This document shows, piece by piece, positions 1-64,000 of a DNA stretch of 64,000 bases; positions within the stretch are counted from its first letter, which is position 1, and each line of letters starts with the position of its first letter. The stretch comes from Terriglobia bacterium (GTDB lineage: Bacteria > Acidobacteriota > Terriglobia > Terriglobales > Acidobacteriaceae): contig JAIQEU010000002.1 in the NCBI GenBank assembly GCA_020073665.1, positions 1 to 64,000 of the forward strand. The letters run 5' to 3'. The translations under genes were made by a program, and so were the position numbers. The notes below the pieces were generated by a model. The model was not told the DNA's origin and ran no database searches. It saw only the letters and a list, made by a program, of their open reading frames with translations.

Positions 1-64
1 AAAGTGCTGCGGCAAAAAGAAAAAGACCGGCAAGAATCCAGAACAAACGCCACCCTCCTGGCAT
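1..64 (-). CDS. N-terminus of a membrane or exported protein running off the window
   Basis: An ATG at 64-62 on the minus strand is preceded by a good Shine-Dalgarno sequence (GAGGTGA, complement of 67-73) and opens a frame that stays open to the window edge. The 20 or so visible residues begin MPGGWRLFWILAGLF and continue as a hydrophobic stretch, which fits a signal peptide or first membrane helix. Nothing else of the gene is visible, so no function can be given. The start is supported by the ribosome binding site and the hydrophobic composition, but the fragment is very short. Confidence 0.45.
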   Translation of the reverse strand, partial: MPGGWRLFWILAGLFLFAAAL

Positions 65-139
65 AATCACCTCACCCCCGGTAGCTTAGCAAATCCGCGT
101 GCAAATGATATTATGGATGAGGAAGAGTTCACCCCACAC

Positions 140-214
<75 letters not shown>

Positions 215-228
215 TTCTTTTCATGAGC

Positions 229-711
229 TTAATTCACTGTTGCGTCTTCTGCATTCTCTGACTTTGGGGATTTCTTGGGGGACCACGTCGGGATTTCGAC
301 CTTCCCAAGGATGTCCATTGCCTCTCGCATTGCTTTGTGTCCGATGTGCCCGTATCGCTTCGCCATGCGAATCGCAGTTGCTGCGCTCCAGCCCATGATC
401 GTCGAGACGACGGGATAGGGAACGCCACCCTCTAGCAGGCGGGTACAGGCGGTGTGTCGCAGATCGTGGAAGCGGCAGTGTAACGGCGGTGCTTTCTCCT
501 CCGTCGATCCTGTGGGCTTCCAATCGCGGGCTTCTTCCGTTAGGATTGCCCCCGCACGCTTCTTGGCCCCCTCCCACGCTTCCTTCCAATCGTTGACAGG
601 CTTTGTCGGGTCAGTCGCATAAATGCAGGGCTCGAAGTCATCGCAAGTGGCATCTCTTAAGTGTCCGTTTATCGTGTTTCTTCCGGAATTGATTTTTGTT
701 TTTCCTATAGA
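229..711 (-). pseudogene. Tyrosine recombinase (phage-type integrase), C-terminal fragment
   Basis: Reading the minus strand back from the stop at 229-231 gives about 160 open codons that match only the catalytic half of a tyrosine recombinase. Visible motifs are FHDLRHTACTRLLEGG (catalytic Arg, then the HxxR region), MGWS in place of the usual LGHS box, and KRYGHIG carrying the catalytic Tyr. The frame is closed upstream by an in-frame TGA at 712-714. No core-binding or arm-binding domain is found before it, so the gene is truncated. It lies immediately downstream of tRNA-Asn, the usual place for an integrase next to its attachment site. Catalytic activity is unlikely without the N-terminal half. 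Confidence 0.8.
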
Positions 712-750
712 TCAAGGTCCGCACGACCTCCGTGCTGGTGCGCAGCTACT

Positions 751-1710
751 TCACTTCTTGGGGAAGAGCGGCGTCACCACAAACCGTAGCCCGCATCCGC
801 TCGGAGCGCCGTTTGGACTCGTGGCCCAACACTTCGGTCCGGCGCCGATGCTCACCGGCTGCTTTCCAAAGCGCACCAGCTTGCTCACCGAAAAGTTGAT
901 CGGCACCGCCCACTTTTCTGCGGTCCAGTCGTAGGTGGACTCGGTGTTCAAAGCAATGGTCCACGCCGTCTTTGTGGTGTAGGAAACGAACGGCTGCAAG
1001 AATGTGGCGTTCACAGCCGGCCGGGCATCGTCCCCGGCCACCGACCAAATGTGGTTGAGGAGAGCGCCGTATGTCCATCCCTTTTTCTGCTTTAGGACCA
1101 CCAGCGTCGGACCAAGGCCGAACTTTTTCGCACCCAGAAAATCATCGGTCGCCGTGGGCACCAACAAGACCGGACCAAACCCCCAAATGAACGGTTTCGT
1201 CTTATTGGGCGAAAAGAAGAAACTCTGCACGATGTCGCCCAGGCCGGTTTGCGAGGTACCGGGGACCACTTCGCTTTGATGGATAATCGGCACAATTGTC
1301 CGGGAGATGAGGTTCCAGTTGGGGCTCAGAGCGATAGGAATCACCGGCTGGAAATTCATGGTGTAGCGAAAACCATCGTCGTTGGGCCCGAGCCGGAAAT
1401 CGAAGTTATTCTGGAACGGCACGCTGATAAGCGAAGCGATTGGGTTGGAGAGCTTCTTGGCCAGTTCCGCTTGTTCCGATTCAGCCGGCGCACCTCCGCT
1501 CGACGCGCTCGCTCCCGCCTGCGATTGTGTTCCAGAGGATGAGCCCGCGGTGGCTTGGTCTGACGCAGCATCCTGGGATCGAGCAGGTGTGGAAAGTTGG
1601 ATGGGAACGCTGTACCGCGAGCACTTTTTGGATGGGAAGGACACCGGGGAATCGGTACGTGCTGCCAGCTTGGAGATTCTCCGGCAACGTCGGGCGAAAC
1701 ACCGGAGCAC
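751..1710 (-). CDS. Outer-membrane transporter-like beta-strand protein; N-terminus uncertain
   Basis: From about residue 95 onward the product resembles the widespread neuromedin-U/transporter-type proteins thought to form outer-membrane barrels. It has alternating short beta strands such as NPIASLISVPFQNNFD, MNFQPVIPIALS and WNLISRTIVPIIHQ, and a C-terminus of the SIGAGP...GLRFVVTPLFPKK type. The first 45 residues are Arg/Lys/Ser-rich and contain no signal peptide, which is abnormal for this family. The true 5' end may have been lost or frameshifted, and the 1710 start is only the longest open frame. Cys residues in GPKCWATS and GCGLRF replace positions that I would expect to be aromatic in relatives, another hint of decay. 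The gene sits between two broken integrase genes and was probably cargo or a disrupted native gene. Confidence 0.6.
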   Translation of the reverse strand: MLRCFARRCRRISKLAARTDSPVSFPSKKCSRYSVPIQLSTPARSQDAASDQATAGSSSGTQSQAGASASSGGAPAESEQAELAKKLSNPIASLISVPFQNNFDFRLGPNDDGFRYTMNFQPVIPIALSPNWNLISRTIVPIIHQSEVVPGTSQTGLGDIVQSFFFSPNKTKPFIWGFGPVLLVPTATDDFLGAKKFGLGPTLVVLKQKKGWTYGALLNHIWSVAGDDARPAVNATFLQPFVSYTTKTAWTIALNTESTYDWTAEKWAVPINFSVSKLVRFGKQPVSIGAGPKCWATSPNGAPSGCGLRFVVTPLFPKK

Positions 1711-1798
1711 TCATCCGTTTTACTGGGGTGCCTTCATTGCTGCTGGAGACTGGCACTAGTCGCTCTGTTTGCGACAGAACTCCAAAGCAAATTGCGGG

Positions 1799-2260
1799 TC
1801 AGACCTCGGCCCGCGTGAGGGTTGAACCTGCTCTAATGTGTAAACTCACCGCGTTTGACGGCGTCATCATCGCCGCCAGCATGTCATCCTGCGCTGCCAG
1901 ACGATCCTCGCTCATGCTGTGAGCATAAATCCCGAGCGTAGTAGCGACGTCGCTGTGGCGAAGCATCTTCTGCACCGTCTTCACGTCGGTCCCCTTCCGC
2001 ACGAGGAAGCTAGCCAAGCTATGACGCAAGTTGTGGAACCCGAAGCGGACCTTCTCGCCTTCCTTGAGCACGCCCGCCTTCACCGCAGCCGGGCGGAGAT
2101 GATCTTCGACCAGCATGTTGGCGACGCGGGGCTGCTTTCCTTTAAGCCGGGTGCTGGCAAACACCCAGGCCGTCGGTTGACCGTAAGGTGTCTGCTCCTG
2201 CCACTGGCGAATAAAGCCCGCGAGTAAAGGGACCATTGGAACGGGAGCCTTGTACCCGAT
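1799..2260 (-). pseudogene. Second tyrosine recombinase, C-terminal catalytic fragment
   Basis: About 150 residues match the catalytic domain of an XerD/phage-type tyrosine recombinase. They include NLRHSLASFLVRKG (catalytic Arg and its helix), VQKMLRHSDVATTLGIYAH (His box and catalytic Tyr) and a typical tail EDRLAAQDDML. The open frame continues upstream to 2413, but the 50 residues beyond about 2260 do not look like an integrase and read in another frame as a different protein, so the recombinase is cut at about 2250-2260. It differs clearly from the fragment at 229-711, for example in having the canonical RHS box instead of GWS. At least two independent integrases have therefore left remains here. 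Confidence 0.78.
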
Positions 2261-2411
2261 CGAGGTATACCACGCGGACCGCGCCCATCTCGATTTCTGA
2301 AGACTGAATGCCTTGTTGGTCGAGAAACTCCAGGATCGCTTTCTTGTCGGTATCGGTCTTGGCGTACACCGAAGCCAGATCGTTTCCCGCTTCCTGATAG
2401 GGATGAGTCTC
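2250..2411 (-). pseudogene. SIMPL-domain (DUF541) protein fragment
   Basis: In the minus-strand frame that passes through 2369, about 54 residues read as a plausible internal piece of a SIMPL/DUF541 protein. It contains YQEAGNDLASVYAKTDTDKK followed by AILEFLDQQGI and SEIEMGAVRVV. This is the pattern of that family's N-terminal half, in which powers of a helix segment are followed by 'QGI..SEIE.G...V'. There is no start codon or signal peptide. The fragment begins right at the stop codon of the GH36 gene and ends where the second integrase fragment starts, so it is a scrap trapped between two junctions. The family match is from memory of its motifs and needs a profile search. Confidence 0.5.
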
Positions 2412-4524
2412 ATTCCGGGCGCGCCTCGATCAGCAAGTGCTTGTCGAATTTCGCTGCCAGGCGCGCCGTGGGGCCATGCACGCTGCCCAAGTCCCGGTTG
2501 TTGGCATAGTCGGTGACCCGATAGCTGCGATCTTCCAGTCCTCGCAATTCAACCGCGCCGTCCCAGTGCTTGGCGAAAAACGCATAGTACATTTTCTGGT
2601 CTTTGCGGATGGCGTGGGTTTCGGGAAGATCGAAACCGATGTCGTAGAGTTGGCCCAGGTACTGGCCCTTCGAGATCATCTTCTCGCGGTAGATTTGCAG
2701 CCACTTTTCGAATTCCTTTTTCCGGGCGGGGGTTAGGTCCGAACTGCTGGGTTTGTCGGCCAGCGCCGGCAGCACGAACTGCGTCCCGACCACTCCGCCG
2801 ACACCCACCGTGGAAGCGAAATCAATGGCATCGTCGCTTAACTCCACGTGATCGCCAAAGTAGGGAACGCCGTCCCCCATCAACGCCTTCAGCGTCTTCC
2901 CTTTGGAACGCACCTGGAACGAACTTTCAGGGTCGGAAGCCACCGACATGTTGAAGTGCGGCATGGTGAAGAAAGAATAGGCAGTGCCGCAGGGACAGAA
3001 CTCGACCAGTGCGTCCGGCTTCACGCTGCGCGCGGTCTCGTAGAGTTCGCGGAAGAAATCGGGCAGGGCTTCCACCGACTCCTCGGGCCGCTTATGGTGG
3101 TGTGCAGGGTTGTAGCAGGGCGGTACTCCGTTCATGAACTGGCCATCCAGTTTGAGGCCGTCGAAGCCCCACTCGCCCAGGATCTTGCGCACCAGCGCCT
3201 TGTGGTATTCGACGACGCGGCGGTCGGCGGGGCACAGGTAGTAGGAGTTCCACCAGGAAATCTTGCGTCTCGATCCGTCGCGGTTCAGCAGCGCGAGATC
3301 CGGGTGTTCCTTGAGCAAGTTGGAATCGGCCACCGCGCTCATAGGTGACCACCAAAGCTGGGCCTGGAAGCCCTCCTTATGGATGCGGTCGACCAGGGCT
3401 TTCATGTCCGCATCGCCACGGGGAAACTTCATGGGATTGACGCCCCAGTCTCCGTAGTTGTTCTGCCAGCCATCGTCGAGCGTAACCCACGTAAAGCCCA
3501 TACTCTTTACCGTGGGCAGAGTGTCGTAGACCTGCTGCGGCCGCATTTTTCGGCCGTAGCCCCAGGCGCACCAAATGGCGCCGAACGCGCTGTCGGGGGC
3601 GGATGCCATCTGGAAGCCCTGCAGGGTCATGAAGCGCCGGTATTCGGTGAGCGTCTGGAAGTAGTCACCCTCGTGGACCGCGACAAACGTGTGCAGCGTG
3701 TGGAAATTTTCGCTGGGCTTGAGCGTCAGCGGTTGCTGGAAACGCACTGCCACTTGCGCATGATGCGGGTCGGGCATGGCGACGGGCAGCGAGACCAGTT
3801 TGGGCCGGGGCTCAAGGTGGCCAACGCCGAGCCCGACATCCCTTCGCCAGACATCGACGATTGGCGTTCCTCCGCCGTAGTCGCTGGCGTTCATGCCAAG
3901 GAAGTTCTCCTGCCGGAAGCCGGGCTTCAAAGGAAGAACCCAGTTGGGACGCTTCTCGTAGGATCCGCTCTGGTAGGACCAGAAGGCGGGGGCGGCCGAT
4001 GCCGTCTGCGACTCGATGGTGTAGGCGTTGTTGCTCCAGCCTTCCATGCGAAGATCCGAGTCACCGTGGTTGGTGTACTCCACGTCGAACACCGCGAAGG
4101 TGGGGAACCCGTCGTAGATGGTGACCGCCACCGTCTTACTCAGAGGACCCGCTTTCCCTGATAATGTCAGGCGTTCTCCGTCGCCAAAGGAGTCGTGGAT
4201 GCGGTCGCGCTGCTGGGAAATCAGAGGGAAGTCCCGCCATTTGCGTTTTGCACCCTGTGCCGTCTCCGACGCGGTGAAGGGTCCGAGGACAACTTCTTTG
4301 CCGTCGAGTCGTGCGACTACGCGACTGCGCAGATTCCGGTCAAACTCGATGCGCAGGTTCCGGCTCTGGATCTGCAAATCGCCGGCGGGAAGCGAGGCTA
4401 CTGGAGCAGTCGCGTTGGCTGGTGTTTCCCGAGCGCCAACTGTCCGTCTGGGAGAGGCACTGCTTTGCAGCCCGATCAACAACGCGAGACCAGCAACAAC
4501 CAGATGACGGCTAATGGGCTTCAT
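2410..4524 (-). CDS. Secreted GH36-family alpha-galactosidase-like glycosidase
   Basis: The 704-residue product starts with a signal peptide (MKPISRHLVVAGLALLIGLQ) and has the GH36/melibiase layout: an N-terminal beta-sandwich to about residue 290, a TIM barrel, and a short C-terminal beta domain. The barrel shows the family signatures FTWVTLDDGWQ and DGLKLDGQF. The Asp of KLD, at about residue 460, is the expected nucleophile, and the SDPESS segment about 100 residues later is where the acid/base Asp is expected. It should hydrolyse terminal alpha-galactosides in the periplasm or outside the cell. A start 36 bases upstream (4560) is possible, but the 4524 ATG gives a clean signal peptide. 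The stop codon at 2410-2412 coincides with the edge of the scrambled region; the C-terminus nevertheless looks complete. Confidence 0.88.
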   Translation of the reverse strand: MKPISRHLVVAGLALLIGLQSSASPRRTVGARETPANATAPVASLPAGDLQIQSRNLRIEFDRNLRSRVVARLDGKEVVLGPFTASETAQGAKRKWRDFPLISQQRDRIHDSFGDGERLTLSGKAGPLSKTVAVTIYDGFPTFAVFDVEYTNHGDSDLRMEGWSNNAYTIESQTASAAPAFWSYQSGSYEKRPNWVLPLKPGFRQENFLGMNASDYGGGTPIVDVWRRDVGLGVGHLEPRPKLVSLPVAMPDPHHAQVAVRFQQPLTLKPSENFHTLHTFVAVHEGDYFQTLTEYRRFMTLQGFQMASAPDSAFGAIWCAWGYGRKMRPQQVYDTLPTVKSMGFTWVTLDDGWQNNYGDWGVNPMKFPRGDADMKALVDRIHKEGFQAQLWWSPMSAVADSNLLKEHPDLALLNRDGSRRKISWWNSYYLCPADRRVVEYHKALVRKILGEWGFDGLKLDGQFMNGVPPCYNPAHHHKRPEESVEALPDFFRELYETARSVKPDALVEFCPCGTAYSFFTMPHFNMSVASDPESSFQVRSKGKTLKALMGDGVPYFGDHVELSDDAIDFASTVGVGGVVGTQFVLPALADKPSSSDLTPARKKEFEKWLQIYREKMISKGQYLGQLYDIGFDLPETHAIRKDQKMYYAFFAKHWDGAVELRGLEDRSYRVTDYANNRDLGSVHGPTARLAAKFDKHLLIEARPE

Positions 4525-4695
4525 GACGTTTACCGTGAAAAGCATACCATTTCGCATCATTACGGGTTTATTCTTCTAAATGTTTCGAATGCATTCTATT
4601 GGTTTTCTGCCGGCAGCTTGAGCCGTGCTCTTCCTGCAAGTCACTGAACCTCAACCGGAGGTTGCAGTAAGCTAGTTGGTCGAACAAGCAGCCCT

Positions 4696-6057
4696 ATGCA
4701 GCCTCTACGGGTGGTGGTAGTTGACGATGAACCGAGTGCGTGCGCGTTCCTGCAGGCAGTTTTCACGGCTGAAGGACACGAGTGCCACACCTTCCTGCGA
4801 CCGGAAGAAGCGGAGCAGCACTTGGCGGCCAACGAGGCCGATCTGGCGATGGTCGACGTTTATCTCGGAGCCATCAACGGAATCGATCTGCTGCAGCGGC
4901 TTCGCGGTCTGCAACCTAATCTTTATTCGGTCATCATGACCGCCCATGTCAGCGTAGAGACGGCGGCGCGCTCGTTGAGCGAAGGTGCGGTGGATTACGT
5001 CAGCAAGCCGCTTACCATCGAACAGGTCAAGGCCATCGCCGCGCGTGCCGATCGCTTTCGGCTGCAGAACCAGCAGCCAGTGGCTACTCCCGATCAGCTG
5101 CAGGACTCGGCAATTGTCGGCCGCAGCCCCAAGATGCTCGAAGTCTACAAGTCCATTGGACGAGTGGCAGCGAGCAATCTGAACGTGCTGATCACCGGCG
5201 CCAGCGGCACGGGCAAGGAGTTGGTGGCGCGGGCTATCCATCAGCATTCCAAGCGGGCGCAGCAGCCCTTCACTCCAGTAAACTGCGGATCGTTCACAGA
5301 AACAATTCTGGAGAGCGAGTTGTTCGGTCACGAGAAAGGCGCGTTTACCGGGGCCGGAGGCACTCATAAGGGCCTGGTGGAGGCGACGGATGGCGGCACG
5401 CTCTTTCTCGACGAAATCACCGAAACCACTTTGTCGTTCCAGGTAAAACTGCTGCGAGTGATTCAAGAACAGCAGGTGCGGCGGGTCGGCTCCAGCAAGT
5501 ACATCCCGGTGAATGTGCGCATCCTTGCGGCGTCGAATCGCGATATGTCACAGCTGCTGAAGGAAGGCCAGTTCCGTGAAGACCTCTACTATCGCTTGAG
5601 CGTGGTGACCATCCATCTGCCCGCGCTGAACGAGCGGCGCGAGGACATCCCGCTGCTGGTGAACCAGTTTCTGCAGCGGTTTAACGCGCAGAACCAGCTT
5701 AATGTTGACATCGAACCGGCGGCAGTGAAACATCTGCAAGCCATGCCGTGGCCGGGCAATGTGCGCGAACTGGAGAACACCATCAACCGGCTGGCGATTT
5801 TTGCGCCCACGGGCAAGATTACTCTCGCCGATATCGAGGCCGAAGTGCAGCGGGCGCCAGAAGATTCTGCGGCGGCTGCGGCGGCCACGCCTCCCGACCG
5901 GCTGTTGGAACTGGAGCGTGAGCACATCGTCCGCATCCTGAAGCAGACCGGCGGCAACCGCTCCGAGGCCGCGCGCCGGCTGGGCATCGAACGAAAAACT
6001 CTGTACAAGAAAGCGCTTCGCCTGGGAATCGATCTGCACTCCACGGACAAATCATGA
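4696..6057 (+). CDS. Sigma-54-dependent response regulator, NtrC family
   Basis: The 453-residue protein has three domains. A receiver at 1-120 keeps the acidic pair in VVVDDEPS, phosphoacceptor Asp54 in MVDVYLG, and Lys in VSKPL. A sigma-54 AAA+ domain spans about 140-380, with Walker A GASGTGKE near residue 168, the GAFTGA loop that contacts sigma-54 near 215, and Walker B GGTLFLDE. A Fis-type helix-turn-helix closes the protein (NRSEAARRLGIERKTLYKKA). When phosphorylated it should activate sigma-54 promoters. The last four bases overlap the start of the CHASE2 kinase (ATGA), which is therefore its likely cognate partner. The target genes are not evident; the cytochrome locus downstream is one possibility. 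Confidence 0.95.
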   Translation: MQPLRVVVVDDEPSACAFLQAVFTAEGHECHTFLRPEEAEQHLAANEADLAMVDVYLGAINGIDLLQRLRGLQPNLYSVIMTAHVSVETAARSLSEGAVDYVSKPLTIEQVKAIAARADRFRLQNQQPVATPDQLQDSAIVGRSPKMLEVYKSIGRVAASNLNVLITGASGTGKELVARAIHQHSKRAQQPFTPVNCGSFTETILESELFGHEKGAFTGAGGTHKGLVEATDGGTLFLDEITETTLSFQVKLLRVIQEQQVRRVGSSKYIPVNVRILAASNRDMSQLLKEGQFREDLYYRLSVVTIHLPALNERREDIPLLVNQFLQRFNAQNQLNVDIEPAAVKHLQAMPWPGNVRELENTINRLAIFAPTGKITLADIEAEVQRAPEDSAAAAAATPPDRLLELEREHIVRILKQTGGNRSEAARRLGIERKTLYKKALRLGIDLHSTDKS

Positions 6058-8351
6058 CGGCGGCGGGCCCAGGGCGAAGGCATTGGAGCCAGACATTAGT
6101 TTTGTCGGGAATTCTGTTCGTGTTGGTCTGCGGAATTTCAACTCTTCCGGTGGTTCGCACCTCGTCGGTGCGAATCACTGACACCTGGTTTCTCCTGGCT
6201 CCGCCACCCCACGAGCCGTCGCGAGCGGTTCTTGTCCTGATCGATGATGACAGCCTGCAGCAGTTTGGACGCTGGCCCTGGTCGCGGGTGCTTCTCGCAC
6301 AGCTCAACACCAACCTGGCGAAGGCCGGCGCCGGGGTCATTGGACTCGACATTTTGCTCTCCGAGCCGCAATCGCCAGAAGCCGATGCCAGCCTTCGCGA
6401 ATCTCTGCAGGCCAGCGGCCGCACCGTGCTGGTGGATGAGATTGGCACTTTTGCCGACGGGCCACACTGGATCGAGCCCCTACCCGAATTCGCCGAGGCT
6501 GCCGGGGCGGTGGGCCACGCCCATGCCCCGCTCGATGAAGACAGCGTTTGTCGTCGCTTCCCGGCGCGCGAGCTTTCTGTTAATGGCTCGCGCTGGGCGT
6601 TTGCCGTCGAGTTAGCGCGCCGCACCGTACCGGAGCGCGCCTCGGCATTCCTGGCGGCCTACGGCATTCCTTTCAGCGACGACAACCCGGTCGTGATTGC
6701 CGCCAAGCCTATCCTTATTCCTATATGGTTCCGTTCCGACCGGTTTGAGACCATCTCGGCGCGTGATGTGTTGCAGGGCCAGAACCTGGAAACGGTGCGC
6801 GGCAGGCCGGTGCTGGTCGGATTCGGCCCGACCGAGATCAGCGATCGCCTCAGTACGCCCATCTCCAGGGAACTGCCCGCCCCGGGAGTGGAGATCCATG
6901 CCCAGATACTCGATAGCATATTGACAGGACGGGAACTCCACGAGGTTTCCATCCTGGTGGTGGCCGCAGTCCTGATGTGTACCTGTATGCTCGTCGTCAT
7001 TGTTTTCCAGACCTGGCATGGCTGGTGGGCCAGCGGCTTGCTGCTGATGTTAGGAATCGCAGTCTACGCCGGCGGGTTTCTTACTTTCCTGTGGTTTTCG
7101 CGCATAGTGCCGGTCGGGCCTCTTCTGCTTTCTGTGGTCGCCGGCCCTCTACTGGTCTACACGGCAGATTTCGTTATGGTAGAGCAGAGCGTCACCCGAC
7201 AGTTGCTCGGTTTGCGCTCCTGGCTGGCATTGCAAACCAAGAGCGGCTCCATGCCGGAGGGAAATGATCTTTCCTGGAAACTGCAAGTGTTGCACGACCT
7301 GCAAACCGAACTGGGCTCACTCTACGAGTTGCACAAGACGCTGCTGGAATCCACTCAGGACCTGGTAGCGGTGTTTGACCAACAGGGAAATCTTCTGCTG
7401 CAGAACCAGGCCTTTGCCGCGGCCTATCCTTCCCAAGCGGAAACCCAGTTGACGCTCGAACGGCTGCGCACCCGACTGGAGCCGACCGACGATGGCGGGC
7501 TGCAATCGAGAGGTTCCGTGGTCGAGGGTGAAGCCTACTTAAACGACGAGCTATATTCGGCGCGGATTGCGCCTCTGCCTCCGACCGCGTTGGCCCCGGG
7601 AGGCGGGACTATCGTTACCTTGGCCAGCTTGCGCACCCGCGTGGAGCGCGACCGTTCTCGGGCCGAAGCCTTGGGTTTCATCACCCATGAACTGCGGACT
7701 CCCCTGGCTTCGATTCAGGGCTTCGCCGAGTTGATGATGCGCTACCCCGGTTCCTCCACCAGCGCCGGGGCCCCGGAAACCATCTTCCGCGAGTCCAAAC
7801 GGTTGCTGGCGCTGATCAGCAGTTATCTGGATGTGCTGCGGTTGGATGCCGGGGCTAAGTCCGTCAGTTCCGACCTCATCGAGTTGGACGGCCTGGTACG
7901 GCAAGTGTTTGACATTCTGCAGCCCCTCGCCACGGCAGCGAAAATGCGATTAGTATTCGAGCTTGGGGAACCGGTCGCCTTGGTGGCGGATGCGCACCTG
8001 CTTAGCGGGGCCGTGCTAAACCTGGTCAGCAATGCGATTAAATATGGCCGGCCCGGTACCGACATCGTGGTGCGAGGGCTGCACCAGGCCGGGGAAGTGA
8101 TCGTCAGTGTGAGCAACATTGGTGAACCGATCGCCCCGGATGTCATGCCTCGCCTGTTCGATGCCTACTTTCGCGCATCTAAGGTGGAAGGTAGCAAGAC
8201 CGGCTGGGGCCTGGGTTTGGCCTTCGTGAAGCGCATCGCCGAAAAGCACGGAGGCTCGATACGCGCGGAAAGTCAACCTGAGGGCAACTGCTTCGAGATA
8301 CGCCTGCCGATGAAGGCGGGGGTTACGGGTGCTACAAAAGGGGTGGTATGA
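6054..8351 (+). CDS. CHASE2-domain sensor histidine kinase
   Basis: The 765-residue membrane kinase has an N-terminal helix (about 12-30) and an extracytoplasmic CHASE2 sensor domain (about 35-300, with RITDTWF, LVLIDDDSLQQFGRWPWSR and GVEIHAQILDSIL). Three closely spaced membrane helices follow (about 302-375), then a PAS-like segment (DLVAVFDQQGNLLLQN), a HisKA domain with His545 in FITHELRTPLASI, and a HATPase domain with NLVSNAIKYG and GWGLGLAFVKRIAEKHGG. It is translationally coupled to the NtrC-like regulator upstream and the FecR-domain protein downstream through ATGA overlaps. The ligand of CHASE2 domains is generally unknown. The FecR-domain partner suggests that an envelope signal is monitored. 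Confidence 0.95.
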   Translation: MTAAGPGRRHWSQTLVLSGILFVLVCGISTLPVVRTSSVRITDTWFLLAPPPHEPSRAVLVLIDDDSLQQFGRWPWSRVLLAQLNTNLAKAGAGVIGLDILLSEPQSPEADASLRESLQASGRTVLVDEIGTFADGPHWIEPLPEFAEAAGAVGHAHAPLDEDSVCRRFPARELSVNGSRWAFAVELARRTVPERASAFLAAYGIPFSDDNPVVIAAKPILIPIWFRSDRFETISARDVLQGQNLETVRGRPVLVGFGPTEISDRLSTPISRELPAPGVEIHAQILDSILTGRELHEVSILVVAAVLMCTCMLVVIVFQTWHGWWASGLLLMLGIAVYAGGFLTFLWFSRIVPVGPLLLSVVAGPLLVYTADFVMVEQSVTRQLLGLRSWLALQTKSGSMPEGNDLSWKLQVLHDLQTELGSLYELHKTLLESTQDLVAVFDQQGNLLLQNQAFAAAYPSQAETQLTLERLRTRLEPTDDGGLQSRGSVVEGEAYLNDELYSARIAPLPPTALAPGGGTIVTLASLRTRVERDRSRAEALGFITHELRTPLASIQGFAELMMRYPGSSTSAGAPETIFRESKRLLALISSYLDVLRLDAGAKSVSSDLIELDGLVRQVFDILQPLATAAKMRLVFELGEPVALVADAHLLSGAVLNLVSNAIKYGRPGTDIVVRGLHQAGEVIVSVSNIGEPIAPDVMPRLFDAYFRASKVEGSKTGWGLGLAFVKRIAEKHGGSIRAESQPEGNCFEIRLPMKAGVTGATKGVV

Positions 8352-9061
8352 AAAGCTTGGGCAATGTTCGTGCAGGGCTGATGCTGCTGGTGGTTCTGTC
8401 GCTAGCGGTTGGGCAGACTCCCCAGCCCCAACCCACGACGCTCCCCATCGGGTCCGCGACCATCGCAGAGGTCAAAGGAGATGTTTCCATCCGCTCGCCG
8501 GAGGGCGCAGCGCTCGGCGCGCAGCGCGGCTCGCTGTTACCTGCCGAGACCACGATTGAAACTGTGAAAGGCAGCGTCGTGCTTGACCTGCAGGATGGTT
8601 CCCAGGTGCTGGTGAAGGCCAACAGCAAGGTGGTGCTGAAGGCCCCCAGCGAAGACAAAGGCTTCTACTTAGAGCTGATGATTGGGAAGATCATCGCCAA
8701 AGTCCAGAAGCGTCTGCAAAACGCGCCGTCTTTCCGCATGGGTACGCCCACTGCCGTCATTACCGTGAGAGGGACACGCTTCTCGGTCGAGGTGAACAAG
8801 AAACAAAGGACGTTGGTCGAGGTATTCGAGGGCCTGGTGGAGGTTCAGAGCTTGCAACTGCCAGGGCCTCCGGTGCTGCTGCGGCCCGGGTTCGAAACTG
8901 GCGTAGGCCGTGACCGCACCCCCGAACAGCCGCGGCAATTTGATGAAGGCCCCGGGTCGGCGTTCGAGCGGGAAGGCAACGGACCCGGCCAGTACGGAGG
9001 CGAACGCGAAGGCTCAGGGCAGAGTCGGCCGGGAGGCGAAACCGAAAAGGAGCCCCATTGA
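8348..9061 (+). CDS. Exported FecR-domain protein
   Basis: The 237-residue product has a signal peptide (MKSLGNVRAGLMLLVVLSLAVG) and a FecR domain at about 35-165. The domain contains VKGDVSIRSPEG, VLDLQDGSQVLVKANSKV, RMGTPTAVITVRGTRFSVEV and TLVEVFEGLVEV. The C-terminal 60 residues are disordered, rich in Gly, Glu and Arg. Unlike FecR of iron-uptake systems it has no N-terminal anti-sigma segment, no internal membrane helix and no neighbouring ECF sigma factor, so it is not a classical FecI/FecR pair. It overlaps the kinase gene by four bases. A periplasmic sensing or scaffolding role alongside the CHASE2 domain is an inference from this coupling. Confidence 0.88.
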   Translation: MKSLGNVRAGLMLLVVLSLAVGQTPQPQPTTLPIGSATIAEVKGDVSIRSPEGAALGAQRGSLLPAETTIETVKGSVVLDLQDGSQVLVKANSKVVLKAPSEDKGFYLELMIGKIIAKVQKRLQNAPSFRMGTPTAVITVRGTRFSVEVNKKQRTLVEVFEGLVEVQSLQLPGPPVLLRPGFETGVGRDRTPEQPRQFDEGPGSAFEREGNGPGQYGGEREGSGQSRPGGETEKEPH

Positions 9062-9199
9062 TCGGGCGGAATGCTCCCGGAGGAGACTGCTGTTCCCGGG
9101 TTGGACACAGTGTGGGTCCAAGCGACCCACCAGGGTACAGGGCTTTGACCGGGGGCATGGCCTCGCCGGCTGGGTGAAAAGACCGTGGTTGTTGAAAAG

Positions 9200-9853
9200 C
9201 TAAACCTCAGCGGCTGAAGCCTGGTTCGAGGCGCGGATTCCGTATTTGTTCAGTTTGTATGCCAAGGCGCTGCGGGAGAGTCCCATGCGCCTAGCGGCCT
9301 CAGCCTGGGTTCCGCCCGCGGCCAGCAACATGCGCACAATGAGCTCCCGTTCGGCCCGTTCCAGAAGAGCCGTCAAATCAAAGGAAGGCGGAAGGGCGCT
9401 GGGAACCAGCTGACCAAGGTCGTCGCGCTGTGTCCCCGTACCGTCGAACCGGGCGATGGTTTCCTTGAGCAGTTTGTTTTCGCGCCGCAACAGCGTGCGT
9501 TCACAAGCTCGGCGTGCACTGGCGCGTACCACTTCCGGCTGGTATGGCTTGATCAGGAAGTCAAAAACTCCCTGGCGCATACTCTCCAGGGCGAACTGCA
9601 CGGTGCCCGGGATCGTGAGCAACACGAAGGAGATCACCAGGTCCGCCTTGCGTGCGGCTTCTACTAGCGCCAAGCCACCACCGTCCACTAGTATCTGATT
9701 GGTAAAGACGACGTCGTAATCGTCGTCCGTAAAGCTGCGCCGGGCCTCTTCCACACCCGAGACTTCCCGGACTTCATGCTGGTCTTGGAAGAGAGCGGAT
9801 GCAAGTGTGCCGCGCACGCTCGCGTCGCCGTCCACCAGGAGTACCTTTCCCAT
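9200..9853 (-). CDS. Receiver-Fis regulator with Asn at the phosphorylation site
   Basis: The 217-residue protein has a receiver domain (1-120), a linker and a C-terminal Fis-type helix-turn-helix (GGTQAEAARRMGLSRSALAYKLNKYG). There is no AAA+ domain, as in ActR/RegA-type regulators. The receiver keeps Thr in VLLTIPG and Lys in FLIKPYQ. The residue that should be the phosphoacceptor Asp is Asn52 (YDVVFTNQIL), and one of the acidic pocket residues is Gly (LLVDGDAS). Conventional phosphorylation is therefore not expected, and the protein may act constitutively or by another signal. It is transcribed away from the multihaem cytochrome genes, with 214 bases between the two starts, so control of that locus is plausible but unproven. 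Confidence 0.9.
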   Translation of the reverse strand: MGKVLLVDGDASVRGTLASALFQDQHEVREVSGVEEARRSFTDDDYDVVFTNQILVDGGGLALVEAARKADLVISFVLLTIPGTVQFALESMRQGVFDFLIKPYQPEVVRASARRACERTLLRRENKLLKETIARFDGTGTQRDDLGQLVPSALPPSFDLTALLERAERELIVRMLLAAGGTQAEAARRMGLSRSALAYKLNKYGIRASNQASAAEV

Positions 9854-10067
9854 CGCTGCCCCTCGATTCGTTTTGCTTTGATCTATGCAACTGGCTTGCC
9901 ATGGTGGCCGTGCGGTGGCGACAAGAAAATGGCGGCCCGATTGCTTCTTCCAGCCCAGTCCCTTTTCGGAACACGAGCGATTGGACCGTGCCCGGAGTGT
10001 ACTTATGGTGCTTTCCGCTTTTGGGTTGGCAAACTAGACTCCGAGTCGTGGCCTTGTAAGAGCCACT

Positions 10068-12110
10068 GTGCTAGAAGGGGATCAAAACTTTTTCTTGAAC
10101 GAGGAACGGTTGCACCAGGGAACGCTGGAAAGTCAGGCCGGGTCTACGCTACCCACGATTGCGGATTGCCGCATTGAATCTCATTTGTGGTGTGCTGCCG
10201 GATCGGCCCTGATAAGGGCGTTGTTGCTGCTGTTTCTGCTGTGCGGCGCGGCCTTCGGCCAGATCTCTCCGGGGCCTCTTTCCCGGCCACATCAGTATTT
10301 GAGCGGCGCCACCAATTGCACTACCTGTCACAAGTTGGCAGCGGGCGAGGCCACGTTCAAATGTCTCGATTGCCATGGTGAAATTGCTTCGCGCCTGGCT
10401 GCCGGCAAGGGTCTGCATGCCACCTATCACATCACCGTGGGCTCCAGCCAGGAGTGCTCGCGCTGCCACTCCGAGCACAACGGCGAAGACTTTCCGCTGA
10501 TCAAGTGGGACCCCAAAGCGTTCGACCACAAGCAGACCGGGTACGCGCTCGAGGGCAAGCACGCAGGCTTGGCCTGCAATCGCTGTCATACCCCGGAGCA
10601 CATCGAGCATTCGGAACGCGCAGCCATCAAAACTAAGGATCTAAGCAAGACGTTCCTCGGCATTCCGCAGACCTGTATCACCTGTCACGAAGACCAGCAC
10701 AAAGGGCGGTTGGGAGCAAACTGCCTGCAATGCCACAACTACAACGACTGGAAGACGGTGAAGGTCGGCCAGTTTGATCACTCGAAAACCCGTTATCCGC
10801 TAACCGGGTTGCACGCCCAAGTGGCTTGCGAGAAGTGCCACACTCCCGGGCCGGACAACAAGCCGCGCTACACCGGGATCCCGTTCAGCAAGTGTTCGGA
10901 CTGTCACAGCGATCCCCATCGCGGCAGCTTCCCGCAGGGCTGCCAGTCCTGCCACAACACCGGCGGATGGAAGCGGGTTTCCGCCGAGGCGGTCAGCGAG
11001 CACTTCGATCACTCCAAGACCAAGTATCCCCTGCTGGGGAAACACGCCACGGTGGAATGCGCACGTTGCCATGCCGGTGGAGATTTCAAGAAGCCGCTGG
11101 CGTTCCAGAAGTGCATGGATTGCCACAAGCCCGATCCTCACAGCGGCCAGTTTGCCAAGCGCGCCGATGGCGGTGAATGCGCTTCGTGCCACACCGTGGA
11201 GGGCTTCAAGCCCTCAAAGTACACGGTGAAAGACCACGTCTCCAGCGCCTACCCCTTGGAAGGGAAACACGCGACCCTCGATTGCGCGAAGTGCCATATT
11301 CCGAAAGGCAAGGACACGCTGTTCAAGATCAAGTTCCAGCGCTGCACCGACTGCCACGCCGATGAGCACGTAGGGCAGTTCGCAGCCGCGCCTTACCTGA
11401 ACCAGTGCGAGCGCTGCCACAACTTGCAGGGCTACCGCCCGTCTACGTTCTCGCTGGCCCGCCACAAGGAAACTCATTTTGTGCTGACCGGTGGCCACGT
11501 GGCCGTCCCCTGCGGTGACTGCCACAAGCCGAGCGCCACGGACCTGAGGCCGAAGCCGGTTGCGCTCTACCGTTGGGACGACCTGTCCTGCACCAGTTGT
11601 CACCAAGATCCGCACAAGGGACAGTTCAAGGAACGCATGCAGCAGTTGCGCGCGAATGGAAAACCAGCGGGCTGTGAGGCCTGTCACCTGACCAAGTCAT
11701 GGCGCGAACTAACTGGCTTCGATCACTCCAAGACGTCCTTCCCACTGCTAGGCGCTCACCGCGCGACTGCCTGCATCGATTGTCACAAGCCGCCCAATCT
11801 CGAAACCAAGCTCATGAACGTAGATTTCAAGGCGGCGCCTACCAAGTGTGAAGACTGCCACGAGAACATCCACGCCCAGCAATTCGAGAAAAACGGCGTG
11901 ACCGCGTGCGCGGAGTGCCACAACTCCGCCAAGTGGAAGCCCTCGCTTTTCGATCACGAGACGCGCACGCAGTTCTCATTGCAGGGTGCACATCGCAACG
12001 TACGCTGCGACGGTTGCCACAAAGAACAGCGCCTGGTGGAAGGCAAGCTGGTGCTGTTCTACAAGCCCACACCCAAGGACTGCGCTGCGTGTCATGGCCC
12101 AAAGACGTAA
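10068..12110 (+). CDS. 23-haem c-type cytochrome
   Basis: I count 23 CxxCH haem-attachment motifs in 680 residues, the first at CTTCH and the last at CAACH four residues from the end. Spacing and neighbours follow the pattern FDHSKTxFPLxGxHxxxxCxxCH, repeated through the protein. The His in FDH and GxH are candidates for distal axial ligands. A hydrophobic export segment (ALIRALLLLFLLCGAAFG) lies at about residues 47-65, after an unusually long 45-residue lead from the GTG at 10068. A TTG at 10185 would put it at the very N-terminus and may be the true start. The protein should be exported by Sec and haem-loaded in the periplasm. It heads the proposed electron-transfer locus and is followed by a larger relative. 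Confidence 0.93.
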   Translation: MLEGDQNFFLNEERLHQGTLESQAGSTLPTIADCRIESHLWCAAGSALIRALLLLFLLCGAAFGQISPGPLSRPHQYLSGATNCTTCHKLAAGEATFKCLDCHGEIASRLAAGKGLHATYHITVGSSQECSRCHSEHNGEDFPLIKWDPKAFDHKQTGYALEGKHAGLACNRCHTPEHIEHSERAAIKTKDLSKTFLGIPQTCITCHEDQHKGRLGANCLQCHNYNDWKTVKVGQFDHSKTRYPLTGLHAQVACEKCHTPGPDNKPRYTGIPFSKCSDCHSDPHRGSFPQGCQSCHNTGGWKRVSAEAVSEHFDHSKTKYPLLGKHATVECARCHAGGDFKKPLAFQKCMDCHKPDPHSGQFAKRADGGECASCHTVEGFKPSKYTVKDHVSSAYPLEGKHATLDCAKCHIPKGKDTLFKIKFQRCTDCHADEHVGQFAAAPYLNQCERCHNLQGYRPSTFSLARHKETHFVLTGGHVAVPCGDCHKPSATDLRPKPVALYRWDDLSCTSCHQDPHKGQFKERMQQLRANGKPAGCEACHLTKSWRELTGFDHSKTSFPLLGAHRATACIDCHKPPNLETKLMNVDFKAAPTKCEDCHENIHAQQFEKNGVTACAECHNSAKWKPSLFDHETRTQFSLQGAHRNVRCDGCHKEQRLVEGKLVLFYKPTPKDCAACHGPKT

Positions 12111-12414
12111 TCTGTCAACCCTGCCGCGGATGGAAAGCCCTGATTTTACCTAGGTAATATCCAGCCAATTACTTTCGGAGTCAGGGGCTTCGGCGAGTCA
12201 AGATTTCTTGACAGCCAGGTTTCTTGAACGCTGATTCGCCAAGGGTAAAAACTGCGAAGCTTTCGAAGAACTTACATTTACTCAGAAGTACACGGTGAGC
12301 GCGATAAAAATCTGTACTTCCCATATTGGCCCGTTGAACACCCCACTTACGTAATCTTCCGCGCCCATGCACCAATGGCTATGCTGACTGGGCGTCGAAT
12401 TGCATAAGAATTTT
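12111..12414 (+). other. Intergenic region between the two multihaem cytochrome genes
   Basis: About 300 bases without a convincing gene on either strand. The sequence is clearly more AT-rich than the genes on both sides, which is typical of a promoter region. A TTGACA-like hexamer occurs near 12209, but I see no good -10 partner at the right distance. No stem followed by a T-run is visible after the first cytochrome gene. The second cytochrome gene may therefore have its own promoter here, but this is not demonstrated. Confidence 0.4.
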
Positions 12415-15102
12415 ATGTTTCGATTCGACGTTGTCGCGAAGTCGAATCCGATCTTGGGGTGGGGCACGTTGGTTTCGACGATCTTGGTCAACCTGGTGGT
12501 CACGTTTCTGCTTCTACCGGATGGCGGTGCACCCGCCGCTGGGCAGGTACAGCCGTACGTCAATACCCGAAGCCCGCACGGCAATCTGAATCTTCCCTGT
12601 CAAAACTGTCATACCTCGGTCGGCTGGAAACCAATTCGCGCTATTCCCGAATTCGATCACAACCAGACCCGGTACCCCCTGCGCGGCATGCACCAGTCGG
12701 TCAATTGCACCCAGTGCCACACCAAGCCGGTTTTTACCAATGTGGGAACCAAGTGCGCGGACTGCCACGCCGATATTCACAAGCGGCAATTCGGCGCCAG
12801 TTGCGACCAGTGCCACACGGTGAACGGATGGCAGGTTTCGGTGCAGGCGATTCAGAACCACCAGAACCGCTTTCCCTTGCTGGGGGCGCACGCCTCGCTC
12901 GATTGCGCGTCCTGCCACACTGGCGCCGCTACCGGGCAGTTCCAGGGACTATCGACGCAGTGCTACTCCTGTCATGCCAAGGACTATCAGCAGGCGATGG
13001 CCCCGAACCACATTACCGCCAAATTCTCGACCACCTGTGAGCAGTGCCATGGAATGAACAACTGGTTGGGCGCCACGTTTGATCACGCGGCCTACGGATT
13101 CCCGCTGACCAACGCCCATTCCATGCCGCCCCGCCAATGCACGGACTGTCACGTTAACAATAATTTCAATCTGACCACCACGGCTTGCGTGTCGTGCCAC
13201 CTGAAGGATTTTCAGGGCACCAGCAATCCCAATCACGTGTTGGCGCACTTCGCCCAGACCTGCGAGCAGTGCCATACCACCATCGCCTGGCAGCCGGCTA
13301 CCTTCGACCACTCCACCGTGAACTTCCCGCTGAGTGGCGGGCACGCGGTGCCGCCGCGGCAGTGCGCGGATTGCCACGTCAACAACAACTACAACATCAC
13401 CACCACGGCTTGCGTATCGTGCCACTTGAAGGACTTCCAGGGGACGACCAACCCCAACCACCAGCAGGCGGGATTTGCGCAGACTTGCGAAGTCTGTCAC
13501 AACACCACGGCCTGGCAGCCAGCGCAGTTTGATCACTCCAAGTCGGCGTTCCCCTTGACCGGCATGCACACGGTGCCGCCGCGGCAGTGTACCGACTGCC
13601 ACGTCAACAACAACTACAACATCACCACCACGACTTGTGTCAGTTGCCATTTGAAGGACTACCAGGGCACGACCAATCCGAACCACGTAACCTCGAACTT
13701 CCCGCAGACTTGCGAGCAGTGCCACAATACGACCTCGTGGCTGAATGCGACGTTTAACCACGACTCCACCGGCTTTTCCTTGACCGGTCTGCACACCGTC
13801 CCGCCCCGGCAGTGTACGGACTGCCACGTGAACAATAACTACAACATCACCACTGCGACTTGCGTCAGCTGCCACCTGAAGGACTACCAGGGGACGACCA
13901 ATCCCAGCCACGTGGCCTCGAATTTCCCGCAGACCTGCGAGCAGTGTCACGACACCACCTCGTGGCTGAACGCGACCTTTAACCACGCGTCCACGGGATT
14001 TGCGTTGACCGGATCGCACACGGTGCCGCCGCGGCAGTGTACCGATTGTCACGTCAACAACAATTACAACCTGACCAGCACGGCCTGCGTGTCATGCCAT
14101 TTGAAGGATTACCAGGGCACGACCAATCCCAACCACGTGACGGCGAATTTCCCGCAAACTTGCGAGACTTGCCACGACACCATCGTCTGGACCGACAGCA
14201 CCTTCAACCACACCGCCACGGGGTTCACGTTGACCGGCATGCACCTGGTGCCGCCACGGTTGTGCACCGACTGCCACGTCAACAACAATTACAACCTGAC
14301 CAGCACGGCGTGTGTGACTTGCCACCTGAAGGACTATCAGGGGACGACCAACCCCAACCACGTGGCCTCGAATTTTCCGCAGACCTGCGAGCAGTGTCAC
14401 GACACCACCTCGTGGTTGAACGCGACCTTCAATCACGCGGCGACCGGGTTCGCCCTGACGGGATCGCACACCGTGCCGCCGCGGCAGTGTACCGATTGCC
14501 ACGTCAACAACAACTACAACCTGACCAGCACGGCCTGCGTGAGCTGCCACCAGACCGACTACAACAACGCGAAGAGCCCAATTGACCACATCTCCGTCGG
14601 GTTCCCAACCACCTGCGAGTTGTGTCATGACACTGTGCTCTGGACCGACGGTACCTTTGATCACAGCAAAACTGCGTTCCCGTTGACCGGCATGCACACG
14701 TCTCCGCCGCGGCAATGCGTGGATTGCCACGTCAACAACAACTACACCACGCTGCCGACCGATTGCTACGGCTGCCACAAGGCGGACTACCAGGCCACTA
14801 CCAATCCTGGCCACGCTGCGCAACCGCAATTTTTCCCGACGACTTGCGTCTCGTGCCACAACACCACCAGTTGGCTGAACGCCACCTTCAACCATGTCCA
14901 GTACACTCCGTTCCCGATCAATCACGGCAACGCCAATGGGGTGTGTTCCACCTGTCACATTAATTCGAACGACTACTCCGTCTTCCAGTGCACCAACTGC
15001 CATGCCAAGGCGCAGACGGACCAGAACCACCAGGGCGTGGGCGGCTATGTGTACAACAGCGTGAATTGCTACCAGTGCCACCGCAACGGCGGTGGGGGAT
15101 AG
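12415..15102 (+). CDS. 34-haem c-type cytochrome with three-haem tandem repeats
   Basis: I count 34 CxxCH motifs in 895 residues, roughly one haem per 26 residues. An N-terminal hydrophobic segment (LVSTILVNLVVTFLLL, about residues 18-35) may be an uncleaved anchor or signal peptide. The middle of the protein consists of 75-residue modules, each with three haem motifs (CEQCH, CTDCH and CVSCH), an ATFxH segment, GxHxVPPRQ and CHVNNNYN. His residues between the motifs could serve as distal ligands. A TTG 15 bases upstream (12400) is an alternative start; the ATG at 12415 is preferred. No disulfide-rich or substrate-binding domain is visible, so the protein looks like a haem wire rather than an enzyme. 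It probably works with the 23-haem protein and the AMIN/barrel protein downstream. Confidence 0.93.
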   Translation: MFRFDVVAKSNPILGWGTLVSTILVNLVVTFLLLPDGGAPAAGQVQPYVNTRSPHGNLNLPCQNCHTSVGWKPIRAIPEFDHNQTRYPLRGMHQSVNCTQCHTKPVFTNVGTKCADCHADIHKRQFGASCDQCHTVNGWQVSVQAIQNHQNRFPLLGAHASLDCASCHTGAATGQFQGLSTQCYSCHAKDYQQAMAPNHITAKFSTTCEQCHGMNNWLGATFDHAAYGFPLTNAHSMPPRQCTDCHVNNNFNLTTTACVSCHLKDFQGTSNPNHVLAHFAQTCEQCHTTIAWQPATFDHSTVNFPLSGGHAVPPRQCADCHVNNNYNITTTACVSCHLKDFQGTTNPNHQQAGFAQTCEVCHNTTAWQPAQFDHSKSAFPLTGMHTVPPRQCTDCHVNNNYNITTTTCVSCHLKDYQGTTNPNHVTSNFPQTCEQCHNTTSWLNATFNHDSTGFSLTGLHTVPPRQCTDCHVNNNYNITTATCVSCHLKDYQGTTNPSHVASNFPQTCEQCHDTTSWLNATFNHASTGFALTGSHTVPPRQCTDCHVNNNYNLTSTACVSCHLKDYQGTTNPNHVTANFPQTCETCHDTIVWTDSTFNHTATGFTLTGMHLVPPRLCTDCHVNNNYNLTSTACVTCHLKDYQGTTNPNHVASNFPQTCEQCHDTTSWLNATFNHAATGFALTGSHTVPPRQCTDCHVNNNYNLTSTACVSCHQTDYNNAKSPIDHISVGFPTTCELCHDTVLWTDGTFDHSKTAFPLTGMHTSPPRQCVDCHVNNNYTTLPTDCYGCHKADYQATTNPGHAAQPQFFPTTCVSCHNTTSWLNATFNHVQYTPFPINHGNANGVCSTCHINSNDYSVFQCTNCHAKAQTDQNHQGVGGYVYNSVNCYQCHRNGGGG
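13036..14844 (+). repeat. Tandem 225-bp coding repeats inside the 34-haem cytochrome gene
   Basis: Units begin with the TGC/TGT codon of the CE(Q/V/T/L)CH motif at 13036, 13261, 13486, 13711, 13936, 14161, 14386 and 14614, and the next motif starts at 14845. The first six intervals after 13036 are exactly 225 bases (75 codons), followed by one of 228 and one of 231. The units at 13711, 13936 and 14386 are nearly identical at the DNA level, which points to recent duplication or gene conversion. The outer units are more diverged. Confidence 0.93.
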
Positions 15103-15201
15103 CGAGCACCGGCAGGATGGCACCTGGCGTGCTTATCCCTAAGTGGCCCGCGAGGGCGAGTTTCAGGCGGCACGTGGAGCGCCGGCGAGTGAAAACGAGT
15201 A

Positions 15202-18147
15202 ATGACGGTAGTAAAGAAAAAAATCGGAACTCTTCTGCTATTGGTGTCTTTGGCGGGAGCGCAGAACACCATATCCGGACCCGCCACTGTGCAGGATGTA
15301 AAGGTCATGCGCGACGGCAAGGATGTGGTGGTCGACGTCACCTTGAGTGCTCCTGTCAAGGCCTCGGTGATCACGGCGATTCATCCGGATCGTTTGGTTC
15401 TTGAGCTGCCCAACACCACTTCCAGCGCCAGGCAGCAACATATTCCTGTCAACTTCAGCGGCGTGCGTGCCGTCCGCTACGGACTGAACAGCGCGAAGCC
15501 TGCGATCACTCGAGTGGTCGTCGAGCTGGATCAGGCACAAGCGTACGCGCTCGATGCCAACGGGACCCATATCATCCTCAACATCCGCGCCGCAGCGACG
15601 GTTGCGGACAACAGCCACCGAGGCGCGCCGGCAGCGGCGGCGTCCGGCGGACTTCTGGGAGTGTTTCGCCGCCGTCAGGAACCGCCCCCGCCGGTGACGG
15701 CCGGCAGCAACCCACCACTGCCGGCTCCGCCGCCTTCCGGTCCGCCGATTCCGTTTCCGGCAGGTCAGTCTGGCAACAGCGGAAACTCCACTACGGCCAG
15801 CGCGTCTTCGGCTCCGTCGGCGGCGCATCCCAATCGCGGCAGCTTGCAGGAAGGCACCGTGTTCCCCAGTATGGGATCTCCCGGTAGCGGAACCGTTCCG
15901 GGCACGATTGAAACCAGCAATGGCGGCTTCGGTTCCGGGAACGCGCCCAACGGCACTTCCAAGGCAACCGTTGCTGGAACTCAGCCAGGAACATTTCCCG
16001 GAGCTGCCACACAAGGCACTCCCACTGCAGTGGTAACCGCTCCGCCAGCGAAGCCGGAAAGTGCGGCAGGAGAGAAACCACCAGTGACGGCCGTTGCGAA
16101 TGCTGCTGCCACGGCCACGTCGGCTGCAGTCGTCCCAACTGCAGTCACCCCAGCACCGGCGGCGGTGGCGCCTGCGCCACAATCCACGGCCACGCTGGCG
16201 CCCGAGAAACAGCCGAAAACAGAAACCGTTGCGGCCGGCAGTCAAGCAGTAGCGCCTACGCCTCCGGCCCTCCCCCGGGACTCTTCCCGCTCCGTCGCTG
16301 ATGTTTCGTCGGGAAGCTCCACAGCCTCTGTCCCGCAGAGCCACCCCGCTTCCTCAGGCTCTGCGGGACAGACTGTGGCGGAGAGCAAGGCCCCGCCCGC
16401 CGAGCCGCAACCCGAGCCCGAGGTGGCAGCAGCCACGCCCGCGGCAGAGAGTCCTGACGCCAGCAACCTGGTCGGCAGCACCACCGATGTGGACCAGCAG
16501 ATGATGGCGTTGCGTGCGGCGAATCCGAACCTGCGCACTGTCTTCAAAGTGAAGTACGTTGCTGACGGCGTCGCCTATCTCGATGGCGGACGCACGGACG
16601 GTTTGAACGAAGGCATGAAGCTGGAGATTAAAGATTCCGACGTGGCGCCGCGCGCCGGGGAAGTGGCGGACCCCAGCGACCCGCGCGTGGTCGCGGAGTT
16701 GGAAGTCAACGCCGTCGCTGACACCTCTTCGGTCACCGACATCCATACGCCCAAACGGCCGGTGAAGCCGGGCGACTTGGCCTATTTGTCCACCGCTGAC
16801 GCGCTGGCGCTGGTGCAGCAACACGCCCTGAGTGCGACCCGTAAATATCCGGCCGTGGTCACCTTTACCGAGGGCAACCCGCTCGACGAAGAAGCCCGCG
16901 CGGAAGTGCCCAAGCCGCCGTTGCCGTCGGTCAATCGCGCCCGCGGCCGGTTTGGCCTGGACTATATCGGCACATCCAGTTCCGGCATCACCACCTCGAA
17001 CCTTGGCCTGGTGGTGCGTACCGACATCACCCGGCTCAATGGCACCTACTGGAACGTCAGCGGCTACTGGCGCGGGAGGTTGCAGTCCACCTCGCCCGCC
17101 GGGCAGCAAACCATACAGGATCTGATCAACCGCACTTATCACCTCAGCATGACGTACGACAATCCCAACTCGGCGTGGGTGGCGGGTTTCGGCCGCTTGT
17201 ACCTGCCATGGGCGCCCAGCCTGGAGACGCTGGATGGCGGATATTTCGGGCGACGTGTCGCCAAGGGCGTGACCCTGGGAATTTTTGGCGGCTCCACTCC
17301 CGACCCGACTTCCTACAGCTACAACCCCAACCAGGAGATCGGCGGCGCCTTCATTAATTTTGACGGCGGAGACTACGACCGGTGGAAGTACACCAGTACT
17401 TCGGGAGTGGGCGTCAGCGCATTGCACTTCGCCATCAACCGTCCCTTCGTCTTTTTCGAGAACGGCATCTTCTACAAGCGCTATTTTTCCATCTACGACT
17501 CGTTGCAGGCGGACAGCCCGAAAGGTAATTCGCAGGTGGCGGCGCCAGGGCCGGGCCTCAGCCGCAACTTTCTGACGGTTCGTCTGCAGCCCCACCCGCG
17601 GGTAGAACTCGACCTCAACGAAAACTATTTTCGCGATATTCCAACATTCGACATCACCCTGGTTGGCACCACCCTGCTCGACAAGTATCTGTTCCAGGGA
17701 TTCAGCGCAGGCGCGCGGGTGGAAGTGGCCAAGCAGATTTTCGTCTACACCCAGTTGGGTATGAGCAATCGCACCGGTGACGCCAAGAACTCCCTGAACC
17801 AGTCTTACGGCGTGACCTTCAACCGTCTGCCCTGGTGGGGAGTGCGGGCGGACATGCATTATTCGCGGTTCAGCAGTTCGTTCGGCAGCGGCTCGTATGA
17901 GGCGGTCACGCTCTCGCGCAATTTGAGCGACAGCTTGCGCCTGGAGGTGCTGGCCGGACAACAGGACTTCACCAGCGCGCTCACCAATGCTGGGCGCTCG
18001 CGCTTTCTCAATGCAAACATCGAATCGACCCTGGGCGCGCACTACTTCATCCAGGGAGGCCTGGGCTTCAACCGTGGCGATCTGAGTTACAACCAGTGGC
18101 ACTTGATGCTGGGCTACCGGTTTGATTCGAAGACGAAGGAAAAATGA
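15202..18147 (+). CDS. AMIN-domain protein fused to an outer-membrane beta-barrel
   Basis: The 981-residue product has a signal peptide (MTVVKKKIGTLLLLVSLAGA) and an AMIN domain at about 28-135 (VQDVKVMRDGKDVVVDVTLS, VLELPNTTS, VRYGLNS and TRVVVELD). A low-complexity linker rich in Ala, Pro, Thr and Ser runs from about 140 to 435. A small beta domain follows at about 440-545 (VAYLDGGRTDGLNEGMKL). The last 400 residues consist of amphipathic strands ending in WHLMLGYRFD, as in outer-membrane barrels. AMIN domains usually bind peptidoglycan. Unlike PilQ there is no secretin domain. Lying just after two giant periplasmic cytochromes and directly overlapping the next gene, it could be the barrel of an outer-membrane electron conduit, in which case the long linker would cross the periplasm. 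That role is inferred. Confidence 0.82.
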   Translation: MTVVKKKIGTLLLLVSLAGAQNTISGPATVQDVKVMRDGKDVVVDVTLSAPVKASVITAIHPDRLVLELPNTTSSARQQHIPVNFSGVRAVRYGLNSAKPAITRVVVELDQAQAYALDANGTHIILNIRAAATVADNSHRGAPAAAASGGLLGVFRRRQEPPPPVTAGSNPPLPAPPPSGPPIPFPAGQSGNSGNSTTASASSAPSAAHPNRGSLQEGTVFPSMGSPGSGTVPGTIETSNGGFGSGNAPNGTSKATVAGTQPGTFPGAATQGTPTAVVTAPPAKPESAAGEKPPVTAVANAAATATSAAVVPTAVTPAPAAVAPAPQSTATLAPEKQPKTETVAAGSQAVAPTPPALPRDSSRSVADVSSGSSTASVPQSHPASSGSAGQTVAESKAPPAEPQPEPEVAAATPAAESPDASNLVGSTTDVDQQMMALRAANPNLRTVFKVKYVADGVAYLDGGRTDGLNEGMKLEIKDSDVAPRAGEVADPSDPRVVAELEVNAVADTSSVTDIHTPKRPVKPGDLAYLSTADALALVQQHALSATRKYPAVVTFTEGNPLDEEARAEVPKPPLPSVNRARGRFGLDYIGTSSSGITTSNLGLVVRTDITRLNGTYWNVSGYWRGRLQSTSPAGQQTIQDLINRTYHLSMTYDNPNSAWVAGFGRLYLPWAPSLETLDGGYFGRRVAKGVTLGIFGGSTPDPTSYSYNPNQEIGGAFINFDGGDYDRWKYTSTSGVGVSALHFAINRPFVFFENGIFYKRYFSIYDSLQADSPKGNSQVAAPGPGLSRNFLTVRLQPHPRVELDLNENYFRDIPTFDITLVGTTLLDKYLFQGFSAGARVEVAKQIFVYTQLGMSNRTGDAKNSLNQSYGVTFNRLPWWGVRADMHYSRFSSSFGSGSYEAVTLSRNLSDSLRLEVLAGQQDFTSALTNAGRSRFLNANIESTLGAHYFIQGGLGFNRGDLSYNQWHLMLGYRFDSKTKEK

Positions 18148-18950
18148 GGCGTTTACTCCATCGCGTGAATTTTCGGTGGGTCGCGGTTGCGGCCGCCGCC
18201 ATTGCTTTTCTCACGGTTCCCGCTGCCTGCGCTGCCGAGCCTCTGGACGATCTGATCGCACTGACCAGCAAGCAGGTTTCGGGATTCGTAGAGCAGTTCT
18301 CTGACGTGAAGTGCATCGAGCAGGTGCGGCAGGAAAAACTTGGCAAGGACGACAAAGTCGAGTTGAAGGAAGACTCCACCTACGACTACCTGGTCATTCT
18401 GACCAACACGGGGGGCGAGTTGAGTCTGGACGAATCGCGGCTGGCGGTGCGGCAAGCCAAGGCCGACAAGAAAAACACCTCCATGCTGGTGAGTAACGGT
18501 TTCGCCACCTTGTTTCTTGTCTTCCATCCTTACTATGCCGGCAGCTTTCAGTTCACTGCACTGGGGGATGAAGAGGTCGACGGTCATCGGCTGAGCAAGG
18601 TGGCATTTCAACACGTTCGCGGTACCCGCTCGGTGGCGGCCCTGGCCCTGCGGGGCAAGGAATACCCGCTCGAACTTTCGGGCATCGCCTGGATTGATCC
18701 GCAGTCGGGCGCCATCGCAAAAATAACTGCCGGCGTCGAAAACACCATGGAGGATGTCGGCCTCAAGACTTTGCGCTCGGAAGTGCGGTACGCGCCGGTC
18801 CCATTCCGCGATACGAAGGACGTTTACTGGTTCCCGGCCCAGGCCACGGTGGAGGTGGAAACCCCGCGCCAGCACTGGCGCAACACGCATAGCTTTACCG
18901 ATTACAAGAAGTTCTCAGTCAGCACCGAGGAGCAAGTCGCAAACAAATGA
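18144..18950 (+). CDS. Exported protein of unknown function in the cytochrome locus
   Basis: The 268-residue product begins with a signal peptide (WVAVAAAAIAFLTVPAACAAEP). The rest resembles a LolA/outer-membrane lipoprotein-sorting type beta fold only in a general way. It has short strands such as LSGIAWIDPQSGAIAKI and VYWFPAQATVEVE, the pattern of proteins that bury a hydrophobic ligand, but I do not recognise a defined family. There is no haem motif. The gene overlaps both neighbours by four bases (ATGA), so it must be made together with the AMIN/barrel protein and the membrane cytochrome b-like protein. It may help assemble or lipid-modify part of the complex. Confidence 0.8.
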   Translation: MRRLLHRVNFRWVAVAAAAIAFLTVPAACAAEPLDDLIALTSKQVSGFVEQFSDVKCIEQVRQEKLGKDDKVELKEDSTYDYLVILTNTGGELSLDESRLAVRQAKADKKNTSMLVSNGFATLFLVFHPYYAGSFQFTALGDEEVDGHRLSKVAFQHVRGTRSVAALALRGKEYPLELSGIAWIDPQSGAIAKITAGVENTMEDVGLKTLRSEVRYAPVPFRDTKDVYWFPAQATVEVETPRQHWRNTHSFTDYKKFSVSTEEQVANK

Positions 18951-19891
18951 GCGCTAACGCAACTGTAGCCACTGCTGCTGTCATGGCCGCCCGCGATGGA
19001 GAGCGGGCGCACCGAATCCGCGTAGTGATTGGTTACGTCCTGGCCATTACCTTGATTATCGGCCTGGCCGTGTACGGCTTCGACTACTACACGCTGGGTT
19101 CGGCGGACCGGCCGTTCTCGCCCAAGCATGCCCTACTCCGGCCGAGCGGAACCATCGGGGTGAAGCTGGGCTTCCTGGGCTTCACCGTCTTTCTGGCAAT
19201 TTTTCTCTATCCGCTGCGCAAGGCCTGGCCGTGGCTGGGGCGACAGGGCAGTTCACGGCACTGGCTCGACATTCACGTCCTGCTGGGGCTGAGTGCGCCC
19301 TTCATTATTGCTTTTCATTCCGCTTTCAAATTCCGTGGATTCGCGGGTATGGCCTTCTGGATCATGGTGGCGGTTTCGCTGAGCGGGGTGATTGGCCGCT
19401 ACCTCTATTCCCAGATCCCGCGTAGCTTGAACGCAGCCGAACTATCGATGAAAGAATTGCAGGATCTGCAAGCCGGGCTTGCCCAGCAAATGGCGGGACA
19501 GAAACTGCTGCCCCAAAACGATGTGCGCTCGCTGCTGCGCCTGCCGAGCCAGGAAAAAGTCGACGGCATGTTCGTCATATTTGCCCTGGTTTACATGATG
19601 TTACTCGACGTGGCTCGGGCGTTCCGTGTCGCTAAACTGCGCCGGCACGCGTTGGGCTTTGGCCAAACTGTGTCTACCCTGGGAGGCTTCCTGCCGACTC
19701 GCCAACGCCAACTGGAAAAGGCCATTGGCATGGCCCGGGAAGAAGCCGCGACCGCCAAGCGGGTGCTGTTCCTGAAGCGCTCGCAGCAGGTATTCCACTT
19801 CTGGCACGTCGTGCATAAGCCGTTCAGCTACACTTTCGCGTTACTTGCGCTCATCCACATCGTGGTAGTAATGATGATGGGGTTCTACTGA
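18947..19891 (+). CDS. Six-helix His-rich membrane protein, cytochrome b-like
   Basis: The 314-residue protein has about six transmembrane helices: roughly 27-48, 72-93, 106-127, 133-155, 206-225 and 293-313. His residues lie at helix ends in pairs suited to haem b: SSRHWLDIHV and IIAFHSAF in helix 3, and VFHFWHVVHKPFS with LALIHIVVV around the last helix. A hydrophilic segment of about 50 residues separates helices 4 and 5. This resembles membrane electron carriers of the cytochrome b561/ferric reductase type, but no exact family is recognised. It overlaps the preceding gene by four bases and lies nine bases before the FAD/ferredoxin oxidoreductase. It could therefore be the membrane step that passes electrons from the cytoplasmic enzyme to the periplasmic multihaem proteins. 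Confidence 0.82.
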   Translation: MSANATVATAAVMAARDGERAHRIRVVIGYVLAITLIIGLAVYGFDYYTLGSADRPFSPKHALLRPSGTIGVKLGFLGFTVFLAIFLYPLRKAWPWLGRQGSSRHWLDIHVLLGLSAPFIIAFHSAFKFRGFAGMAFWIMVAVSLSGVIGRYLYSQIPRSLNAAELSMKELQDLQAGLAQQMAGQKLLPQNDVRSLLRLPSQEKVDGMFVIFALVYMMLLDVARAFRVAKLRRHALGFGQTVSTLGGFLPTRQRQLEKAIGMAREEAATAKRVLFLKRSQQVFHFWHVVHKPFSYTFALLALIHIVVVMMMGFY

Positions 19892-19900
19892 GGATGTGAG

Positions 19901-21292
19901 ATGGACACTCTCATTGCCTTCATCATCGCAGTCATCGTCAGCAGCTTCTTTCTGCGCGGCTACCTCAAGAACCTGAAAGCGAAGGAGACTCGCGCACGTC
20001 AGGCGGCGGAAAAGGGCCAGTTATTTTCCGAAGGCCCCCGGGCTCAGCACCCACACATCGACACCACCTACTGCATTGGCTGCGGTACTTGCACCACGGT
20101 CTGTCCCGAAGGCGATGTGCTGGCCATGATCGCGGGCAAGGCCGTGATCGTGAATGGATACAAATGCATTGGCCACAGTCTCTGCGCGGAGGCCTGCCCG
20201 GTCGGAGCTATCACCATGGTGATGGCCAGCCCCAGCATGGGTGCGGACATGCCCTACCTGACCCCCGAGCATGAGACCAGCATCCCCAACCTGTTTATCG
20301 CGGGTGAACTCGGCGGGCTGGCCCTGATCAAGAATGCGGTGAACCAGGGCCGGGACTGCATTGACACGATCGTGAACCGGGTCGCCGCGTCGGGCGGCCG
20401 ACGCTCCCTACCTGGCGTTCACGATGTGCTGATCGTTGGCGCCGGGCCAGCGGGCATCAGCGCTTCGCTGCGCGCCATCGAGCACAAGCTCAACTACATC
20501 ACCATCGAGCGCGACGAGATTGGCGGCACCGTGGCCAAGTATCCGCGGCAGAAACTGGTCATGACCAGCCCGGTGGAATTTCCCATGTACGGTAAGTTCA
20601 AGAAGATGCAACTGTCCAAGGAGAACCTGCTGGCCTTCTGGGACATGGTCCTCAATCGCTCCGATTTCAATGTTTCGACCGGCGAAAAAGTAGAAGACAT
20701 CAAGAAAGATGTGGATGGCATCTTCACCGTCGTGACTGCCAACAACCAGTACCGCGCCCGCGCCGTGGTGCTGGCGCTTGGCCGTGCCGGCGAACCGCGA
20801 AAACTCGGGGTCAAAGGTGAAGAACTGTCCAAGGTCATGTACCGCCTGATCGAGGCCGACCACTACGTCAACAAGCAGATTCTCGTGGTCGGCGGCGGCG
20901 ATAGTGCGGTCGAGGCCGCGATGGGCCTGGCGGAACAGAGTGGCAATCGGGTCACGCTCTCCTATCGCCAGTCACAGTTCAGCCGCATCAAGGATCGCAA
21001 CGCCAAGCGCATGGAAGACGGCATGCGTTCGGGCAAAGTCAAGGTGCTATTCAATTCCAGCCCGGTGGAATTCAAACCGAACTCGGTCGTCATCGATGTC
21101 AAAGGCCAGATGCAAGAGATCCCCAACGATTTTGTCTGGATCTTTGCCGGCGGAACTCCTCCCAATGATTTCCTCAAGAAGATCGGTGTCGCCTTCGGCA
21201 TGCGCGACCTGACTCTGGAGGCTAGCAACGAGGCCAAGCAGGCCTCAGCCGCCAGGAAGCAGTTCGCCGAAGCCAGCGCCGGCGCGCTCTGA
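19901..21292 (+). CDS. Membrane-anchored ferredoxin/FAD-dependent NAD(P)H oxidoreductase
   Basis: The 463-residue protein has an N-terminal helix (3-20), a two-cluster ferredoxin domain (55-110) and a thioredoxin-reductase-like flavoprotein module (from about 170). FAD binding is shown by VGAGPAGISASL and NAD(P)H binding by VVGGGDSAVEAA, with a basic SYRQSQFSR segment that suggests NADPH. The first cluster motif is complete (Cys58, 61, 64, 68). The second reads CIGHSLCAEACP, with His92 where the second Cys should be, so one cluster would have a His ligand or be incomplete. No redox-active CxxC of thioredoxin reductase is present. The position after the cytochrome b-like gene suggests that it delivers electrons from NAD(P)H to, or accepts them from, that membrane protein. 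Confidence 0.88.
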   Translation: MDTLIAFIIAVIVSSFFLRGYLKNLKAKETRARQAAEKGQLFSEGPRAQHPHIDTTYCIGCGTCTTVCPEGDVLAMIAGKAVIVNGYKCIGHSLCAEACPVGAITMVMASPSMGADMPYLTPEHETSIPNLFIAGELGGLALIKNAVNQGRDCIDTIVNRVAASGGRRSLPGVHDVLIVGAGPAGISASLRAIEHKLNYITIERDEIGGTVAKYPRQKLVMTSPVEFPMYGKFKKMQLSKENLLAFWDMVLNRSDFNVSTGEKVEDIKKDVDGIFTVVTANNQYRARAVVLALGRAGEPRKLGVKGEELSKVMYRLIEADHYVNKQILVVGGGDSAVEAAMGLAEQSGNRVTLSYRQSQFSRIKDRNAKRMEDGMRSGKVKVLFNSSPVEFKPNSVVIDVKGQMQEIPNDFVWIFAGGTPPNDFLKKIGVAFGMRDLTLEASNEAKQASAARKQFAEASAGAL

Positions 21293-21712
21293 TTTTGACC
21301 TGCTCCCGGTTGTGATCGCGCTCTGCGAATAACCTAGACAATTTCGCCAGAATCCAAGTTTCTCACCAAGACAATACATTTTGTGTATTAATGTCTATTG
21401 TTGTGCTCTCGCGCCAGACGAATCCCGAAAATCATAAGTGCGTTCCGGACTCTCCGTATTTCTGAATATTGCACGCGCACCACTTTTTGTTACCCACTTG
21501 CGGAGCCTTCGATGCGGCTACCGCAATCCGCTCCGCCCGTTCCTTGCTGGTGAACACTGAAGCGGCCACGGGGCACGCTGATCTTGCTGTTGCGCGCGCA
21601 CGCGCACGGCACTCCCCCAGAGCATCGGTAAATGGTTTGCAAACTGCATTATGAAGAGCAACAGGATTGTCCACCGTCTATATCCCAAGAGACAATCTGA
21701 GAGGGTTCCCAC
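21293..21712 (+). other. Intergenic region before the first Oar-like receptor
   Basis: This 420-base stretch has no gene that I can support. Short open frames on both strands lack ribosome binding sites and any recognisable motif. An inverted repeat AATACA-N5-TGTATT lies at 21373-21389 in a locally AT-rich segment; it may be a regulator site or a weak stem, but has no T-run. The promoter of the receptor gene is presumably in the right half. Its start is preceded by GAGAGG shortly before the ATG at 21713. Confidence 0.4.
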
Positions 21713-24700
21713 ATGAAGAGGGTGTTAGTTGTTGCGGTTATGTTGGCATTCGGAATTTTTCTGCCGGTTATGCTTCGGGCGCAGGAAGTCGCATCGCTTA
21801 CCGGCGTCGTCACCGACAAGACCGGCGCAGTCGTCTCCGACGCGGCTGTGAAGCTGGTTGACACTAAGACCAACGCCGGCTTCGAGACCAAGACCAATGA
21901 GGTCGGCGCTTACACCTTCACTAAGCTCCTGCCAGGGCCCGGATACAAGCTTACCGTCTCAAAGGACGGTTTCCAGACTTTCAACGTTGACAACATCTAT
22001 CTTGGGGTCAACGCCACTCATACGCAAAACGCACAGATGCAAGTGGGCAAGACTACCGAGACCATAGAAGTGAATGGCTCGGGGTCGCAGGTGTCTCTGG
22101 ACACAACCGACACATCCGTTAGTGCCACTCTGGACATGCACCTGGTACATGAGCTCCCGCTCAATGTTCGCGATAACCCGCTGGGCCTTCTGTTGTACTC
22201 CCCGGGCGTGACCGCAGCCGTCGGAGGTGACGACAACACGCTGGGCAGCCGGGACGGTGCAGTAACCGGAGCGCGCGGCGACCAGAGCAACTACACTTTG
22301 GATGGCCTGGACACCAACGACTTCGGTACCGGGCAGGCGTTCGCGATGGTGGGACAAGCTCCGGTAGACTCAGTCCAGGAAATCCGCACCGAGACCGCCA
22401 ACCCGCTCTCCGCCGAAGGCCGCGGCAGCGGCGCCCAAGTGCAACTGGTGACCAAGAGCGGCACCAACAATTGGCATGGCTCCCTGTACGAATACAACCG
22501 CACCGCTGCTACCACCGCCAACAGTTTTTTCAACAATCGAAATGGCGTTGCGCGGCCCCCACTCACTCGCAATCAGTTCGGTGGCAGCCTGGGCGGCCCC
22601 ATTGTGAAGGACAAGCTCTTTTTCTTCTTCAACTACGAGGGTCGGCGCGACGCGCTCGCGGATACCGTGAATACGGTTGTTCCGCTGGATAACCTGCGTG
22701 CCGGCAATGTCGGCTACATCAATAACAATGCCGGCTGCGTCTTTACCAGCCGCCAAAATACGACTCCAACTTGCATCAGTTTCTGGCCGGTAAGCGACAC
22801 CACCCTGGATCCCCTGCACATCGGTCCCGACCCACAGCTCTTAAGCTTCCTCAACAGCCGCTATCCCCATGCGAATGATTTGACCCAGGGCGATGGCGTC
22901 AACACCGGCGGCTTCACCTGGAATGCTCCCAAGCACTTGACCGGGAACGACTATGTTTCGCGCATCGACTACAACCTTAATAGCAAGATGAAGCTTTTCG
23001 GGCGCTTGAGTATCTACCGTAGTACCCAAGGCGACGATATCAATTTTCCCGGCGCGGAACTATTTCCCGGCGACCCGGTCAGCCAGGAAGTGATTGATCA
23101 CAGCTGGGCTTTCGTGATCGGACACACCTGGACCATCAGCAATACCAAGGTCAATCAGTTCAGCTATGGAGAGACCCGCTCGGTGCTGGACTTTCCGGCC
23201 CTGTTGAACCCCACGGGCACAACCCAATACACCTCTATGATGGGTACGTCCTTTGGGGGATCGCGTATTACCTCGCCGTTCTACGGCGGCGCCAGCCAAC
23301 GCCGCACGGTGCCCATCCCGGTTTTCCGCGACGATTTCAACTACGTCCATGGAACCCATAACATCCAGGTGGGCGGAACCTTCAAGCCCATCAAGGACAC
23401 CAGTACGCTGGTTAGCGACTTCAACAACGTGACCCTTGGGTTGGGCGGCAGTGTGCTGAGCCTCGACCCTGCAGCCGGCGAGACACCAGCTAACCTCCTG
23501 CCCGGGAGCGCCACTGCTCTGCGCACCTGGAGCGAGGCTTATGTCTTCTCCTTGGGCCGGATCGGCGGCATCAGCAGCAGCTACGAAAACAACCACGATC
23601 TGCAGCCTCTGGCCCAAGGATCGGGCCACACCCGCAATTACCGTTACTACGAGACCGAGCTGTACGCCCAGGACAGCTGGCGCATGCGTCCCGACCTGAC
23701 CATGACCTATGGCCTGCGCTGGACGTTCTATTCCGTTCCTTATGAGGTCGACGGGTTCCAAACTGCTCCCAATATCGACTTTGCCTCGATGTACAAGGCT
23801 CGTGTGGCGGCTGCTCAAGCAGGCATCAGTGGCGAGAGTGTGGTCCCCACCGTTCTCTATAATTTCTCCGGCAAGGCCAATCACGCTCCTGGACTTTACA
23901 ACCCGGATTGGAGAGACTTTGCTCCGCGTCTGAGCTTTGCTTACAACCCGTCGTTCAGCAGTGGTTGGCTAGGGCGGGTGCTCGGCGATCGCAAGACTGT
24001 GATCCGAGCTGGCGCTGGCATTGTTCATGACCACACCATTCTCTCCGCCATCAATTTCTTTGGGGATCAAACCTCGTTTGCTTTTGGACAGACGGTTCCC
24101 ACATCATCGTTTGCTGGTTTAGACACAGATCCGCGCTTCTCCCAGGTTGGCGGGTTGGGAGGTCTGCCCGCACTCACTCCGCCACAGCCGTCATCGGTCC
24201 CCTTTACCCCTTACCTGAATGCTCCGGGTTCACCGATGCCGTTTAATGGCCTGATTGGCAACGCGAACGAGTTGGCGGTGGATCCTCGCTACAAAACTCC
24301 TTACTCGGAACTGATCACCTTCGGTATTCAGCGTGAGCTTCCGGGAAACTTCCAGTTTGAAGCGACCTACTTCGGCCGCATGGGGCACCGGCTGTTGTCG
24401 CGCTCGGACGCCGGACAAGTGGTGGACTTCCGCGATCAGGCTTCCGGGCTGGGTTTGGTGTCGCAATTTACCCAACTTTCCCTCCAGGCCCGGCGCGGCA
24501 AGCCTCTCACGCCCTCTCCCTTCTGGGAGAACGTGATGAATCCGACTCTGCTCGCGAACTTCGGTGGGACTTGCGAGGACTTTGGGTTTGCCAGCTGCGC
24601 AGACTTTATCAACGATCCAAATGTCGCAGGTTCGCTGGTGTCCATTGGTGATATGGCAGACACGGTGGCAGCGCTGTATGCCAATGGCCTGCTGCCTGCC

Positions 24701-25540
24701 AACGTGGGTCTAGATCCCCAGTTCTCGAGCCAGCTTTACTTTGGCAACAAAAGCTACTCGAACTACCAGGGCCTGCTGACGTCATTGCACAAGAAGTACT
24801 CGCATGGGCTGCAGTTTGACGTCAACTACACGTACTCGCACTCCATCGACAACAGCTCCACCATCGCCAACAACGCCACCGGTACGTCGGCTACCGGGGG
24901 TTACGGCGGGTTCCTGTGCGACGCCATCAACCTGGCCTCCTGCCGTGGCAATTCCGACTTCGACGTCACCCACCTGATCAGTGCTGACGGTCTTTACGAA
25001 TTGCCATTTGGCAAAGGCCGCTGGCTGGGAGGCAACGCATCTGGCTGGCTGAACCAGATTATCGGGGGCTGGCAGGTAGCCGCGCTCACCCGTTGGAACA
25101 CGGGATTCGCCTTCACCACCATCTCGCAGGCGTTCCCCGTGAGCTTCAACGCCAATAGTCCATCTGTGTTTATAGGGAAGCAGTCGGACATTCGGGTCCA
25201 CATCCACACCGACGCCGCTACCGGTGCGATACAGCTGTTCGCCGACCCCACGGCGGCCATCAATGCCTTCACCGGTCCCATTGGCTTGCAGGGGCCGACT
25301 CGCAACAACCTGCGTGGGCCGCGCTTCTCCAATACCAACCTTACGCTCAACAAGCACTTCACGCTCAAAGAGAATTACGGGCTGGAGTTTCGTGCGGAAG
25401 CCTACAACGTGTTTAACCACACTAACTTCGCGCTACCCACGGGAAGCGTTGCTGATACCACGAACTCAAGCACGTTCGGGGTCATCACCAGCACAGCCGC
25501 GCCGCGCGTCATGCAGTTCTCACTGCGGCTCGACTTCTAA
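21713..25540 (+). CDS. Oar-like TonB-dependent outer-membrane receptor
   Basis: The 1275-residue product has a signal peptide (MKRVLVVAVMLAFGIFLPVML) and a carboxypeptidase-regulatory-like domain at about 28-115 (LTGVVTDKTGAVVSDAAV and GAYTFTKLLPGPGYKL). A plug domain follows (LPLNVRDNPLGLLLYSPGV, YTLDGLDTND), then a large barrel ending in VMQFSLRLDF with a C-terminal Phe. This architecture is characteristic of the enlarged Oar-type receptors of Acidobacteriota, whose substrates are mostly unknown and may include glycans or peptides. No partner SusD-like gene is present, and the gene stands alone with a strong terminator behind it. It is a distant paralogue of the receptor at 44644-48177. Confidence 0.93.
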   Translation: MKRVLVVAVMLAFGIFLPVMLRAQEVASLTGVVTDKTGAVVSDAAVKLVDTKTNAGFETKTNEVGAYTFTKLLPGPGYKLTVSKDGFQTFNVDNIYLGVNATHTQNAQMQVGKTTETIEVNGSGSQVSLDTTDTSVSATLDMHLVHELPLNVRDNPLGLLLYSPGVTAAVGGDDNTLGSRDGAVTGARGDQSNYTLDGLDTNDFGTGQAFAMVGQAPVDSVQEIRTETANPLSAEGRGSGAQVQLVTKSGTNNWHGSLYEYNRTAATTANSFFNNRNGVARPPLTRNQFGGSLGGPIVKDKLFFFFNYEGRRDALADTVNTVVPLDNLRAGNVGYINNNAGCVFTSRQNTTPTCISFWPVSDTTLDPLHIGPDPQLLSFLNSRYPHANDLTQGDGVNTGGFTWNAPKHLTGNDYVSRIDYNLNSKMKLFGRLSIYRSTQGDDINFPGAELFPGDPVSQEVIDHSWAFVIGHTWTISNTKVNQFSYGETRSVLDFPALLNPTGTTQYTSMMGTSFGGSRITSPFYGGASQRRTVPIPVFRDDFNYVHGTHNIQVGGTFKPIKDTSTLVSDFNNVTLGLGGSVLSLDPAAGETPANLLPGSATALRTWSEAYVFSLGRIGGISSSYENNHDLQPLAQGSGHTRNYRYYETELYAQDSWRMRPDLTMTYGLRWTFYSVPYEVDGFQTAPNIDFASMYKARVAAAQAGISGESVVPTVLYNFSGKANHAPGLYNPDWRDFAPRLSFAYNPSFSSGWLGRVLGDRKTVIRAGAGIVHDHTILSAINFFGDQTSFAFGQTVPTSSFAGLDTDPRFSQVGGLGGLPALTPPQPSSVPFTPYLNAPGSPMPFNGLIGNANELAVDPRYKTPYSELITFGIQRELPGNFQFEATYFGRMGHRLLSRSDAGQVVDFRDQASGLGLVSQFTQLSLQARRGKPLTPSPFWENVMNPTLLANFGGTCEDFGFASCADFINDPNVAGSLVSIGDMADTVAALYANGLLPANVGLDPQFSSQLYFGNKSYSNYQGLLTSLHKKYSHGLQFDVNYTYSHSIDNSSTIANNATGTSATGGYGGFLCDAINLASCRGNSDFDVTHLISADGLYELPFGKGRWLGGNASGWLNQIIGGWQVAALTRWNTGFAFTTISQAFPVSFNANSPSVFIGKQSDIRVHIHTDAATGAIQLFADPTAAINAFTGPIGLQGPTRNNLRGPRFSNTNLTLNKHFTLKENYGLEFRAEAYNVFNHTNFALPTGSVADTTNSSTFGVITSTAAPRVMQFSLRLDF

Positions 25541-25561
25541 GGTTGCTACTCATTCCTCCGC

Positions 25562-25593
25562 GGGCCGGTCCGGGGACCGGCCCTTTTTCTTTT
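25562..25593 (+). terminator. Rho-independent terminator after the Oar-like receptor
   Basis: A GC-rich stem, GGGCCGGTCC (25562-25571) pairing with GGACCGGCCC (25574-25583), is followed directly by TTTTTCTTTT. The position 22 bases after the receptor stop codon fits. Confidence 0.93.
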
Positions 25594-25704
25594 CCCTGTG
25601 GGGTGAGCGGGTACGAAGCTCGATCGCCCGCCCCGGAATCCCCGGTAAAGTTTTGTAAATTTCGCGAAACCCTCCCTCCCCAAGGCCCGTCTAGGGGAGT
25701 AATA

Positions 25705-25718
25705 TAAGTAATTACTTA
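25705..25718 (+). promoter_or_regulatory. Perfect palindrome at the start of the TetR gene, probable operator
   Basis: TAAGTAATTACTTA is a perfect 14-bp palindrome that ends one base before the ATG at 25720. A TAATAT hexamer (25700-25705) just upstream could be a -10 box, which would make the mRNA nearly leaderless. The only purine-rich ribosome-binding candidate (GGGGAG at 25694-25699) is about 20 bases away, too far for normal use. Placement over the transcription start suggests autorepression by the TetR protein, probably extending to the efflux genes behind it. Confidence 0.65.
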
Positions 25719-25719
25719 C

Positions 25720-26376
25720 ATGCGATTAGCCGCCAAGGATCGACGTCAGCAACTGATTGAGGCCGCGATGCGCCTGTTCTCGGAAAAGGGTTTCTACGGT
25801 ACTACCACTCAACAGATCGCCCGCGCCGCAGGCGTGAATGAGGCCATTATTTTCCGGCATTTCGCTACCAAGGAAGAGCTCTACTGGGCAGTCGTGTCCA
25901 GCCGAGTGGAAGCCTCTGGACGCCACCGCAAGCTGCGCCAGCACCTGGATCCCGATGCCGATGAACGCGAGGTGCTTACGGCGGTCGCCGAGACCCTGTT
26001 GAATCGCTCCCAGGAAGACGCGGCTCTCACTCGTCTGCTTTTTTTCAGTGCGCTGCGAAACCCGGAGCTGTCCGAGAGTTTCTTTCGCACCTACATGGCG
26101 GAGAATTTCGATCTAGTGACGGCTTACTTCCGCAAAGGCATGCAGAATGGGCGCTTTCGCAAGCTGGACCCGGCGATGGTGGCGCGCGGCTTCATGGGCA
26201 TGATTGTCTATCACTATCTGGTGCAAGAGCTGTTCGCCGGCAGAAGCGAGAAATTCGATCCGCATGCGGTGGCGCAGCAGTTGGTCGACGTCTGGCTCGA
26301 TGGCGTTTCGTTGTCCGGCAAACCAAATCGCCATCATGAAGTCAATATTAATAACGGCAAGCGGGCGCTGGTCTAG
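25720..26376 (+). CDS. TetR/AcrR-family transcriptional regulator
   Basis: The 218-residue protein has the TetR N-terminal helix-turn-helix at about 8-55 (LIEAAMRLFSEKGFYGTTTQ, IARAAGVNEAIIFRHFATKE) and an all-helical C-terminal ligand domain. The start at 25720 is chosen because the helix-turn-helix begins within a few residues and a 14-bp palindrome ends just before it. The gene lies 46 bases upstream of the RND adaptor and in the same direction, the usual arrangement for a local repressor of an efflux operon. Its inducer cannot be read from the sequence. Confidence 0.92.
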   Translation: MRLAAKDRRQQLIEAAMRLFSEKGFYGTTTQQIARAAGVNEAIIFRHFATKEELYWAVVSSRVEASGRHRKLRQHLDPDADEREVLTAVAETLLNRSQEDAALTRLLFFSALRNPELSESFFRTYMAENFDLVTAYFRKGMQNGRFRKLDPAMVARGFMGMIVYHYLVQELFAGRSEKFDPHAVAQQLVDVWLDGVSLSGKPNRHHEVNINNGKRALV

Positions 26377-26422
26377 ATCTGCCGGGGAGGTACGAACCCG
26401 TCCGGCAGGGGAGTACATAGGA

Positions 26423-27622
26423 ATGAAACGGCAATTCATTTTACGAACGCACTACCTACTTTCGCTGTTGGTAGTGGCTTTATTTAGTTTGACGGGATGT
26501 GGCAGCAAGCAAGCTGTCCAGGCCGCGGGCCAGCCCGGCTCCGCGGGAGGCCGTCCGCCGGCTCCCGTGGTGGTAGCAGGCGTCGAACAACGCGACATCC
26601 CCGCCCAGATTTCTGCCATTGGCAATGTCGAAGCCTATCAGATGGTGCAGATCAGGTCGCAGGTGAACGGCCAGATCGAAAACATCTTCTTCAAGGAAGG
26701 TCAGGACGTTCGCCGGGGACAACTGCTGTTCCGGCTGGACAAGCGTCCGTTCCAGGCCGACTTGGAGAAAGCCATTGGCGCCATGCAACGCGATGCCGCC
26801 CAGGCGGAGAACTCGCGTGCCCAGGCTGACCGCTACACCGCGCTGGAGAAGCAAGGAGTCGTCTCCCGCGAGCAGGCCGACCTGGTGCGCACCCAGGCCA
26901 AGGCAGATGCGTCCGCGGTGAACGCCGACCAGGCCGCCGTCGACGCCGCTCGCGTGCAACTGCAGTACACCGACATCGCCGCGCCCATCGAAGCCCGCAC
27001 CGGAGCTTTGCTGATCAACAAAGGGAACCTGGTGAAGGCGAACGATACGCCGTTTCTGGTGCAACTCAACCAGATCACCCCGATCTACGTCACCTTCTCC
27101 GTTCCGGAAGCCAATCTCGATGAGATTCGTCGCCTCTCTGCCAGCCACCTGAAGGTGCTGGCTTACCCCAAGGGACAAACCGCGAATCCGGCGGAAGGCA
27201 ACCTGACCTTCATCGACAACGGGGTCAACCCGCAGACGGGTACGGTCAAGCTGAAGGCCACTTTCCAGAATAAAGACCGCCGCCTATGGCCGGGCGAGTT
27301 CGCGGACGTGCTGATAAACCTGTCGGTCCACAAGAACGCGATCGTGGTGCCCACCAAAGCCCTCCAAAGCGGGCAGCAGGGCGAGTACGTCTATGTGGTC
27401 ACACCGCAGGACACCGCCGAAGCCCGCCCGGTCAAAACCTCCGGTACTTACCATGACCTCACCCTGGTTTCGGAGGGGCTGACCCCGGGAGAGAGAGTCA
27501 TCGTCACCGGCCAGCTAAGAGTGGCGCCCAATGCGAAAGTGGTGGTGCAGAGCACGCTGCCCGGAAGCGCGTCCGCGAAGGTTAGCGCCGCTATCGATGC
27601 GCCCGCAGGAGGCGGCCAGTGA
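26423..27622 (+). CDS. RND efflux periplasmic adaptor lipoprotein (AcrA/MexA family)
   Basis: The 399-residue product has a lipoprotein signal peptide with the lipobox LTGC. Next come a lipoyl-like half-motif (GNVEAYQMVQIRSQVNGQI), an alpha-hairpin (about 100-160, rich in Ala, Gln and Glu), the second lipoyl half (YTDIAAPIEARTGALLINKG), a beta-barrel and a membrane-proximal domain (LRVAPNAKVVVQ). The ATG at 26423 is preferred over earlier in-frame codons because it follows GGGGAG at a good distance and begins the signal peptide. It forms the periplasmic link of the pump encoded next, whose GTG start overlaps its stop codon. No outer-membrane TolC-like gene is adjacent, so one from elsewhere must be used. 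Confidence 0.94.
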   Translation: MKRQFILRTHYLLSLLVVALFSLTGCGSKQAVQAAGQPGSAGGRPPAPVVVAGVEQRDIPAQISAIGNVEAYQMVQIRSQVNGQIENIFFKEGQDVRRGQLLFRLDKRPFQADLEKAIGAMQRDAAQAENSRAQADRYTALEKQGVVSREQADLVRTQAKADASAVNADQAAVDAARVQLQYTDIAAPIEARTGALLINKGNLVKANDTPFLVQLNQITPIYVTFSVPEANLDEIRRLSASHLKVLAYPKGQTANPAEGNLTFIDNGVNPQTGTVKLKATFQNKDRRLWPGEFADVLINLSVHKNAIVVPTKALQSGQQGEYVYVVTPQDTAEARPVKTSGTYHDLTLVSEGLTPGERVIVTGQLRVAPNAKVVVQSTLPGSASAKVSAAIDAPAGGGQ

Positions 27623-30600
27623 GTATCTCGGAAGGCTTCATCAAACGTCCGGTGATGACTACGCTGGTCATGGCGGCGATCCTCATCTTCGGGATCTTTG
27701 CTTACCGCCTGCTCCCGGTGAGCGATCTGCCCAACGTCGATTTCCCCACCATCCAAGTGAATGCGTCGCTGCCGGGGGCCAGCCCCGAGACCATGGCGTC
27801 ATCGGTCGCTACCCCGCTGGAGAAGCAGTTTTCCACCATCGACGGCATCGATTCCATGACCTCGACCAACTCTCTGGGGCAGAGCAACATTACCATCCAG
27901 TTCAACCTGAGCCGGAAATTGGATGGCGCGGCGCTGGATGTGCAATCGGCCATCGCCGCCGCCGGTGGACAACTGCCGCCGGAGATGCCGACTCCTCCGA
28001 CCTTCAAGAAGGTTAACCCGGCCGACTCTCCCATCCTCTACCTGGCGCTGAGTTCGCCGACCATGAGGCTTTCTGATGTGGACGAGGCCGCAGAAACCAC
28101 CTTGGCCCAGCGAATTTCCATGGTCAGCGGCGTGGCCCAGGTACAGGTGTTCGGATCGCAGAAGTATGCCGTGCGTGTGCAACTCGATCCCGATGCAATG
28201 GCGTCGCGAAAGATTGGGATTGACGAGGTCGAAAGCGCGCTGAAGACCGGAAATACCAACACTCCCACCGGCACCCTGTGGGGACGAAACCAAACCTTTA
28301 CGATCCTGTCGAACGGCCAGCGCAGAGACGCGCATGAGTTCGGGCCCATGATCGTGGCCTATCACGACGGATCTCCGGTGCGGGTGAACGACCTGGGCCG
28401 GGTCATCGATAGCGTGCAGGACGACAAGTCGGCCAGCTGGTTTAACGGCGACCGCGCCATCGTGCTCGCCATCCAGCGGCAGCCCGGTACCAACACTGTC
28501 GAAGTGGTCGACAGCATCAAAGCGCTGCTGCCCCAACTCGAAGAACATATTCCGGCAGCCGTACACATTGCCACGCTCTACGACCGCTCCGTCTCCATCC
28601 GGCAGTCGGTGGACGACGTGAAGTTCACCCTGGTGCTGACCATCTGCCTGGTCATCATGGTGATCTTCGTCTTTCTGCGCAATCTCTCGGCCACCATTAT
28701 TCCTTCGCTGGCCCTGCCCATGTCCATCATCGGTACCTTCTCGATGATGTACCTGCTCGACTACAGCGTGGACAATCTTTCCCTCATGGCGTTGACCTTG
28801 TCGGTCGGGTTCGTCGTGGACGATGCCATCGTCATGCTGGAGAACATCGTCCGGCACATGGAAATGGGGAAGACCCCAATGCGTGCCGCCATGGAGGGCG
28901 CCGGGGAGATTGGGTTCACGATTCTGTCCATGACCCTGTCACTGGCAGCAGTGTTCATCCCACTGCTGTTCATGAACGGAATCATCGGCCGCTTGCTGCA
29001 TGAATTTGCCGTCACCATCGGTGTGGCCATTCTGGTGTCCGGGTTCGTGTCACTTTCGCTGACGCCCATGTTGTGCAGCCGGTTCCTGAAACATCGTGCG
29101 GCTACCGAGCATGGGCGGCTGTTCAACTTCAGTGAGCGGGTGTTCGATGGCTGGTTGCGCGGCTACGACCGAAGCCTGCGGGCGGTTCTACGGCACAAGT
29201 TCGCCACCTTGATGGTGTCATTTGCCGTCATTGCTCTCACCTTCTATCTCTTTACCCTGTCCAAGACCGGATTCATTCCGGACGAAGATCAGAACCTGGT
29301 ATTCGCATTCACCGAAGCGCAGCAGGGAATCGCCTTCAAAGACATGATGAAGACCCAGCAGCAGGTCGCCGATGTGGTGCGCCACGATCCCAATGTATTG
29401 AACACCATGTCTTCGATTGGCAGCCCGACCAACCAGGGAAGGGTCTTCTTCCGCCTGAAAGACAAGAAGGACCGGGTAAACCGGATGAGCGCCACCCAGG
29501 TGATCGAGGAGCTCCGCCCCAAGCTGTCGCAGATTCCCGGGATCAACACTTATCTCCAGATCCCGCCTACCATTCGAATCGGCGGAGCGCTTACCAAGTC
29601 GCAATATCAGTACACCCTGCAGACGCCCGACACGGAACAGCTGTATGCGGATGGACCCAAGCTGGAAGCGGCTTTGCGCGTTTTGCCCCAGCTGCAGGAC
29701 GTTACCAGCGACTTGCAGGTGAAGAACCCGCAGCTGACGGTGCAGGTTGACCACGACAAAGCCTACGCGCTCGGCCTCACGCCGGACCAGGTTTCCCAGG
29801 CGCTTTATTCCGCCTACGGGACCCGGCAGGTCAGCACCATCTACACCCCTAACAACGAATACTACGTAATCATCGAGTTGTTGCCGCAGTACCAGACCAA
29901 TCCTAACCAGCTTTCCTCGCTTTACGTTCGTTCCAATACTGGCAATCTGGTTCCGCTGGATACGGTGGCCAAGGTCATAACCTCGGTGGGACCGCTCACG
30001 GTCAATCACCTTGGCCAACTTCCCTCGGTCACCATTAGCTTCAACCTGAAGCCCGGAACCGCCCTCGGCGATGCTACCAAGCTGGTGGAGCAGACCACTG
30101 CCAAGGTGCTGCCCGGCGATATCCAAGGCACATTCCAAGGGACGGCGCAGGCATTTCAGAATTCCTTCACCGGCATGGGATGGCTGCTGGTGGCCGCGAT
30201 CCTGGTCATCTACATCATCCTGGGGGTTCTGTACGAGAGCTTCGTACACCCCCTCACGATTCTTTCGGGCTTACCCTCGGCCGGGGTAGGCGCGCTGCTG
30301 ACGCTCCTTCTTTTCCACCAGGAGCTGAACCTCTACTCGTTCGTCGGCATCATCATGCTGATCGGCATCGTGAAGAAAAATGCCATCATGATGATCGACT
30401 TCGCACTCGACGCCGAACGCAACGAGGGCAAGAGTCCGGAAGAGTCCATCTACCAGGGCGCGCTGGTCCGCTTCCGCCCCATCATGATGACGACTATGGC
30501 GGCGCTGATGGGGACGCTTCCCATTGCTATCGGTTCCGGAGCCGGCGCGGATTCCAGGCGGGGTTTGGGGTTGGCCGTAGTCGGAGGCTTGCTGTTCTCG

Positions 30601-30762
30601 CAGGTGGTGACGCTCTACATCACCCCGGTGTACTACGTCTACCTGGATCGGCTGCAGGCCAAGGTGCGCAGTTGGAAGGGTGGCAAGAAAGGCGGAAGGA
30701 AAGCCGCCCACCCGGTCACCGAGCGAGTCGACGAACCGGCTTTCTTGGGGCAGCACGACTGA
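27619..30762 (+). CDS. RND multidrug efflux permease (AcrB/MdtB-type HAE family)
   Basis: The 1047-residue protein has the full HAE-RND layout: an N-terminal helix, a first periplasmic porter/docking domain, a block of membrane helices, a second periplasmic domain, and a final block. Proton-relay residues are visible as the Asp pair in SVGFVVDDAIVMLENIVRH (helix 4) and Lys in LIGIVKKNAIMMIDFA (helix 10). RFRPIMMTTMAALMG and GADSRRGLGLAVVGG are family signatures. It starts with GTG overlapping the adaptor stop by four bases, so the two are co-translated. The sequence resembles the MdtB/MuxB branch, whose relatives export bile salts, novobiocin and similar compounds; the substrate here is not predictable. 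Confidence 0.95.
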   Translation: MSISEGFIKRPVMTTLVMAAILIFGIFAYRLLPVSDLPNVDFPTIQVNASLPGASPETMASSVATPLEKQFSTIDGIDSMTSTNSLGQSNITIQFNLSRKLDGAALDVQSAIAAAGGQLPPEMPTPPTFKKVNPADSPILYLALSSPTMRLSDVDEAAETTLAQRISMVSGVAQVQVFGSQKYAVRVQLDPDAMASRKIGIDEVESALKTGNTNTPTGTLWGRNQTFTILSNGQRRDAHEFGPMIVAYHDGSPVRVNDLGRVIDSVQDDKSASWFNGDRAIVLAIQRQPGTNTVEVVDSIKALLPQLEEHIPAAVHIATLYDRSVSIRQSVDDVKFTLVLTICLVIMVIFVFLRNLSATIIPSLALPMSIIGTFSMMYLLDYSVDNLSLMALTLSVGFVVDDAIVMLENIVRHMEMGKTPMRAAMEGAGEIGFTILSMTLSLAAVFIPLLFMNGIIGRLLHEFAVTIGVAILVSGFVSLSLTPMLCSRFLKHRAATEHGRLFNFSERVFDGWLRGYDRSLRAVLRHKFATLMVSFAVIALTFYLFTLSKTGFIPDEDQNLVFAFTEAQQGIAFKDMMKTQQQVADVVRHDPNVLNTMSSIGSPTNQGRVFFRLKDKKDRVNRMSATQVIEELRPKLSQIPGINTYLQIPPTIRIGGALTKSQYQYTLQTPDTEQLYADGPKLEAALRVLPQLQDVTSDLQVKNPQLTVQVDHDKAYALGLTPDQVSQALYSAYGTRQVSTIYTPNNEYYVIIELLPQYQTNPNQLSSLYVRSNTGNLVPLDTVAKVITSVGPLTVNHLGQLPSVTISFNLKPGTALGDATKLVEQTTAKVLPGDIQGTFQGTAQAFQNSFTGMGWLLVAAILVIYIILGVLYESFVHPLTILSGLPSAGVGALLTLLLFHQELNLYSFVGIIMLIGIVKKNAIMMIDFALDAERNEGKSPEESIYQGALVRFRPIMMTTMAALMGTLPIAIGSGAGADSRRGLGLAVVGGLLFSQVVTLYITPVYYVYLDRLQAKVRSWKGGKKGGRKAAHPVTERVDEPAFLGQHD

Positions 30763-30971
30763 GGCTTGTACTGCGGCCGAGTATCCACCCGCGTGCTTAT
30801 GCTGGAGCCGGGTTTTGTCGGTCTAATTTCCACGCGCAGTAGTACCTACCTAGCAAACACTATCCCGTCACACACTTTGTTAAGGTGAGATGAACTCTGC
30901 CTGAGGTTCAGTGTGCCCAGGCAGGTTCCGGCACAACTGCGTTTAGGCCGCGAGCAGGAGGGAACTTGGCA

Positions 30972-31322
30972 ATGACGCCGCACGATACTCTCGTCCGTTC
31001 GGATGCAGTGGTTTCCCGCCTGATTGGCGGAGACACGCTGGTGGTTCCGGTGCGGGGCGGCGTTGGCGATTTGGCTTCTATCTACAGCTTCAATGCGGTG
31101 GGCACGACCATTTGGGGAGCCCTGGCTCAGCCCACCAGCATGCAAGAACTGGCGAGCCTCATTGAACGGGAATACGAAATCGGACGGGACCAAGCTGAGC
31201 AAGACCTGGCACTCTTCCTGGGGGAGATGTGTTCCGCAGGGCTGATCACCGTCAAGAGTAGCTGTGAAGCGGCGGCCCTGATGCCGGAGCCAGGTGATGT
31301 GACCACGACAAACTCATGGTGA
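30972..31322 (+). CDS. PqqD-like RiPP recognition element protein
   Basis: The 116-residue protein has the PqqD winged-helix pattern. After an N-terminal strand pair (VVSRLIGGDTLVVPVRGG) comes the conserved SIYSFNAVGTTIWGAL, followed by helices with LASLIEREYEIGRDQAEQDLALFLGEM and a final strand AGLITV. Such proteins bind the leader of a precursor peptide and present it to the modifying enzyme. The ATG at 30972 is preferred to the TTG at 30966 because AGGAGGG (30956-30962) is nine bases before it. It overlaps the radical SAM gene by seven bases. No pqqA, pqqB, pqqC or pqqE partner set is present, so a role in PQQ synthesis is unlikely. Confidence 0.88.
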   Translation: MTPHDTLVRSDAVVSRLIGGDTLVVPVRGGVGDLASIYSFNAVGTTIWGALAQPTSMQELASLIEREYEIGRDQAEQDLALFLGEMCSAGLITVKSSCEAAALMPEPGDVTTTNSW

Positions 31323-32596
31323 ATGTGGCTACATATTCCGATTTCAGCCGTTCCATCCACCAGCATTATTCTGGCCAGCGCGCCGCCCTGGAAGCTTCTA
31401 TCGAGGTGACGCGCCGCTGTCCGCTCGAGTGCCTGCACTGCTACAACAATCTCGACATGGCGGACCAGCAGGCCCGAAGCCATGAGCTCAGCAAGGAAGA
31501 GCACTTCCAACTACTCGACCAGTTGTCCGAGTTAGGTGTTTTCTGGCTGCTCTACACCGGCGGGGAGATATTTGCACGCAAGGATTTTCTCGAAATTTAC
31601 ACGCAGGCGAAAAAGAAGGGCTTTCTGGTCACCCTGTTTACCAATGGGACGCTGATCACGGAAAAGACTGCCGACTACCTGCGCGAGTGGCCGCCCTTTG
31701 CGATTGAGATCACCCTGTACGGTCGGACCAGAGAGACCTACGAAGCTCTGACCGGAATCCCCGGCAGTTATGGCCGTTGCTTGCGGGGAATCAAGTTCCT
31801 GCGCGATCGCGGGCTTCCGCTGAAGCTCAAGACCGTTGCTACCACGGTGAACCGGCACGAAGTGCTGAGCATGAAAGAGTTTGCGGAGCAGGAACTGGGG
31901 GTTGATTTCAAGTTCGATTCGCTGATTAATCCCCGGATCGACTGTTCGCAGAGCCCCCTGGGGGTGCGCCTTTCTCCCGAAGAAATCGTGGCCCTCGATC
32001 TGCATTCGCCCAAGGTCGCAGCAGAATACAAGCAAGCGGCCGAACGGGATTTCGCGCGTCCGCCGGTCCTAGGAAATGTGGAAACCGTGTACGGCTGCGG
32101 CGGGGGCATGAAGTCGTTCGCCATCGACCCGTATGGCCACATGACGATTTGTGTGTTGTCTCACCAGGAGAGCTACGACATCCGTTCGGGTAGCGTGAGG
32201 CAGGGCTGGGACCAATTTCTCTTGCAAGTTCGCAATCGCAAGCGCAAGACAATTTCCAAGTGCGTCAGTTGCCGGCTGCATTCCCTGTGCAGTATGTGCC
32301 CAGCCAATGGTGAACTGGAAAACGGAGACCCCGAGTCTCCAGTTGACTTCCTGTGCGAGGTGGCGCACCTGCGCGCTGCCGCCCTGGGGTTGGAAGTCCC
32401 GCAGCATGGAGCGTGCGAGTATTGCGCCGGCGGGCTGCACCATCCCGCCATGATGGAATCGGCGCAGCGGATCATCTCCAAAGAAATTGATGTAGGGCAA
32501 TGGACGAGCCCTGAGGTTCTTCTTCCCATCCTGAACAATCCGGGTGTGGCTTCAGAAGTGGGGTGCGGTGGCTGTGGAGGGCCGTCCCATCAGTGA
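31316..32596 (+). CDS. Radical SAM/SPASM peptide-modifying enzyme
   Basis: The 426-residue protein binds the radical SAM cluster through CPLECLHC (Cys35, 39, 42), followed by LLYTGGEIF and FTNGTLIT as expected for the family. A C-terminal SPASM-type region carries further Cys residues: YGCGGGMKSFAIDPYGHMTICV, CVSCRLHSLCSMC and FLCE. These would hold auxiliary iron-sulfur clusters. After SPASM there is an additional tail with CEYC and a terminal CGGCGG, which is unusual. Enzymes of this kind form thioether, carbon-carbon or epimerised products on ribosomal peptides. The start overlaps the PqqD-like gene, and the three-Cys precursor gene begins 25 bases after its stop, so the precursor is the likely substrate. 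Confidence 0.92.
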   Translation: MVNVATYSDFSRSIHQHYSGQRAALEASIEVTRRCPLECLHCYNNLDMADQQARSHELSKEEHFQLLDQLSELGVFWLLYTGGEIFARKDFLEIYTQAKKKGFLVTLFTNGTLITEKTADYLREWPPFAIEITLYGRTRETYEALTGIPGSYGRCLRGIKFLRDRGLPLKLKTVATTVNRHEVLSMKEFAEQELGVDFKFDSLINPRIDCSQSPLGVRLSPEEIVALDLHSPKVAAEYKQAAERDFARPPVLGNVETVYGCGGGMKSFAIDPYGHMTICVLSHQESYDIRSGSVRQGWDQFLLQVRNRKRKTISKCVSCRLHSLCSMCPANGELENGDPESPVDFLCEVAHLRAAALGLEVPQHGACEYCAGGLHHPAMMESAQRIISKEIDVGQWTSPEVLLPILNNPGVASEVGCGGCGGPSHQ

Positions 32597-32621
32597 GGAA
32601 CATGGAGGGAGAGCAATCCCA

Positions 32622-32798
32622 ATGACCGAAGAACCCAACGAGTCGGTAAAGCGAAAGACATATGATTCGCCACGACTGGTGGTGATCAGCTTGCGCCCGG
32701 AGGAGGCAGTGCTGGGACACTGCAAGAACCCCTCGAGCTCGGGGCCGGTGGCTTCTGTCTGTACGATGGTTGGCCCATGCCAGACGCCAGGGTCTTAA
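32622..32798 (+). CDS. Probable RiPP precursor peptide, 58 residues, three Cys
   Basis: A short gene with GGAGGGAGA about ten bases before the ATG encodes 58 residues. The N-terminal half is charged (MTEEPNESVKRKT) and leads into YDSPRLVVISLRPEEAVL, a leader-like segment. The rest (LGHCKNPSSSGPVASVC, then TMVGPCQTPGS) is small-residue rich, with Cys at 34, 47 and 53. A Y-x-x-P-x-L motif in the leader is the kind of element that PqqD-like recognition proteins bind in lasso peptides. The gene lies between the radical SAM enzyme and the kinase and overlaps the latter by 22 bases. The EEAVLxxCK pattern recalls precursor-like peptides next to other radical SAM genes, but I cannot name a characterised family. 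The cleavage site is unknown; just before or after GH34C is a guess. Confidence 0.75.
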   Translation: MTEEPNESVKRKTYDSPRLVVISLRPEEAVLGHCKNPSSSGPVASVCTMVGPCQTPGS

Positions 32799-33748
32799 AC
32801 GCACGACATCCAGTCTTTCTTGACAGAATGCTGACTGCAGCTACGCATCTACCGCTGAACCATCAGTTGCCCGGCTGGCACCGCTCCTGCGTGCGGGTGG
32901 GAGAGGTGTCGATCGGTCTGAATGCTCGCGACCGCCAGGACATCCGGTTGAGTAGGGAACTGGACGCCTTCCAGATCGAATCGTCCGCCTGCGATATCGA
33001 GCTCAGCATCGAGAGGGTAGAACGGCTGCGGCGTCTGCCGGGAAAGAAGCTCTTCGATTCCGGCTCGTTGTGGACGCTCTATGAAAGTGGATCGGACCTC
33101 ACATTTGACTTCACCACGCCGGTGTTGGGTCGTCATCCCTACAAGCGGCTCGTGGTGAATCGCGAGTTCTCTGTCGCACGCCTGCTGCTGAACCGCGAGC
33201 ATCTTTTGGAGACTGACGAAGTCTACCCGCTGGAATATCCCCTCGACGAGTTGCTGGTGACCCACTGGCTGGCGTGTGGGCGGGGCGTCGAGGTCCACGG
33301 TTGTGGATTGGTGGACCACGAAACCGGAGGCCACCTCTTTCTTGGCCATTCAGGAGAGGGCAAGAGTACCACCACGTTGCTGTGGAAGGCGCTGCGGGAT
33401 GTCCGCATTCTGAGCGACGATCGCATCATCCTGCGCGAACAGGCGGGCAGGTTCTGGATGCACGGGACTCCATGGCACGGCGACGCGGGTTTTGCTCTTG
33501 CGGACAGCTCAACGATCAGCCGGATTTTTTTCCTGGAGCACGGCCCCGAGAATAAAATTCAGCCGCTTCCCAAGGCTCGGGCGGTAGCGGAACTGTTCGT
33601 CCGCTGCTTTGTGCCGTTTCACGCGCCAGAGCCACTCGACTCCACGCTTTGCTATCTCCACAAAATTGCAAACTCTGTTCCTTGCTATCTCTACCGGTTT
33701 ACTCCCGACGCCAGCGCGGTGGAGACGATTCTCAACTTCTATGGCTGA
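32777..33748 (+). CDS. HPr-kinase-like P-loop protein of the RiPP operon
   Basis: The 323-residue protein has an N-terminal beta-rich domain and, from about residue 170, a P-loop domain with Walker A GHSGEGKSTTT (Lys196) followed by ILSDDRIIL. GTPWHGDAGF and ISRIFFLEHG follow in the order expected for HprK/P-like kinases. Relatives occur in lasso-peptide and PqqD-linked clusters, where some phosphorylate the precursor peptide. Whether this one does so cannot be seen. The 32777 start lies inside the precursor gene; an ATG at 32829 is an alternative, and neither has a strong ribosome binding site, which suggests translational coupling. Its stop codon overlaps the start of the giant protease gene. 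Confidence 0.85.
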   Translation: MPDARVLNARHPVFLDRMLTAATHLPLNHQLPGWHRSCVRVGEVSIGLNARDRQDIRLSRELDAFQIESSACDIELSIERVERLRRLPGKKLFDSGSLWTLYESGSDLTFDFTTPVLGRHPYKRLVVNREFSVARLLLNREHLLETDEVYPLEYPLDELLVTHWLACGRGVEVHGCGLVDHETGGHLFLGHSGEGKSTTTLLWKALRDVRILSDDRIILREQAGRFWMHGTPWHGDAGFALADSSTISRIFFLEHGPENKIQPLPKARAVAELFVRCFVPFHAPEPLDSTLCYLHKIANSVPCYLYRFTPDASAVETILNFYG

Positions 33749-36700
33749 AGAGAAGGCACATACCGAAGTGTTTGGCGCTCTGAGCCAGGCTTTGTTGTCA
33801 GAAGGAATGGGTTTCCGCTTCCAGGCCCGGGGCACGAGCATGGAGCCAGCGATTCGGGATGGCGACATTCTTCACGTAACCCCGGTCCGCACCGAAGTAC
33901 TGCGCAAAGGCGACATTGTGTTGTTCGCTGATGGTCCGCGCTTCCGGGCCCACCGGTTGGTTCGGGTCGATCACCAACGCGAGGTGTTTCTTACTCGAGG
34001 AGATGCGGGGACCGAAATGGATAGTCCACTGCACGCGCAACAGATTCTGGGAATAGTAGTGGCCAAACACGCCGCCGCGAACGCGGCACCGATTCCGCTC
34101 CGCGGCTTTCGCGCTGGAATGCAGCATCACACCCGGCAAATGCGCTCGTCCCTTTCACGGGCGGTCCGGCGCATGGCCGTCCTGCGGAGCCTCCATGCGC
34201 TAAGTCGATCCATTTTTCGCAAGCCCGTTCTTGGTCTCCTTCTGCTGCCTTTACTCTTCGCCCCTTCGATGCTGCACGCGCAGGTCACGGTCGACGCCAA
34301 AGCTTCCGCGGCGGCTAGGCTGAATACGGGCACCGGCACGACCACGGTCACCGTTCCTATCACCACGGGCGCTGGTACCAATCGACTTCTGGTGGTCGGG
34401 GTCTCGATCAACCGTCAAGGAAACCCGGCCGTAGCAGTGAGCGGGGTTACGTCTAACGGCGTGCTGCTGACCTTGGCCGGCGCGCAGAACGATCCCACCG
34501 GTATTCGCCGAGTAGAGATGTATTACCTGGTCAACCCGGCTTCGGGGCTGAACAGCGTTATAGCCACATTTTCGGGGGTGAACGGGATCAGTGTTGGAGC
34601 CGCGGTTGGCGCGATTACGTTTTCCGGCGTCGATCAGAGCATACCGTTCCGGCCTTTCGCTGGGGCCAATGGTGCCTCCGGGACGAACCCATCGCTGACG
34701 GTACCCAGTGCTGCGGGTGAACTGGTGCTTGATACCGTGGCGGTGACCGGCAACCGCACCGTTACCGCGGGGGCGGGGCAGACGCAGCAGTGGACTCTGA
34801 GAACGGGAAACGCGGCCACCGATGTCCGCGGAGCAGGATCGACCGCGCCGGGCGCGGCTAGCGTCACCATGACGGACACGGTGGGCGGCGGTGGTTCCAG
34901 CTGGGCGCAGGGTGTGATGTCCATACGGCCGCCAGGGGTTTCCGTCGATACCACGACGTCTACGGGAACCACGGTCACGGGTGTGGCCCCGACGATTACG
35001 CTGGCGCACACCACGGTGGGAACCAACCTCGTTATGGTGGTCGGCGTCTCCATCAACATCAGCAACAACACGGCGGCTACCGTCAGCGGCGTGACCTACA
35101 ATGGCGTGGCCCTTACTCGCGCGGGAGCCCACAACGACGCTGGGAACTCTCGCAGGGTGGAAATCTGGTCTCTCACCGCTCCCGCGATCGGGACGAACAA
35201 CGTTGTAGTCACGCTCGCCAATCCTGGAGGGGCGGCAACCCTGGGAGTGGTTGTTGGCGCGACCACCTTGGTCGGTGCGGATCAGACCTCTCCGTTACGA
35301 TCCTTCGTCTCGGCCGATGGGGCAGCCGGCAACGTTGCCTCGCTGAACGTCCCCAGCGCTTTTAGTGACGTGGTGCTGGACACTCTCGCCACTGGTGGTG
35401 ACCAGACCGTCACCGCCTTTGGCGCCACTCAGACCGCGGTGTGGAACTTGAACTCGGGGGGCACGGGGACTCCGCCCAACGTTTTCGGGGCCGGTTCCAC
35501 GCGGGCGGGGGCGCCCAGCGTCCCCATGTCGGAAACTCTCAGCGGAACTTCGAACTGGTCCGTGGGCGCGGTCTCGGTGAGGCCTTTACAGGCGGAAGTC
35601 GCGGTAAGTGTGGTCGGCAACTCGACCTTCTTCCCGGCAAATCTCACCTACACCATTACCACCACCAACAACGGTCCTTCAAGCGCAACCGGGGTGACGC
35701 TGACCGATACGCTTGCAGCCGGCCTCACGTTTGTCTCAGCCACACCCAGTCAGGGCTCCTGCTCGGGCAATGTTCCTCCGATTACTTGTCCGCTGGGCAC
35801 GCTTGCGCCTGGAGCTTCGGCCACGGTGACGGTGGTGGTAACGCCATTGACCAGCGGCGGCTATCCGAACACGGCGTCGGTGGTGGCGGCTCAGCCGGAT
35901 TTCAATACCGGGAACAACTCCGCCATGGGCATCGCTTACTCGCAGTCCACCGCCTGTGGCACTCCTGCCAAGAACGGCGATGGCGGGGTCTTGACCGGGA
36001 CCATCAACACCTATTTTCCAGGGACAGTGACTGCGGCTGCGGGCGCAAAGGCGATCACTGTGGGCGCCTCTATCGGTTCCGCCACGCCGATTGCCATCGG
36101 TGACCTGCTGCTGGTTATCCAGATGCAGGACGCCCTTATCAACTCTACGAACACTTCGGCCTATGGTGATGGCGGCAGCGGATCGGGCTCCACCAACCTC
36201 AACAATAGCGGCGTCTATGAATTCGTCCTCGCCACCAGCGCGTTGGCGGTTGGCGGCGGGACGGTCAATATCTCCGGCACCGGCCCCACCGGCGGGTTGC
36301 TGTACACCTACACCAATGCGGCAGCCACGGCTGTGCAGGGACAACGAAAGTTCCAGGTGGTGCGGGTGCCGCAATTCTCCAGCGCAACCCTGAGTTCAAC
36401 GCTGGTTGTTCCCGCATGGAATGGCACCGCGGGCGGCATCTTTGCCCTTGACGTGGCTGGCATCCTGAATCTGAACAGCGCCACCGTCAGTGTGGATGGC
36501 CTTGGCTTCCGCGGCGGCGCCGGCATGCAATTGAATGGTGGTGTAGGCGGGGCCAATAGCGATTTTCGGCAAACCGCACCCGCCGCATACACCGGTACAG
36601 TGGTCAACGGAGTGGATGCCCCTAAAGGTGAAGGCATAGCCGGCACTCCGCGCTGGGTGGAATCGGGAAATACGTTTCTCGGTACCGGAGTGGAAGGATA

Positions 36701-39700
36701 TCCCAATGGCAGCATGGGTCGCGGCGCCCCAGGAAATGGCGGCGGCGGCGGCAACGATGCGGATCCAACGGCCAATGACGAAAACGCCGGCGGCGGTGGC
36801 GGTGGCAACGGCGGCGCGGGCGGCTTGGGTGGCGACGCCTGGAACGCAAACTTGAGCGTAGGCGGACTCGGTGGTGCGGCTTTTCCGGCGACGGTTGGCC
36901 GCATTGTGATGGGCGCTGGTGGCGGTGCCGGCACCCGTAACAATAGCGACGGCGACAATCGCGCCAGCAGCGGCGCTGCCGGCGGCGGTATCGTCATCAT
37001 TCGTGCGGATGGCCTGACCGGGGCCGCAACCATCACGGCCAACGGAGCCGCAGCGTACAACGGCACCCTCAATGATGCCGGAGGTGGTGGTGGCGCGGGA
37101 GGCAGCATCATCGTAGTTTCCGCTACCGGCGGCGAAAGCGGACTGACCATTGCCGCCCATGGCGGCCGTGGCGGAGACGCTTGGGACTCTCAGCCGTTCA
37201 GCTTGGCCGACCGGCACGGACCGGGAGCGGGCGGCGGCGGCGGTGTGGTCCTGCTCTCCGGCGCTCCCGCCAGCACGGATGTCAGCGGCGGCGCCAGCGG
37301 AACCACCCTGAACCCTGGCGTACCGTACGGCGCTACTGCCGGCTCGGCTGGCGTCAGCGTTACTAACGCCCAGTTGCCCACCTTGCCGGGATCTCGCTCG
37401 GGTGCGGAGTGTACCTCCGACCTGACCGTCAATAAGACCCATAGCGGAAGCTTTGCCCGCGGTGCCACCGGGACCTTCACCATCACAGTGAACAACATCA
37501 GCTTGAATCAGCCCACCAGCGGGATCGTCACCATGACCGATGTTCTGCCGGTAGGCGTAGTTCCCACCGTAGCGTCTGGCACCGGCTGGGCCTGCCCGAT
37601 TGCCGGCCAGAAGGTTACCTGCACGCGCGCGGATGCTCTCGCGCCGGTAAGCAGCTATCCCGTCATCACCATTACTGTCTCGGTTGCCCAGTCCGCGCCG
37701 AACAGCGTGACCAACACCGCCACCGTGGCTGGAGGAGGCGAACTGAATGGGACCAACGACACGGCAACGGACACGGTGACCATTACCTCCAGTTCCGATC
37801 TGTCCATTACCAAGTCGGGTGCGCCCAACCCGGTCAAGCAAGGGCAGACGCTCACCTACACGCTGGTGGTGACCAATAAGGGACCAACCGACGCGACGGG
37901 AGTGAGCGTGACAGACACGCTGCCCATCCAGGTATCGTATGTGTCAGCCACCCCGACCCAGGGGAGTTGTTCGCAAGCGGGCAGAACCGTGACTTGTGCG
38001 CTGGGTAACATCAGCAATGGGGGCACGGCTACCATCACCATCGTGGTAACGGCAGTAACGCCGTCCCAAGCCATCAACACTGCATCGGTATCTGGAACTC
38101 AGCCCGATCCCGTGCCCGCCAACAATACCGCGACCCAGGTCACGATCATCACCTTCCCCACCAGCGTGCGGCTGGAGTCTTTTACCGCCGCCAACAGCGG
38201 CGGCCAGGTCACGCTCTCCTGGAGCACGGGCAGTGAGCAGCGGAATCTCGGTTTCAATGTGTATCGCGAAGAGAACGGCGAGCGGGGGCGGATGAATCCG
38301 TCGCTAATTGCCGGCTCCGCCCTGATCATGCGCGGAGGCCTGCCCCAGCACGCTGCAAAAACCTACGCATGGATCGATCGCACTCCGTCCGCAGGCAGCA
38401 CGTACTGGCTGGAAGACGTCGATCTGGACGGTACTCGCACCCTGCACGGTCCAGTTTTTCCGCAGGCCGATCTGGCAGTATCCACGGCGGCGCCTGCCAA
38501 AATGATTGGCGAGTTAAACAGTGCCACAACAGCTGGCGACGCCGATTCGTCGTCAAGTCATGAAATCGAAGACCGGATCCAGCCGCTGACCAGCCGGTCT
38601 GATGTGCAGCAGTTCCAATTCCAGTTGGCAGCCCATGCCGCCGTGAAGATCATGGTGACCCATGAAGGATGGTATCGGGTCACGCAGCCTCAACTGGTGG
38701 CTGCCGGCTTGGATGCTGCCGTGGATCCCCGGTTCCTCGAGCTCTTCGCCGAAGCTATCGAACAACCTATCCGTATCACCGGAGCGACCGATGGCGCGGG
38801 CGGCTTCGGTCCGCAAGCCGCCATCGAATTTTACGGGCGTGGTCTGGACACGCCGTACTCCGACCAGCGGGCCTACTGGCTGGTGTCGGGCCACCAGCCG
38901 GGCCAGCGGATTCGCCAGTGGGACAGCTCGGGTGATGGCGGACAGATACCGCAGAGCTTCCCGCAGACGGTGGAGTTGAAGCAGCGCACCACCTACTTTG
39001 CAGCGCTGCTGCGCGACAATACCGACAACTTCTTCGGGGCCCTGGTCACCGCCACTCCGGTGGATGAGACCATCAATGCTCCCGGGGTCGCAGCCTCCGC
39101 CACGGACGATGTGAAACTGCGCGTGGTGCTGCAAGGTGTGACCCAGGCTGTTCCTCACCAGGTCGCGGTAACGCTGAACGGCGCTTCACTCGGGAACGTG
39201 AATTTCACGGGCGAGAGCGAAGGCGATGCCGAGTTCCGCATTCCGCCCGGCCAGTTGCTGGAAGGCGCCAACACCGTCACCCTCACCGCGCTGGCCGGCG
39301 ACACCGACATCAGTCTGGTCGACTATCTGAAGCTGCACTATTCCCGCACCTACACTGCCCAGTTTGACCACCTGAAGTTCACTGCCGACGCCGGCGACCA
39401 TGTCACGGTGACGGGCTTCAACCAGGTTCCCACGCGGCTGCTCGACATCACCGACCCATTGCAGCCACTGGATCTAACGGTGCAGAGCCATACTGAGGAC
39501 GGAAAGTTTGTGCTCGACGCCAAGGTGCCGTGGCAAGTCCCAGGCACCCACACCCTGGTGGCGGTGGCCGACAATGCAATCAAGCCGCCGTTCGCGGTAC
39601 TGAAGAATCATCCTTCGACCTGGCACCGCGCCCAACCAGGCGCCGACGAGGTCATGCTCACCGCGTCCTACTTTGCCGATCAACTTGCGCCCCTGGTGCA

Positions 39701-40718
39701 GTTGCGGCAAAGCCAGGGTCAGTCGGTGGCGGTGGTTCGAGTTGAGGACTTGTACGACGAGTTTAACTTTGGTGAAAGAAGCCCGTACGCAGTGAAGAAT
39801 TTCCTGGTAAGCGCCACTGGTAACTGGCAGAAGAAACCACGCTACCTGCTGCTGATGGGCGATGCCTCGGTCGATCCGCGCAACTATCTCGGTTTTGGCT
39901 ACTTTGATTTCGTACCCACCCGGATCATCGCAACCACGCTGATGAAGACCGCTTCCGACGATTGGTTCTCCGATCTCGCCGACACCGGTTTTGCCCAGAT
40001 CGCCACGGGACGCCTGCCAGTGCGCACTACGGACGACGCCACCACGGTTGTGAACAAGATCGTCAACTACGAAAAAGGTTCCGCCCCCGGCCCCTGGACC
40101 AGCCAGGCGCTGATCGTGGCCGACGTGGATGATCCCTTCGTCAGCTTCACCCAGGAGGCGCAATCGGTGGAGACGTTGCTGCCTCCCACGATCGCGGTCA
40201 CGGATGTCTTCGCCACCGATCTGGATGCCGGCACGGCCCGGGCTGAAATCCTGGCGGGCATCAACAGCGGGAAATTGCTGGTGAACTACGACGGCCACGG
40301 TGCGGTAGAGGTGTGGTCAGGGGAGGACCTGCTGGACGACAACAGCGCGGCTGGGTTGACGAATGGCGGGCAGTTGCCCCTGTTCGTCATCATGAATTGT
40401 CTCAATGGATTCTTCCACGATGTCTACACTCAGAGCCTGGCGGAGGCGCTGCTGTTGTCGAAGAACGGCGGCGCGGTAGCGGTCTGGGCTTCTTCCGGGT
40501 TGACTTCGCCTCAGCCCCAGTTGCTGATGAATCAGAAGCTCACCAACTTCCTGTTCCAGCAACCGGCGCCTGCACTGGGAGACGCGGTCAAGAACGCGAA
40601 GGCGAACATTGACGATCCCGACGCGCGGGCCACCTTCATCCTGTTCAGCGACCCGCTGCTGCACCTGCGGCGCCCGGGATCAACCAGCGTAGAGCGCAGC
40701 CGCCCGGTGGGCCAGTAA
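33741..40718 (+). CDS. S26-type peptidase fused to a secreted DUF11/Gly-rich/C25 protease
   Basis: This 2325-residue product has no close analogue that I know. Residues 1-110 are an S26/S24-like peptidase with Ser33 in GTSMEPAIRDGD, His71 in RAHRLV and Asp88 in TRGDAG, the Ser/His form found in SipW and Sec11 signal peptidases. A basic stretch and a hydrophobic helix (about 161-176) follow. Outside the membrane are a duplicated 205-residue beta domain (182-615), DUF11 domains (about 617-730, 1227-1350 and 1352-1470), an extremely Gly-rich region (about 980-1175), an FN3-like domain (1474-1590) and a C-terminal C25 gingipain-like domain. In the last, His2186 (YDGHG) and Cys2220 (MNCLNG) are spaced as in gingipains. 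The ATG at 33741 overlaps the kinase stop. Internal ATGs near 34120-34190 could produce the secreted part separately. Confidence 0.82.
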   Translation: MAEEKAHTEVFGALSQALLSEGMGFRFQARGTSMEPAIRDGDILHVTPVRTEVLRKGDIVLFADGPRFRAHRLVRVDHQREVFLTRGDAGTEMDSPLHAQQILGIVVAKHAAANAAPIPLRGFRAGMQHHTRQMRSSLSRAVRRMAVLRSLHALSRSIFRKPVLGLLLLPLLFAPSMLHAQVTVDAKASAAARLNTGTGTTTVTVPITTGAGTNRLLVVGVSINRQGNPAVAVSGVTSNGVLLTLAGAQNDPTGIRRVEMYYLVNPASGLNSVIATFSGVNGISVGAAVGAITFSGVDQSIPFRPFAGANGASGTNPSLTVPSAAGELVLDTVAVTGNRTVTAGAGQTQQWTLRTGNAATDVRGAGSTAPGAASVTMTDTVGGGGSSWAQGVMSIRPPGVSVDTTTSTGTTVTGVAPTITLAHTTVGTNLVMVVGVSINISNNTAATVSGVTYNGVALTRAGAHNDAGNSRRVEIWSLTAPAIGTNNVVVTLANPGGAATLGVVVGATTLVGADQTSPLRSFVSADGAAGNVASLNVPSAFSDVVLDTLATGGDQTVTAFGATQTAVWNLNSGGTGTPPNVFGAGSTRAGAPSVPMSETLSGTSNWSVGAVSVRPLQAEVAVSVVGNSTFFPANLTYTITTTNNGPSSATGVTLTDTLAAGLTFVSATPSQGSCSGNVPPITCPLGTLAPGASATVTVVVTPLTSGGYPNTASVVAAQPDFNTGNNSAMGIAYSQSTACGTPAKNGDGGVLTGTINTYFPGTVTAAAGAKAITVGASIGSATPIAIGDLLLVIQMQDALINSTNTSAYGDGGSGSGSTNLNNSGVYEFVLATSALAVGGGTVNISGTGPTGGLLYTYTNAAATAVQGQRKFQVVRVPQFSSATLSSTLVVPAWNGTAGGIFALDVAGILNLNSATVSVDGLGFRGGAGMQLNGGVGGANSDFRQTAPAAYTGTVVNGVDAPKGEGIAGTPRWVESGNTFLGTGVEGYPNGSMGRGAPGNGGGGGNDADPTANDENAGGGGGGNGGAGGLGGDAWNANLSVGGLGGAAFPATVGRIVMGAGGGAGTRNNSDGDNRASSGAAGGGIVIIRADGLTGAATITANGAAAYNGTLNDAGGGGGAGGSIIVVSATGGESGLTIAAHGGRGGDAWDSQPFSLADRHGPGAGGGGGVVLLSGAPASTDVSGGASGTTLNPGVPYGATAGSAGVSVTNAQLPTLPGSRSGAECTSDLTVNKTHSGSFARGATGTFTITVNNISLNQPTSGIVTMTDVLPVGVVPTVASGTGWACPIAGQKVTCTRADALAPVSSYPVITITVSVAQSAPNSVTNTATVAGGGELNGTNDTATDTVTITSSSDLSITKSGAPNPVKQGQTLTYTLVVTNKGPTDATGVSVTDTLPIQVSYVSATPTQGSCSQAGRTVTCALGNISNGGTATITIVVTAVTPSQAINTASVSGTQPDPVPANNTATQVTIITFPTSVRLESFTAANSGGQVTLSWSTGSEQRNLGFNVYREENGERGRMNPSLIAGSALIMRGGLPQHAAKTYAWIDRTPSAGSTYWLEDVDLDGTRTLHGPVFPQADLAVSTAAPAKMIGELNSATTAGDADSSSSHEIEDRIQPLTSRSDVQQFQFQLAAHAAVKIMVTHEGWYRVTQPQLVAAGLDAAVDPRFLELFAEAIEQPIRITGATDGAGGFGPQAAIEFYGRGLDTPYSDQRAYWLVSGHQPGQRIRQWDSSGDGGQIPQSFPQTVELKQRTTYFAALLRDNTDNFFGALVTATPVDETINAPGVAASATDDVKLRVVLQGVTQAVPHQVAVTLNGASLGNVNFTGESEGDAEFRIPPGQLLEGANTVTLTALAGDTDISLVDYLKLHYSRTYTAQFDHLKFTADAGDHVTVTGFNQVPTRLLDITDPLQPLDLTVQSHTEDGKFVLDAKVPWQVPGTHTLVAVADNAIKPPFAVLKNHPSTWHRAQPGADEVMLTASYFADQLAPLVQLRQSQGQSVAVVRVEDLYDEFNFGERSPYAVKNFLVSATGNWQKKPRYLLLMGDASVDPRNYLGFGYFDFVPTRIIATTLMKTASDDWFSDLADTGFAQIATGRLPVRTTDDATTVVNKIVNYEKGSAPGPWTSQALIVADVDDPFVSFTQEAQSVETLLPPTIAVTDVFATDLDAGTARAEILAGINSGKLLVNYDGHGAVEVWSGEDLLDDNSAAGLTNGGQLPLFVIMNCLNGFFHDVYTQSLAEALLLSKNGGAVAVWASSGLTSPQPQLLMNQKLTNFLFQQPAPALGDAVKNAKANIDDPDARATFILFSDPLLHLRRPGSTSVERSRPVGQ

Positions 40719-40917
40719 CACTCACGCAGTCTCGCCAATTCGACAGGCCGTCGATCGGAAGCTTGACGATGCTGTAACCAAAACCTCGCCAGTGGAGCTC
40801 GCGCCGTTCCTCTTCCGCCTCGAGCCGAGGGCGGCTTGGCCCATCGTAAGTATTTGATAATAGTACACATAAAGCCAATCCTCCCCTCGCCAGAGCGTGA
40901 CTATCCCGAGAAAGCCC

Positions 40918-40971
40918 TTGACACGCGTAACGCCATGCGCTAAGTTAACGGTGTTACGTTAACATCGTTAA
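40918..40971 (+). promoter_or_regulatory. Promoter with overlapping inverted-repeat operator for the TetR-ABC operon
   Basis: A TTGACA -35 box (40918-40923) is followed 17 bases later by TAAGTT (40941-40946), a weak -10. Over and after it lie TTAACG-N6-CGTTAA (40945-40962) and an overlapping TTAAC-ATC-GTTAA (40959-40971), both perfect inverted repeats. A repressor bound here would block the promoter. The TetR gene begins 23 bases downstream. Confidence 0.75.
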
Positions 40972-40993
40972 GTAAGGATACGAGGTTAATACC

Positions 40994-41629
40994 ATGGGAG
41001 TTCAAGAGCGCCGCAAACGCGAACGCAGTGAGACTCGCGACAAGATTCTCGATGCCGCGCGCGAGTTGTTCGTCACCGAGGGCTATGACGGTGTTTCCAT
41101 GCGCCGCGTGGCCGAGAAGATTGAATACTCTCCCACCGCCATTTATGTTCACTTCGCCAACAAGGAAGAACTTTTCCTCGAGCTTTGTCACTCTGATTAC
41201 CATCGCCTGGCCGAGTCTTTCGTCAAGCTGGCGCAAATTCCAGATCCCGTAGAGAAGCTGCGGCAGATCGGGCGCGCCTATATTGAGTTCGGGCTCAAGA
41301 ACCCGAATCACTACCGCATGATGTTCATGACCGCCCATCCGCACCTCCCCGGCATGGTTGAGGAGGAGATGGGGAAGGGCAATCCCGAGGAAGACGCCTA
41401 CGAATTCCTTCGCATGACGGTGGAAGAGGCGATGCGTGCGGGGGCCTTCCGCGACGACCTTACCGATGCGGACATGATTGCGCAGACCTTGTGGGCCGCG
41501 AGCCACGGCGTAGTTTCCCTGCAGATCGCCAAGTGTGACGACAACTGGGTGCCATGGTGCCCGGTGGAGAGACGCACCGACGTGATGCTCGACGGCATGT
41601 TGAGTGGACTGTTGAAGAGGGAGCGGTAA
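40994..41629 (+). CDS. TetR/AcrR-family regulator of the ABC exporter operon
   Basis: The 211-residue protein has the TetR helix-turn-helix at about 12-60 (RDKILDAARELFVTEGYDGV, RVAEKIEYSPTAIYVHFANKE) and a helical C-terminal domain. The start at 40994 follows AGGATACGAGG and fits the domain length. It is only three bases from the permease gene, so it is the first gene of a four-gene operon and probably represses it through the inverted repeats at 40945-40971. The ligand is unknown. Confidence 0.93.
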   Translation: MGVQERRKRERSETRDKILDAARELFVTEGYDGVSMRRVAEKIEYSPTAIYVHFANKEELFLELCHSDYHRLAESFVKLAQIPDPVEKLRQIGRAYIEFGLKNPNHYRMMFMTAHPHLPGMVEEEMGKGNPEEDAYEFLRMTVEEAMRAGAFRDDLTDADMIAQTLWAASHGVVSLQIAKCDDNWVPWCPVERRTDVMLDGMLSGLLKRER

Positions 41630-41632
41630 GCC

Positions 41633-42757
41633 ATGCCTCCTCTCGCGCGGCGCAATCTTTTCCACGACAAGATCCGGCTCACGGTGACGCTGACTGGCAT
41701 TGTCTTCGCGGTCGTCCTGATCGTGGTGGAACTCGGCCTGTTCGTAGGCTTCACGGTCACCACCTCCAGCCTTATTGACAAGGCTGATGTCGACCTGTGG
41801 ATCGTTTCCAAGCACACGCCGTATATCGAGCAGGGCTCCACATTCTCCGAGCGCAAGTTGTACGAGGTTCTGGCTACGCCAGGTGTTGCATCGGCGGACA
41901 AATATATCGTTCGCTGGGCACAGTGGAAGAGAAAAGACGGCGCCGAGGTAGGCGTGCAGGCCGTCGGATTCAATCCCTACACCGGAATCGGAGGCCCGTG
42001 GAACGTGGTGCAGGGAAACGTACAAGACCTGAAGACTCCCGACGCGGTGATGGTGGATGAACTATACAAAGAAAAGCTGGGCGTTACCCGCGTCGGCGAA
42101 GTCTTCGAGATCAACGGCCGCCGCGCCCGCGTGGTGGGCTTCACGCGCGGCATACGCGCCTTTACCACCACGCCCTACGTGTTTACCAGCTTCAAGAATG
42201 CCCAGGGATACTGCCAGCTGGGCGAAGACCAGACCTTGTTCATCCTGGTGCGGGCACTTCCCGGAGCTGATCTGAAGACGCTGCGGCACAACATAGAGAG
42301 CCGCCTGCGCAACGTGGACGCCTTGCCCAAAGCCGAGTTCAGCAACATGACTCGTTTCTACTGGATGTTCACCACCGGTGCGGGCGTCGCGGTGCTGATC
42401 GCGGCCTTGCTCGGCCTGGTGGTCGGCGTGGTAGTAGTTGCACAGACCATCTACGCCACCACCATGGACCACATCCGCGAGTTCGGGACCCTGAAAGCCA
42501 TGGGCGCGGCCAACGGCTACATCTATCGCGTCATCATCACTCAAGCTGGCATCAGCGCGCTTATCGGATATGGGCTGGCGATGCTCGTCAGCGTTTTCAT
42601 TGTTCGTGCCAGCGAGAGCGGTGGCGCAGCCATTCTGCTGCCTTGGCAGCTGGCGGTGGGCATCTTTTTCCTGACCATGCTGATGTGCGTGAGCGCAGCC
42701 ATCGTTTCCATTAACAAAGTGACCAGCCTGGATCCCGCCATGGTGTTCAAAGGCTGA
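41633..42757 (+). CDS. ABC exporter permease, DevC/MacB-FtsX type
   Basis: The 374-residue protein has one N-terminal membrane helix (LTGIVFAVVLIVVELGLFVG) and a periplasmic domain of about 220 residues with short MacB-like strands. Three more helices lie near 250-275, 300-325 and 335-360. This is the four-helix FtsX/MacB topology. GMxHxREFxTLKAMGA-like coupling sequence is seen as MDHIREFGTLKAMGA, and SLDPAMVFKG closes the protein as in DevC relatives. It works with the ATPase and HlyD-type adaptor encoded next, forming an exporter similar in composition to DevBCA of cyanobacteria, which secretes glycolipid. The cargo here is not indicated. Confidence 0.9.
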   Translation: MPPLARRNLFHDKIRLTVTLTGIVFAVVLIVVELGLFVGFTVTTSSLIDKADVDLWIVSKHTPYIEQGSTFSERKLYEVLATPGVASADKYIVRWAQWKRKDGAEVGVQAVGFNPYTGIGGPWNVVQGNVQDLKTPDAVMVDELYKEKLGVTRVGEVFEINGRRARVVGFTRGIRAFTTTPYVFTSFKNAQGYCQLGEDQTLFILVRALPGADLKTLRHNIESRLRNVDALPKAEFSNMTRFYWMFTTGAGVAVLIAALLGLVVGVVVVAQTIYATTMDHIREFGTLKAMGAANGYIYRVIITQAGISALIGYGLAMLVSVFIVRASESGGAAILLPWQLAVGIFFLTMLMCVSAAIVSINKVTSLDPAMVFKG

Positions 42758-42767
42758 GGAGAGAACT

Positions 42768-43517
42768 ATGCAACCGGTGATTTCTGTCCGCGGAGTTAAC
42801 AAGGTATACAGCGAAGGCGCCAGCCAGGTGCCGGCTCTGTTTGACATCGATCTCGACGTGGCGCCGGGCGAGGTGGTGCTGCTCATGGGGCCATCAGGTA
42901 GCGGCAAGACCACGTTGCTCTCGATCATGGGTTGCATCCTGAAAGCGACCTCCGGCAGCGTCCGCATTGCCGGCGCTGAAGTCGCTGGACTCAGCGAGAA
43001 GCAATTGCCGGGCATTCGCCTGGAGCACATTGGTTTCGTGTTTCAGGGTTTTAACCTTTTCCCGACCTTGAGCGTCGGAGAAAACGTAGAGCTTGCACTG
43101 GACCTGAAGGGTATTGGCGGCGCAAAAGCCAAGCATGAGGCGCGTCGCCTGCTGGAGCAAGTAGGGTTGCTGTCCAAGTACGACACGTTCCCCACCGACT
43201 TGAGCGGCGGCCAGAAACAGCGTGTCGCCATTGCGCGAGCGCTAGCCGGATCTCCAGGCGTGATTCTGGCTGACGAGCCGACCGCAGCGCTCGATTCGCA
43301 CACCGGACGCAGCGTCATGCAGATGATGCGGGACCTCGCGCACCAGCGGGGAAGGGCAGTGGTGGTCGTAACCCACGACAACCGCGTGCTCGAGTTCGGG
43401 GACCGCATTGTACGCATGGAAGACGGAAGGATCGTCACCGCCGCTGACGAAGTCTCCAAGATCCCGCCCCAGTGGGCGATTGCCACCGAAGTCCAGCCGC
43501 CCAGCCAGGCGTGCTGA
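42768..43517 (+). CDS. ABC exporter ATP-binding protein, DevA/LolD/MacB type
   Basis: The 249-residue ATPase shows Walker A GPSGSGKTT, a Q-loop in VFQGFNLFPTLS, signature LSGGQKQR, Walker B VILADEPTAALD and the switch His in VVVTHDNRVL. Length and motifs match the MacB/LolD/DevA branch that pairs with FtsX-like permeases. It follows the permease gene by ten bases, with a GAGGAG ribosome binding site before the ATG, and precedes the adaptor gene. It should energise the exporter from the cytoplasmic side. Confidence 0.95.
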   Translation: MQPVISVRGVNKVYSEGASQVPALFDIDLDVAPGEVVLLMGPSGSGKTTLLSIMGCILKATSGSVRIAGAEVAGLSEKQLPGIRLEHIGFVFQGFNLFPTLSVGENVELALDLKGIGGAKAKHEARRLLEQVGLLSKYDTFPTDLSGGQKQRVAIARALAGSPGVILADEPTAALDSHTGRSVMQMMRDLAHQRGRAVVVVTHDNRVLEFGDRIVRMEDGRIVTAADEVSKIPPQWAIATEVQPPSQAC

Positions 43518-43553
43518 TTTTATGACCAGCGAGAACTTGTGAGGAGATTGGGC

Positions 43554-44600
43554 ATGAAGAAAAAAGCTCTTTTCGGATTTATCGTCATCGCACTCACGGC
43601 TGCCACCGTAACCTTGATCTGGGGAAACACGGCGTCGTCCAGCAAATCAGAGGCCCCACCACGGGCTCAGCAGACTGATTGGCTGGTGGCCGCCCCCGGC
43701 CGCGTGGAGCCGAGTTCGGAAGACATCAAGCTGGGCGCCGAAATTAGTGGCAAGCTGAAGACGGTGCTGGTGGAGGAAGGGGATGCGATCCGGCGCGGTC
43801 AGGTCTTAGCTGAATTCGAAAACAGTGATTACCGCGCGCAAGTAGAGTCGGCGCAGGCTGAGGTCAAGCAGAAGGAAGCCGAACTGCGCAAGGTGATCAA
43901 CGGCGCCCGCAGCCAGGAACGCCGGGAAGCGCTATCTTCGGTGCACGAAGCCGAGGCGGTCATGAAAAACGCCGAAGCCGAGATGCTCCGCCGACAGAAG
44001 CTGTACGCCGCCGGAGTGATCTCCCGCGAAGAAGCTGACCGCTATGCCAAAGAGTACGACGTGGCCAAGGCCCGCTACGACGAGAAGGTCCAGAACCATG
44101 CACTGATCGACGAAGCCGCGAGGGAAGAAGACCGCTCCATGGCGGAAGCCAACCTGGCGAGCGCGATCGCTCAGCTCGATGCGGCCCAGGCACTGCTGGC
44201 CAAGACTTATGTGCGTGCCCCCATCGATGGCACGGTGCTGCGCAAACATCACCGGGCTGGTGAAAGTGTCTCCAACGGCTCGAACACGCCGGATCCGATC
44301 TTTACCATCGGCGACAAACGCGCCTTGCGCGTCCGCATGGACGTGGACGAAGCCGACGTCAGCAAGCTGGCGATGGGGCAGAGCGCCTATGTGACCGCCG
44401 ACGCCTACGGCAACAAGAAATTCTGGGGACACGTCGTCCGCGTCGGCCAGGAGTTGGGCCGCAAGAATGTCCGCACCGACGAGCCCACCGAGCGAGTTGA
44501 CACCAAGATTCTGGAAACCTTAGTGCAGTTGGATGAAGGCGTGGAACTGCCTGTCGGCTTGCGGGTAGACGCTTTCATTGTCGGCGGAAACCAGAAATGA
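43554..44600 (+). CDS. HlyD/DevB-type periplasmic adaptor of the ABC exporter
   Basis: The 348-residue protein has an N-terminal membrane anchor (LFGFIVIALTAATVTLIWG), a lipoyl half-motif (GAEISGKLKTVLVEEGDAIRRG), and a long coiled-coil hairpin (about 95-205) rich in Ala, Glu and Arg. The second lipoyl half (YVRAPIDGTVLRKHHRAGESV) and a beta-barrel domain follow. It should link the permease to an outer-membrane channel, but no TolC-like gene is present in this operon. The ATG at 43554 follows GAGGAG (43541-43546) at a normal distance and is preferred to the upstream GTG at 43539. Confidence 0.93.
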   Translation: MKKKALFGFIVIALTAATVTLIWGNTASSSKSEAPPRAQQTDWLVAAPGRVEPSSEDIKLGAEISGKLKTVLVEEGDAIRRGQVLAEFENSDYRAQVESAQAEVKQKEAELRKVINGARSQERREALSSVHEAEAVMKNAEAEMLRRQKLYAAGVISREEADRYAKEYDVAKARYDEKVQNHALIDEAAREEDRSMAEANLASAIAQLDAAQALLAKTYVRAPIDGTVLRKHHRAGESVSNGSNTPDPIFTIGDKRALRVRMDVDEADVSKLAMGQSAYVTADAYGNKKFWGHVVRVGQELGRKNVRTDEPTERVDTKILETLVQLDEGVELPVGLRVDAFIVGGNQK

Positions 44601-44624
44601 AAAAGGCCGGCCTCGCGGCCGGCC
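44600..44624 (-). terminator. Rho-independent terminator of the minus-strand receptor gene
   Basis: GGCCGGCC (44605-44612), loop TCGC, GGCCGGCC (44617-44624) form a perfect eight-pair stem. Read on the minus strand it is followed by a T-run (complement of AAAA at 44601-44604, touching the adaptor stop codon) and lies 19 bases after the receptor stop. On the plus strand there is no T-run, so it may only weakly stop transcription of the ABC operon. Confidence 0.85.
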
Positions 44625-44643
44625 CATGTAGCTTTCAGTTAGG

Positions 44644-47600
44644 TTAGAAGTCGAAGCGCAACGCCAGCTGCGTGGTACGGTGACCACCATCAGCTCCCGC
44701 CGTGCTCCAGGTTGTTCTCGACTTACCGAAGTCCGCGCTTGCCAAGTTAGAACTTCCACCGATCCCAGCGGTCGGATTTATGAAGTTCGGGTGGTTGAAA
44801 AGGTTAAAGAAATTAGCCTGGAAGGTGATCCCAGCACGTTCCGTAAGTTTGAACGTCTTGGTCAAGTTCATGTCGACATCAGCCGAACCTGGCCCGAAGA
44901 GGGTATTGCGGCCGATAGATGGGTTACACCACAGACCACCATTGACCGAGGCGGGACAAGTAAAGCTTCCCCACTGATTGCGATCAACTAATCCGTCTGC
45001 GGGACTGCCATGCAGGAACGTGCTCGCGAGGGGGGCGAGCGGAATAATGCGATCCGTCCGGTACCCGTCCTTGTTCAAGTCCGTTCCCTGAGAGTTAAAG
45101 GGTGTCCAAGGATGTCCCGAGGCCACCGCAATAATGGAGTTGATGCCCCAGCCACCGATCCAACGATTCTGCTTCAGGAAGGGCAGATCGTAGCTGAGTG
45201 TGGCAACGAAGCGCTGGCGGGTGTCGAAATCCGCCGGGCCGTAATCCACCTTGGGGTTCATATTGTCTGTGGGACGCAGACCGGCGCCGTTGTTGAAGAG
45301 ATCGCTGGCGTCGTCCAAGGTCTTAGAGTAGGTGTAGTTGACGTTGAAGCTCAACCCCGCAGCGTAGTTCTTCCTGACAGTCAACTGCAATGCATGGTAG
45401 TTCGATGCAAAGCCGTTACTGCGGAAGTTGTCAGCTCCAATGTTGGGGTTGGGCCGGCATGAAACATCCGAAGTGGGATCACCAGGAATGCAGGGCGGAT
45501 TGCCGAATGCTCTGCGCCCATCGAAGGTGTTGATGTCCCGGAGCCCGAGTAGCTTGTGGCCGAAGGTGCCTACATATTCTGGCTCAAAGACGTAACCTTT
45601 GGCGAACTCCCATTGCACACCAAAATGCGCCTGCTCGTAATACGGAGTGACGACATTTTGATCCATGTGACGTGGGTTTGGCAGTGGCGTAAACGCCGGG
45701 TTGTTGTATTGCGCGACCGACGTGAACGGGTAGGTCACGAGACCCGGCGTCGACAGCGGACCAGCCGTTGCGCCGTTGCGGAGCAGCCCGATCTGATTGT
45801 CGGAAAAGAACGGTGGGTTGAAGCGGATGTTTTCGAAAACGTTGTTGTAGATGCGGTCGTTCATTATTCCTGCTCCGGCTCGCACTACAAATTTCTGGGT
45901 ACCGAAAACATCCCAAGCGAATCCAACACGAGGTGAGAAGTTGTTGGTGTCCTTGTTCCAGATTTCGGCATTCCTGACTTGGAATGTCGCAGTCGCCACT
46001 CCCGCATAAAACGGGTTGTTGGTGGGGAAGAAAGCGTTCGAACTGGCAGTCGGGATTGGGGTCACTGGCACGCCGAAATACAGGTTCGAATCGATTCCCG
46101 GTTTGAAGTTGTGCGGCGGGCCAAAATATTCCCATCGCAGGCCGAGGTTTACCGTCAAGCGGTTGCTGATGCGCCAGTCATCCTGAGCAAATGCATCGAA
46201 CTCATTGGCCCGGTAACCGCGGTAGAAATCAGGAGTCTGGTTGGTGGTTGGGTTAACCGCGGCCGAAACGTAGTATGCGCCGCCGTAGTATGCACCGCCG
46301 GTCAGTTGACGATCGACTTCGTCGCTGAAAGCCAAGTCGGTTAGAGTGTCCTCAATACCCCACGGAGAGATGGTTTGGAACTGGTCATTGTGGAAGCTCG
46401 AGCCATTGCGCGTCCGGCGATACTCGCCGCCGAACTTGAAGCTGTGCTTGCCATGAACCAGCGACATCGTGTCGAGGTATTGGAACTGGTTGTCGGTGAA
46501 GAACTGCGGGGTGCCGGTTGCCAGGCCCAGGTCAACCGAAAGGCCGTCCGCAGTGTAGTAGGCTGGGGTTCCGAATGTCCCCGCAGGGGCCGGGAAGTTA
46601 AGCGTGTGCCGCAGGTAACTTGCCTTGAACGTATTCAGTAAGGTTGGTGTGAACGTATGGTTCCAGGTCAGACCTAGATTCTGTCCACGGCCGTCCTGAA
46701 TGTACTCCGGCCCGATCAGATTGTCGCCGCCGATGTACTTATCCATGTAGGTAGCATCCTGGAATAGGTACACAGCAGAGAGGGTGTCTTTGTCGCTGAA
46801 GCGATGGTCGAACTTTGCACTCCAGCGTGCCTCGTTCTGCGACGTGGGGTCGTTTGCGGTGACGCTGCCATACACCGGCACCGGGTAGACGAGACCCAAT
46901 GCCACGTTGGTCGGAGCGCTGGGCCCAGTCCAAATACCCTTGGCGAAGTTGCTGAAATTCGATGTTGCCAACGGATAGTTAAGCGCGGGGTTGGAATGTA
47001 GCGCGCTAAAGATTGGCCCAATCGTGCTGGACAACGGGAATGCGCCCGGACACGCCGCGCCTTGTGCAACGACGCAGACACCGTAGGTTGACCCGGCGGG
47101 CAGCGGGCTGCCGGGCGCATAGGCACCTGTGCCTTCCTGGTATTGTTCGAATTGGCCGCTCTGTACAAAGTCCAGGAACTGCTGAGTGGTGGCTGTGCCG
47201 GTCAAAGGATAAGACTGGCGCACGCGATGGATTTCAGCGGTGCCGTAAAAAAACGTCTTGTCTTTTACGATCGGGCCGCCGATGGATCCGCCGAACTGGT
47301 TGCGTACAAGGTGATCCTGGATGCCGCCGCGATTGGAGAAAAAGTCGTTCGCGGTCAACGCCTGGATGCGGTTGTACTCGAAAGCGGAACCGTGCCAATT
47401 ATTGGTGCCGCTCTTCAGCACGGTGTCGGTGATGAAACCGCCGCCTTTGCCGTACTCGGCAGAGTAGCTGTTGGTGATGACGCGATATTCTTGAATGGCG
47501 TCAGGCGAAATCGAAGTCGCGGCTCCACCTTTGTCGTAGAACGAGATCTGGCCGCGTCCTGCCTGGCCTTGCTCGTTGTTGTCGGTGCCGTCCACCAGGT

Positions 47601-48177
47601 AGCTGCCGGCGCCACCGCGGGTGCCGTTTACTTCAGCGCCGCGGTTGTTGTTGCTGCCGTCCTGCGGAACTGCGCCCGCCACCAGTTCGATGAACGAGTT
47701 CTGGTTGCGCACCTGCAACGGCATCTGCGCCCAGATTCGCCGGTCAATCAGTTGCGAGACGGAGGATTCCGTTGTCTGCACGGTTTCCACGCCGGCTTCG
47801 ACCGTCACCTGCTCGCTGGTCGCGCCCAGTTCCAGTTTCACATCTTGCGTCACGGTAGTGCCGACGCTGATGACGATGTTGGCCACCTTGGCGCTCTTGA
47901 ACCCTTTGGGTGCCACTTCCAAGGTGTAGGTGCCGACGATCGGTAATGACGAGAACCGGTAAATTCCGGCCGGGGTTGTCACCGTGGTGCGCTTGTCGCC
48001 GGTCGCTGTGTTGGTCAGCGTAACTCCGGCGTTTGCAACCACAGCGCCTGAAGGATCTGAGACCAGACCCGTCAGTTCGCCAGTCCCCGCCTGCGCCCAT
48101 ACCATGCTGGTCAACAGCCCCAACACGCCGAGCACGAGCAGGAACCGAGTCAAGCTGCTGCGAAATGCATATTCCAT
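44644..48177 (-). CDS. Second Oar-like TonB-dependent outer-membrane receptor
   Basis: The 1177-residue protein has a signal peptide (LTRFLLVLGVLGLLTSMVWA), a carboxypeptidase-regulatory-like domain at about 32-115 (LTGLVSDPSGAVVANAGVTL, GIYRFSSLPIVGTYTLEV) and a plug domain with LVDGTDNNEQGQ. A long barrel ends in TTQLALRFDF with a C-terminal Phe. It has the same architecture as the receptor at 21713-25540 but differs clearly in sequence, so the two probably take up different substrates. It converges with the ABC exporter operon and shares a hairpin with its 3' end. No SusD-like or TonB-system gene is nearby. Confidence 0.93.
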   Translation of the reverse strand: MEYAFRSSLTRFLLVLGVLGLLTSMVWAQAGTGELTGLVSDPSGAVVANAGVTLTNTATGDKRTTVTTPAGIYRFSSLPIVGTYTLEVAPKGFKSAKVANIVISVGTTVTQDVKLELGATSEQVTVEAGVETVQTTESSVSQLIDRRIWAQMPLQVRNQNSFIELVAGAVPQDGSNNNRGAEVNGTRGGAGSYLVDGTDNNEQGQAGRGQISFYDKGGAATSISPDAIQEYRVITNSYSAEYGKGGGFITDTVLKSGTNNWHGSAFEYNRIQALTANDFFSNRGGIQDHLVRNQFGGSIGGPIVKDKTFFYGTAEIHRVRQSYPLTGTATTQQFLDFVQSGQFEQYQEGTGAYAPGSPLPAGSTYGVCVVAQGAACPGAFPLSSTIGPIFSALHSNPALNYPLATSNFSNFAKGIWTGPSAPTNVALGLVYPVPVYGSVTANDPTSQNEARWSAKFDHRFSDKDTLSAVYLFQDATYMDKYIGGDNLIGPEYIQDGRGQNLGLTWNHTFTPTLLNTFKASYLRHTLNFPAPAGTFGTPAYYTADGLSVDLGLATGTPQFFTDNQFQYLDTMSLVHGKHSFKFGGEYRRTRNGSSFHNDQFQTISPWGIEDTLTDLAFSDEVDRQLTGGAYYGGAYYVSAAVNPTTNQTPDFYRGYRANEFDAFAQDDWRISNRLTVNLGLRWEYFGPPHNFKPGIDSNLYFGVPVTPIPTASSNAFFPTNNPFYAGVATATFQVRNAEIWNKDTNNFSPRVGFAWDVFGTQKFVVRAGAGIMNDRIYNNVFENIRFNPPFFSDNQIGLLRNGATAGPLSTPGLVTYPFTSVAQYNNPAFTPLPNPRHMDQNVVTPYYEQAHFGVQWEFAKGYVFEPEYVGTFGHKLLGLRDINTFDGRRAFGNPPCIPGDPTSDVSCRPNPNIGADNFRSNGFASNYHALQLTVRKNYAAGLSFNVNYTYSKTLDDASDLFNNGAGLRPTDNMNPKVDYGPADFDTRQRFVATLSYDLPFLKQNRWIGGWGINSIIAVASGHPWTPFNSQGTDLNKDGYRTDRIIPLAPLASTFLHGSPADGLVDRNQWGSFTCPASVNGGLWCNPSIGRNTLFGPGSADVDMNLTKTFKLTERAGITFQANFFNLFNHPNFINPTAGIGGSSNLASADFGKSRTTWSTAGADGGHRTTQLALRFDF

Positions 48178-48878
48178 CGACTGTCTCCTGAGTAATTGAA
48201 AAAATTGTTAGCGAGCGTTTTTGACGCGTGAAGCCCAAGCTCCATCCTCTGCAGCAGCCGCGCTACAGAAGACAACAACAGAGTCATGACTGATGCTGTC
48301 TTGTGTGAGAGTTTGTTTCTCGACGGCTCCAGTTCCCACCTGCTGTTGCTGGTCGAAACTGTCACACGGGTCCACAAGACAGAACCTGTAGGGGCAATCA
48401 GAAAGCCGTTCTGATCGCTGCCGCTCCCAGTGGGTCAAATTGCCGAATAGCTGACGTGCGCCCTCCCGTCCCGGTGGGACGAAACTACAATTCCGAGTGA
48501 TGGAATCCATGACCATGCGGGAGAGTTGGAGAAGGTGAGATATGAGTTGTCGTAGACGGGTACGGCCTGACTTTACCGAATTCCGTAAGCGGGTCGGCAC
48601 ACATCACAAACGTGTGCTGTTTTCATCCGAGCCAAGGCCGCCGGTTGCGCAGTGGCCACGATCGCGCAGCCAGAGCCGCGGGCCGCTTTTCCGCCAGTTC
48701 AACAAAAACGCTGTCAACACTTGTTGGGTGATCACATCCGTCTGTGTGCTCACACGCGTTTTGTGGACAGTCGTCCCATGGCTGGATGCGCTCCGCCAAT
48801 TCTGGGTTAACAATCACTTCCACAATCAGGCCCGCGACCGGGGTTGTTGCAAGACTCGTTGCAGCGTGGAGGAAAATC
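48178..48878 (+). other. 701-base region without a supported gene
   Basis: Several short open frames exist on both strands, but none has a ribosome binding site combined with recognisable protein features, and all overlap each other. The left part must contain the promoter of the minus-strand receptor. The right part leads into the gene at 48879. No tRNA, strong stem or repeat array is evident. Confidence 0.5.
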
Positions 48879-49388
48879 TTGATACAGCATGTAAAAGCAA
48901 CCGATAGCCCAGCGCATGTCCACGAAATCGTTAGGCTCGCCGAGCAGGAATTGAAGGGATTGGAAAGCGAACGCGCTCAGATCATGAAGCGCATTGGGGC
49001 AGTACGGAAGGCGATCATTGGTCTCGCCGATCTTTTTGGAGCTGACTTGGTCAGCGAAGAAGCTCTGGGACTCGCCAATCCGAAAAAGCGAGCGGGGCGC
49101 GGCGCCGGAATTACGAAGGGTTGCCGCCTGGTGCTGATGAAAGCGGAAAAGCCGATGTCCGCGCGCGAAGTTTGCCGTATGCTACAGATCGAGTATCCCG
49201 ATTGCATCGCCAATCACCGCGACCCGGTGGCGTCAGTCACCACCGTGCTCAGCCGCCTGGTGCGTTACGGCGAAGCGACGGTGCTCGCGGTGGAGCGGGG
49301 GCGGCGCCGCTGGAAGTGGGCGGTAAATACCGAGGCGCCTTACGAATCCGCAATGCCGGCCGGCACATCGAGTTTCAAGAACCAGTAA
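48879..49388 (+). CDS. Coiled-coil and winged-helix-like protein of unknown function
   Basis: From a TTG at 48879, which follows GGAGGA at about five bases, 169 residues are encoded. The first 50 form a charged helix likely to be a coiled coil (VRLAEQELKGLESERAQIMKR). A loop with KKRAGRGAGITKG follows. The remainder resembles a winged helix: VLMKAEKPMSAREVCRMLQ, then VTTVLSRLVRYGEATVLAVE and a basic RGRRRWKWAV. A DNA-binding role is plausible, since the fold resembles helix-turn-helix modules of plasmid and phage regulators. I do not recognise a named family. Earlier in-frame ATG codons extend the frame upstream but add no sensible sequence. Confidence 0.65.
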   Translation: MIQHVKATDSPAHVHEIVRLAEQELKGLESERAQIMKRIGAVRKAIIGLADLFGADLVSEEALGLANPKKRAGRGAGITKGCRLVLMKAEKPMSAREVCRMLQIEYPDCIANHRDPVASVTTVLSRLVRYGEATVLAVERGRRRWKWAVNTEAPYESAMPAGTSSFKNQ

Positions 49389-49424
49389 CGACGCAGCGGA
49401 ACCAGCGCGTGTGCTGGTATGCGG

Positions 49425-51716
49425 TTATTTCTTCTGCGCGGCCAACCTCTCCAATTCATCGGCTGCCGTGCCGATGCTCTGCGCTGCGGCTTCGAGTATC
49501 TTCCCCACAGCTGGCACCTGGGCCTCCGCTTCTTTCCATTTCTTTTGATCCATGTACTCGCGCACGGCGGCGATGGGCTTGGCGCCGTATCCGGTATACG
49601 CGCCAGGCGCGTAGACCTGGTGCTTGAACCAGGGGCGCTCGGGCAATCCTGTCTGGTTCAGGAATGTCCTCTGGACCTGTATGAGGTCGGCGTTCAAAGC
49701 GGCAAGCGCGGGCTGGGAGAAGCTGTTTGGTGCGTCCTGCCACTTGGCTTGCGCTGCCGCATAACGCTGCGCGCTCCGCTGCATGGACTCCACCGCATTC
49801 TTGAGCGGAGCGAAATTCATGTATGGCGGCACCACCTCGTGAGGCGGGGGAACATAGGTCTTGTGCGGATCCGCCGTGGCGGTGAAGACCCCTTCGTCCA
49901 GTTGCAGGTTGCGCTCGGTGATTTCGTCCTGCTTGTCCTTAAGCAGCTTCTCCAGGTCCTTTACGTACTTCGCAATCGTGTCGGCGGCCTCGGTGTAGTC
50001 GAAAGGAAGCAGGTCAGCATCGGCGAGGCGCATAACGGACGTGCCACCGGTTTGGGCCAAGGCGCGTCCGTAGGAGAAATCGGTGTCCACGAAGTGGGTG
50101 TACCAGTAAAAGTCGTCGTAGATGGAGTGGTACTGGTCGGCATCGTCTTCGCCTCCGAAGCCGAGGTTCAAGGCGGATATACCGGCATGATCCAGAAATG
50201 GCGCGTAGTCGGAACCGTCACCCAGCGCTCCGATGCGCAGGTTGGCCCGCTTCCGCACTTCCTCGCGTTCTTCCGGAGTGGACGCGTGCGCAATACGAGA
50301 AAGACGAGCCCGCTGCCAGACCGACATGTCCTTCTCCGGATCGCGAATGTCGCGAGCCACATCGTTGATGAATTTCTCCAGGTCATGCGAACCCGAAGTC
50401 CGCAGGTATCCCCGCCCGTTGCTGTCGGAGTTGATGTAGGCGACCGCGTGTTTCTGCAGATTGTCCAGATGGGTCTCGACCCACTCGGTCGAGCCCAGCA
50501 GCCCGGGTTCCTCTCCGTCCCAGGCACAATAAATGATGGTCCGCTTGGGGTTCCAACCCTGCTTGTGCAACTCGCCCAGCACGCGCGCTTCTTCCAGCAC
50601 CGCCGCCATGCCGGAAAGCGGATCGTCGGCACCATTCACCCAGGCATCGTGATGGTTTCCGCGGATCACCCACTGCTCGCTCGCGTCGGAGCCGTGCAGG
50701 GTCGCAATCACATCATTCACCGGCTTCAGATCCCAGTTCGAAGCGACTTTGAGATGTACCTTGGCCGGTCCCGGGCCCACGTGATACGTGATGGGCAACG
50801 CCCCACGCCAGTTTTCCGGCGCCACCGGTCCCTTGAGCGCCGAAAGCAGCGGCAGGGCGTCGGCGTAGGAAATGGGAAGCACCGGAATCTTGGTGATGGT
50901 TTTTGCGTCCGCGATGGAAAGCCGCTTGGCGTCGGCCGTTGCTCCCACTCCCGGCGTAAGCGGGTCGCCAGGATAGTCCGTATCCATCACGCTGCCGCGT
51001 TGTACGCCATCTTTAGGCCGCCACCCGCCGGCGGGGTAGTCATCCCCGTTGAAGAAACCGTCGTCCTGCGGATCGGAATAGATGATGCAGCCGATGGCTC
51101 CCCGTTCTGCTGCGACCTTGGGTTTCGTGCCGCGCCACATCTCTCCGTAGCGCGCGATGACGATCGCTCCTTTGACCGAAATTCCCAGCCGATCCAGTCG
51201 CTCATAATCTTCGCGATCGCCGTAATTCACGTAAACCAGCGGAGCGGTTACGTCGCCATCGACCGAATAGGCGTTATAGGTAGGCAACTGCTCGGACACT
51301 TGGTCGGATGTCGGATCGACTGGGAGCGTGGGTTCCTGCAATTTCGCGCGGTAATGGGTTGGCTCCAGCAATTCCACGATGCGTTCTTTCGGGGTGGGAA
51401 AGAGTACCTGAAAGGTTTCGATATGCGCATCGAATCCCCATTCTTTGAATTTGGCCAGCATCCATTCGGCATTGTCTTTGTCGTACGCTGAGCCTACGTG
51501 ATGCGGTCGTGCGCTCAGATGGCGCATGCTCTCCCGCAGATTATCGCGAACGATGCCATCCTGGAATTTCTTCTCCCAGTCGCGCTGCAGGTTGGAGGAC
51601 TGCGCCGTAAAGCCCGCGAGACGCGCGGGTGCCGCCGTTGCTGGTGCCGATTGAGCCTGATTGAACTGGACGCCGGCGGTAAGAAGAAAAAAGAGAGCTA
51701 CGCGGAGTGACTTCAA
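49425..51716 (-). CDS. Exported M28-family peptidase, glutamate carboxypeptidase II type
   Basis: The 763-residue product has a signal peptide, a PA domain at about 150-300 (GAIVIARYGEMWRGTKPKVA, GAIGCIIYSDPQDDGF), the zinc peptidase domain and a C-terminal dimerisation domain, as in human glutamate carboxypeptidase II. Zinc ligands and the catalytic Glu are seen in GNHHDAW (His), NGADDPLSG (Asp), DGEEPGLLGS (Glu-Glu), INSDSNG (Asp) and YHSIYDD (His). It should release C-terminal residues, often glutamate or aspartate, from peptides in the periplasm. TTG at 51714-51716 is chosen as start because AAGGAGGG lies four bases upstream and the signal peptide MKSLRVALFFLLTAG begins there. An ATG at 51749 would add 11 residues. 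Confidence 0.92.
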   Translation of the reverse strand: MKSLRVALFFLLTAGVQFNQAQSAPATAAPARLAGFTAQSSNLQRDWEKKFQDGIVRDNLRESMRHLSARPHHVGSAYDKDNAEWMLAKFKEWGFDAHIETFQVLFPTPKERIVELLEPTHYRAKLQEPTLPVDPTSDQVSEQLPTYNAYSVDGDVTAPLVYVNYGDREDYERLDRLGISVKGAIVIARYGEMWRGTKPKVAAERGAIGCIIYSDPQDDGFFNGDDYPAGGWRPKDGVQRGSVMDTDYPGDPLTPGVGATADAKRLSIADAKTITKIPVLPISYADALPLLSALKGPVAPENWRGALPITYHVGPGPAKVHLKVASNWDLKPVNDVIATLHGSDASEQWVIRGNHHDAWVNGADDPLSGMAAVLEEARVLGELHKQGWNPKRTIIYCAWDGEEPGLLGSTEWVETHLDNLQKHAVAYINSDSNGRGYLRTSGSHDLEKFINDVARDIRDPEKDMSVWQRARLSRIAHASTPEEREEVRKRANLRIGALGDGSDYAPFLDHAGISALNLGFGGEDDADQYHSIYDDFYWYTHFVDTDFSYGRALAQTGGTSVMRLADADLLPFDYTEAADTIAKYVKDLEKLLKDKQDEITERNLQLDEGVFTATADPHKTYVPPPHEVVPPYMNFAPLKNAVESMQRSAQRYAAAQAKWQDAPNSFSQPALAALNADLIQVQRTFLNQTGLPERPWFKHQVYAPGAYTGYGAKPIAAVREYMDQKKWKEAEAQVPAVGKILEAAAQSIGTAADELERLAAQKK

Positions 51717-52307
51717 GGAACCCTCCTTGGGAATGCGCTGAACTGCCATGCCTTCTGGTGAGTTACAGCAAGGATTATAGCTGCCTGGAGCGTGCCTGTA
51801 GCGCTGGCGAGCAAGTTGCCGATTCTCGAATGAGATCCGACGGCTGGAAGGCCCGGCGCTCCAACGTCAAGACGCGACCTTGCCGGTGGGCTTCAGCCAG
51901 CGCTTTTATCAGAAGCTGTCAGAGCAAGCGACAGCTCGGCACTGGGTAATCCCGCCAGTCCTCCGCGCGCCCGAATCGTCTGGCGGCCTGCTGTTCGATG
52001 CCGACCTCGCTACAAAGTTACACAGGTCTTTTCTTTCTCTCTTCCGAATCTCCGGTGGTTTGCCACGCCCTTGAACCGCTGTGTTCGGCTCCCCCCACGG
52101 GATGGCGGGCAGCCAGTTTTGCGTGGTAAGCTGTCGCCCAACGGAAATCGAGCTGTGGGGCACGTGAACCCGTATCCGGCCTGACCGGGATTTCACGCAC
52201 CACAGACAGGCGGCAATTTGCTGTATTTGTTAGTTGTGGTGCCCTGCCGTTCGTCTTCACATCACGCATCTGTCTGGGGTCTATAAGCTCACGAAAGGTG
52301 GTCTATC
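51717..52307 (+). other. Intergenic region between divergent peptidase and kelch genes
   Basis: About 590 bases separate two genes transcribed away from each other. Open frames on both strands are short, overlap one another, and lack ribosome binding sites and motifs. The region should hold two promoters, but no clear -35/-10 pair was found by eye. Confidence 0.45.
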
Positions 52308-53744
52308 TTGCCAAAGAGACTAGTTGTCATAGCCATGCTCCTGCTCGCTTTCTGCTCCGCGTCGCTGGCTCAGACTTTGCAGCGACTGGTGAACCAACCG
52401 CCCGACGGCGCTGGCATCGGGTTCCTGTTGACCGATGGTACGGTCATGTTCCAGGGCAACCAGGAGTCTGATTGGTATAAGCTCACGCCCGACAATACCG
52501 GAAGCTACGTTAAGGGAACCTGGACGCGGCTGGCGGACTTGCCTGCCGGATACATCCCCGATGCCTTCGCTTCGGCTGTGCTCGCCGACGGCCGGGTAGT
52601 GATCGTAGGTGGCGAATACAACAACGGCGCGTTTGTGCTCACCAACATGGGCGCAATTTACGATCCCAAGGCGAATACCTGGACCTCGCTGGCGCCCCCC
52701 AGCTTCTGGCCCTTTATCGGAGATTCGCCGTCCGCGGTGTTGCCGAATGGCAAATTTCTAGTGGGCAACAAACTGGTGAAGCAGACCGCCATCTTGGATC
52801 CCAAGACTCTTACTTGGACCAAGGTCAGTTCCGCCGGAAAGAGCGATTTCAACGCGGAGGAGGGATGGACCTTGATGCCCGACGGCACCATCCTGACCTA
52901 CGATGTGAAAAACGCCCCCAACGCAGAGAAATACATCCCTTCGATGAGGAAATGGGTGAACGCAGGCAACACCATCGTTGACCTGCATTCACCTTCGCCC
53001 TTTGGGTGCCTCATGTACGGGCATGGCCAGTGCTACTTTCCCCCGGGAGAGGTAGGCCCTGCCATTCTTCGTCCCGATGGAACCGTTTTTGCCACTGGTT
53101 CCACCCCAATGGGGGGTACCTCGGGACATACCGCGATCTATACGCCGGGGCCGAATCCCACCGATCCCGGCAGTTGGGCCGTCGGACCTGACTTTCCCAC
53201 GGGAGACGAAGCCGGCGATTCGTTCGCGGCGTTGTTGCCCAACGGTAACGCACTGGTCTTGGGTGTATCCGGGCACCTGTACGAATTCGATGGGACGAAC
53301 CTGACTCGCGGACCCGTGGCCCCGGGCAGCTTGATGGTATTGCCGACCGGGGAAGTGATCGTTGGTGGCTCCGAGCTCTACACCTCCACCGGGACTTATT
53401 CACCCGCGTGGGCCCCAACCATCACCAAGTTTCCAGCCACGGTTACCCGCGGTTCCACTTTCAAGATCTCCGGTACTCAGTTCAATGGCTTGTCGCAGGC
53501 AGCGTCGTTCGGCGACGAGTTTGAAACCGCGACCAACTACCCGCTAGTGCGCATCACTAACCAAAGCACCGGTCACGTCTTTTACGCCAAGACCCACGAC
53601 CACAGCACCATGGCGGTGGCCACCGGCAGCGCCATCGTTTCCACTAACTTTGATGTTCCGGCGGGAGCGGAGACCGGAGCCAGTTCGCTCGAGGTCGTAG
53701 CCAACGGCATTCCTTCCGCCGCTGTCAGCATCACGGTAAACTAG
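52308..53744 (+). CDS. Exported kelch-type beta-propeller protein
   Basis: The 478-residue protein starts at a TTG preceded by AAAGGTGG and has a signal peptide (LVVIAMLLLAFCSASLA). At least five kelch-like blades are visible, each with a Gly-Gly or Gly-x-x segment and aromatic residues: LADGRVVIVGGEYNNG, AIYDPKANTWTSL, AILRPDGTVFATGST, AALLPNGNALVLG and MVLPTGEVIVGGSELY. The last 110 residues form an IPT/TIG-like beta-sandwich (APTITKFPATVTRGSTFKIS). The domain order resembles galactose-oxidase-like proteins, but no copper-ligand set or Tyr-Cys pair is evident, so enzymatic activity is not claimed. It is a stand-alone gene. Confidence 0.83.
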   Translation: MPKRLVVIAMLLLAFCSASLAQTLQRLVNQPPDGAGIGFLLTDGTVMFQGNQESDWYKLTPDNTGSYVKGTWTRLADLPAGYIPDAFASAVLADGRVVIVGGEYNNGAFVLTNMGAIYDPKANTWTSLAPPSFWPFIGDSPSAVLPNGKFLVGNKLVKQTAILDPKTLTWTKVSSAGKSDFNAEEGWTLMPDGTILTYDVKNAPNAEKYIPSMRKWVNAGNTIVDLHSPSPFGCLMYGHGQCYFPPGEVGPAILRPDGTVFATGSTPMGGTSGHTAIYTPGPNPTDPGSWAVGPDFPTGDEAGDSFAALLPNGNALVLGVSGHLYEFDGTNLTRGPVAPGSLMVLPTGEVIVGGSELYTSTGTYSPAWAPTITKFPATVTRGSTFKISGTQFNGLSQAASFGDEFETATNYPLVRITNQSTGHVFYAKTHDHSTMAVATGSAIVSTNFDVPAGAETGASSLEVVANGIPSAAVSITVN

Positions 53745-53958
53745 CGCCCCTAGCTCTTCATGAGCTCATCTCGCCGCGCCCATTGCGTTAGCCCGCGACG
53801 GGCGCGGTCCCTTTCTGGGCGCTTCCCGGGCGGTCCTGATCCCTTCCTCCTCGCTGCCTCTTTCTTGGTGCAGATCGCATTTGTCAAAGTTTTGTCAAAT
53901 CGAGGGAGGGCCCGGTTTCTCGCTGCAGCCCCGTCTTATACTTCGTCTCGTGGCAGAG

Positions 53959-54621
53959 ATGACGATGAACCTGCTGGTCGTCAAAAGCCGGACCCGAAAT
54001 CGCGCGGCTCGCGAGCAAGCGCTAGTCACCGCGGCCAGCCAGCTTTTTGCCTCGCTCGGTTTCGAAGCTACGACCACTCGTGAGATCGCAGCCCGGGCGG
54101 CGTGTGCGGAGGGGTTAATCCATCGCTACTTCGGGGGCAAGGCAGGCCTGCTGCTCGCCATTGTTCAGTCTCGCGTTTCCCACGAAGTCATGGCCTTGAA
54201 CCAGCGCGTGTGGCCGGCCGCGACTCTGGAAGAAGAGATTCAGCAACTGGTGGAGTGGGAGATCGATCGTATGTGGGATGACCGGGAATTTCTCTCAGTG
54301 ATCATCCCGCGGGCGCTCCTCGATCCCTCCCTAGGCGACGTGATTCACCGCACCTGCGTCATCCAGCGCACCAAGGCCATTGCGGAGCGGCTCCAAGGCT
54401 TTGCTGAGTGTAGCGCCCTGCCAAAAGCCGAACTGGACGCGCTAGCTCATTTCGTGGCCGTCACTGGCTTCATGTTCGGGTTTATCCGCCCGGTCGTGGT
54501 TCGTCAAGATCGAAACCAGGCCCGGGAAATGGCAGTCAACCTGGCAAAGATGATGGGCCGGAACCTCTGTTCTGTACCGGCGTCGCAACCCACCTACTCC
54601 CCGCAAGCCTCGGTTCGCTAG
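53959..54621 (+). CDS. TetR/AcrR-family transcriptional regulator
   Basis: The 220-residue protein has the TetR helix-turn-helix at about 15-65 (REQALVTAASQLFASLGFEA, IAARAACAEGLIHRYFGGKA) and a helical C-terminal domain. The start at 53959 places about 12 residues before the first helix, as usual; the open frame extends 26 codons further upstream but without sensible sequence. Neighbouring genes are on the same strand but separated by 190-215 bases, so its targets are not obvious. Confidence 0.85.
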   Translation: MTMNLLVVKSRTRNRAAREQALVTAASQLFASLGFEATTTREIAARAACAEGLIHRYFGGKAGLLLAIVQSRVSHEVMALNQRVWPAATLEEEIQQLVEWEIDRMWDDREFLSVIIPRALLDPSLGDVIHRTCVIQRTKAIAERLQGFAECSALPKAELDALAHFVAVTGFMFGFIRPVVVRQDRNQAREMAVNLAKMMGRNLCSVPASQPTYSPQASVR

Positions 54622-54814
54622 GCCAACCGGCCGTAAGTTCAGTACTTCCGACACGAAGCCCAAAGTTTTCCCAAATTGAGTTATCCACAGCCGCGCTGTT
54701 CCAACTGGTGACAGCCGGCACAAACAGGCCGCCCTAGACGCGCTAACTTGAGGGTTTCGGCTGAACTCAGGTGCAGCGATTGCACGCGCCGGGCTACAGC
54801 CGCGGAGTTGCGCC

Positions 54815-55468
54815 ATGACCGGAGATCAGATTTCCGTTTTCTTGCTGGTCCAGAACCGCTTGCTGCGCGAGGCCCTGACCGGCGTTCTGGAAAAAGACGG
54901 CGATATCGCCGTGGTCGGAGCCAGCGTCCTTTCCTCAGACGCGGCGCGGCAAATCGAGAGTGTCGCCCCCCGCGTCCTGGTCATGGACACATTCGCTTCC
55001 TATCTGGACTTCATCCGCCAGGCGCTGCGCGCACGTCCGGACCTCAAGGTCGTCATGATTGGCATGGACGCTGACGAGTTCTGTTTTCTGCAAGTGGTGC
55101 GCACGGGCGCTGCCGGCTACATCCTGAAAGATGCTTCCAATCTGGAAGTCATAGCCGCAGTCCGAGGACTGGCCGGCGGAGAGGCAGTTTGTCCCCCGCA
55201 GATGTGTGCGTCGCTGTTCCGCTATGTGGCCCGGCAAAGCGACCAGTTTCCCAGCCTCCACATTAAGATGGACCTCGGTCTCAGCAACCGGGAGCAGCAG
55301 TTGGTCCAATTGATGGGCCGCGGACTCACCAACAAGCAGATTGCAATGGAACTGCACTTGGCCGAGCAAACGGTGCGCAACCATGTTCACCGCACCTTGC
55401 GAAAACTGGGCGCAGACAATCGCCTGGCTGCCGTCGAAACCTGCCGCCTGCACGGCTTGGCGGTCTGA
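54815..55468 (+). CDS. LuxR-type regulator with a degenerate receiver domain
   Basis: The 217-residue protein has the NarL/FixJ layout: an N-terminal receiver (1-125) and a C-terminal LuxR helix-turn-helix with LSNREQQLVQLMGRGLTNKQ, IAMELHLAEQTVRNHVHRTL and RKLGADNRLAAV. The receiver keeps the central Asp in VLVMDTFAS and the Lys in GYILKDAS. The acidic pair near the N-terminus is missing (FLLVQNRLLREA instead of LLVDDxxLLREG), and the conserved Thr/Ser is Gly (VMIGMDADE). Magnesium binding and normal phosphorylation are therefore doubtful. No sensor kinase is adjacent. Confidence 0.9.
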   Translation: MTGDQISVFLLVQNRLLREALTGVLEKDGDIAVVGASVLSSDAARQIESVAPRVLVMDTFASYLDFIRQALRARPDLKVVMIGMDADEFCFLQVVRTGAAGYILKDASNLEVIAAVRGLAGGEAVCPPQMCASLFRYVARQSDQFPSLHIKMDLGLSNREQQLVQLMGRGLTNKQIAMELHLAEQTVRNHVHRTLRKLGADNRLAAVETCRLHGLAV

Positions 55469-55525
55469 CCTCGGGCTGGGGCTTGCCAGAATGCCCGGGA
55501 AATGGTCCGTATCAGCGCCCCGGAA

Positions 55526-56614
55526 TCACTTGGGAATCACCATCGCTGCCGTGGCATTCTCGGTAGGGAATAACGTTGCCGAACCCCCCAATCCGCCGGT
55601 GGTGGAATCTACTTTGAAGACCGAGATATTTTTCGATCCTTGATTGCCCGTGAAAACAAACCCCCCGGAAGGATCGATTGCGACAAACGCTGGGCGGGTT
55701 CCCGCGGCAAAGGGGGAGTTAGTAATTGGCGTGGGCTGTCCGGTAGCTGGATCCAACATAAAGACAGAAACGTTATTGGACCCCACGTTCGCCACGTACA
55801 AGAACGTGCCCGAGGGATGCACCACCAGCGAAATCGGACTGGTTCCGGCGGTGAAAGGCGTTACCGTTATTTCCTTGAGACCACCTGCAACCGGGTCAAT
55901 GGCGAATCCCGTGAACCCCGCCGATAATGCCGCGTAAAGAAAATGCTCGGCCGGATCGACGGCCAGGCCGAAGGGCGCCTGGCTCAGGAGATAGGGCGAT
56001 CCCGGCACACCTGTCAGGAATCCCGTGTCGGGCGCGATAGTGAAAGCTGACAGCGAAGACGAGTTGGTGTTGGCGACGTAAAGAAACTTTCCCGACGGGG
56101 TCACCAGCAGCTGGGTCGGCCCCGAACCCACGCGGAATGGCGACCCTGGCACCTCGGACAATTTGCCGTTGCCCGTGATCGAGAACACGGAGACATCGTC
56201 GGAGGCCTGGTTTGCCACGAACAGAAACTTGCCGCCGGGATCGGTGGCCAGGGCCACGGGATTCGTCCCGGCGTTTACCCGGGGCGTGACCTCAGACAAT
56301 GAACCGTTCCCGGAATTAATCGTGAACAGCGAAATGTCGTTCTCGCTGGAATTCGCTACGTACGCGAATTGTTTCGCAGGGGTCACGGCAATTCCGGAAG
56401 GAGACGCTCCGGCTGTAAACGGCGAGCCCGATATGCCCGTCAATTTGCCTGAAGTGTCGTCGATCTGCAATCCGATCACATGGTTCGACTGCGGAACCGT
56501 CAGGTAGGAGATGTGGGAGCTCGAACTACTGCTGCTACCACAGCTGAAAAAGGGAATGGCCAGCACCAGTACCAAGAGCAAGAAAACCGTTCTTTTCCGC
56601 ATAAGAAATCGCAT
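55526..56614 (-). CDS. Lipoprotein YVTN/lactonase-type beta-propeller
   Basis: The 362-residue product has a lipoprotein signal peptide with the lipobox FFSC followed by a run of Ser residues that forms a linker. Seven repeated blades contain YVAN-type motifs (FAYVANSSENDISLFTI, FLFVANQASDDVSVFSI, FLYVANTNSSSLSAFTI and FLYVANVGSNNVSVFML) with alternating 'PSGKF' turns. This is the YVTN/6-phosphogluconolactonase-like fold. In lipoproteins of this kind the function is unknown, and structural or surface roles are more likely than lactonase activity. It converges with the LuxR-type regulator gene. An ATG at 56602 is an alternative start. Confidence 0.88.
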   Translation of the reverse strand: MRFLMRKRTVFLLLVLVLAIPFFSCGSSSSSSSHISYLTVPQSNHVIGLQIDDTSGKLTGISGSPFTAGASPSGIAVTPAKQFAYVANSSENDISLFTINSGNGSLSEVTPRVNAGTNPVALATDPGGKFLFVANQASDDVSVFSITGNGKLSEVPGSPFRVGSGPTQLLVTPSGKFLYVANTNSSSLSAFTIAPDTGFLTGVPGSPYLLSQAPFGLAVDPAEHFLYAALSAGFTGFAIDPVAGGLKEITVTPFTAGTSPISLVVHPSGTFLYVANVGSNNVSVFMLDPATGQPTPITNSPFAAGTRPAFVAIDPSGGFVFTGNQGSKNISVFKVDSTTGGLGGSATLFPTENATAAMVIPK

Positions 56615-56945
56615 TTTTCAGGACACTCCCGCAGAGGTCTGATCCCAAGTACCAAGTTTTGGGGGCGAAGCCGATGGCTCCCCAGCCAGCCGGAAAGACG
56701 TATTAACACGTATCGCCGGGCGGAGTTTCGCCAATTGCCACGATTGCAGCGTCGGAACCAGCCATTTTCCCACAAACTCGATCCCAATGGTGGCACCGGC
56801 GTTGCTGATTTCGCATCCTCTCGCCAATTTCGATTTCAACTCCAGCCTGACTTAACGTACACTAGTGCGGGGCGTGATGGGATGGCGTGTACTCCGAAAC
56901 CTTCCTCGCTGCGCTCCCAGCGATTGAAGAAGTTAAGGAGAGTCG
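56615..56945 (+). other. Intergenic region before the small membrane protein gene
   Basis: About 330 bases contain only overlapping short open frames without motifs. The promoter of the phosphatase operon and that of the divergent lipoprotein gene should lie here. Neither a strong promoter match nor a stem-loop was seen. Confidence 0.4.
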
Positions 56946-57146
56946 ATGCGTATTGAATTCCTGGCGTTGTATGGCGGCCCGGACCAGGTGATGGGTGTGA
57001 CCTCAGGGCTCGCCAGCCTGCTTGGGCTTTTGCTGATTTTCTGGAACAAGCTGGTGGTCACATTTTTCAAGATCGTCGCCAAGTTTCGCGGCGCTCCTCA
57101 GCCCGGCAGCGAAGTCCCCAAACCTACTCCCACGGAAGCTCCCTAG
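56946..57146 (+). CDS. Small membrane protein, 66 residues
   Basis: An ATG preceded by AAGGAGAG about five bases upstream opens a 66-residue frame. The middle is one hydrophobic helix (GLASLLGLLLIFWNKLVVTFF) followed by a basic stretch and a Pro-rich tail (SEVPKPTPTEAP). The strong ribosome binding site, the sensible topology and the 15-base gap to the phosphatase gene support it as real. It may anchor or interact with the phosphatases encoded next. I do not recognise a family. Confidence 0.68.
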   Translation: MRIEFLALYGGPDQVMGVTSGLASLLGLLLIFWNKLVVTFFKIVAKFRGAPQPGSEVPKPTPTEAP

Positions 57147-57161
57147 TCCCAGGTCCGCGGC

Positions 57162-59012
57162 TTGCGAAAAAAAGTCATTGTCATAGGTTTGGATGGGCTG
57201 GAACCCAGCATTGTGGAAGCCATGCTGGGGCGAGGCGAACTGCCCAACCTGGCCCGAATCCGCCAGTCGGGCGTCTATGCCCGCCTGCAAACCACCTATC
57301 CCGCGCAGACGCCGGTGGCTTGGTCATCATTCGTGACTGGCACCAATCCCGGTGGCCACGGAATATTCGACTTTATCTGCCGCGATCCCCAAACCTACCA
57401 ACCCGACGCCGCACTCAGCCGCTTCGAACGCCCCAAGAGCATGCTGGCCCAGCCGCGCGTGGTTAATCAGCGCAAAGGCGTGCCCCTTTGGCAGCCTCTG
57501 TCCCAGGCCGGTGTGCCCAGCACGGTGCTGCGCTGCCCCTGCACGTTTCCACCAGAAGCATTGAACGGCCGGATGCTGGCCGGGGTGGGTGTCCCTGACT
57601 TGCGCGGCAGCCAGAGCAAAGGGACGTTCTACACCCAGGACCGCGCTGTCACCGCGCAAGAGCACGAGCAGCTGATTTTTCTCGATTCCGGTTCCGACGT
57701 TACCAGCCGTGTCATTGGCCCGCGAAACACGCGGCTATCACCGCCTGGGGATACTTTTTGCGAGATGCGCGCGCGCGTCGATAAAGCGGGAGGCAAGCTC
57801 CTGATCGAAACCGGAGGGACCCCGGCCAAGATCGAAGTTGCCGCCAAGGGCTGGAGCGAGTGGGTCCGCTTCAAATTCAAGTTTTCCATGTTGCAATCGG
57901 TCAGCGGGATCGCGCGCTTTTACGTGCGCCAACTGGAGCCGCATCTCGAATTTTACCTATCGGCGGTGAATTTCGATCCAGCCGCTCCCATGTTCCCGGT
58001 GTCTTCCCCCGGTGACTATGCCCGGGAACTCTCAGAAAGGATCGGTCTATTTTCCACGCTGGGGATGGCGGAAGATCACAACGGTCTGAACAACGGCCGG
58101 CTGGACGAGTCCGCGTACCTGCAACATTGCGAACTGGTTATCGGAGAGCGCGAGCGCATGATGCGCTTCGAACTCGACCGCTTCACCGAGGGCCTGTTCT
58201 TCATGCTCTTCGATACCCCGGACCGGGTCCAGCACATGATGTGGAGGTTCCGGGATTCGCAGCATCCCGGCTTCGAACGCGACCTGGCTCCGGAACTTGC
58301 GACTCGGATTGAAGAGCACTACCAGCGTTGCGATGCGCTGCTTGCCTCAGTGCTCGACAAAGAGGACGAGAACACGCTATTGATCGTTCTCTCCGACCAC
58401 GGGTTTGGCAGCTTCCGCCGCGCCTTCGACACCAATACCTGGCTGTGGCAAAGCGGCCTGCTGGCGCTAAAAGACGGCCGCAAGCCCGATGCCGATCTGG
58501 GAGAAGGATTCCCCGCCGTCGATTGGTCAAAGACCCACGCCTACGCCGTGGGCCTCGGCGGAATTTATCTGAACTTAAAAGGTCGCGAGGGCGCGGGAAT
58601 CCTGGAAGAAGGCACGGAAGCCGATCGAGTTCGCCGCGCCATTCAGACCGGTCTGGCCGGCTTGCCTGATGTCCAGACCCAACGGCCTGCGATCCGCAGT
58701 GTGTCGCGCCGCGAAGAGTTATACTCGGGGCCGTTTATGGACCAAGCTCCGGATCTGCTGGTGAACTTTCATTCCGGCTTTCGGGTTTCCTGGCATAGCG
58801 CCGTGGGTGGCTTTGCCCACGACCTGCTGGAAGACAACACCCGCCGCTGGAGCGGGGACCACATCGTGGACCCGGACGCGGTTCCGGGCATACTGTTCAT
58901 GAACCGGCCGGCTCAGCACAATCACGCCCGCATCACTGACCTGGCGCCGACCATTCTGAACTATCTCGGTGTGCCGGTCCCCGAGTCCATGGAAGGACGT
59001 TCGTTGTTGTAG
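57162..59012 (+). CDS. Alkaline-phosphatase-superfamily phosphodiesterase/phosphotransferase
   Basis: The 616-residue protein starts with GLDGLEPSIVEAMLG, the first metal-binding Asp of the type I phosphodiesterase/nucleotide pyrophosphatase branch. It continues with TPVAWSSFVTGTNPGGHG, in which the Ser after Trp is the likely nucleophile. Further metal ligands are expected in MLFDTPDRVQHMMWRF and VLSDHGFGSF. There is no signal peptide, so it may act in the cytoplasm. The TTG at 57162 follows the small membrane protein by 15 bases, although no strong ribosome binding site precedes it. A second member of the same superfamily follows in the same direction. Substrates of this bacterial group are largely unknown; relatives act on phosphomonoesters or diesters of nucleotides and lipids. 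Confidence 0.88.
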   Translation: MRKKVIVIGLDGLEPSIVEAMLGRGELPNLARIRQSGVYARLQTTYPAQTPVAWSSFVTGTNPGGHGIFDFICRDPQTYQPDAALSRFERPKSMLAQPRVVNQRKGVPLWQPLSQAGVPSTVLRCPCTFPPEALNGRMLAGVGVPDLRGSQSKGTFYTQDRAVTAQEHEQLIFLDSGSDVTSRVIGPRNTRLSPPGDTFCEMRARVDKAGGKLLIETGGTPAKIEVAAKGWSEWVRFKFKFSMLQSVSGIARFYVRQLEPHLEFYLSAVNFDPAAPMFPVSSPGDYARELSERIGLFSTLGMAEDHNGLNNGRLDESAYLQHCELVIGERERMMRFELDRFTEGLFFMLFDTPDRVQHMMWRFRDSQHPGFERDLAPELATRIEEHYQRCDALLASVLDKEDENTLLIVLSDHGFGSFRRAFDTNTWLWQSGLLALKDGRKPDADLGEGFPAVDWSKTHAYAVGLGGIYLNLKGREGAGILEEGTEADRVRRAIQTGLAGLPDVQTQRPAIRSVSRREELYSGPFMDQAPDLLVNFHSGFRVSWHSAVGGFAHDLLEDNTRRWSGDHIVDPDAVPGILFMNRPAQHNHARITDLAPTILNYLGVPVPESMEGRSLL

Positions 59013-59051
59013 CGCCGACAACTCGAAACCGGAAACTCGAAACTGCTTTTC

Positions 59052-60515
59052 ATGAAGATCTGCGTCCTAGGCCTCGATTGCGCCGCTCCCGAAGTCATCT
59101 TCGGAGACGAGCGCCTGGTGAACATCCGCCGCCTGATGGATCTCGGCGTCTACGGACGCTTGCAGAGTGTCATTCCGCCCCTCACCATTCCGGCCTGGAT
59201 GTGCATGTGTACCAGCCAGGACCCGGGCTCGCTGGGCGTCTACGGATTCCGCAATCGCAGCGACCACTCCTACGACAAGCTTGGCTTCGCCAATTCCGCG
59301 TCCATCAAAGCCCTGGCCATTTGGGACCAATTGGCGCGCGAGGGCAAGAAATCCATCGTCGTGGGCGTGCCGCCGAATTATCCCCCGCGGCGCATTAACG
59401 GCATTAGTATCGGATGCTTCCTCACGCCTGACACCGTAAACAACGATTTCACTCATCCTCCCGCCATTAAGGCGAAACTCACCGAACTGGTGGGCGAGTA
59501 TCCCGTGGACGTGAAGAATTTCCGCACCGATCGCAAAGACTGGCTCAAGGAAGAAATCTTCAAGATGAGCCGCAAGCAGTGGCGGGTAGTGCGCTGGTTG
59601 CTCAGCGAGCAGGAGTGGGATTACTTCCACTTCGTGGACATCGGCCTCGACCGCATGCATCACGGCTTCTGGAATTATTTCGATGAGCAGCACGTGCACT
59701 TCGAGCCCGGCAATCCTTACCAGAACGCGATTCCGGACTATTACCTGTGGCTGGACGAGCAGATCGGCGACGCCTTAGAGCTACTCGACAGCGAGACCAT
59801 CGTGCTGGTCGTGTCTGACCACGGCGCCCAGCGCCTCGATGGTGGCGTCGCCATCAACCAGTGGCTGATCGAGCAAGGCCTGCTGGTACTCAAACAAGAT
59901 CCCAGCGCGCCTACGCCTTTCGAAAAGCTCGAGGTGGACTGGAGCAAAACCAAAGTCTGGAGCGAAGGCGGATACTACGCCCGCGTCTTCTTCAACGTGC
60001 AGGGCCGCGAACCGCAGGGCGTAATCCCGGCGGCGGACTACGAAGCCTTTCAGACCGAAATGAAATCCCGGCTGGAAGCGCTGCCCGACCCCAAGGGTCA
60101 GCCGCTGAATTCGCTGGTGTTCAAGCCTAAAGAGCTTTATCAGAATGTCCGCGGAGTGGCGCCCGATCTGATCGTCCATTTCGGCGGCCTCTACTGGCGC
60201 TCCATCGGCAGCGTGGGCCACGCACAAATCCACATACAGGAAAACGATACTGGCCCCGATGGCTGCAACCACGCCCAGTACGGCATGTTCATCCTCGCCG
60301 CTCCCAACTGTCCGCTAACCGGAGAGTACGAAGGCGCGCGTTTGCTCGACATCGCGCCCACGCTGCTCGATCTCGCCGGCTACGAGATCCCCGAAACCAT
60401 GCAAGGCAAGTCTCTAGTCGCTGGAATGGAAAAGAAGACGCCCAGCAGCGGTCCGGACCAAGGCGAAGCCGAGAAGATTATTCACGATCGCTTGGCGGGA
60501 CTGGGGTACGTCTAG
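59052..60515 (+). CDS. Alkaline-phosphatase-superfamily protein with atypical nucleophile region
   Basis: The 487-residue protein has the same fold signatures as its upstream neighbour: VLGLDCAAPEVIF, an active-site segment PLTIPAWMCMCTSQDPG, GLDRMHHGFW, VVSDHGAQRLDGG and a C-terminal HAQYGMFILAAP. The residue after Trp is Met and the next is Cys, so the usual Ser/Thr nucleophile is missing; the Cys might replace it. It is shorter than the neighbour and only about 40% of its core motifs agree, so the two are distant relatives rather than a recent duplication. A gap of 39 bases separates the genes and they are probably co-transcribed. Confidence 0.87.
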   Translation: MKICVLGLDCAAPEVIFGDERLVNIRRLMDLGVYGRLQSVIPPLTIPAWMCMCTSQDPGSLGVYGFRNRSDHSYDKLGFANSASIKALAIWDQLAREGKKSIVVGVPPNYPPRRINGISIGCFLTPDTVNNDFTHPPAIKAKLTELVGEYPVDVKNFRTDRKDWLKEEIFKMSRKQWRVVRWLLSEQEWDYFHFVDIGLDRMHHGFWNYFDEQHVHFEPGNPYQNAIPDYYLWLDEQIGDALELLDSETIVLVVSDHGAQRLDGGVAINQWLIEQGLLVLKQDPSAPTPFEKLEVDWSKTKVWSEGGYYARVFFNVQGREPQGVIPAADYEAFQTEMKSRLEALPDPKGQPLNSLVFKPKELYQNVRGVAPDLIVHFGGLYWRSIGSVGHAQIHIQENDTGPDGCNHAQYGMFILAAPNCPLTGEYEGARLLDIAPTLLDLAGYEIPETMQGKSLVAGMEKKTPSSGPDQGEAEKIIHDRLAGLGYV

Positions 60516-60596
60516 GATCCCCAGCGCACTCTGCCGCTTTTCTCCGCGCCCTCTGCGGTTTAAGATTCTCGCTGCTTTTGCAGGACCGGAGGGCCC

Positions 60597-61154
60597 ATGG
60601 CGAGCGAAAACTCTGAAGATCCCGTACCGGTCGCAGGTGAGGGCCGGTGGCCGACGACGGCGGCATCGCTGGTGGTGGGCGCCGCGTTCTTCGCCCTATG
60701 GTTCTGGCTGCTGCCGCAGTGGCTCGGCTTCCGCGTGGAAACCGCAGGCACTGCGCGCTGGCGATGGCTGGCCGCCGTCCCCTCGGTACTGGGATTCGCC
60801 GTGGCCCTGCGCTGCGTTTGGGACTTTGGATGGACCGGACACGGTACCCCGGCTCCGATCGCTCCACCCCAGCGCCTGGTGGTGGTCGGTTTCTACCGCT
60901 ATGTGCGGAATCCGATGTACGTGGGCTTCGCCGCCGGGTGGATCGGGTTGTGGACTGTGTTCGGACACGCCGAACCAGGGCTGATCGCCGGGGTGGCGGC
61001 AGCTGCACTCGGCGTGCATCTGTTCGTGGTCTTCTATGAAGAGCCGACGTTGCGCAACAAGTTTGGCAACGACTACGCCGACTATTGCCGGAACGTACGC
61101 CGCTGGTGGCCGCGCCTGCGGGCCTGGAAACGGACCTCAGACCTAGCGAGCTGA
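60597..61154 (+). CDS. Isoprenylcysteine carboxyl methyltransferase-like membrane protein
   Basis: The 185-residue protein has about four hydrophobic segments (AASLVVGAAFFALWFWLL, WLAAVPSVLGFAVALRCVW, WIGLWTVFGH and GVAAAALGVHLFVVFYEEP). It carries the ICMT/PEMT hallmark GFYRYVRNPMYVGF followed by VFYEEPTLRNKFGNDYADYC. Members bind S-adenosylmethionine at the membrane and methylate small molecules, lipids or cysteine carboxyl groups. The bacterial substrate is usually unknown. It is 81 bases from the phosphatase gene and on the same strand, so it may belong to that operon. Confidence 0.87.
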   Translation: MASENSEDPVPVAGEGRWPTTAASLVVGAAFFALWFWLLPQWLGFRVETAGTARWRWLAAVPSVLGFAVALRCVWDFGWTGHGTPAPIAPPQRLVVVGFYRYVRNPMYVGFAAGWIGLWTVFGHAEPGLIAGVAAAALGVHLFVVFYEEPTLRNKFGNDYADYCRNVRRWWPRLRAWKRTSDLAS

Positions 61155-61192
61155 GGTCCGAAGTCTGAGTTCCGAGGTCCGCGCAGCCCCAC

Positions 61193-62839
61193 TTACTTGG
61201 TTTTCTTTTTCTTCCCAAACAGCCCAGTCAGCGCGTCTACCGCTGAGCCAGCTTGACTATTCGCACCCATTCGTGACTTCAGTTGGCTGCCAACCATCCC
61301 CTGCACGTCGGGCACAAACTTGGGGTCAGAAGTCGTTCCCTGGATAAAGAAGGGAACACTTCCGCCCTTGCCCATGCCTGCCATTTGCGTAAGACCACCC
61401 ACCGCGCCACCAGAGAGAGTCGCATTCATTTTGTAGTTGAGCGCTCCCCCCGGGCTAATGGTCCCGTTGCCGGTCACCACACCCAGCGTCGGAACCGTCA
61501 GGTTGACGTTCTCGGTGCGGATGCCATCCGGCGCGACGCGCGCATCCGTGCTCAGGTTCTGGATGGAAGTGTCGGATCCGCTCTGTTGCGAGCCGGTGAG
61601 CGCCGAGATGGCCGACATCTTGGAAGCAAGGTTGAAGCCGGCCAGCCGCGTGTCCGCCAGCCGCAGCGGCCCGGTGATGACCAGTTTGTCGACCGGTCCG
61701 GTAATCGCCAGCGCCGTGGAAAGCGTTCCCCCTTTGAGCGAAGAACCCGACGGAAGAATTACGCCTAGCGCCGGCAGCATCGCTTGCAGTTCGTCGACCG
61801 GCATACCCTGTCCATTAAGCTTCATGTTGAGTAAGGCGGACTCCCCTTGCGTCTGGTAAGTACCGGTCAACTGCGCGAGGGCTTTGCCCATGCTGATGTC
61901 GCCTTGGGTGAGCTTCCCTCCCTGCGTGTGCAGGTCATGCTCCAGAGCGTATTTCAGCTGTACCGGACGTCCTGCCGGCGAGCCCTTGGCCGCCAGCTTC
62001 AGCTTGTCGGCAGTCAGGGTTCCGCTGGTGTGCAGCTGCTTGCCATCGGAATCGAGTTTGCCGTCGAAATCGGCTAGACCCGCGATGCCCGAGGATGGGT
62101 CCACGAATCCCGAGGCCGCCAGATCGAGATGCTTGACCGCGACCTGGGCCGAAACCGGCGTCAGGGAAGCATCGCTGTTATTGATCGGCCCGGCCTTGCC
62201 ATCGAGTTTCAGATCGCCGCCGCCGGGCAGCTTGGCGGAAAGCGTAAACGGAAACTGCGAGGTAAACGAGAAATCGCGCACCGTGATATTCACCTGGTCG
62301 TAAGTCTGCGGTTTGGCGGATGAATTCGCCTTGCCGACTGACAAGCGTCCGTCGTCCACGCTCAGCTTGTTCACGGTGAGGCTGGTCCCCCCGGTGCTCC
62401 CGCCGGTTCCCGAACCGGTGGTTCCCGAGGACGGCGCATTCGACTTCGATCCGCCGCCCAGGCTTGAGAAGTTCCACTTGCCTGAGGCTGCATGCAGCAA
62501 CGTGATCTCCGGCCGGTCCAGCGTCAGTTCAGTCACGTGCAGCGTTTTGGAGAAGATCAGTGGCATGATTTCCACGCCCACCTTGAGGGACTTTGCCTTC
62601 ACGAAGGGAGCCTGGCTGAACGCCGGGTCGTCGGCGATGGCCAGGTCCTCCGCCGAAACCGTCCCCGAAAACAGCGAGAGGCTCAGATTGCCCACCTTGA
62701 CCTGGCGGCCCAGGGCGGTCGAAAGATTCGACTCCAGCGTGGGGCCGAAACTGTTCACGTCCACGAAGAAGGGAAGCACGATTACGACTACCAGAATTAC
62801 TGCGATGACGATGCCAACAATTTTTAGGACCCGTTTCAT
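61193..62839 (-). CDS. AsmA-like envelope protein
   Basis: The 548-residue protein has an N-terminal membrane helix (VLKIVGIVIAVILVVVIVLPF) directly followed by the AsmA signature VDVNSFGPTLESNLSTALGRQVKVGNLS, split here as it exceeds a short quote only in the full sequence. The rest is beta-rich and contains a Gly/Ser/Thr linker (SGTTGSGTGGSTGG) and, near the C-terminus, the AsmA-C type segment VTGNGTISPGGALNYKMNAT. AsmA relatives bridge the periplasm and take part in lipid transfer to the outer membrane. It converges with the methyltransferase-like gene and follows the TPR gene in the same direction after about 130 bases. Confidence 0.9.
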   Translation of the reverse strand: MKRVLKIVGIVIAVILVVVIVLPFFVDVNSFGPTLESNLSTALGRQVKVGNLSLSLFSGTVSAEDLAIADDPAFSQAPFVKAKSLKVGVEIMPLIFSKTLHVTELTLDRPEITLLHAASGKWNFSSLGGGSKSNAPSSGTTGSGTGGSTGGTSLTVNKLSVDDGRLSVGKANSSAKPQTYDQVNITVRDFSFTSQFPFTLSAKLPGGGDLKLDGKAGPINNSDASLTPVSAQVAVKHLDLAASGFVDPSSGIAGLADFDGKLDSDGKQLHTSGTLTADKLKLAAKGSPAGRPVQLKYALEHDLHTQGGKLTQGDISMGKALAQLTGTYQTQGESALLNMKLNGQGMPVDELQAMLPALGVILPSGSSLKGGTLSTALAITGPVDKLVITGPLRLADTRLAGFNLASKMSAISALTGSQQSGSDTSIQNLSTDARVAPDGIRTENVNLTVPTLGVVTGNGTISPGGALNYKMNATLSGGAVGGLTQMAGMGKGGSVPFFIQGTTSDPKFVPDVQGMVGSQLKSRMGANSQAGSAVDALTGLFGKKKKTK

Positions 62840-62970
62840 GGTAGGAATCCTCCGTTCACGTCACAGCTGGTGGGGAAAGCGGGTTCGGAATGACAACGCG
62901 GGTAGTGCAGGGTCTCCGGGCTTGCATCAACTGCGACACCTCAAGTCTAGCAAAACGCCGCCCCTCCAGC

Positions 62971-64000
62971 TCACTTCGGTTCCTGCATTACCTCCGGATT
63001 CGGCAAAGGCGCGTCGTACAACTCCTTCTGCCGTTTGCTGCGTAGAGCATTCATCAGGCGGGTGGTGGTCTGCATTTCCAGCTTCGCGTCTTCGGTCCGC
63101 CCCAGGCGTTGCAGTATCTGGCCGCGCACGTAATGCACGGGATAATTGTCCGGTTCCAATTTGTTGGCGGCATCAATCTCGGCCAAAGCCTCGGTGAATT
63201 TGCCGAGCCGCTGGTAAACCCGCGCCAACTCATAGTGCGAGCTCGCCAGGTTCGGATCCAGGCGCAGCGCCTTGCGCAGCGTCTTAGCAGCTTCCTGATC
63301 CTGCTGCTGCAGCGAATACACCAGCCCAAGCTGGTCGTAGTTGTAGGTGACATCCGGTTCGAGCGCGATGTCCTTGAGAAACTCCGCCTTGGCTTTCTCC
63401 AAATCCTGCTTCTTCAAGTACGCTACGCCCAGGTTAAAATGGACGAACGGCAGTTTGGGATTTGCTTTCGCCGCCACTCCCAGTTCGGTAATGGCTTCAT
63501 CGTATTCTTCCCGGTTAATGTGCGCCTTGCCCATGAGCAAATGAAATTCCGGGGTGTCCTGCCCGGTCTCAACCATCTTGCCCAGAGCACGCTGCTCCAA
63601 GTCCGGACGGTTCGCCTTACTGGCCGAGAGTCCCAGCACATAGAGATAGTTCAACTCGCCCGATGCTTCGTCCCACAAGGGCTCGAGCGCGCGGACTGCG
63701 TCGGCGTAACGCTCGGTGAAGAAGTAGCACAGTCCCAGTAGATGATTGGCCTGCGCCGAACCCGGCGCATCCCGCACTACCGACTCGAACGCAGGAATCG
63801 CCGAGCGAAAATCGTTCTGGCGAAAATAAGCCAGCCCAATATTCAGACGTACTCCCGCCACCGTGGGCGCCAGCCGCTCCGCCTGGTGCAACATTTCCAG
63901 GGCTGCAGTCCACTGCTTGCGCCGCATGTAAACCACACCCAGGTTGGCGTACGCCCCCGCCACCTGCGGATCCACCGCCAGCACGCCGCGAAACGCCCGC
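62971..64000 (-). CDS. TPR-repeat protein, 5' part outside the window
   Basis: The frame is open from the stop at 62971 to the right edge of the window, so at least 343 residues are encoded and the start lies beyond 64000. At least eight tetratricopeptide repeats are visible, for example GAYANLGVVYMRRKQWTAAL, VRLNIGLAYFRQNDFRSAI, FVHFNLGVAYLKKQDLEKAK and ASSHYELARVYQRLGKFTEA. Such repeats bind partner proteins. No catalytic domain or C-terminal signal is seen, and the tail after the last repeat is short and charged. The partner and cellular location are unknown without the N-terminus. Confidence 0.9.
   Translation of the reverse strand, partial: RAFRGVLAVDPQVAGAYANLGVVYMRRKQWTAALEMLHQAERLAPTVAGVRLNIGLAYFRQNDFRSAIPAFESVVRDAPGSAQANHLLGLCYFFTERYADAVRALEPLWDEASGELNYLYVLGLSASKANRPDLEQRALGKMVETGQDTPEFHLLMGKAHINREEYDEAITELGVAAKANPKLPFVHFNLGVAYLKKQDLEKAKAEFLKDIALEPDVTYNYDQLGLVYSLQQQDQEAAKTLRKALRLDPNLASSHYELARVYQRLGKFTEALAEIDAANKLEPDNYPVHYVRGQILQRLGRTEDAKLEMQTTTRLMNALRSKRQKELYDAPLPNPEVMQEPK

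Follow-up and report, generated by a model that had tools for sequence, protein, structure and literature searches.

The five genes at positions 30972-40718 of a 64,000-nucleotide stretch of DNA from a Terriglobia bacterium (contig JAIQEU010000002.1; the whole stretch is referred to as the window) raise the question of which peptide is made here and why a giant protease is encoded along with it. A sequence-only reading had proposed a RiPP operon whose product would be a modified, possibly phosphorylated peptide, matured at the membrane.

Layout and conservation of the cassette

All five genes lie on the + strand and have no internal stops (ORF check). The PqqD and radical SAM genes overlap by 7 bases, a gap of 25 bases separates the radical SAM gene from the peptide gene, and the peptide/HprK and HprK/S26 junctions overlap by 22 and 8 bases, respectively. 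The coordinates, strand, frames and domain identities first read for this one-strand operon are hereby confirmed. The fifth gene encodes one protein of 2325 residues, ordered S26-(signal peptide)-DUF11-C25. For the PqqD gene, a TTG at 30966 offers another possible start. The features are as follows:

30972..31322, + strand: PqqD-type RiPP recognition element, 116 aa (PF05402, E 5.9e-13)
31316..32596, + strand: radical SAM/SPASM enzyme, 426 aa (PF04055, E 2e-18)
32622..32798, + strand: precursor peptide, 58 aa (alignment of 18, locus conservation, codon diversity)
32777..33748, + strand: kinase-like protein with modelled HprK/PEPCK fold, 323 aa (conserved motif, AlphaFold model, fold matches)
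33741..34100, + strand: S24/S26-like serine peptidase domain of the fusion (PF00717, 29.5 bits, cut-off 23.3)
34174..34280, + strand: internal signal-peptide-like segment between S26 and the exported part (basic n-region, VLGLLLLPLLFAPSMLHA, then Q)
34281..38624, + strand: predicted exported stalk of beta repeats, an AgmC-N-like glycine-rich region and DUF11 repeats
38625..40715, + strand: PorU-like region and C25 (gingipain-type) peptidase (PF01364, E 7e-77)
39651..40664, + strand: C25 domain proper, with catalytic His (NYDGHG) and Cys (MNCLNG)

Orthologues of the radical SAM enzyme (64-78% identity) were found in 17 other genomes of the 249 in the order. PqqD, radical SAM, peptide, HprK and S26 are present in all 17 neighbourhoods, and in 15 of these S26 and the exported region share one open frame. 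PqqD occurs in 76/80 related loci, the precursor adjoins the enzyme in 78/81 related (family-1) loci, and the radical SAM and HprK genes form one open frame in four loci. Several contigs appear twice among the loci, under different names, and overlapping locus sets were therefore not summed. The cassette loci carry the titles Acidobacteria, Myxococcales, Anaerolineales, Nitrospirae, Omnitrophica, Gaiellales and Aminicenantes. No precursor match was obtained in L118-L120; the sequences of L119 and L120 break off inside the enzyme gene and L118 is also without HprK. A search for candidate short frames, from which frames unlike precursors were removed by eye (including two in L181 and one each in L183, L184 and L188), gave no precursor in L151, L197, L198, L205 and L206, nor in L178, L180, L184, L185, L187, L188 and L225.

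Loss of the precursor from homologous loci would speak against a peptide pathway. All five components are conserved in the 17 neighbourhoods of the order, and the precursor is kept in nearly all loci compared, covarying with its cassette, which upholds the proposed RiPP assignment. A conserved precursor with a leader stands beside a modifying enzyme and a recognition element, and the locus is almost certainly a genuine RiPP cassette that has been conserved. With its relatives inside and outside Acidobacteriota it makes up a large RiPP family for which NCBIfam has no model; three precursors scanned against NCBIfam matched no family (0/3). The AcrB-, TetR- and MacB-type neighbours in the window have matches in 0/20 neighbourhoods, of which some are truncated at the end of a contig, and no flanking gene group (groups not individually annotated) is common to more than 12/80 loci. 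As first suggested, the operon appears to have no transporter of its own, none linked to the cassette being seen in the 20 neighbourhoods and 80 loci compared.

The precursor, its proposed modification and the kinase-like protein

The precursor in the window carries a YDSPRL recognition-type motif (residues 14-19), a conserved LRPEEAVLG stretch (24-32), Cys 34, 47 and 53, and a C-terminal GS. The family shares the leader pattern Y..P...LRPEEAVLGxCK, followed by a variable three-Cys core that ends in Ser; the three Cys are invariant in 18/18 aligned precursors. The RPEEAVLGxCK stretch is identical in 56/81 loci while its codons vary freely, and the precursor is therefore a protein under selection. 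By eye, the Lys after the first Cys shows no clear correlation with the presence of C25.

The terminal Ser is found in 77/78 distinct family-1 precursors. This set holds the matches near the enzyme (plus L112) in 81 family-1 loci. Across 136 loci the same pattern gives 81 distinct strings, 79 with terminal Ser; of the three additional strings, two, each with terminal Ser, belong to L182/L183 and are included in the count for other architectures, and the third is a chance match in L100 that ends in Arg and lies 8.4 kb away from the enzyme. Family-2 cassettes, whose enzyme is roughly 30-35% identical, have terminal Ser in 28/28 precursors, or in 30/31 with further sequences, the exception being a broken piece in L137, and the residue before the Ser varies. 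In other cassette architectures the count is 9/9. Cassettes without HprK provided a candidate precursor in two places (L136/L204, which are the same place, and L194), neither of them Ser-ended; as a control this is too small a set to carry weight.

In the radical SAM enzyme, a CxxxCxxC motif (residues 35-42) is accompanied by SPASM Cys 261, 279, 316, 319, 325, 328 and 347 and the extra pairs C367/C370 and C417/C420, all invariant in 18 aligned orthologues. The Pfam SPASM profile scores 14.6 bits, under its cut-off of 21.5. By analogy with known recognition elements, PqqD would first bind the leader through YxxPxL and present it to the radical SAM enzyme, which in the second step would modify the three-Cys core, most likely by forming Cys thioether cross-links. 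A heme, PQQ or mycofactocin enzyme was considered and rejected: AhbD, NirJ2 and mycofactocin models are the best NCBIfam matches and lie far below their cut-offs, and the precursor and cassette context contradict such a role. Anti-phage defence was likewise rejected, the viperin matches being weak and confined to the generic radical SAM core.

The kinase-like protein has H174, a P-loop GHSGEGKST at residues 190-198 (K196) and D214-D215. Among 75 aligned sequences, HKDD is present in 66, including the window protein, HKDE in 7 and HKED in 1, and one is truncated. Pfam Hpr_kinase_C scores 12.8 bits and does not reach the gathering score of 33.3. The AlphaFold model (pLDDT 91.1) resembles PEPCK (Foldseek E 2e-6, Z 13.7, rmsd 5.2, 248 aligned) and HPr kinase (Foldseek E 1.5e-4). 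The modelled structure thus has the HPr kinase/PEPCK-superfamily fold, an assignment taken from the Foldseek and VIA lists that leaves room for other folds.

In a third step, this protein would phosphorylate the C-terminal Ser58, a reaction that we regard as probable on balance. In the available text of PMC9266682, PadeK transfers phosphate to its lasso precursor at the C-terminal Ser, and such kinases use a His-Lys-Asp-Asp motif. The terminal Ser is near-invariant in separate precursor families with differing neighbour residues, and the sole family-1 precursor without it (L124, Pro end) is accompanied by the only one of the 75 kinases in which the first catalytic Asp has changed (HKED). These two observations speak against the main alternative, a less probable one to be taken seriously, that the protein modifies another residue or has another NTP-dependent role while the Ser is conserved for a different reason, e.g. 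radical SAM recognition or C-terminal attachment. That alternative draws on the SynChlorMet cassettes, where the HprK-like ScmC keeps the P-loop and Asp residues and 0/4 precursors found are Ser-ended, on the Omnitrophota locus L227 (intact-looking kinase, candidate precursor ending in Gly) and on L231 (candidate precursor ending in Arg). In addition, the fold search ranks PEPCK ahead of HPr kinase, and BsfK targets Ser3 of the core rather than the C-terminus (PMC10368454, available text). SynChlorMet and the other HprK loci lead us to reject a universal kinase/terminal-Ser rule. For the window family, phosphorylation of Ser58 is the preferred reading. The earlier suggestion of a possibly phosphorylated product remains plausible, and a particular candidate residue, predicted from sequence, can now be named for it. 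For HprK-like proteins in radical SAM cassettes, this amounts to a prediction about a single residue that can be tested directly.

The S26-like and C25 peptidase domains

The S26-like domain has the putative catalytic residues Ser33, His71 and Asp88 (fusion numbering), of which Ser and His are conserved. It stays below the signal peptidase I cut-offs (TIGR02228, sigpep_I_arch, 40.7/51.85 bits; TIGR02227 17.6/47; SipW 25.5/190). No hydrophobic segment precedes it or lies inside it. Its counterparts agree: the hydropathy maximum of 105 S26 domains of other loci, taken with about 10 preceding residues, is 1.75 over 15 residues, and stand-alone homologues are without a membrane segment, except for three ORFs cut by contig ends. 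A hydrophobic segment follows within 90 aa after S26 in 47/50 long ORFs. Because the signal-peptide-like segment of the fusion comes after S26, this domain is predicted to be left in the cytosol, which weakens the proposal that S26 matures the peptide at the membrane. A start codon precedes the signal segment (34174) in the window; by eye it is not evidently conserved elsewhere, so an internal start is not claimed.

In the fourth step, the cytosolic S26-like domain would cut the leader at or near AVLG/xC, a candidate site whose -1 and -3 positions hold small residues, in line with the preference of signal peptidases. We give its role as leader protease an even chance. S26 was not found in the C25 cassettes L111 and L112, nor in the available stretches of L175, L176 and L178. 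As S26 was not found in some C25 cassettes, nor C25 in some S26 cassettes, while an AVLG-type motif stays, neither protease is tied to the site.

The C25 half, a relative of the gingipains known from gum disease, is the striking part of the locus and was under-called in the sequence-only reading. It belongs to peptidase family C25 (Peptidase_C25, 259.6 bits, cut-off 23). The catalytic His and Cys are present in 33/33 sequences reaching both positions; the other 15 of the 48 in the set are without one or both positions in the available stretch. The exported part that precedes it contains the AgmC-N-like region at about 35997-37277 (NF047640, 105 bits, under the cut-off of 275) and DUF11 repeats (PF01345, E 5e-56).

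In the order, 17 of the 249 genomes have both C25 and the orthologous radical SAM enzyme, one has the enzyme only, one has C25 only (a partial match) and 230 have neither (Fisher 3.7e-24; by genus 7/0/1/54, Fisher 1.6e-8; both uncorrected for shared ancestry). Elsewhere C25 accompanies related cassettes whose genes are arranged differently, namely C25-PqqD-rSAM-pep-HprK, S26-PqqD-pep-rSAM-HprK-C25, PqqD-rSAM-HprK-C25-S26 and C25-rSAM-pep-PqqD-HprK, and one Anaerolineales genome has two loci of this kind. Seven loci (L066, L068, L071, L076, L080, L096 and L098) have both S26 and C25 but a break in the reading frame, either between the two or inside them, which may stem from mutation or from draft errors. 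Since C25 is nearly confined to cassette carriers in the order and recurs in other gene orders, it is very likely part of the RiPP pathway. The functional link is shown by genomics, whereas the reaction of C25 on the peptide is inferred. In the fifth step, C25, exported behind the internal signal peptide, would be a dedicated extracytoplasmic enzyme for processing or attachment of the mature peptide. With S26 in the cytosol and C25 outside, this model needs an exporter for the peptide in addition, which counts against it.

We see about even odds that C25 acts on the peptide and is not its client. The tight co-occurrence fits either direction, and the exported part is adhesin-like (DUF11, AgmC-like), so that the giant protein could instead receive a modified phosphopeptide, made in the cytosol and delivered as inhibitor, propeptide-like regulator or cofactor of a surface C25. 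We consider this rather unlikely: family-2, L088 and L105/L106 cassettes make similar precursors with no C25 found nearby, and the peptide therefore needs no C25 client there. PorU acts as a sortase-like transpeptidase in type IX secretion. The window C25 could similarly attach the RiPP or a portion of the giant protein to the surface of the cell, since 564 residues of its model align with PorU (Z 22.3) and PorU is the nearest PDB sequence (E 6e-16). This is less likely still, as NF033707 (T9SS sortase PorU) is missed at 250 against 420 bits and gingipain RgpB is the closest structure to the catalytic domain taken by itself (Z 40.8). A C25 passenger, by chance sited and fused downstream, is strongly disfavoured: C25 proteins are common in the phylum (135/396 genomes, many away from the cassette) and one genome (G103) has the cassette without C25, but within the order they hardly occur outside cassette carriers, they stay with the cassette through several rearrangements, including Myxococcales- and Anaerolineales-titled loci, and in L112 precursor, HprK and C25 remain together while PqqD-rSAM points the opposite way.

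Taken together, our assessment leans towards a RiPP cassette in which C25 is a functional partner and Ser58 phosphorylation, S26 leader cleavage or both take place. More tentatively, the locus may represent a new RiPP pathway class that has a caspase-fold peptidase of the gingipain/PorU type among its dedicated enzymes. The radical-SAM-modified product would then carry a C-terminal phosphoserine, and the S26-like leader protease in the cytosol and the C25 protease outside it would be made as a single polyprotein, divided by an internal signal peptide. If true, this polyprotein would couple leader removal stoichiometrically to extracellular maturation or surface attachment.

Comparison with known systems

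The SynChlorMet cassette (NCBIfam ScmC/ScmE/ScmF) is, to our knowledge, uncharacterised, with the role of its HprK-like protein still open. It shares the PqqD-like protein, the HprK-like ScmC and radical SAM with the window operon, and in the seven loci examined an S26-like peptidase (6/7) and a small Cys-rich precursor with a Y..P-type motif (4/7), as in the window family. It differs in having more than one radical SAM match in 4/7 loci, no C25 match in the seven and terminal Ser in none of the four precursors. The window proteins fall under the Scm cut-offs (ScmC 16/125, ScmE 89/400, ScmF 56/400 bits).

Phosphorylated lasso peptides (paeninodin PadeK, ThcoK, SyanK) share an HprK-like kinase with His-Lys-Asp-Asp, an RRE protein, a YxxPxL-type leader and a conserved C-terminal Ser of the precursors (PMC9266682 and PMC10368454, available text). 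The window has this combination of kinase motif and terminal Ser; in contrast to lasso clusters, the Pfam scan gave no lasso protease or cyclase among its five products, which comprise radical SAM and S26/C25 instead. Sactipeptide and ranthipeptide maturases likewise are radical SAM/SPASM enzymes beside a Cys-containing precursor. The window enzyme scores far under their NCBIfam cut-offs (PapB 55/340, AlbA 59/850, StsB 70/625 bits), its cassette has a separate PqqD protein, and its chemistry is predicted from sequence.

Signal peptidase I of the archaeal/SipW type (S26) shares the Ser-His-Asp residues and a weak profile match (40.7 and 25.5 bits), whereas the window domain has no N-terminal membrane anchor, is predicted to be cytosolic and is assigned to S24 by Pfam. 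The main text of a review on RiPP leader proteases (PMC10885120) returned none of the terms S26, signal peptidase, C25, gingipain, S24 and LexA, and full-text literature searches gave, among the matches listed, no paper on a gingipain-type protease paired with a RiPP. With gingipains and PorU, the window protein shares the catalytic fold, the His/Cys pair and the preceding PorU-like region; it differs in following an S26 domain and an internal signal peptide within one polypeptide and in being encoded in a RiPP operon. As far as the searched literature shows, this is the first tie of gingipain-type proteases to RiPP maturation.

Gene content and conservation of the cassette

The placement of the five genes that a sequence-only reading had proposed as a RiPP operon (30972-40718, + strand) was borne out: all lie on the same strand, contain no internal stops and are joined by successive junctions of -7, +25, -22 and -8 bases. 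In order, they encode a PqqD-type protein, a radical SAM/SPASM enzyme, a 58-residue precursor, an HprK/PEPCK-fold kinase-like protein and an S26-(signal peptide)-DUF11-C25 fusion. Profile searches recovered PqqD, radical SAM, S24/S26-like peptidase, DUF11 repeats and C25 peptidase, and matched the peptide to no NCBIfam or Pfam family. The reported observation is genuine: judged from its genes, the operon is a member of a widespread single-radical-SAM RiPP family, whose regular partner is, on the same grounds, a gingipain/PorU-type protease.

Within the order Terriglobales, 50 of 249 genomes carry a relative of the radical SAM enzyme at E ≤ 1e-30. A clear orthologue group comprises 18 of the 249, including the window's own genome, at 64-78% identity to the window's enzyme; leaving aside a truncated second copy in genome G165, the next match lies at 35%. 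PqqD, radical SAM enzyme, precursor, HprK and S26 are all present in the 17 other neighbourhoods of the order, and in 15 of these a single open frame spans S26 and the exported region. S26 is broken in one of the two departures (locus L041); at L050 (genome G103), S26 is stand-alone and C25 is absent.

A scan of GTDB species contigs yielded 94 relatives, of which the best 80 were retained. PqqD occurs in 76 and HprK in 74 of these 80 loci. S26 and C25 share one frame in 33; another 12 have both, in distinct frames or ORFs; two have C25 but no S26; in 11 the S26 ORF is cut off where the stretch ends; in 12 S26 lies in a closed ORF and C25 is absent; and neither was found in 10, many on short contigs. 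Separate genes encode S26 and C25 in L110, L113 (Thermoanaerobaculia-titled), L114 and L117 (Myxococcales-titled). At the Desulfobacterales-titled L118, radical SAM and S26 are present, PqqD, HprK and a recognisable precursor were not found, and an upstream ORF resembles asparagine synthetase by eye.

A search of 20 neighbourhoods, some truncated at contig ends, gave no match to the upstream AcrB-type pump or to the downstream TetR and MacB-type genes. At most 12 of the 80 loci have any one flanking gene group in common; the largest groups are made up mainly of close relatives, and one covers 11 diverse loci. The following features flank the operon in the window:

40994-44600: genes for a TetR regulator, a MacB-type permease, an ABC ATPase and an HlyD protein, beginning 275 bases past the operon
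21713-25540, + strand: large CarboxypepD_reg and outer-membrane β-barrel protein, at a distance from the operon
44644-48177, - strand: large CarboxypepD_reg and outer-membrane β-barrel protein, at a distance on the operon's other side

Precursor peptide and kinase-like protein

Among cassettes with a radical SAM enzyme like the window's (family 1), a precursor lies close to the enzyme gene in 78 of 81 loci, window counted. Directly after the enzyme gene start 76 of the matches; the L075 precursor is 2.1 kb away and that of L112 is on the opposite strand. The leader, Y..P followed in most cases by LRPEEAVLGxCK, is near-constant in protein while its codons differ, the 56 loci with RPEEAVLGxCK using four codons for Arg, six for Leu and four for Gly. 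The core is variable, with three Cys and the C-terminal Ser kept in 18/18. Across the 81 loci, 77 of 78 distinct C-terminal 30-mers end in Ser, the lone exception being the Anaerolineales-titled L124, with Pro last.

A second type of cassette (family 2; enzyme ~30-35% identical) is mostly ordered precursor-S26-HprK-PqqD-rSAM. Its precursors have Ser last in 28/28 distinct cases, preceded by Ser, Val, Asn, Thr, Ala, Leu, Arg or Ile, and in 30/31 of an enlarged set, the exception being a broken 27-residue piece in L137. Nine precursors from other architectures also have Ser last (L175, L176, L177, L179, L182, L183, two in L186, and L189). The window's genome holds a second HprK-type RiPP cassette outside the window, of family 2 (L152, G000:C6:272167-277200; precursor-S26-HprK-PqqD-rSAM), whose precursor ends in ...CILNQKRS.

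The sequence match of the kinase-like protein to HprK is weak, at 12.8 bits against the 33.3-bit cut-off of Hpr_kinase_C and no better than E 0.81 for 1ko7, the HPr kinase in the PDB. Its AlphaFold model (pLDDT 91.1) has the PEPCK/HPr kinase fold (Foldseek: PEPCK 2e-6, HPr kinase 1.5e-4; VIA against PEPCK, Z 13.7), and the protein retains the His, the P-loop Lys and Asp-Asp. The review PMC9266682 reports that PadeK-type kinases require a His-Lys-Asp-Asp motif and that the residue phosphorylated by PadeK is its precursor's C-terminal Ser, a site conserved where clusters have the kinase. Among 75 kinase sequences, 66 carry HKDD, seven HKDE and one HKED, and one is cut off. The sole HKED kinase belongs to L124, the locus whose precursor lacks the terminal Ser; this double change, being a single event, is no more than suggestive of a kinase-Ser link. 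By analogy with PadeK-type kinases, our best guess is that the terminal Ser would be phosphorylated in the window's family.

Terminal phosphorylation as a rule for all HprK cassettes was rejected on the following cases. ScmC scored above cut-off in 6 of 247 genomes (seven matches; SynChlorMet loci). The P-loop and Asp residues are, by eye, retained in all five of L232-L236; the last residues of the four precursors identified, in L233-L236, are Arg, Arg, Ala and Gly. At L227 the candidate precursor ends in Gly and at L231 in Arg, and the kinases of both loci look intact. BsfK phosphorylates Ser3, according to PMC10368454.

A single open frame encodes both a radical SAM and an HprK-like domain in L184, L185, L188 and L189, cassettes that each have three radical SAM matches plus PqqD and S26.

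S26 domain and C25 protease

The S26 dyad (Ser and His) is retained in 67 of 69 sequences, the other two (L071, L122) being frame-broken. Over 105 S26 domains, 15-residue hydropathy peaks at 1.75. Of 50 long ORFs, 47 have a segment reaching ≥ 1.9 within 90 residues past S26; of 55 short ORFs, three (L067, L081, L102) have one anywhere past it, and all three are cut by the contig end. By eye, the window's segment resembles a signal peptide (basic n-region, hydrophobic core, LHA-Q). Because the hydrophobic segment comes after S26 and none lies within it, S26 is predicted to remain cytosolic and export is predicted for the DUF11-C25 part, which the general signal peptidase may separate from S26. 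In the leader, AVLG-x-C offers small residues at positions suiting a signal-peptidase-like enzyme. S26 may cut there, a tentative assignment because an AVLG-type motif persists in L111 and L112, where no S26 was found.

Model and alignment assign the protease to family C25, with Z 40.8 against RgpB and 36.9 against Kgp. PorU is the closest PDB sequence (E 6e-16) and aligns with Z 22.3 across 564 residues, taking in the region ahead of the catalytic domain. In the order, C25 (E ≤ 1e-20) and the orthologous radical SAM enzyme each occur in 18 of 249 genomes and together in 17 (Fisher, 3.7e-24 per genome and 1.6e-8 per genus, shared ancestry not removed). Across the Acidobacteriota, 135 of 396 genomes have C25 and 48 the enzyme (E ≤ 1e-60); in at least 18 of these 48, C25 shares a contig with the enzyme at a distance of no more than 20 kb, with G309 and G547 additional. 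Its position in related cassettes is first, last or middle. In one Anaerolineales genome it adjoins two cassettes, L124 and L225 (no precursor was found at L225), and at L112 it is grouped with precursor and kinase, whereas PqqD-rSAM is oriented oppositely. The persistence of C25 with the cassette through repeated reshuffling speaks in favour of a shared function. Genome G118, with one orthologous radical SAM match, has a second C25 protein in a 1900-residue frame (L173, G118:C91:34441-35454).

Comparison with described systems

The pairing of C25 with a RiPP cassette was not described among the full-text matches listed, from a literature with few subscription papers, nor at the terms searched inside PMC10885120 and PMC4289311; the only passage on HPr kinase in PMC4289311 deals with lasso peptides. 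In the SynChlorMet loci L232-L237 (ScmC above cut-off), ScmC has an S26-like peptidase nearby, a feature that links these loci to the window's cassette. The RiPP family of the window is akin to SynChlorMet in gene content, and to phosphorylated lasso peptides in kinase logic.
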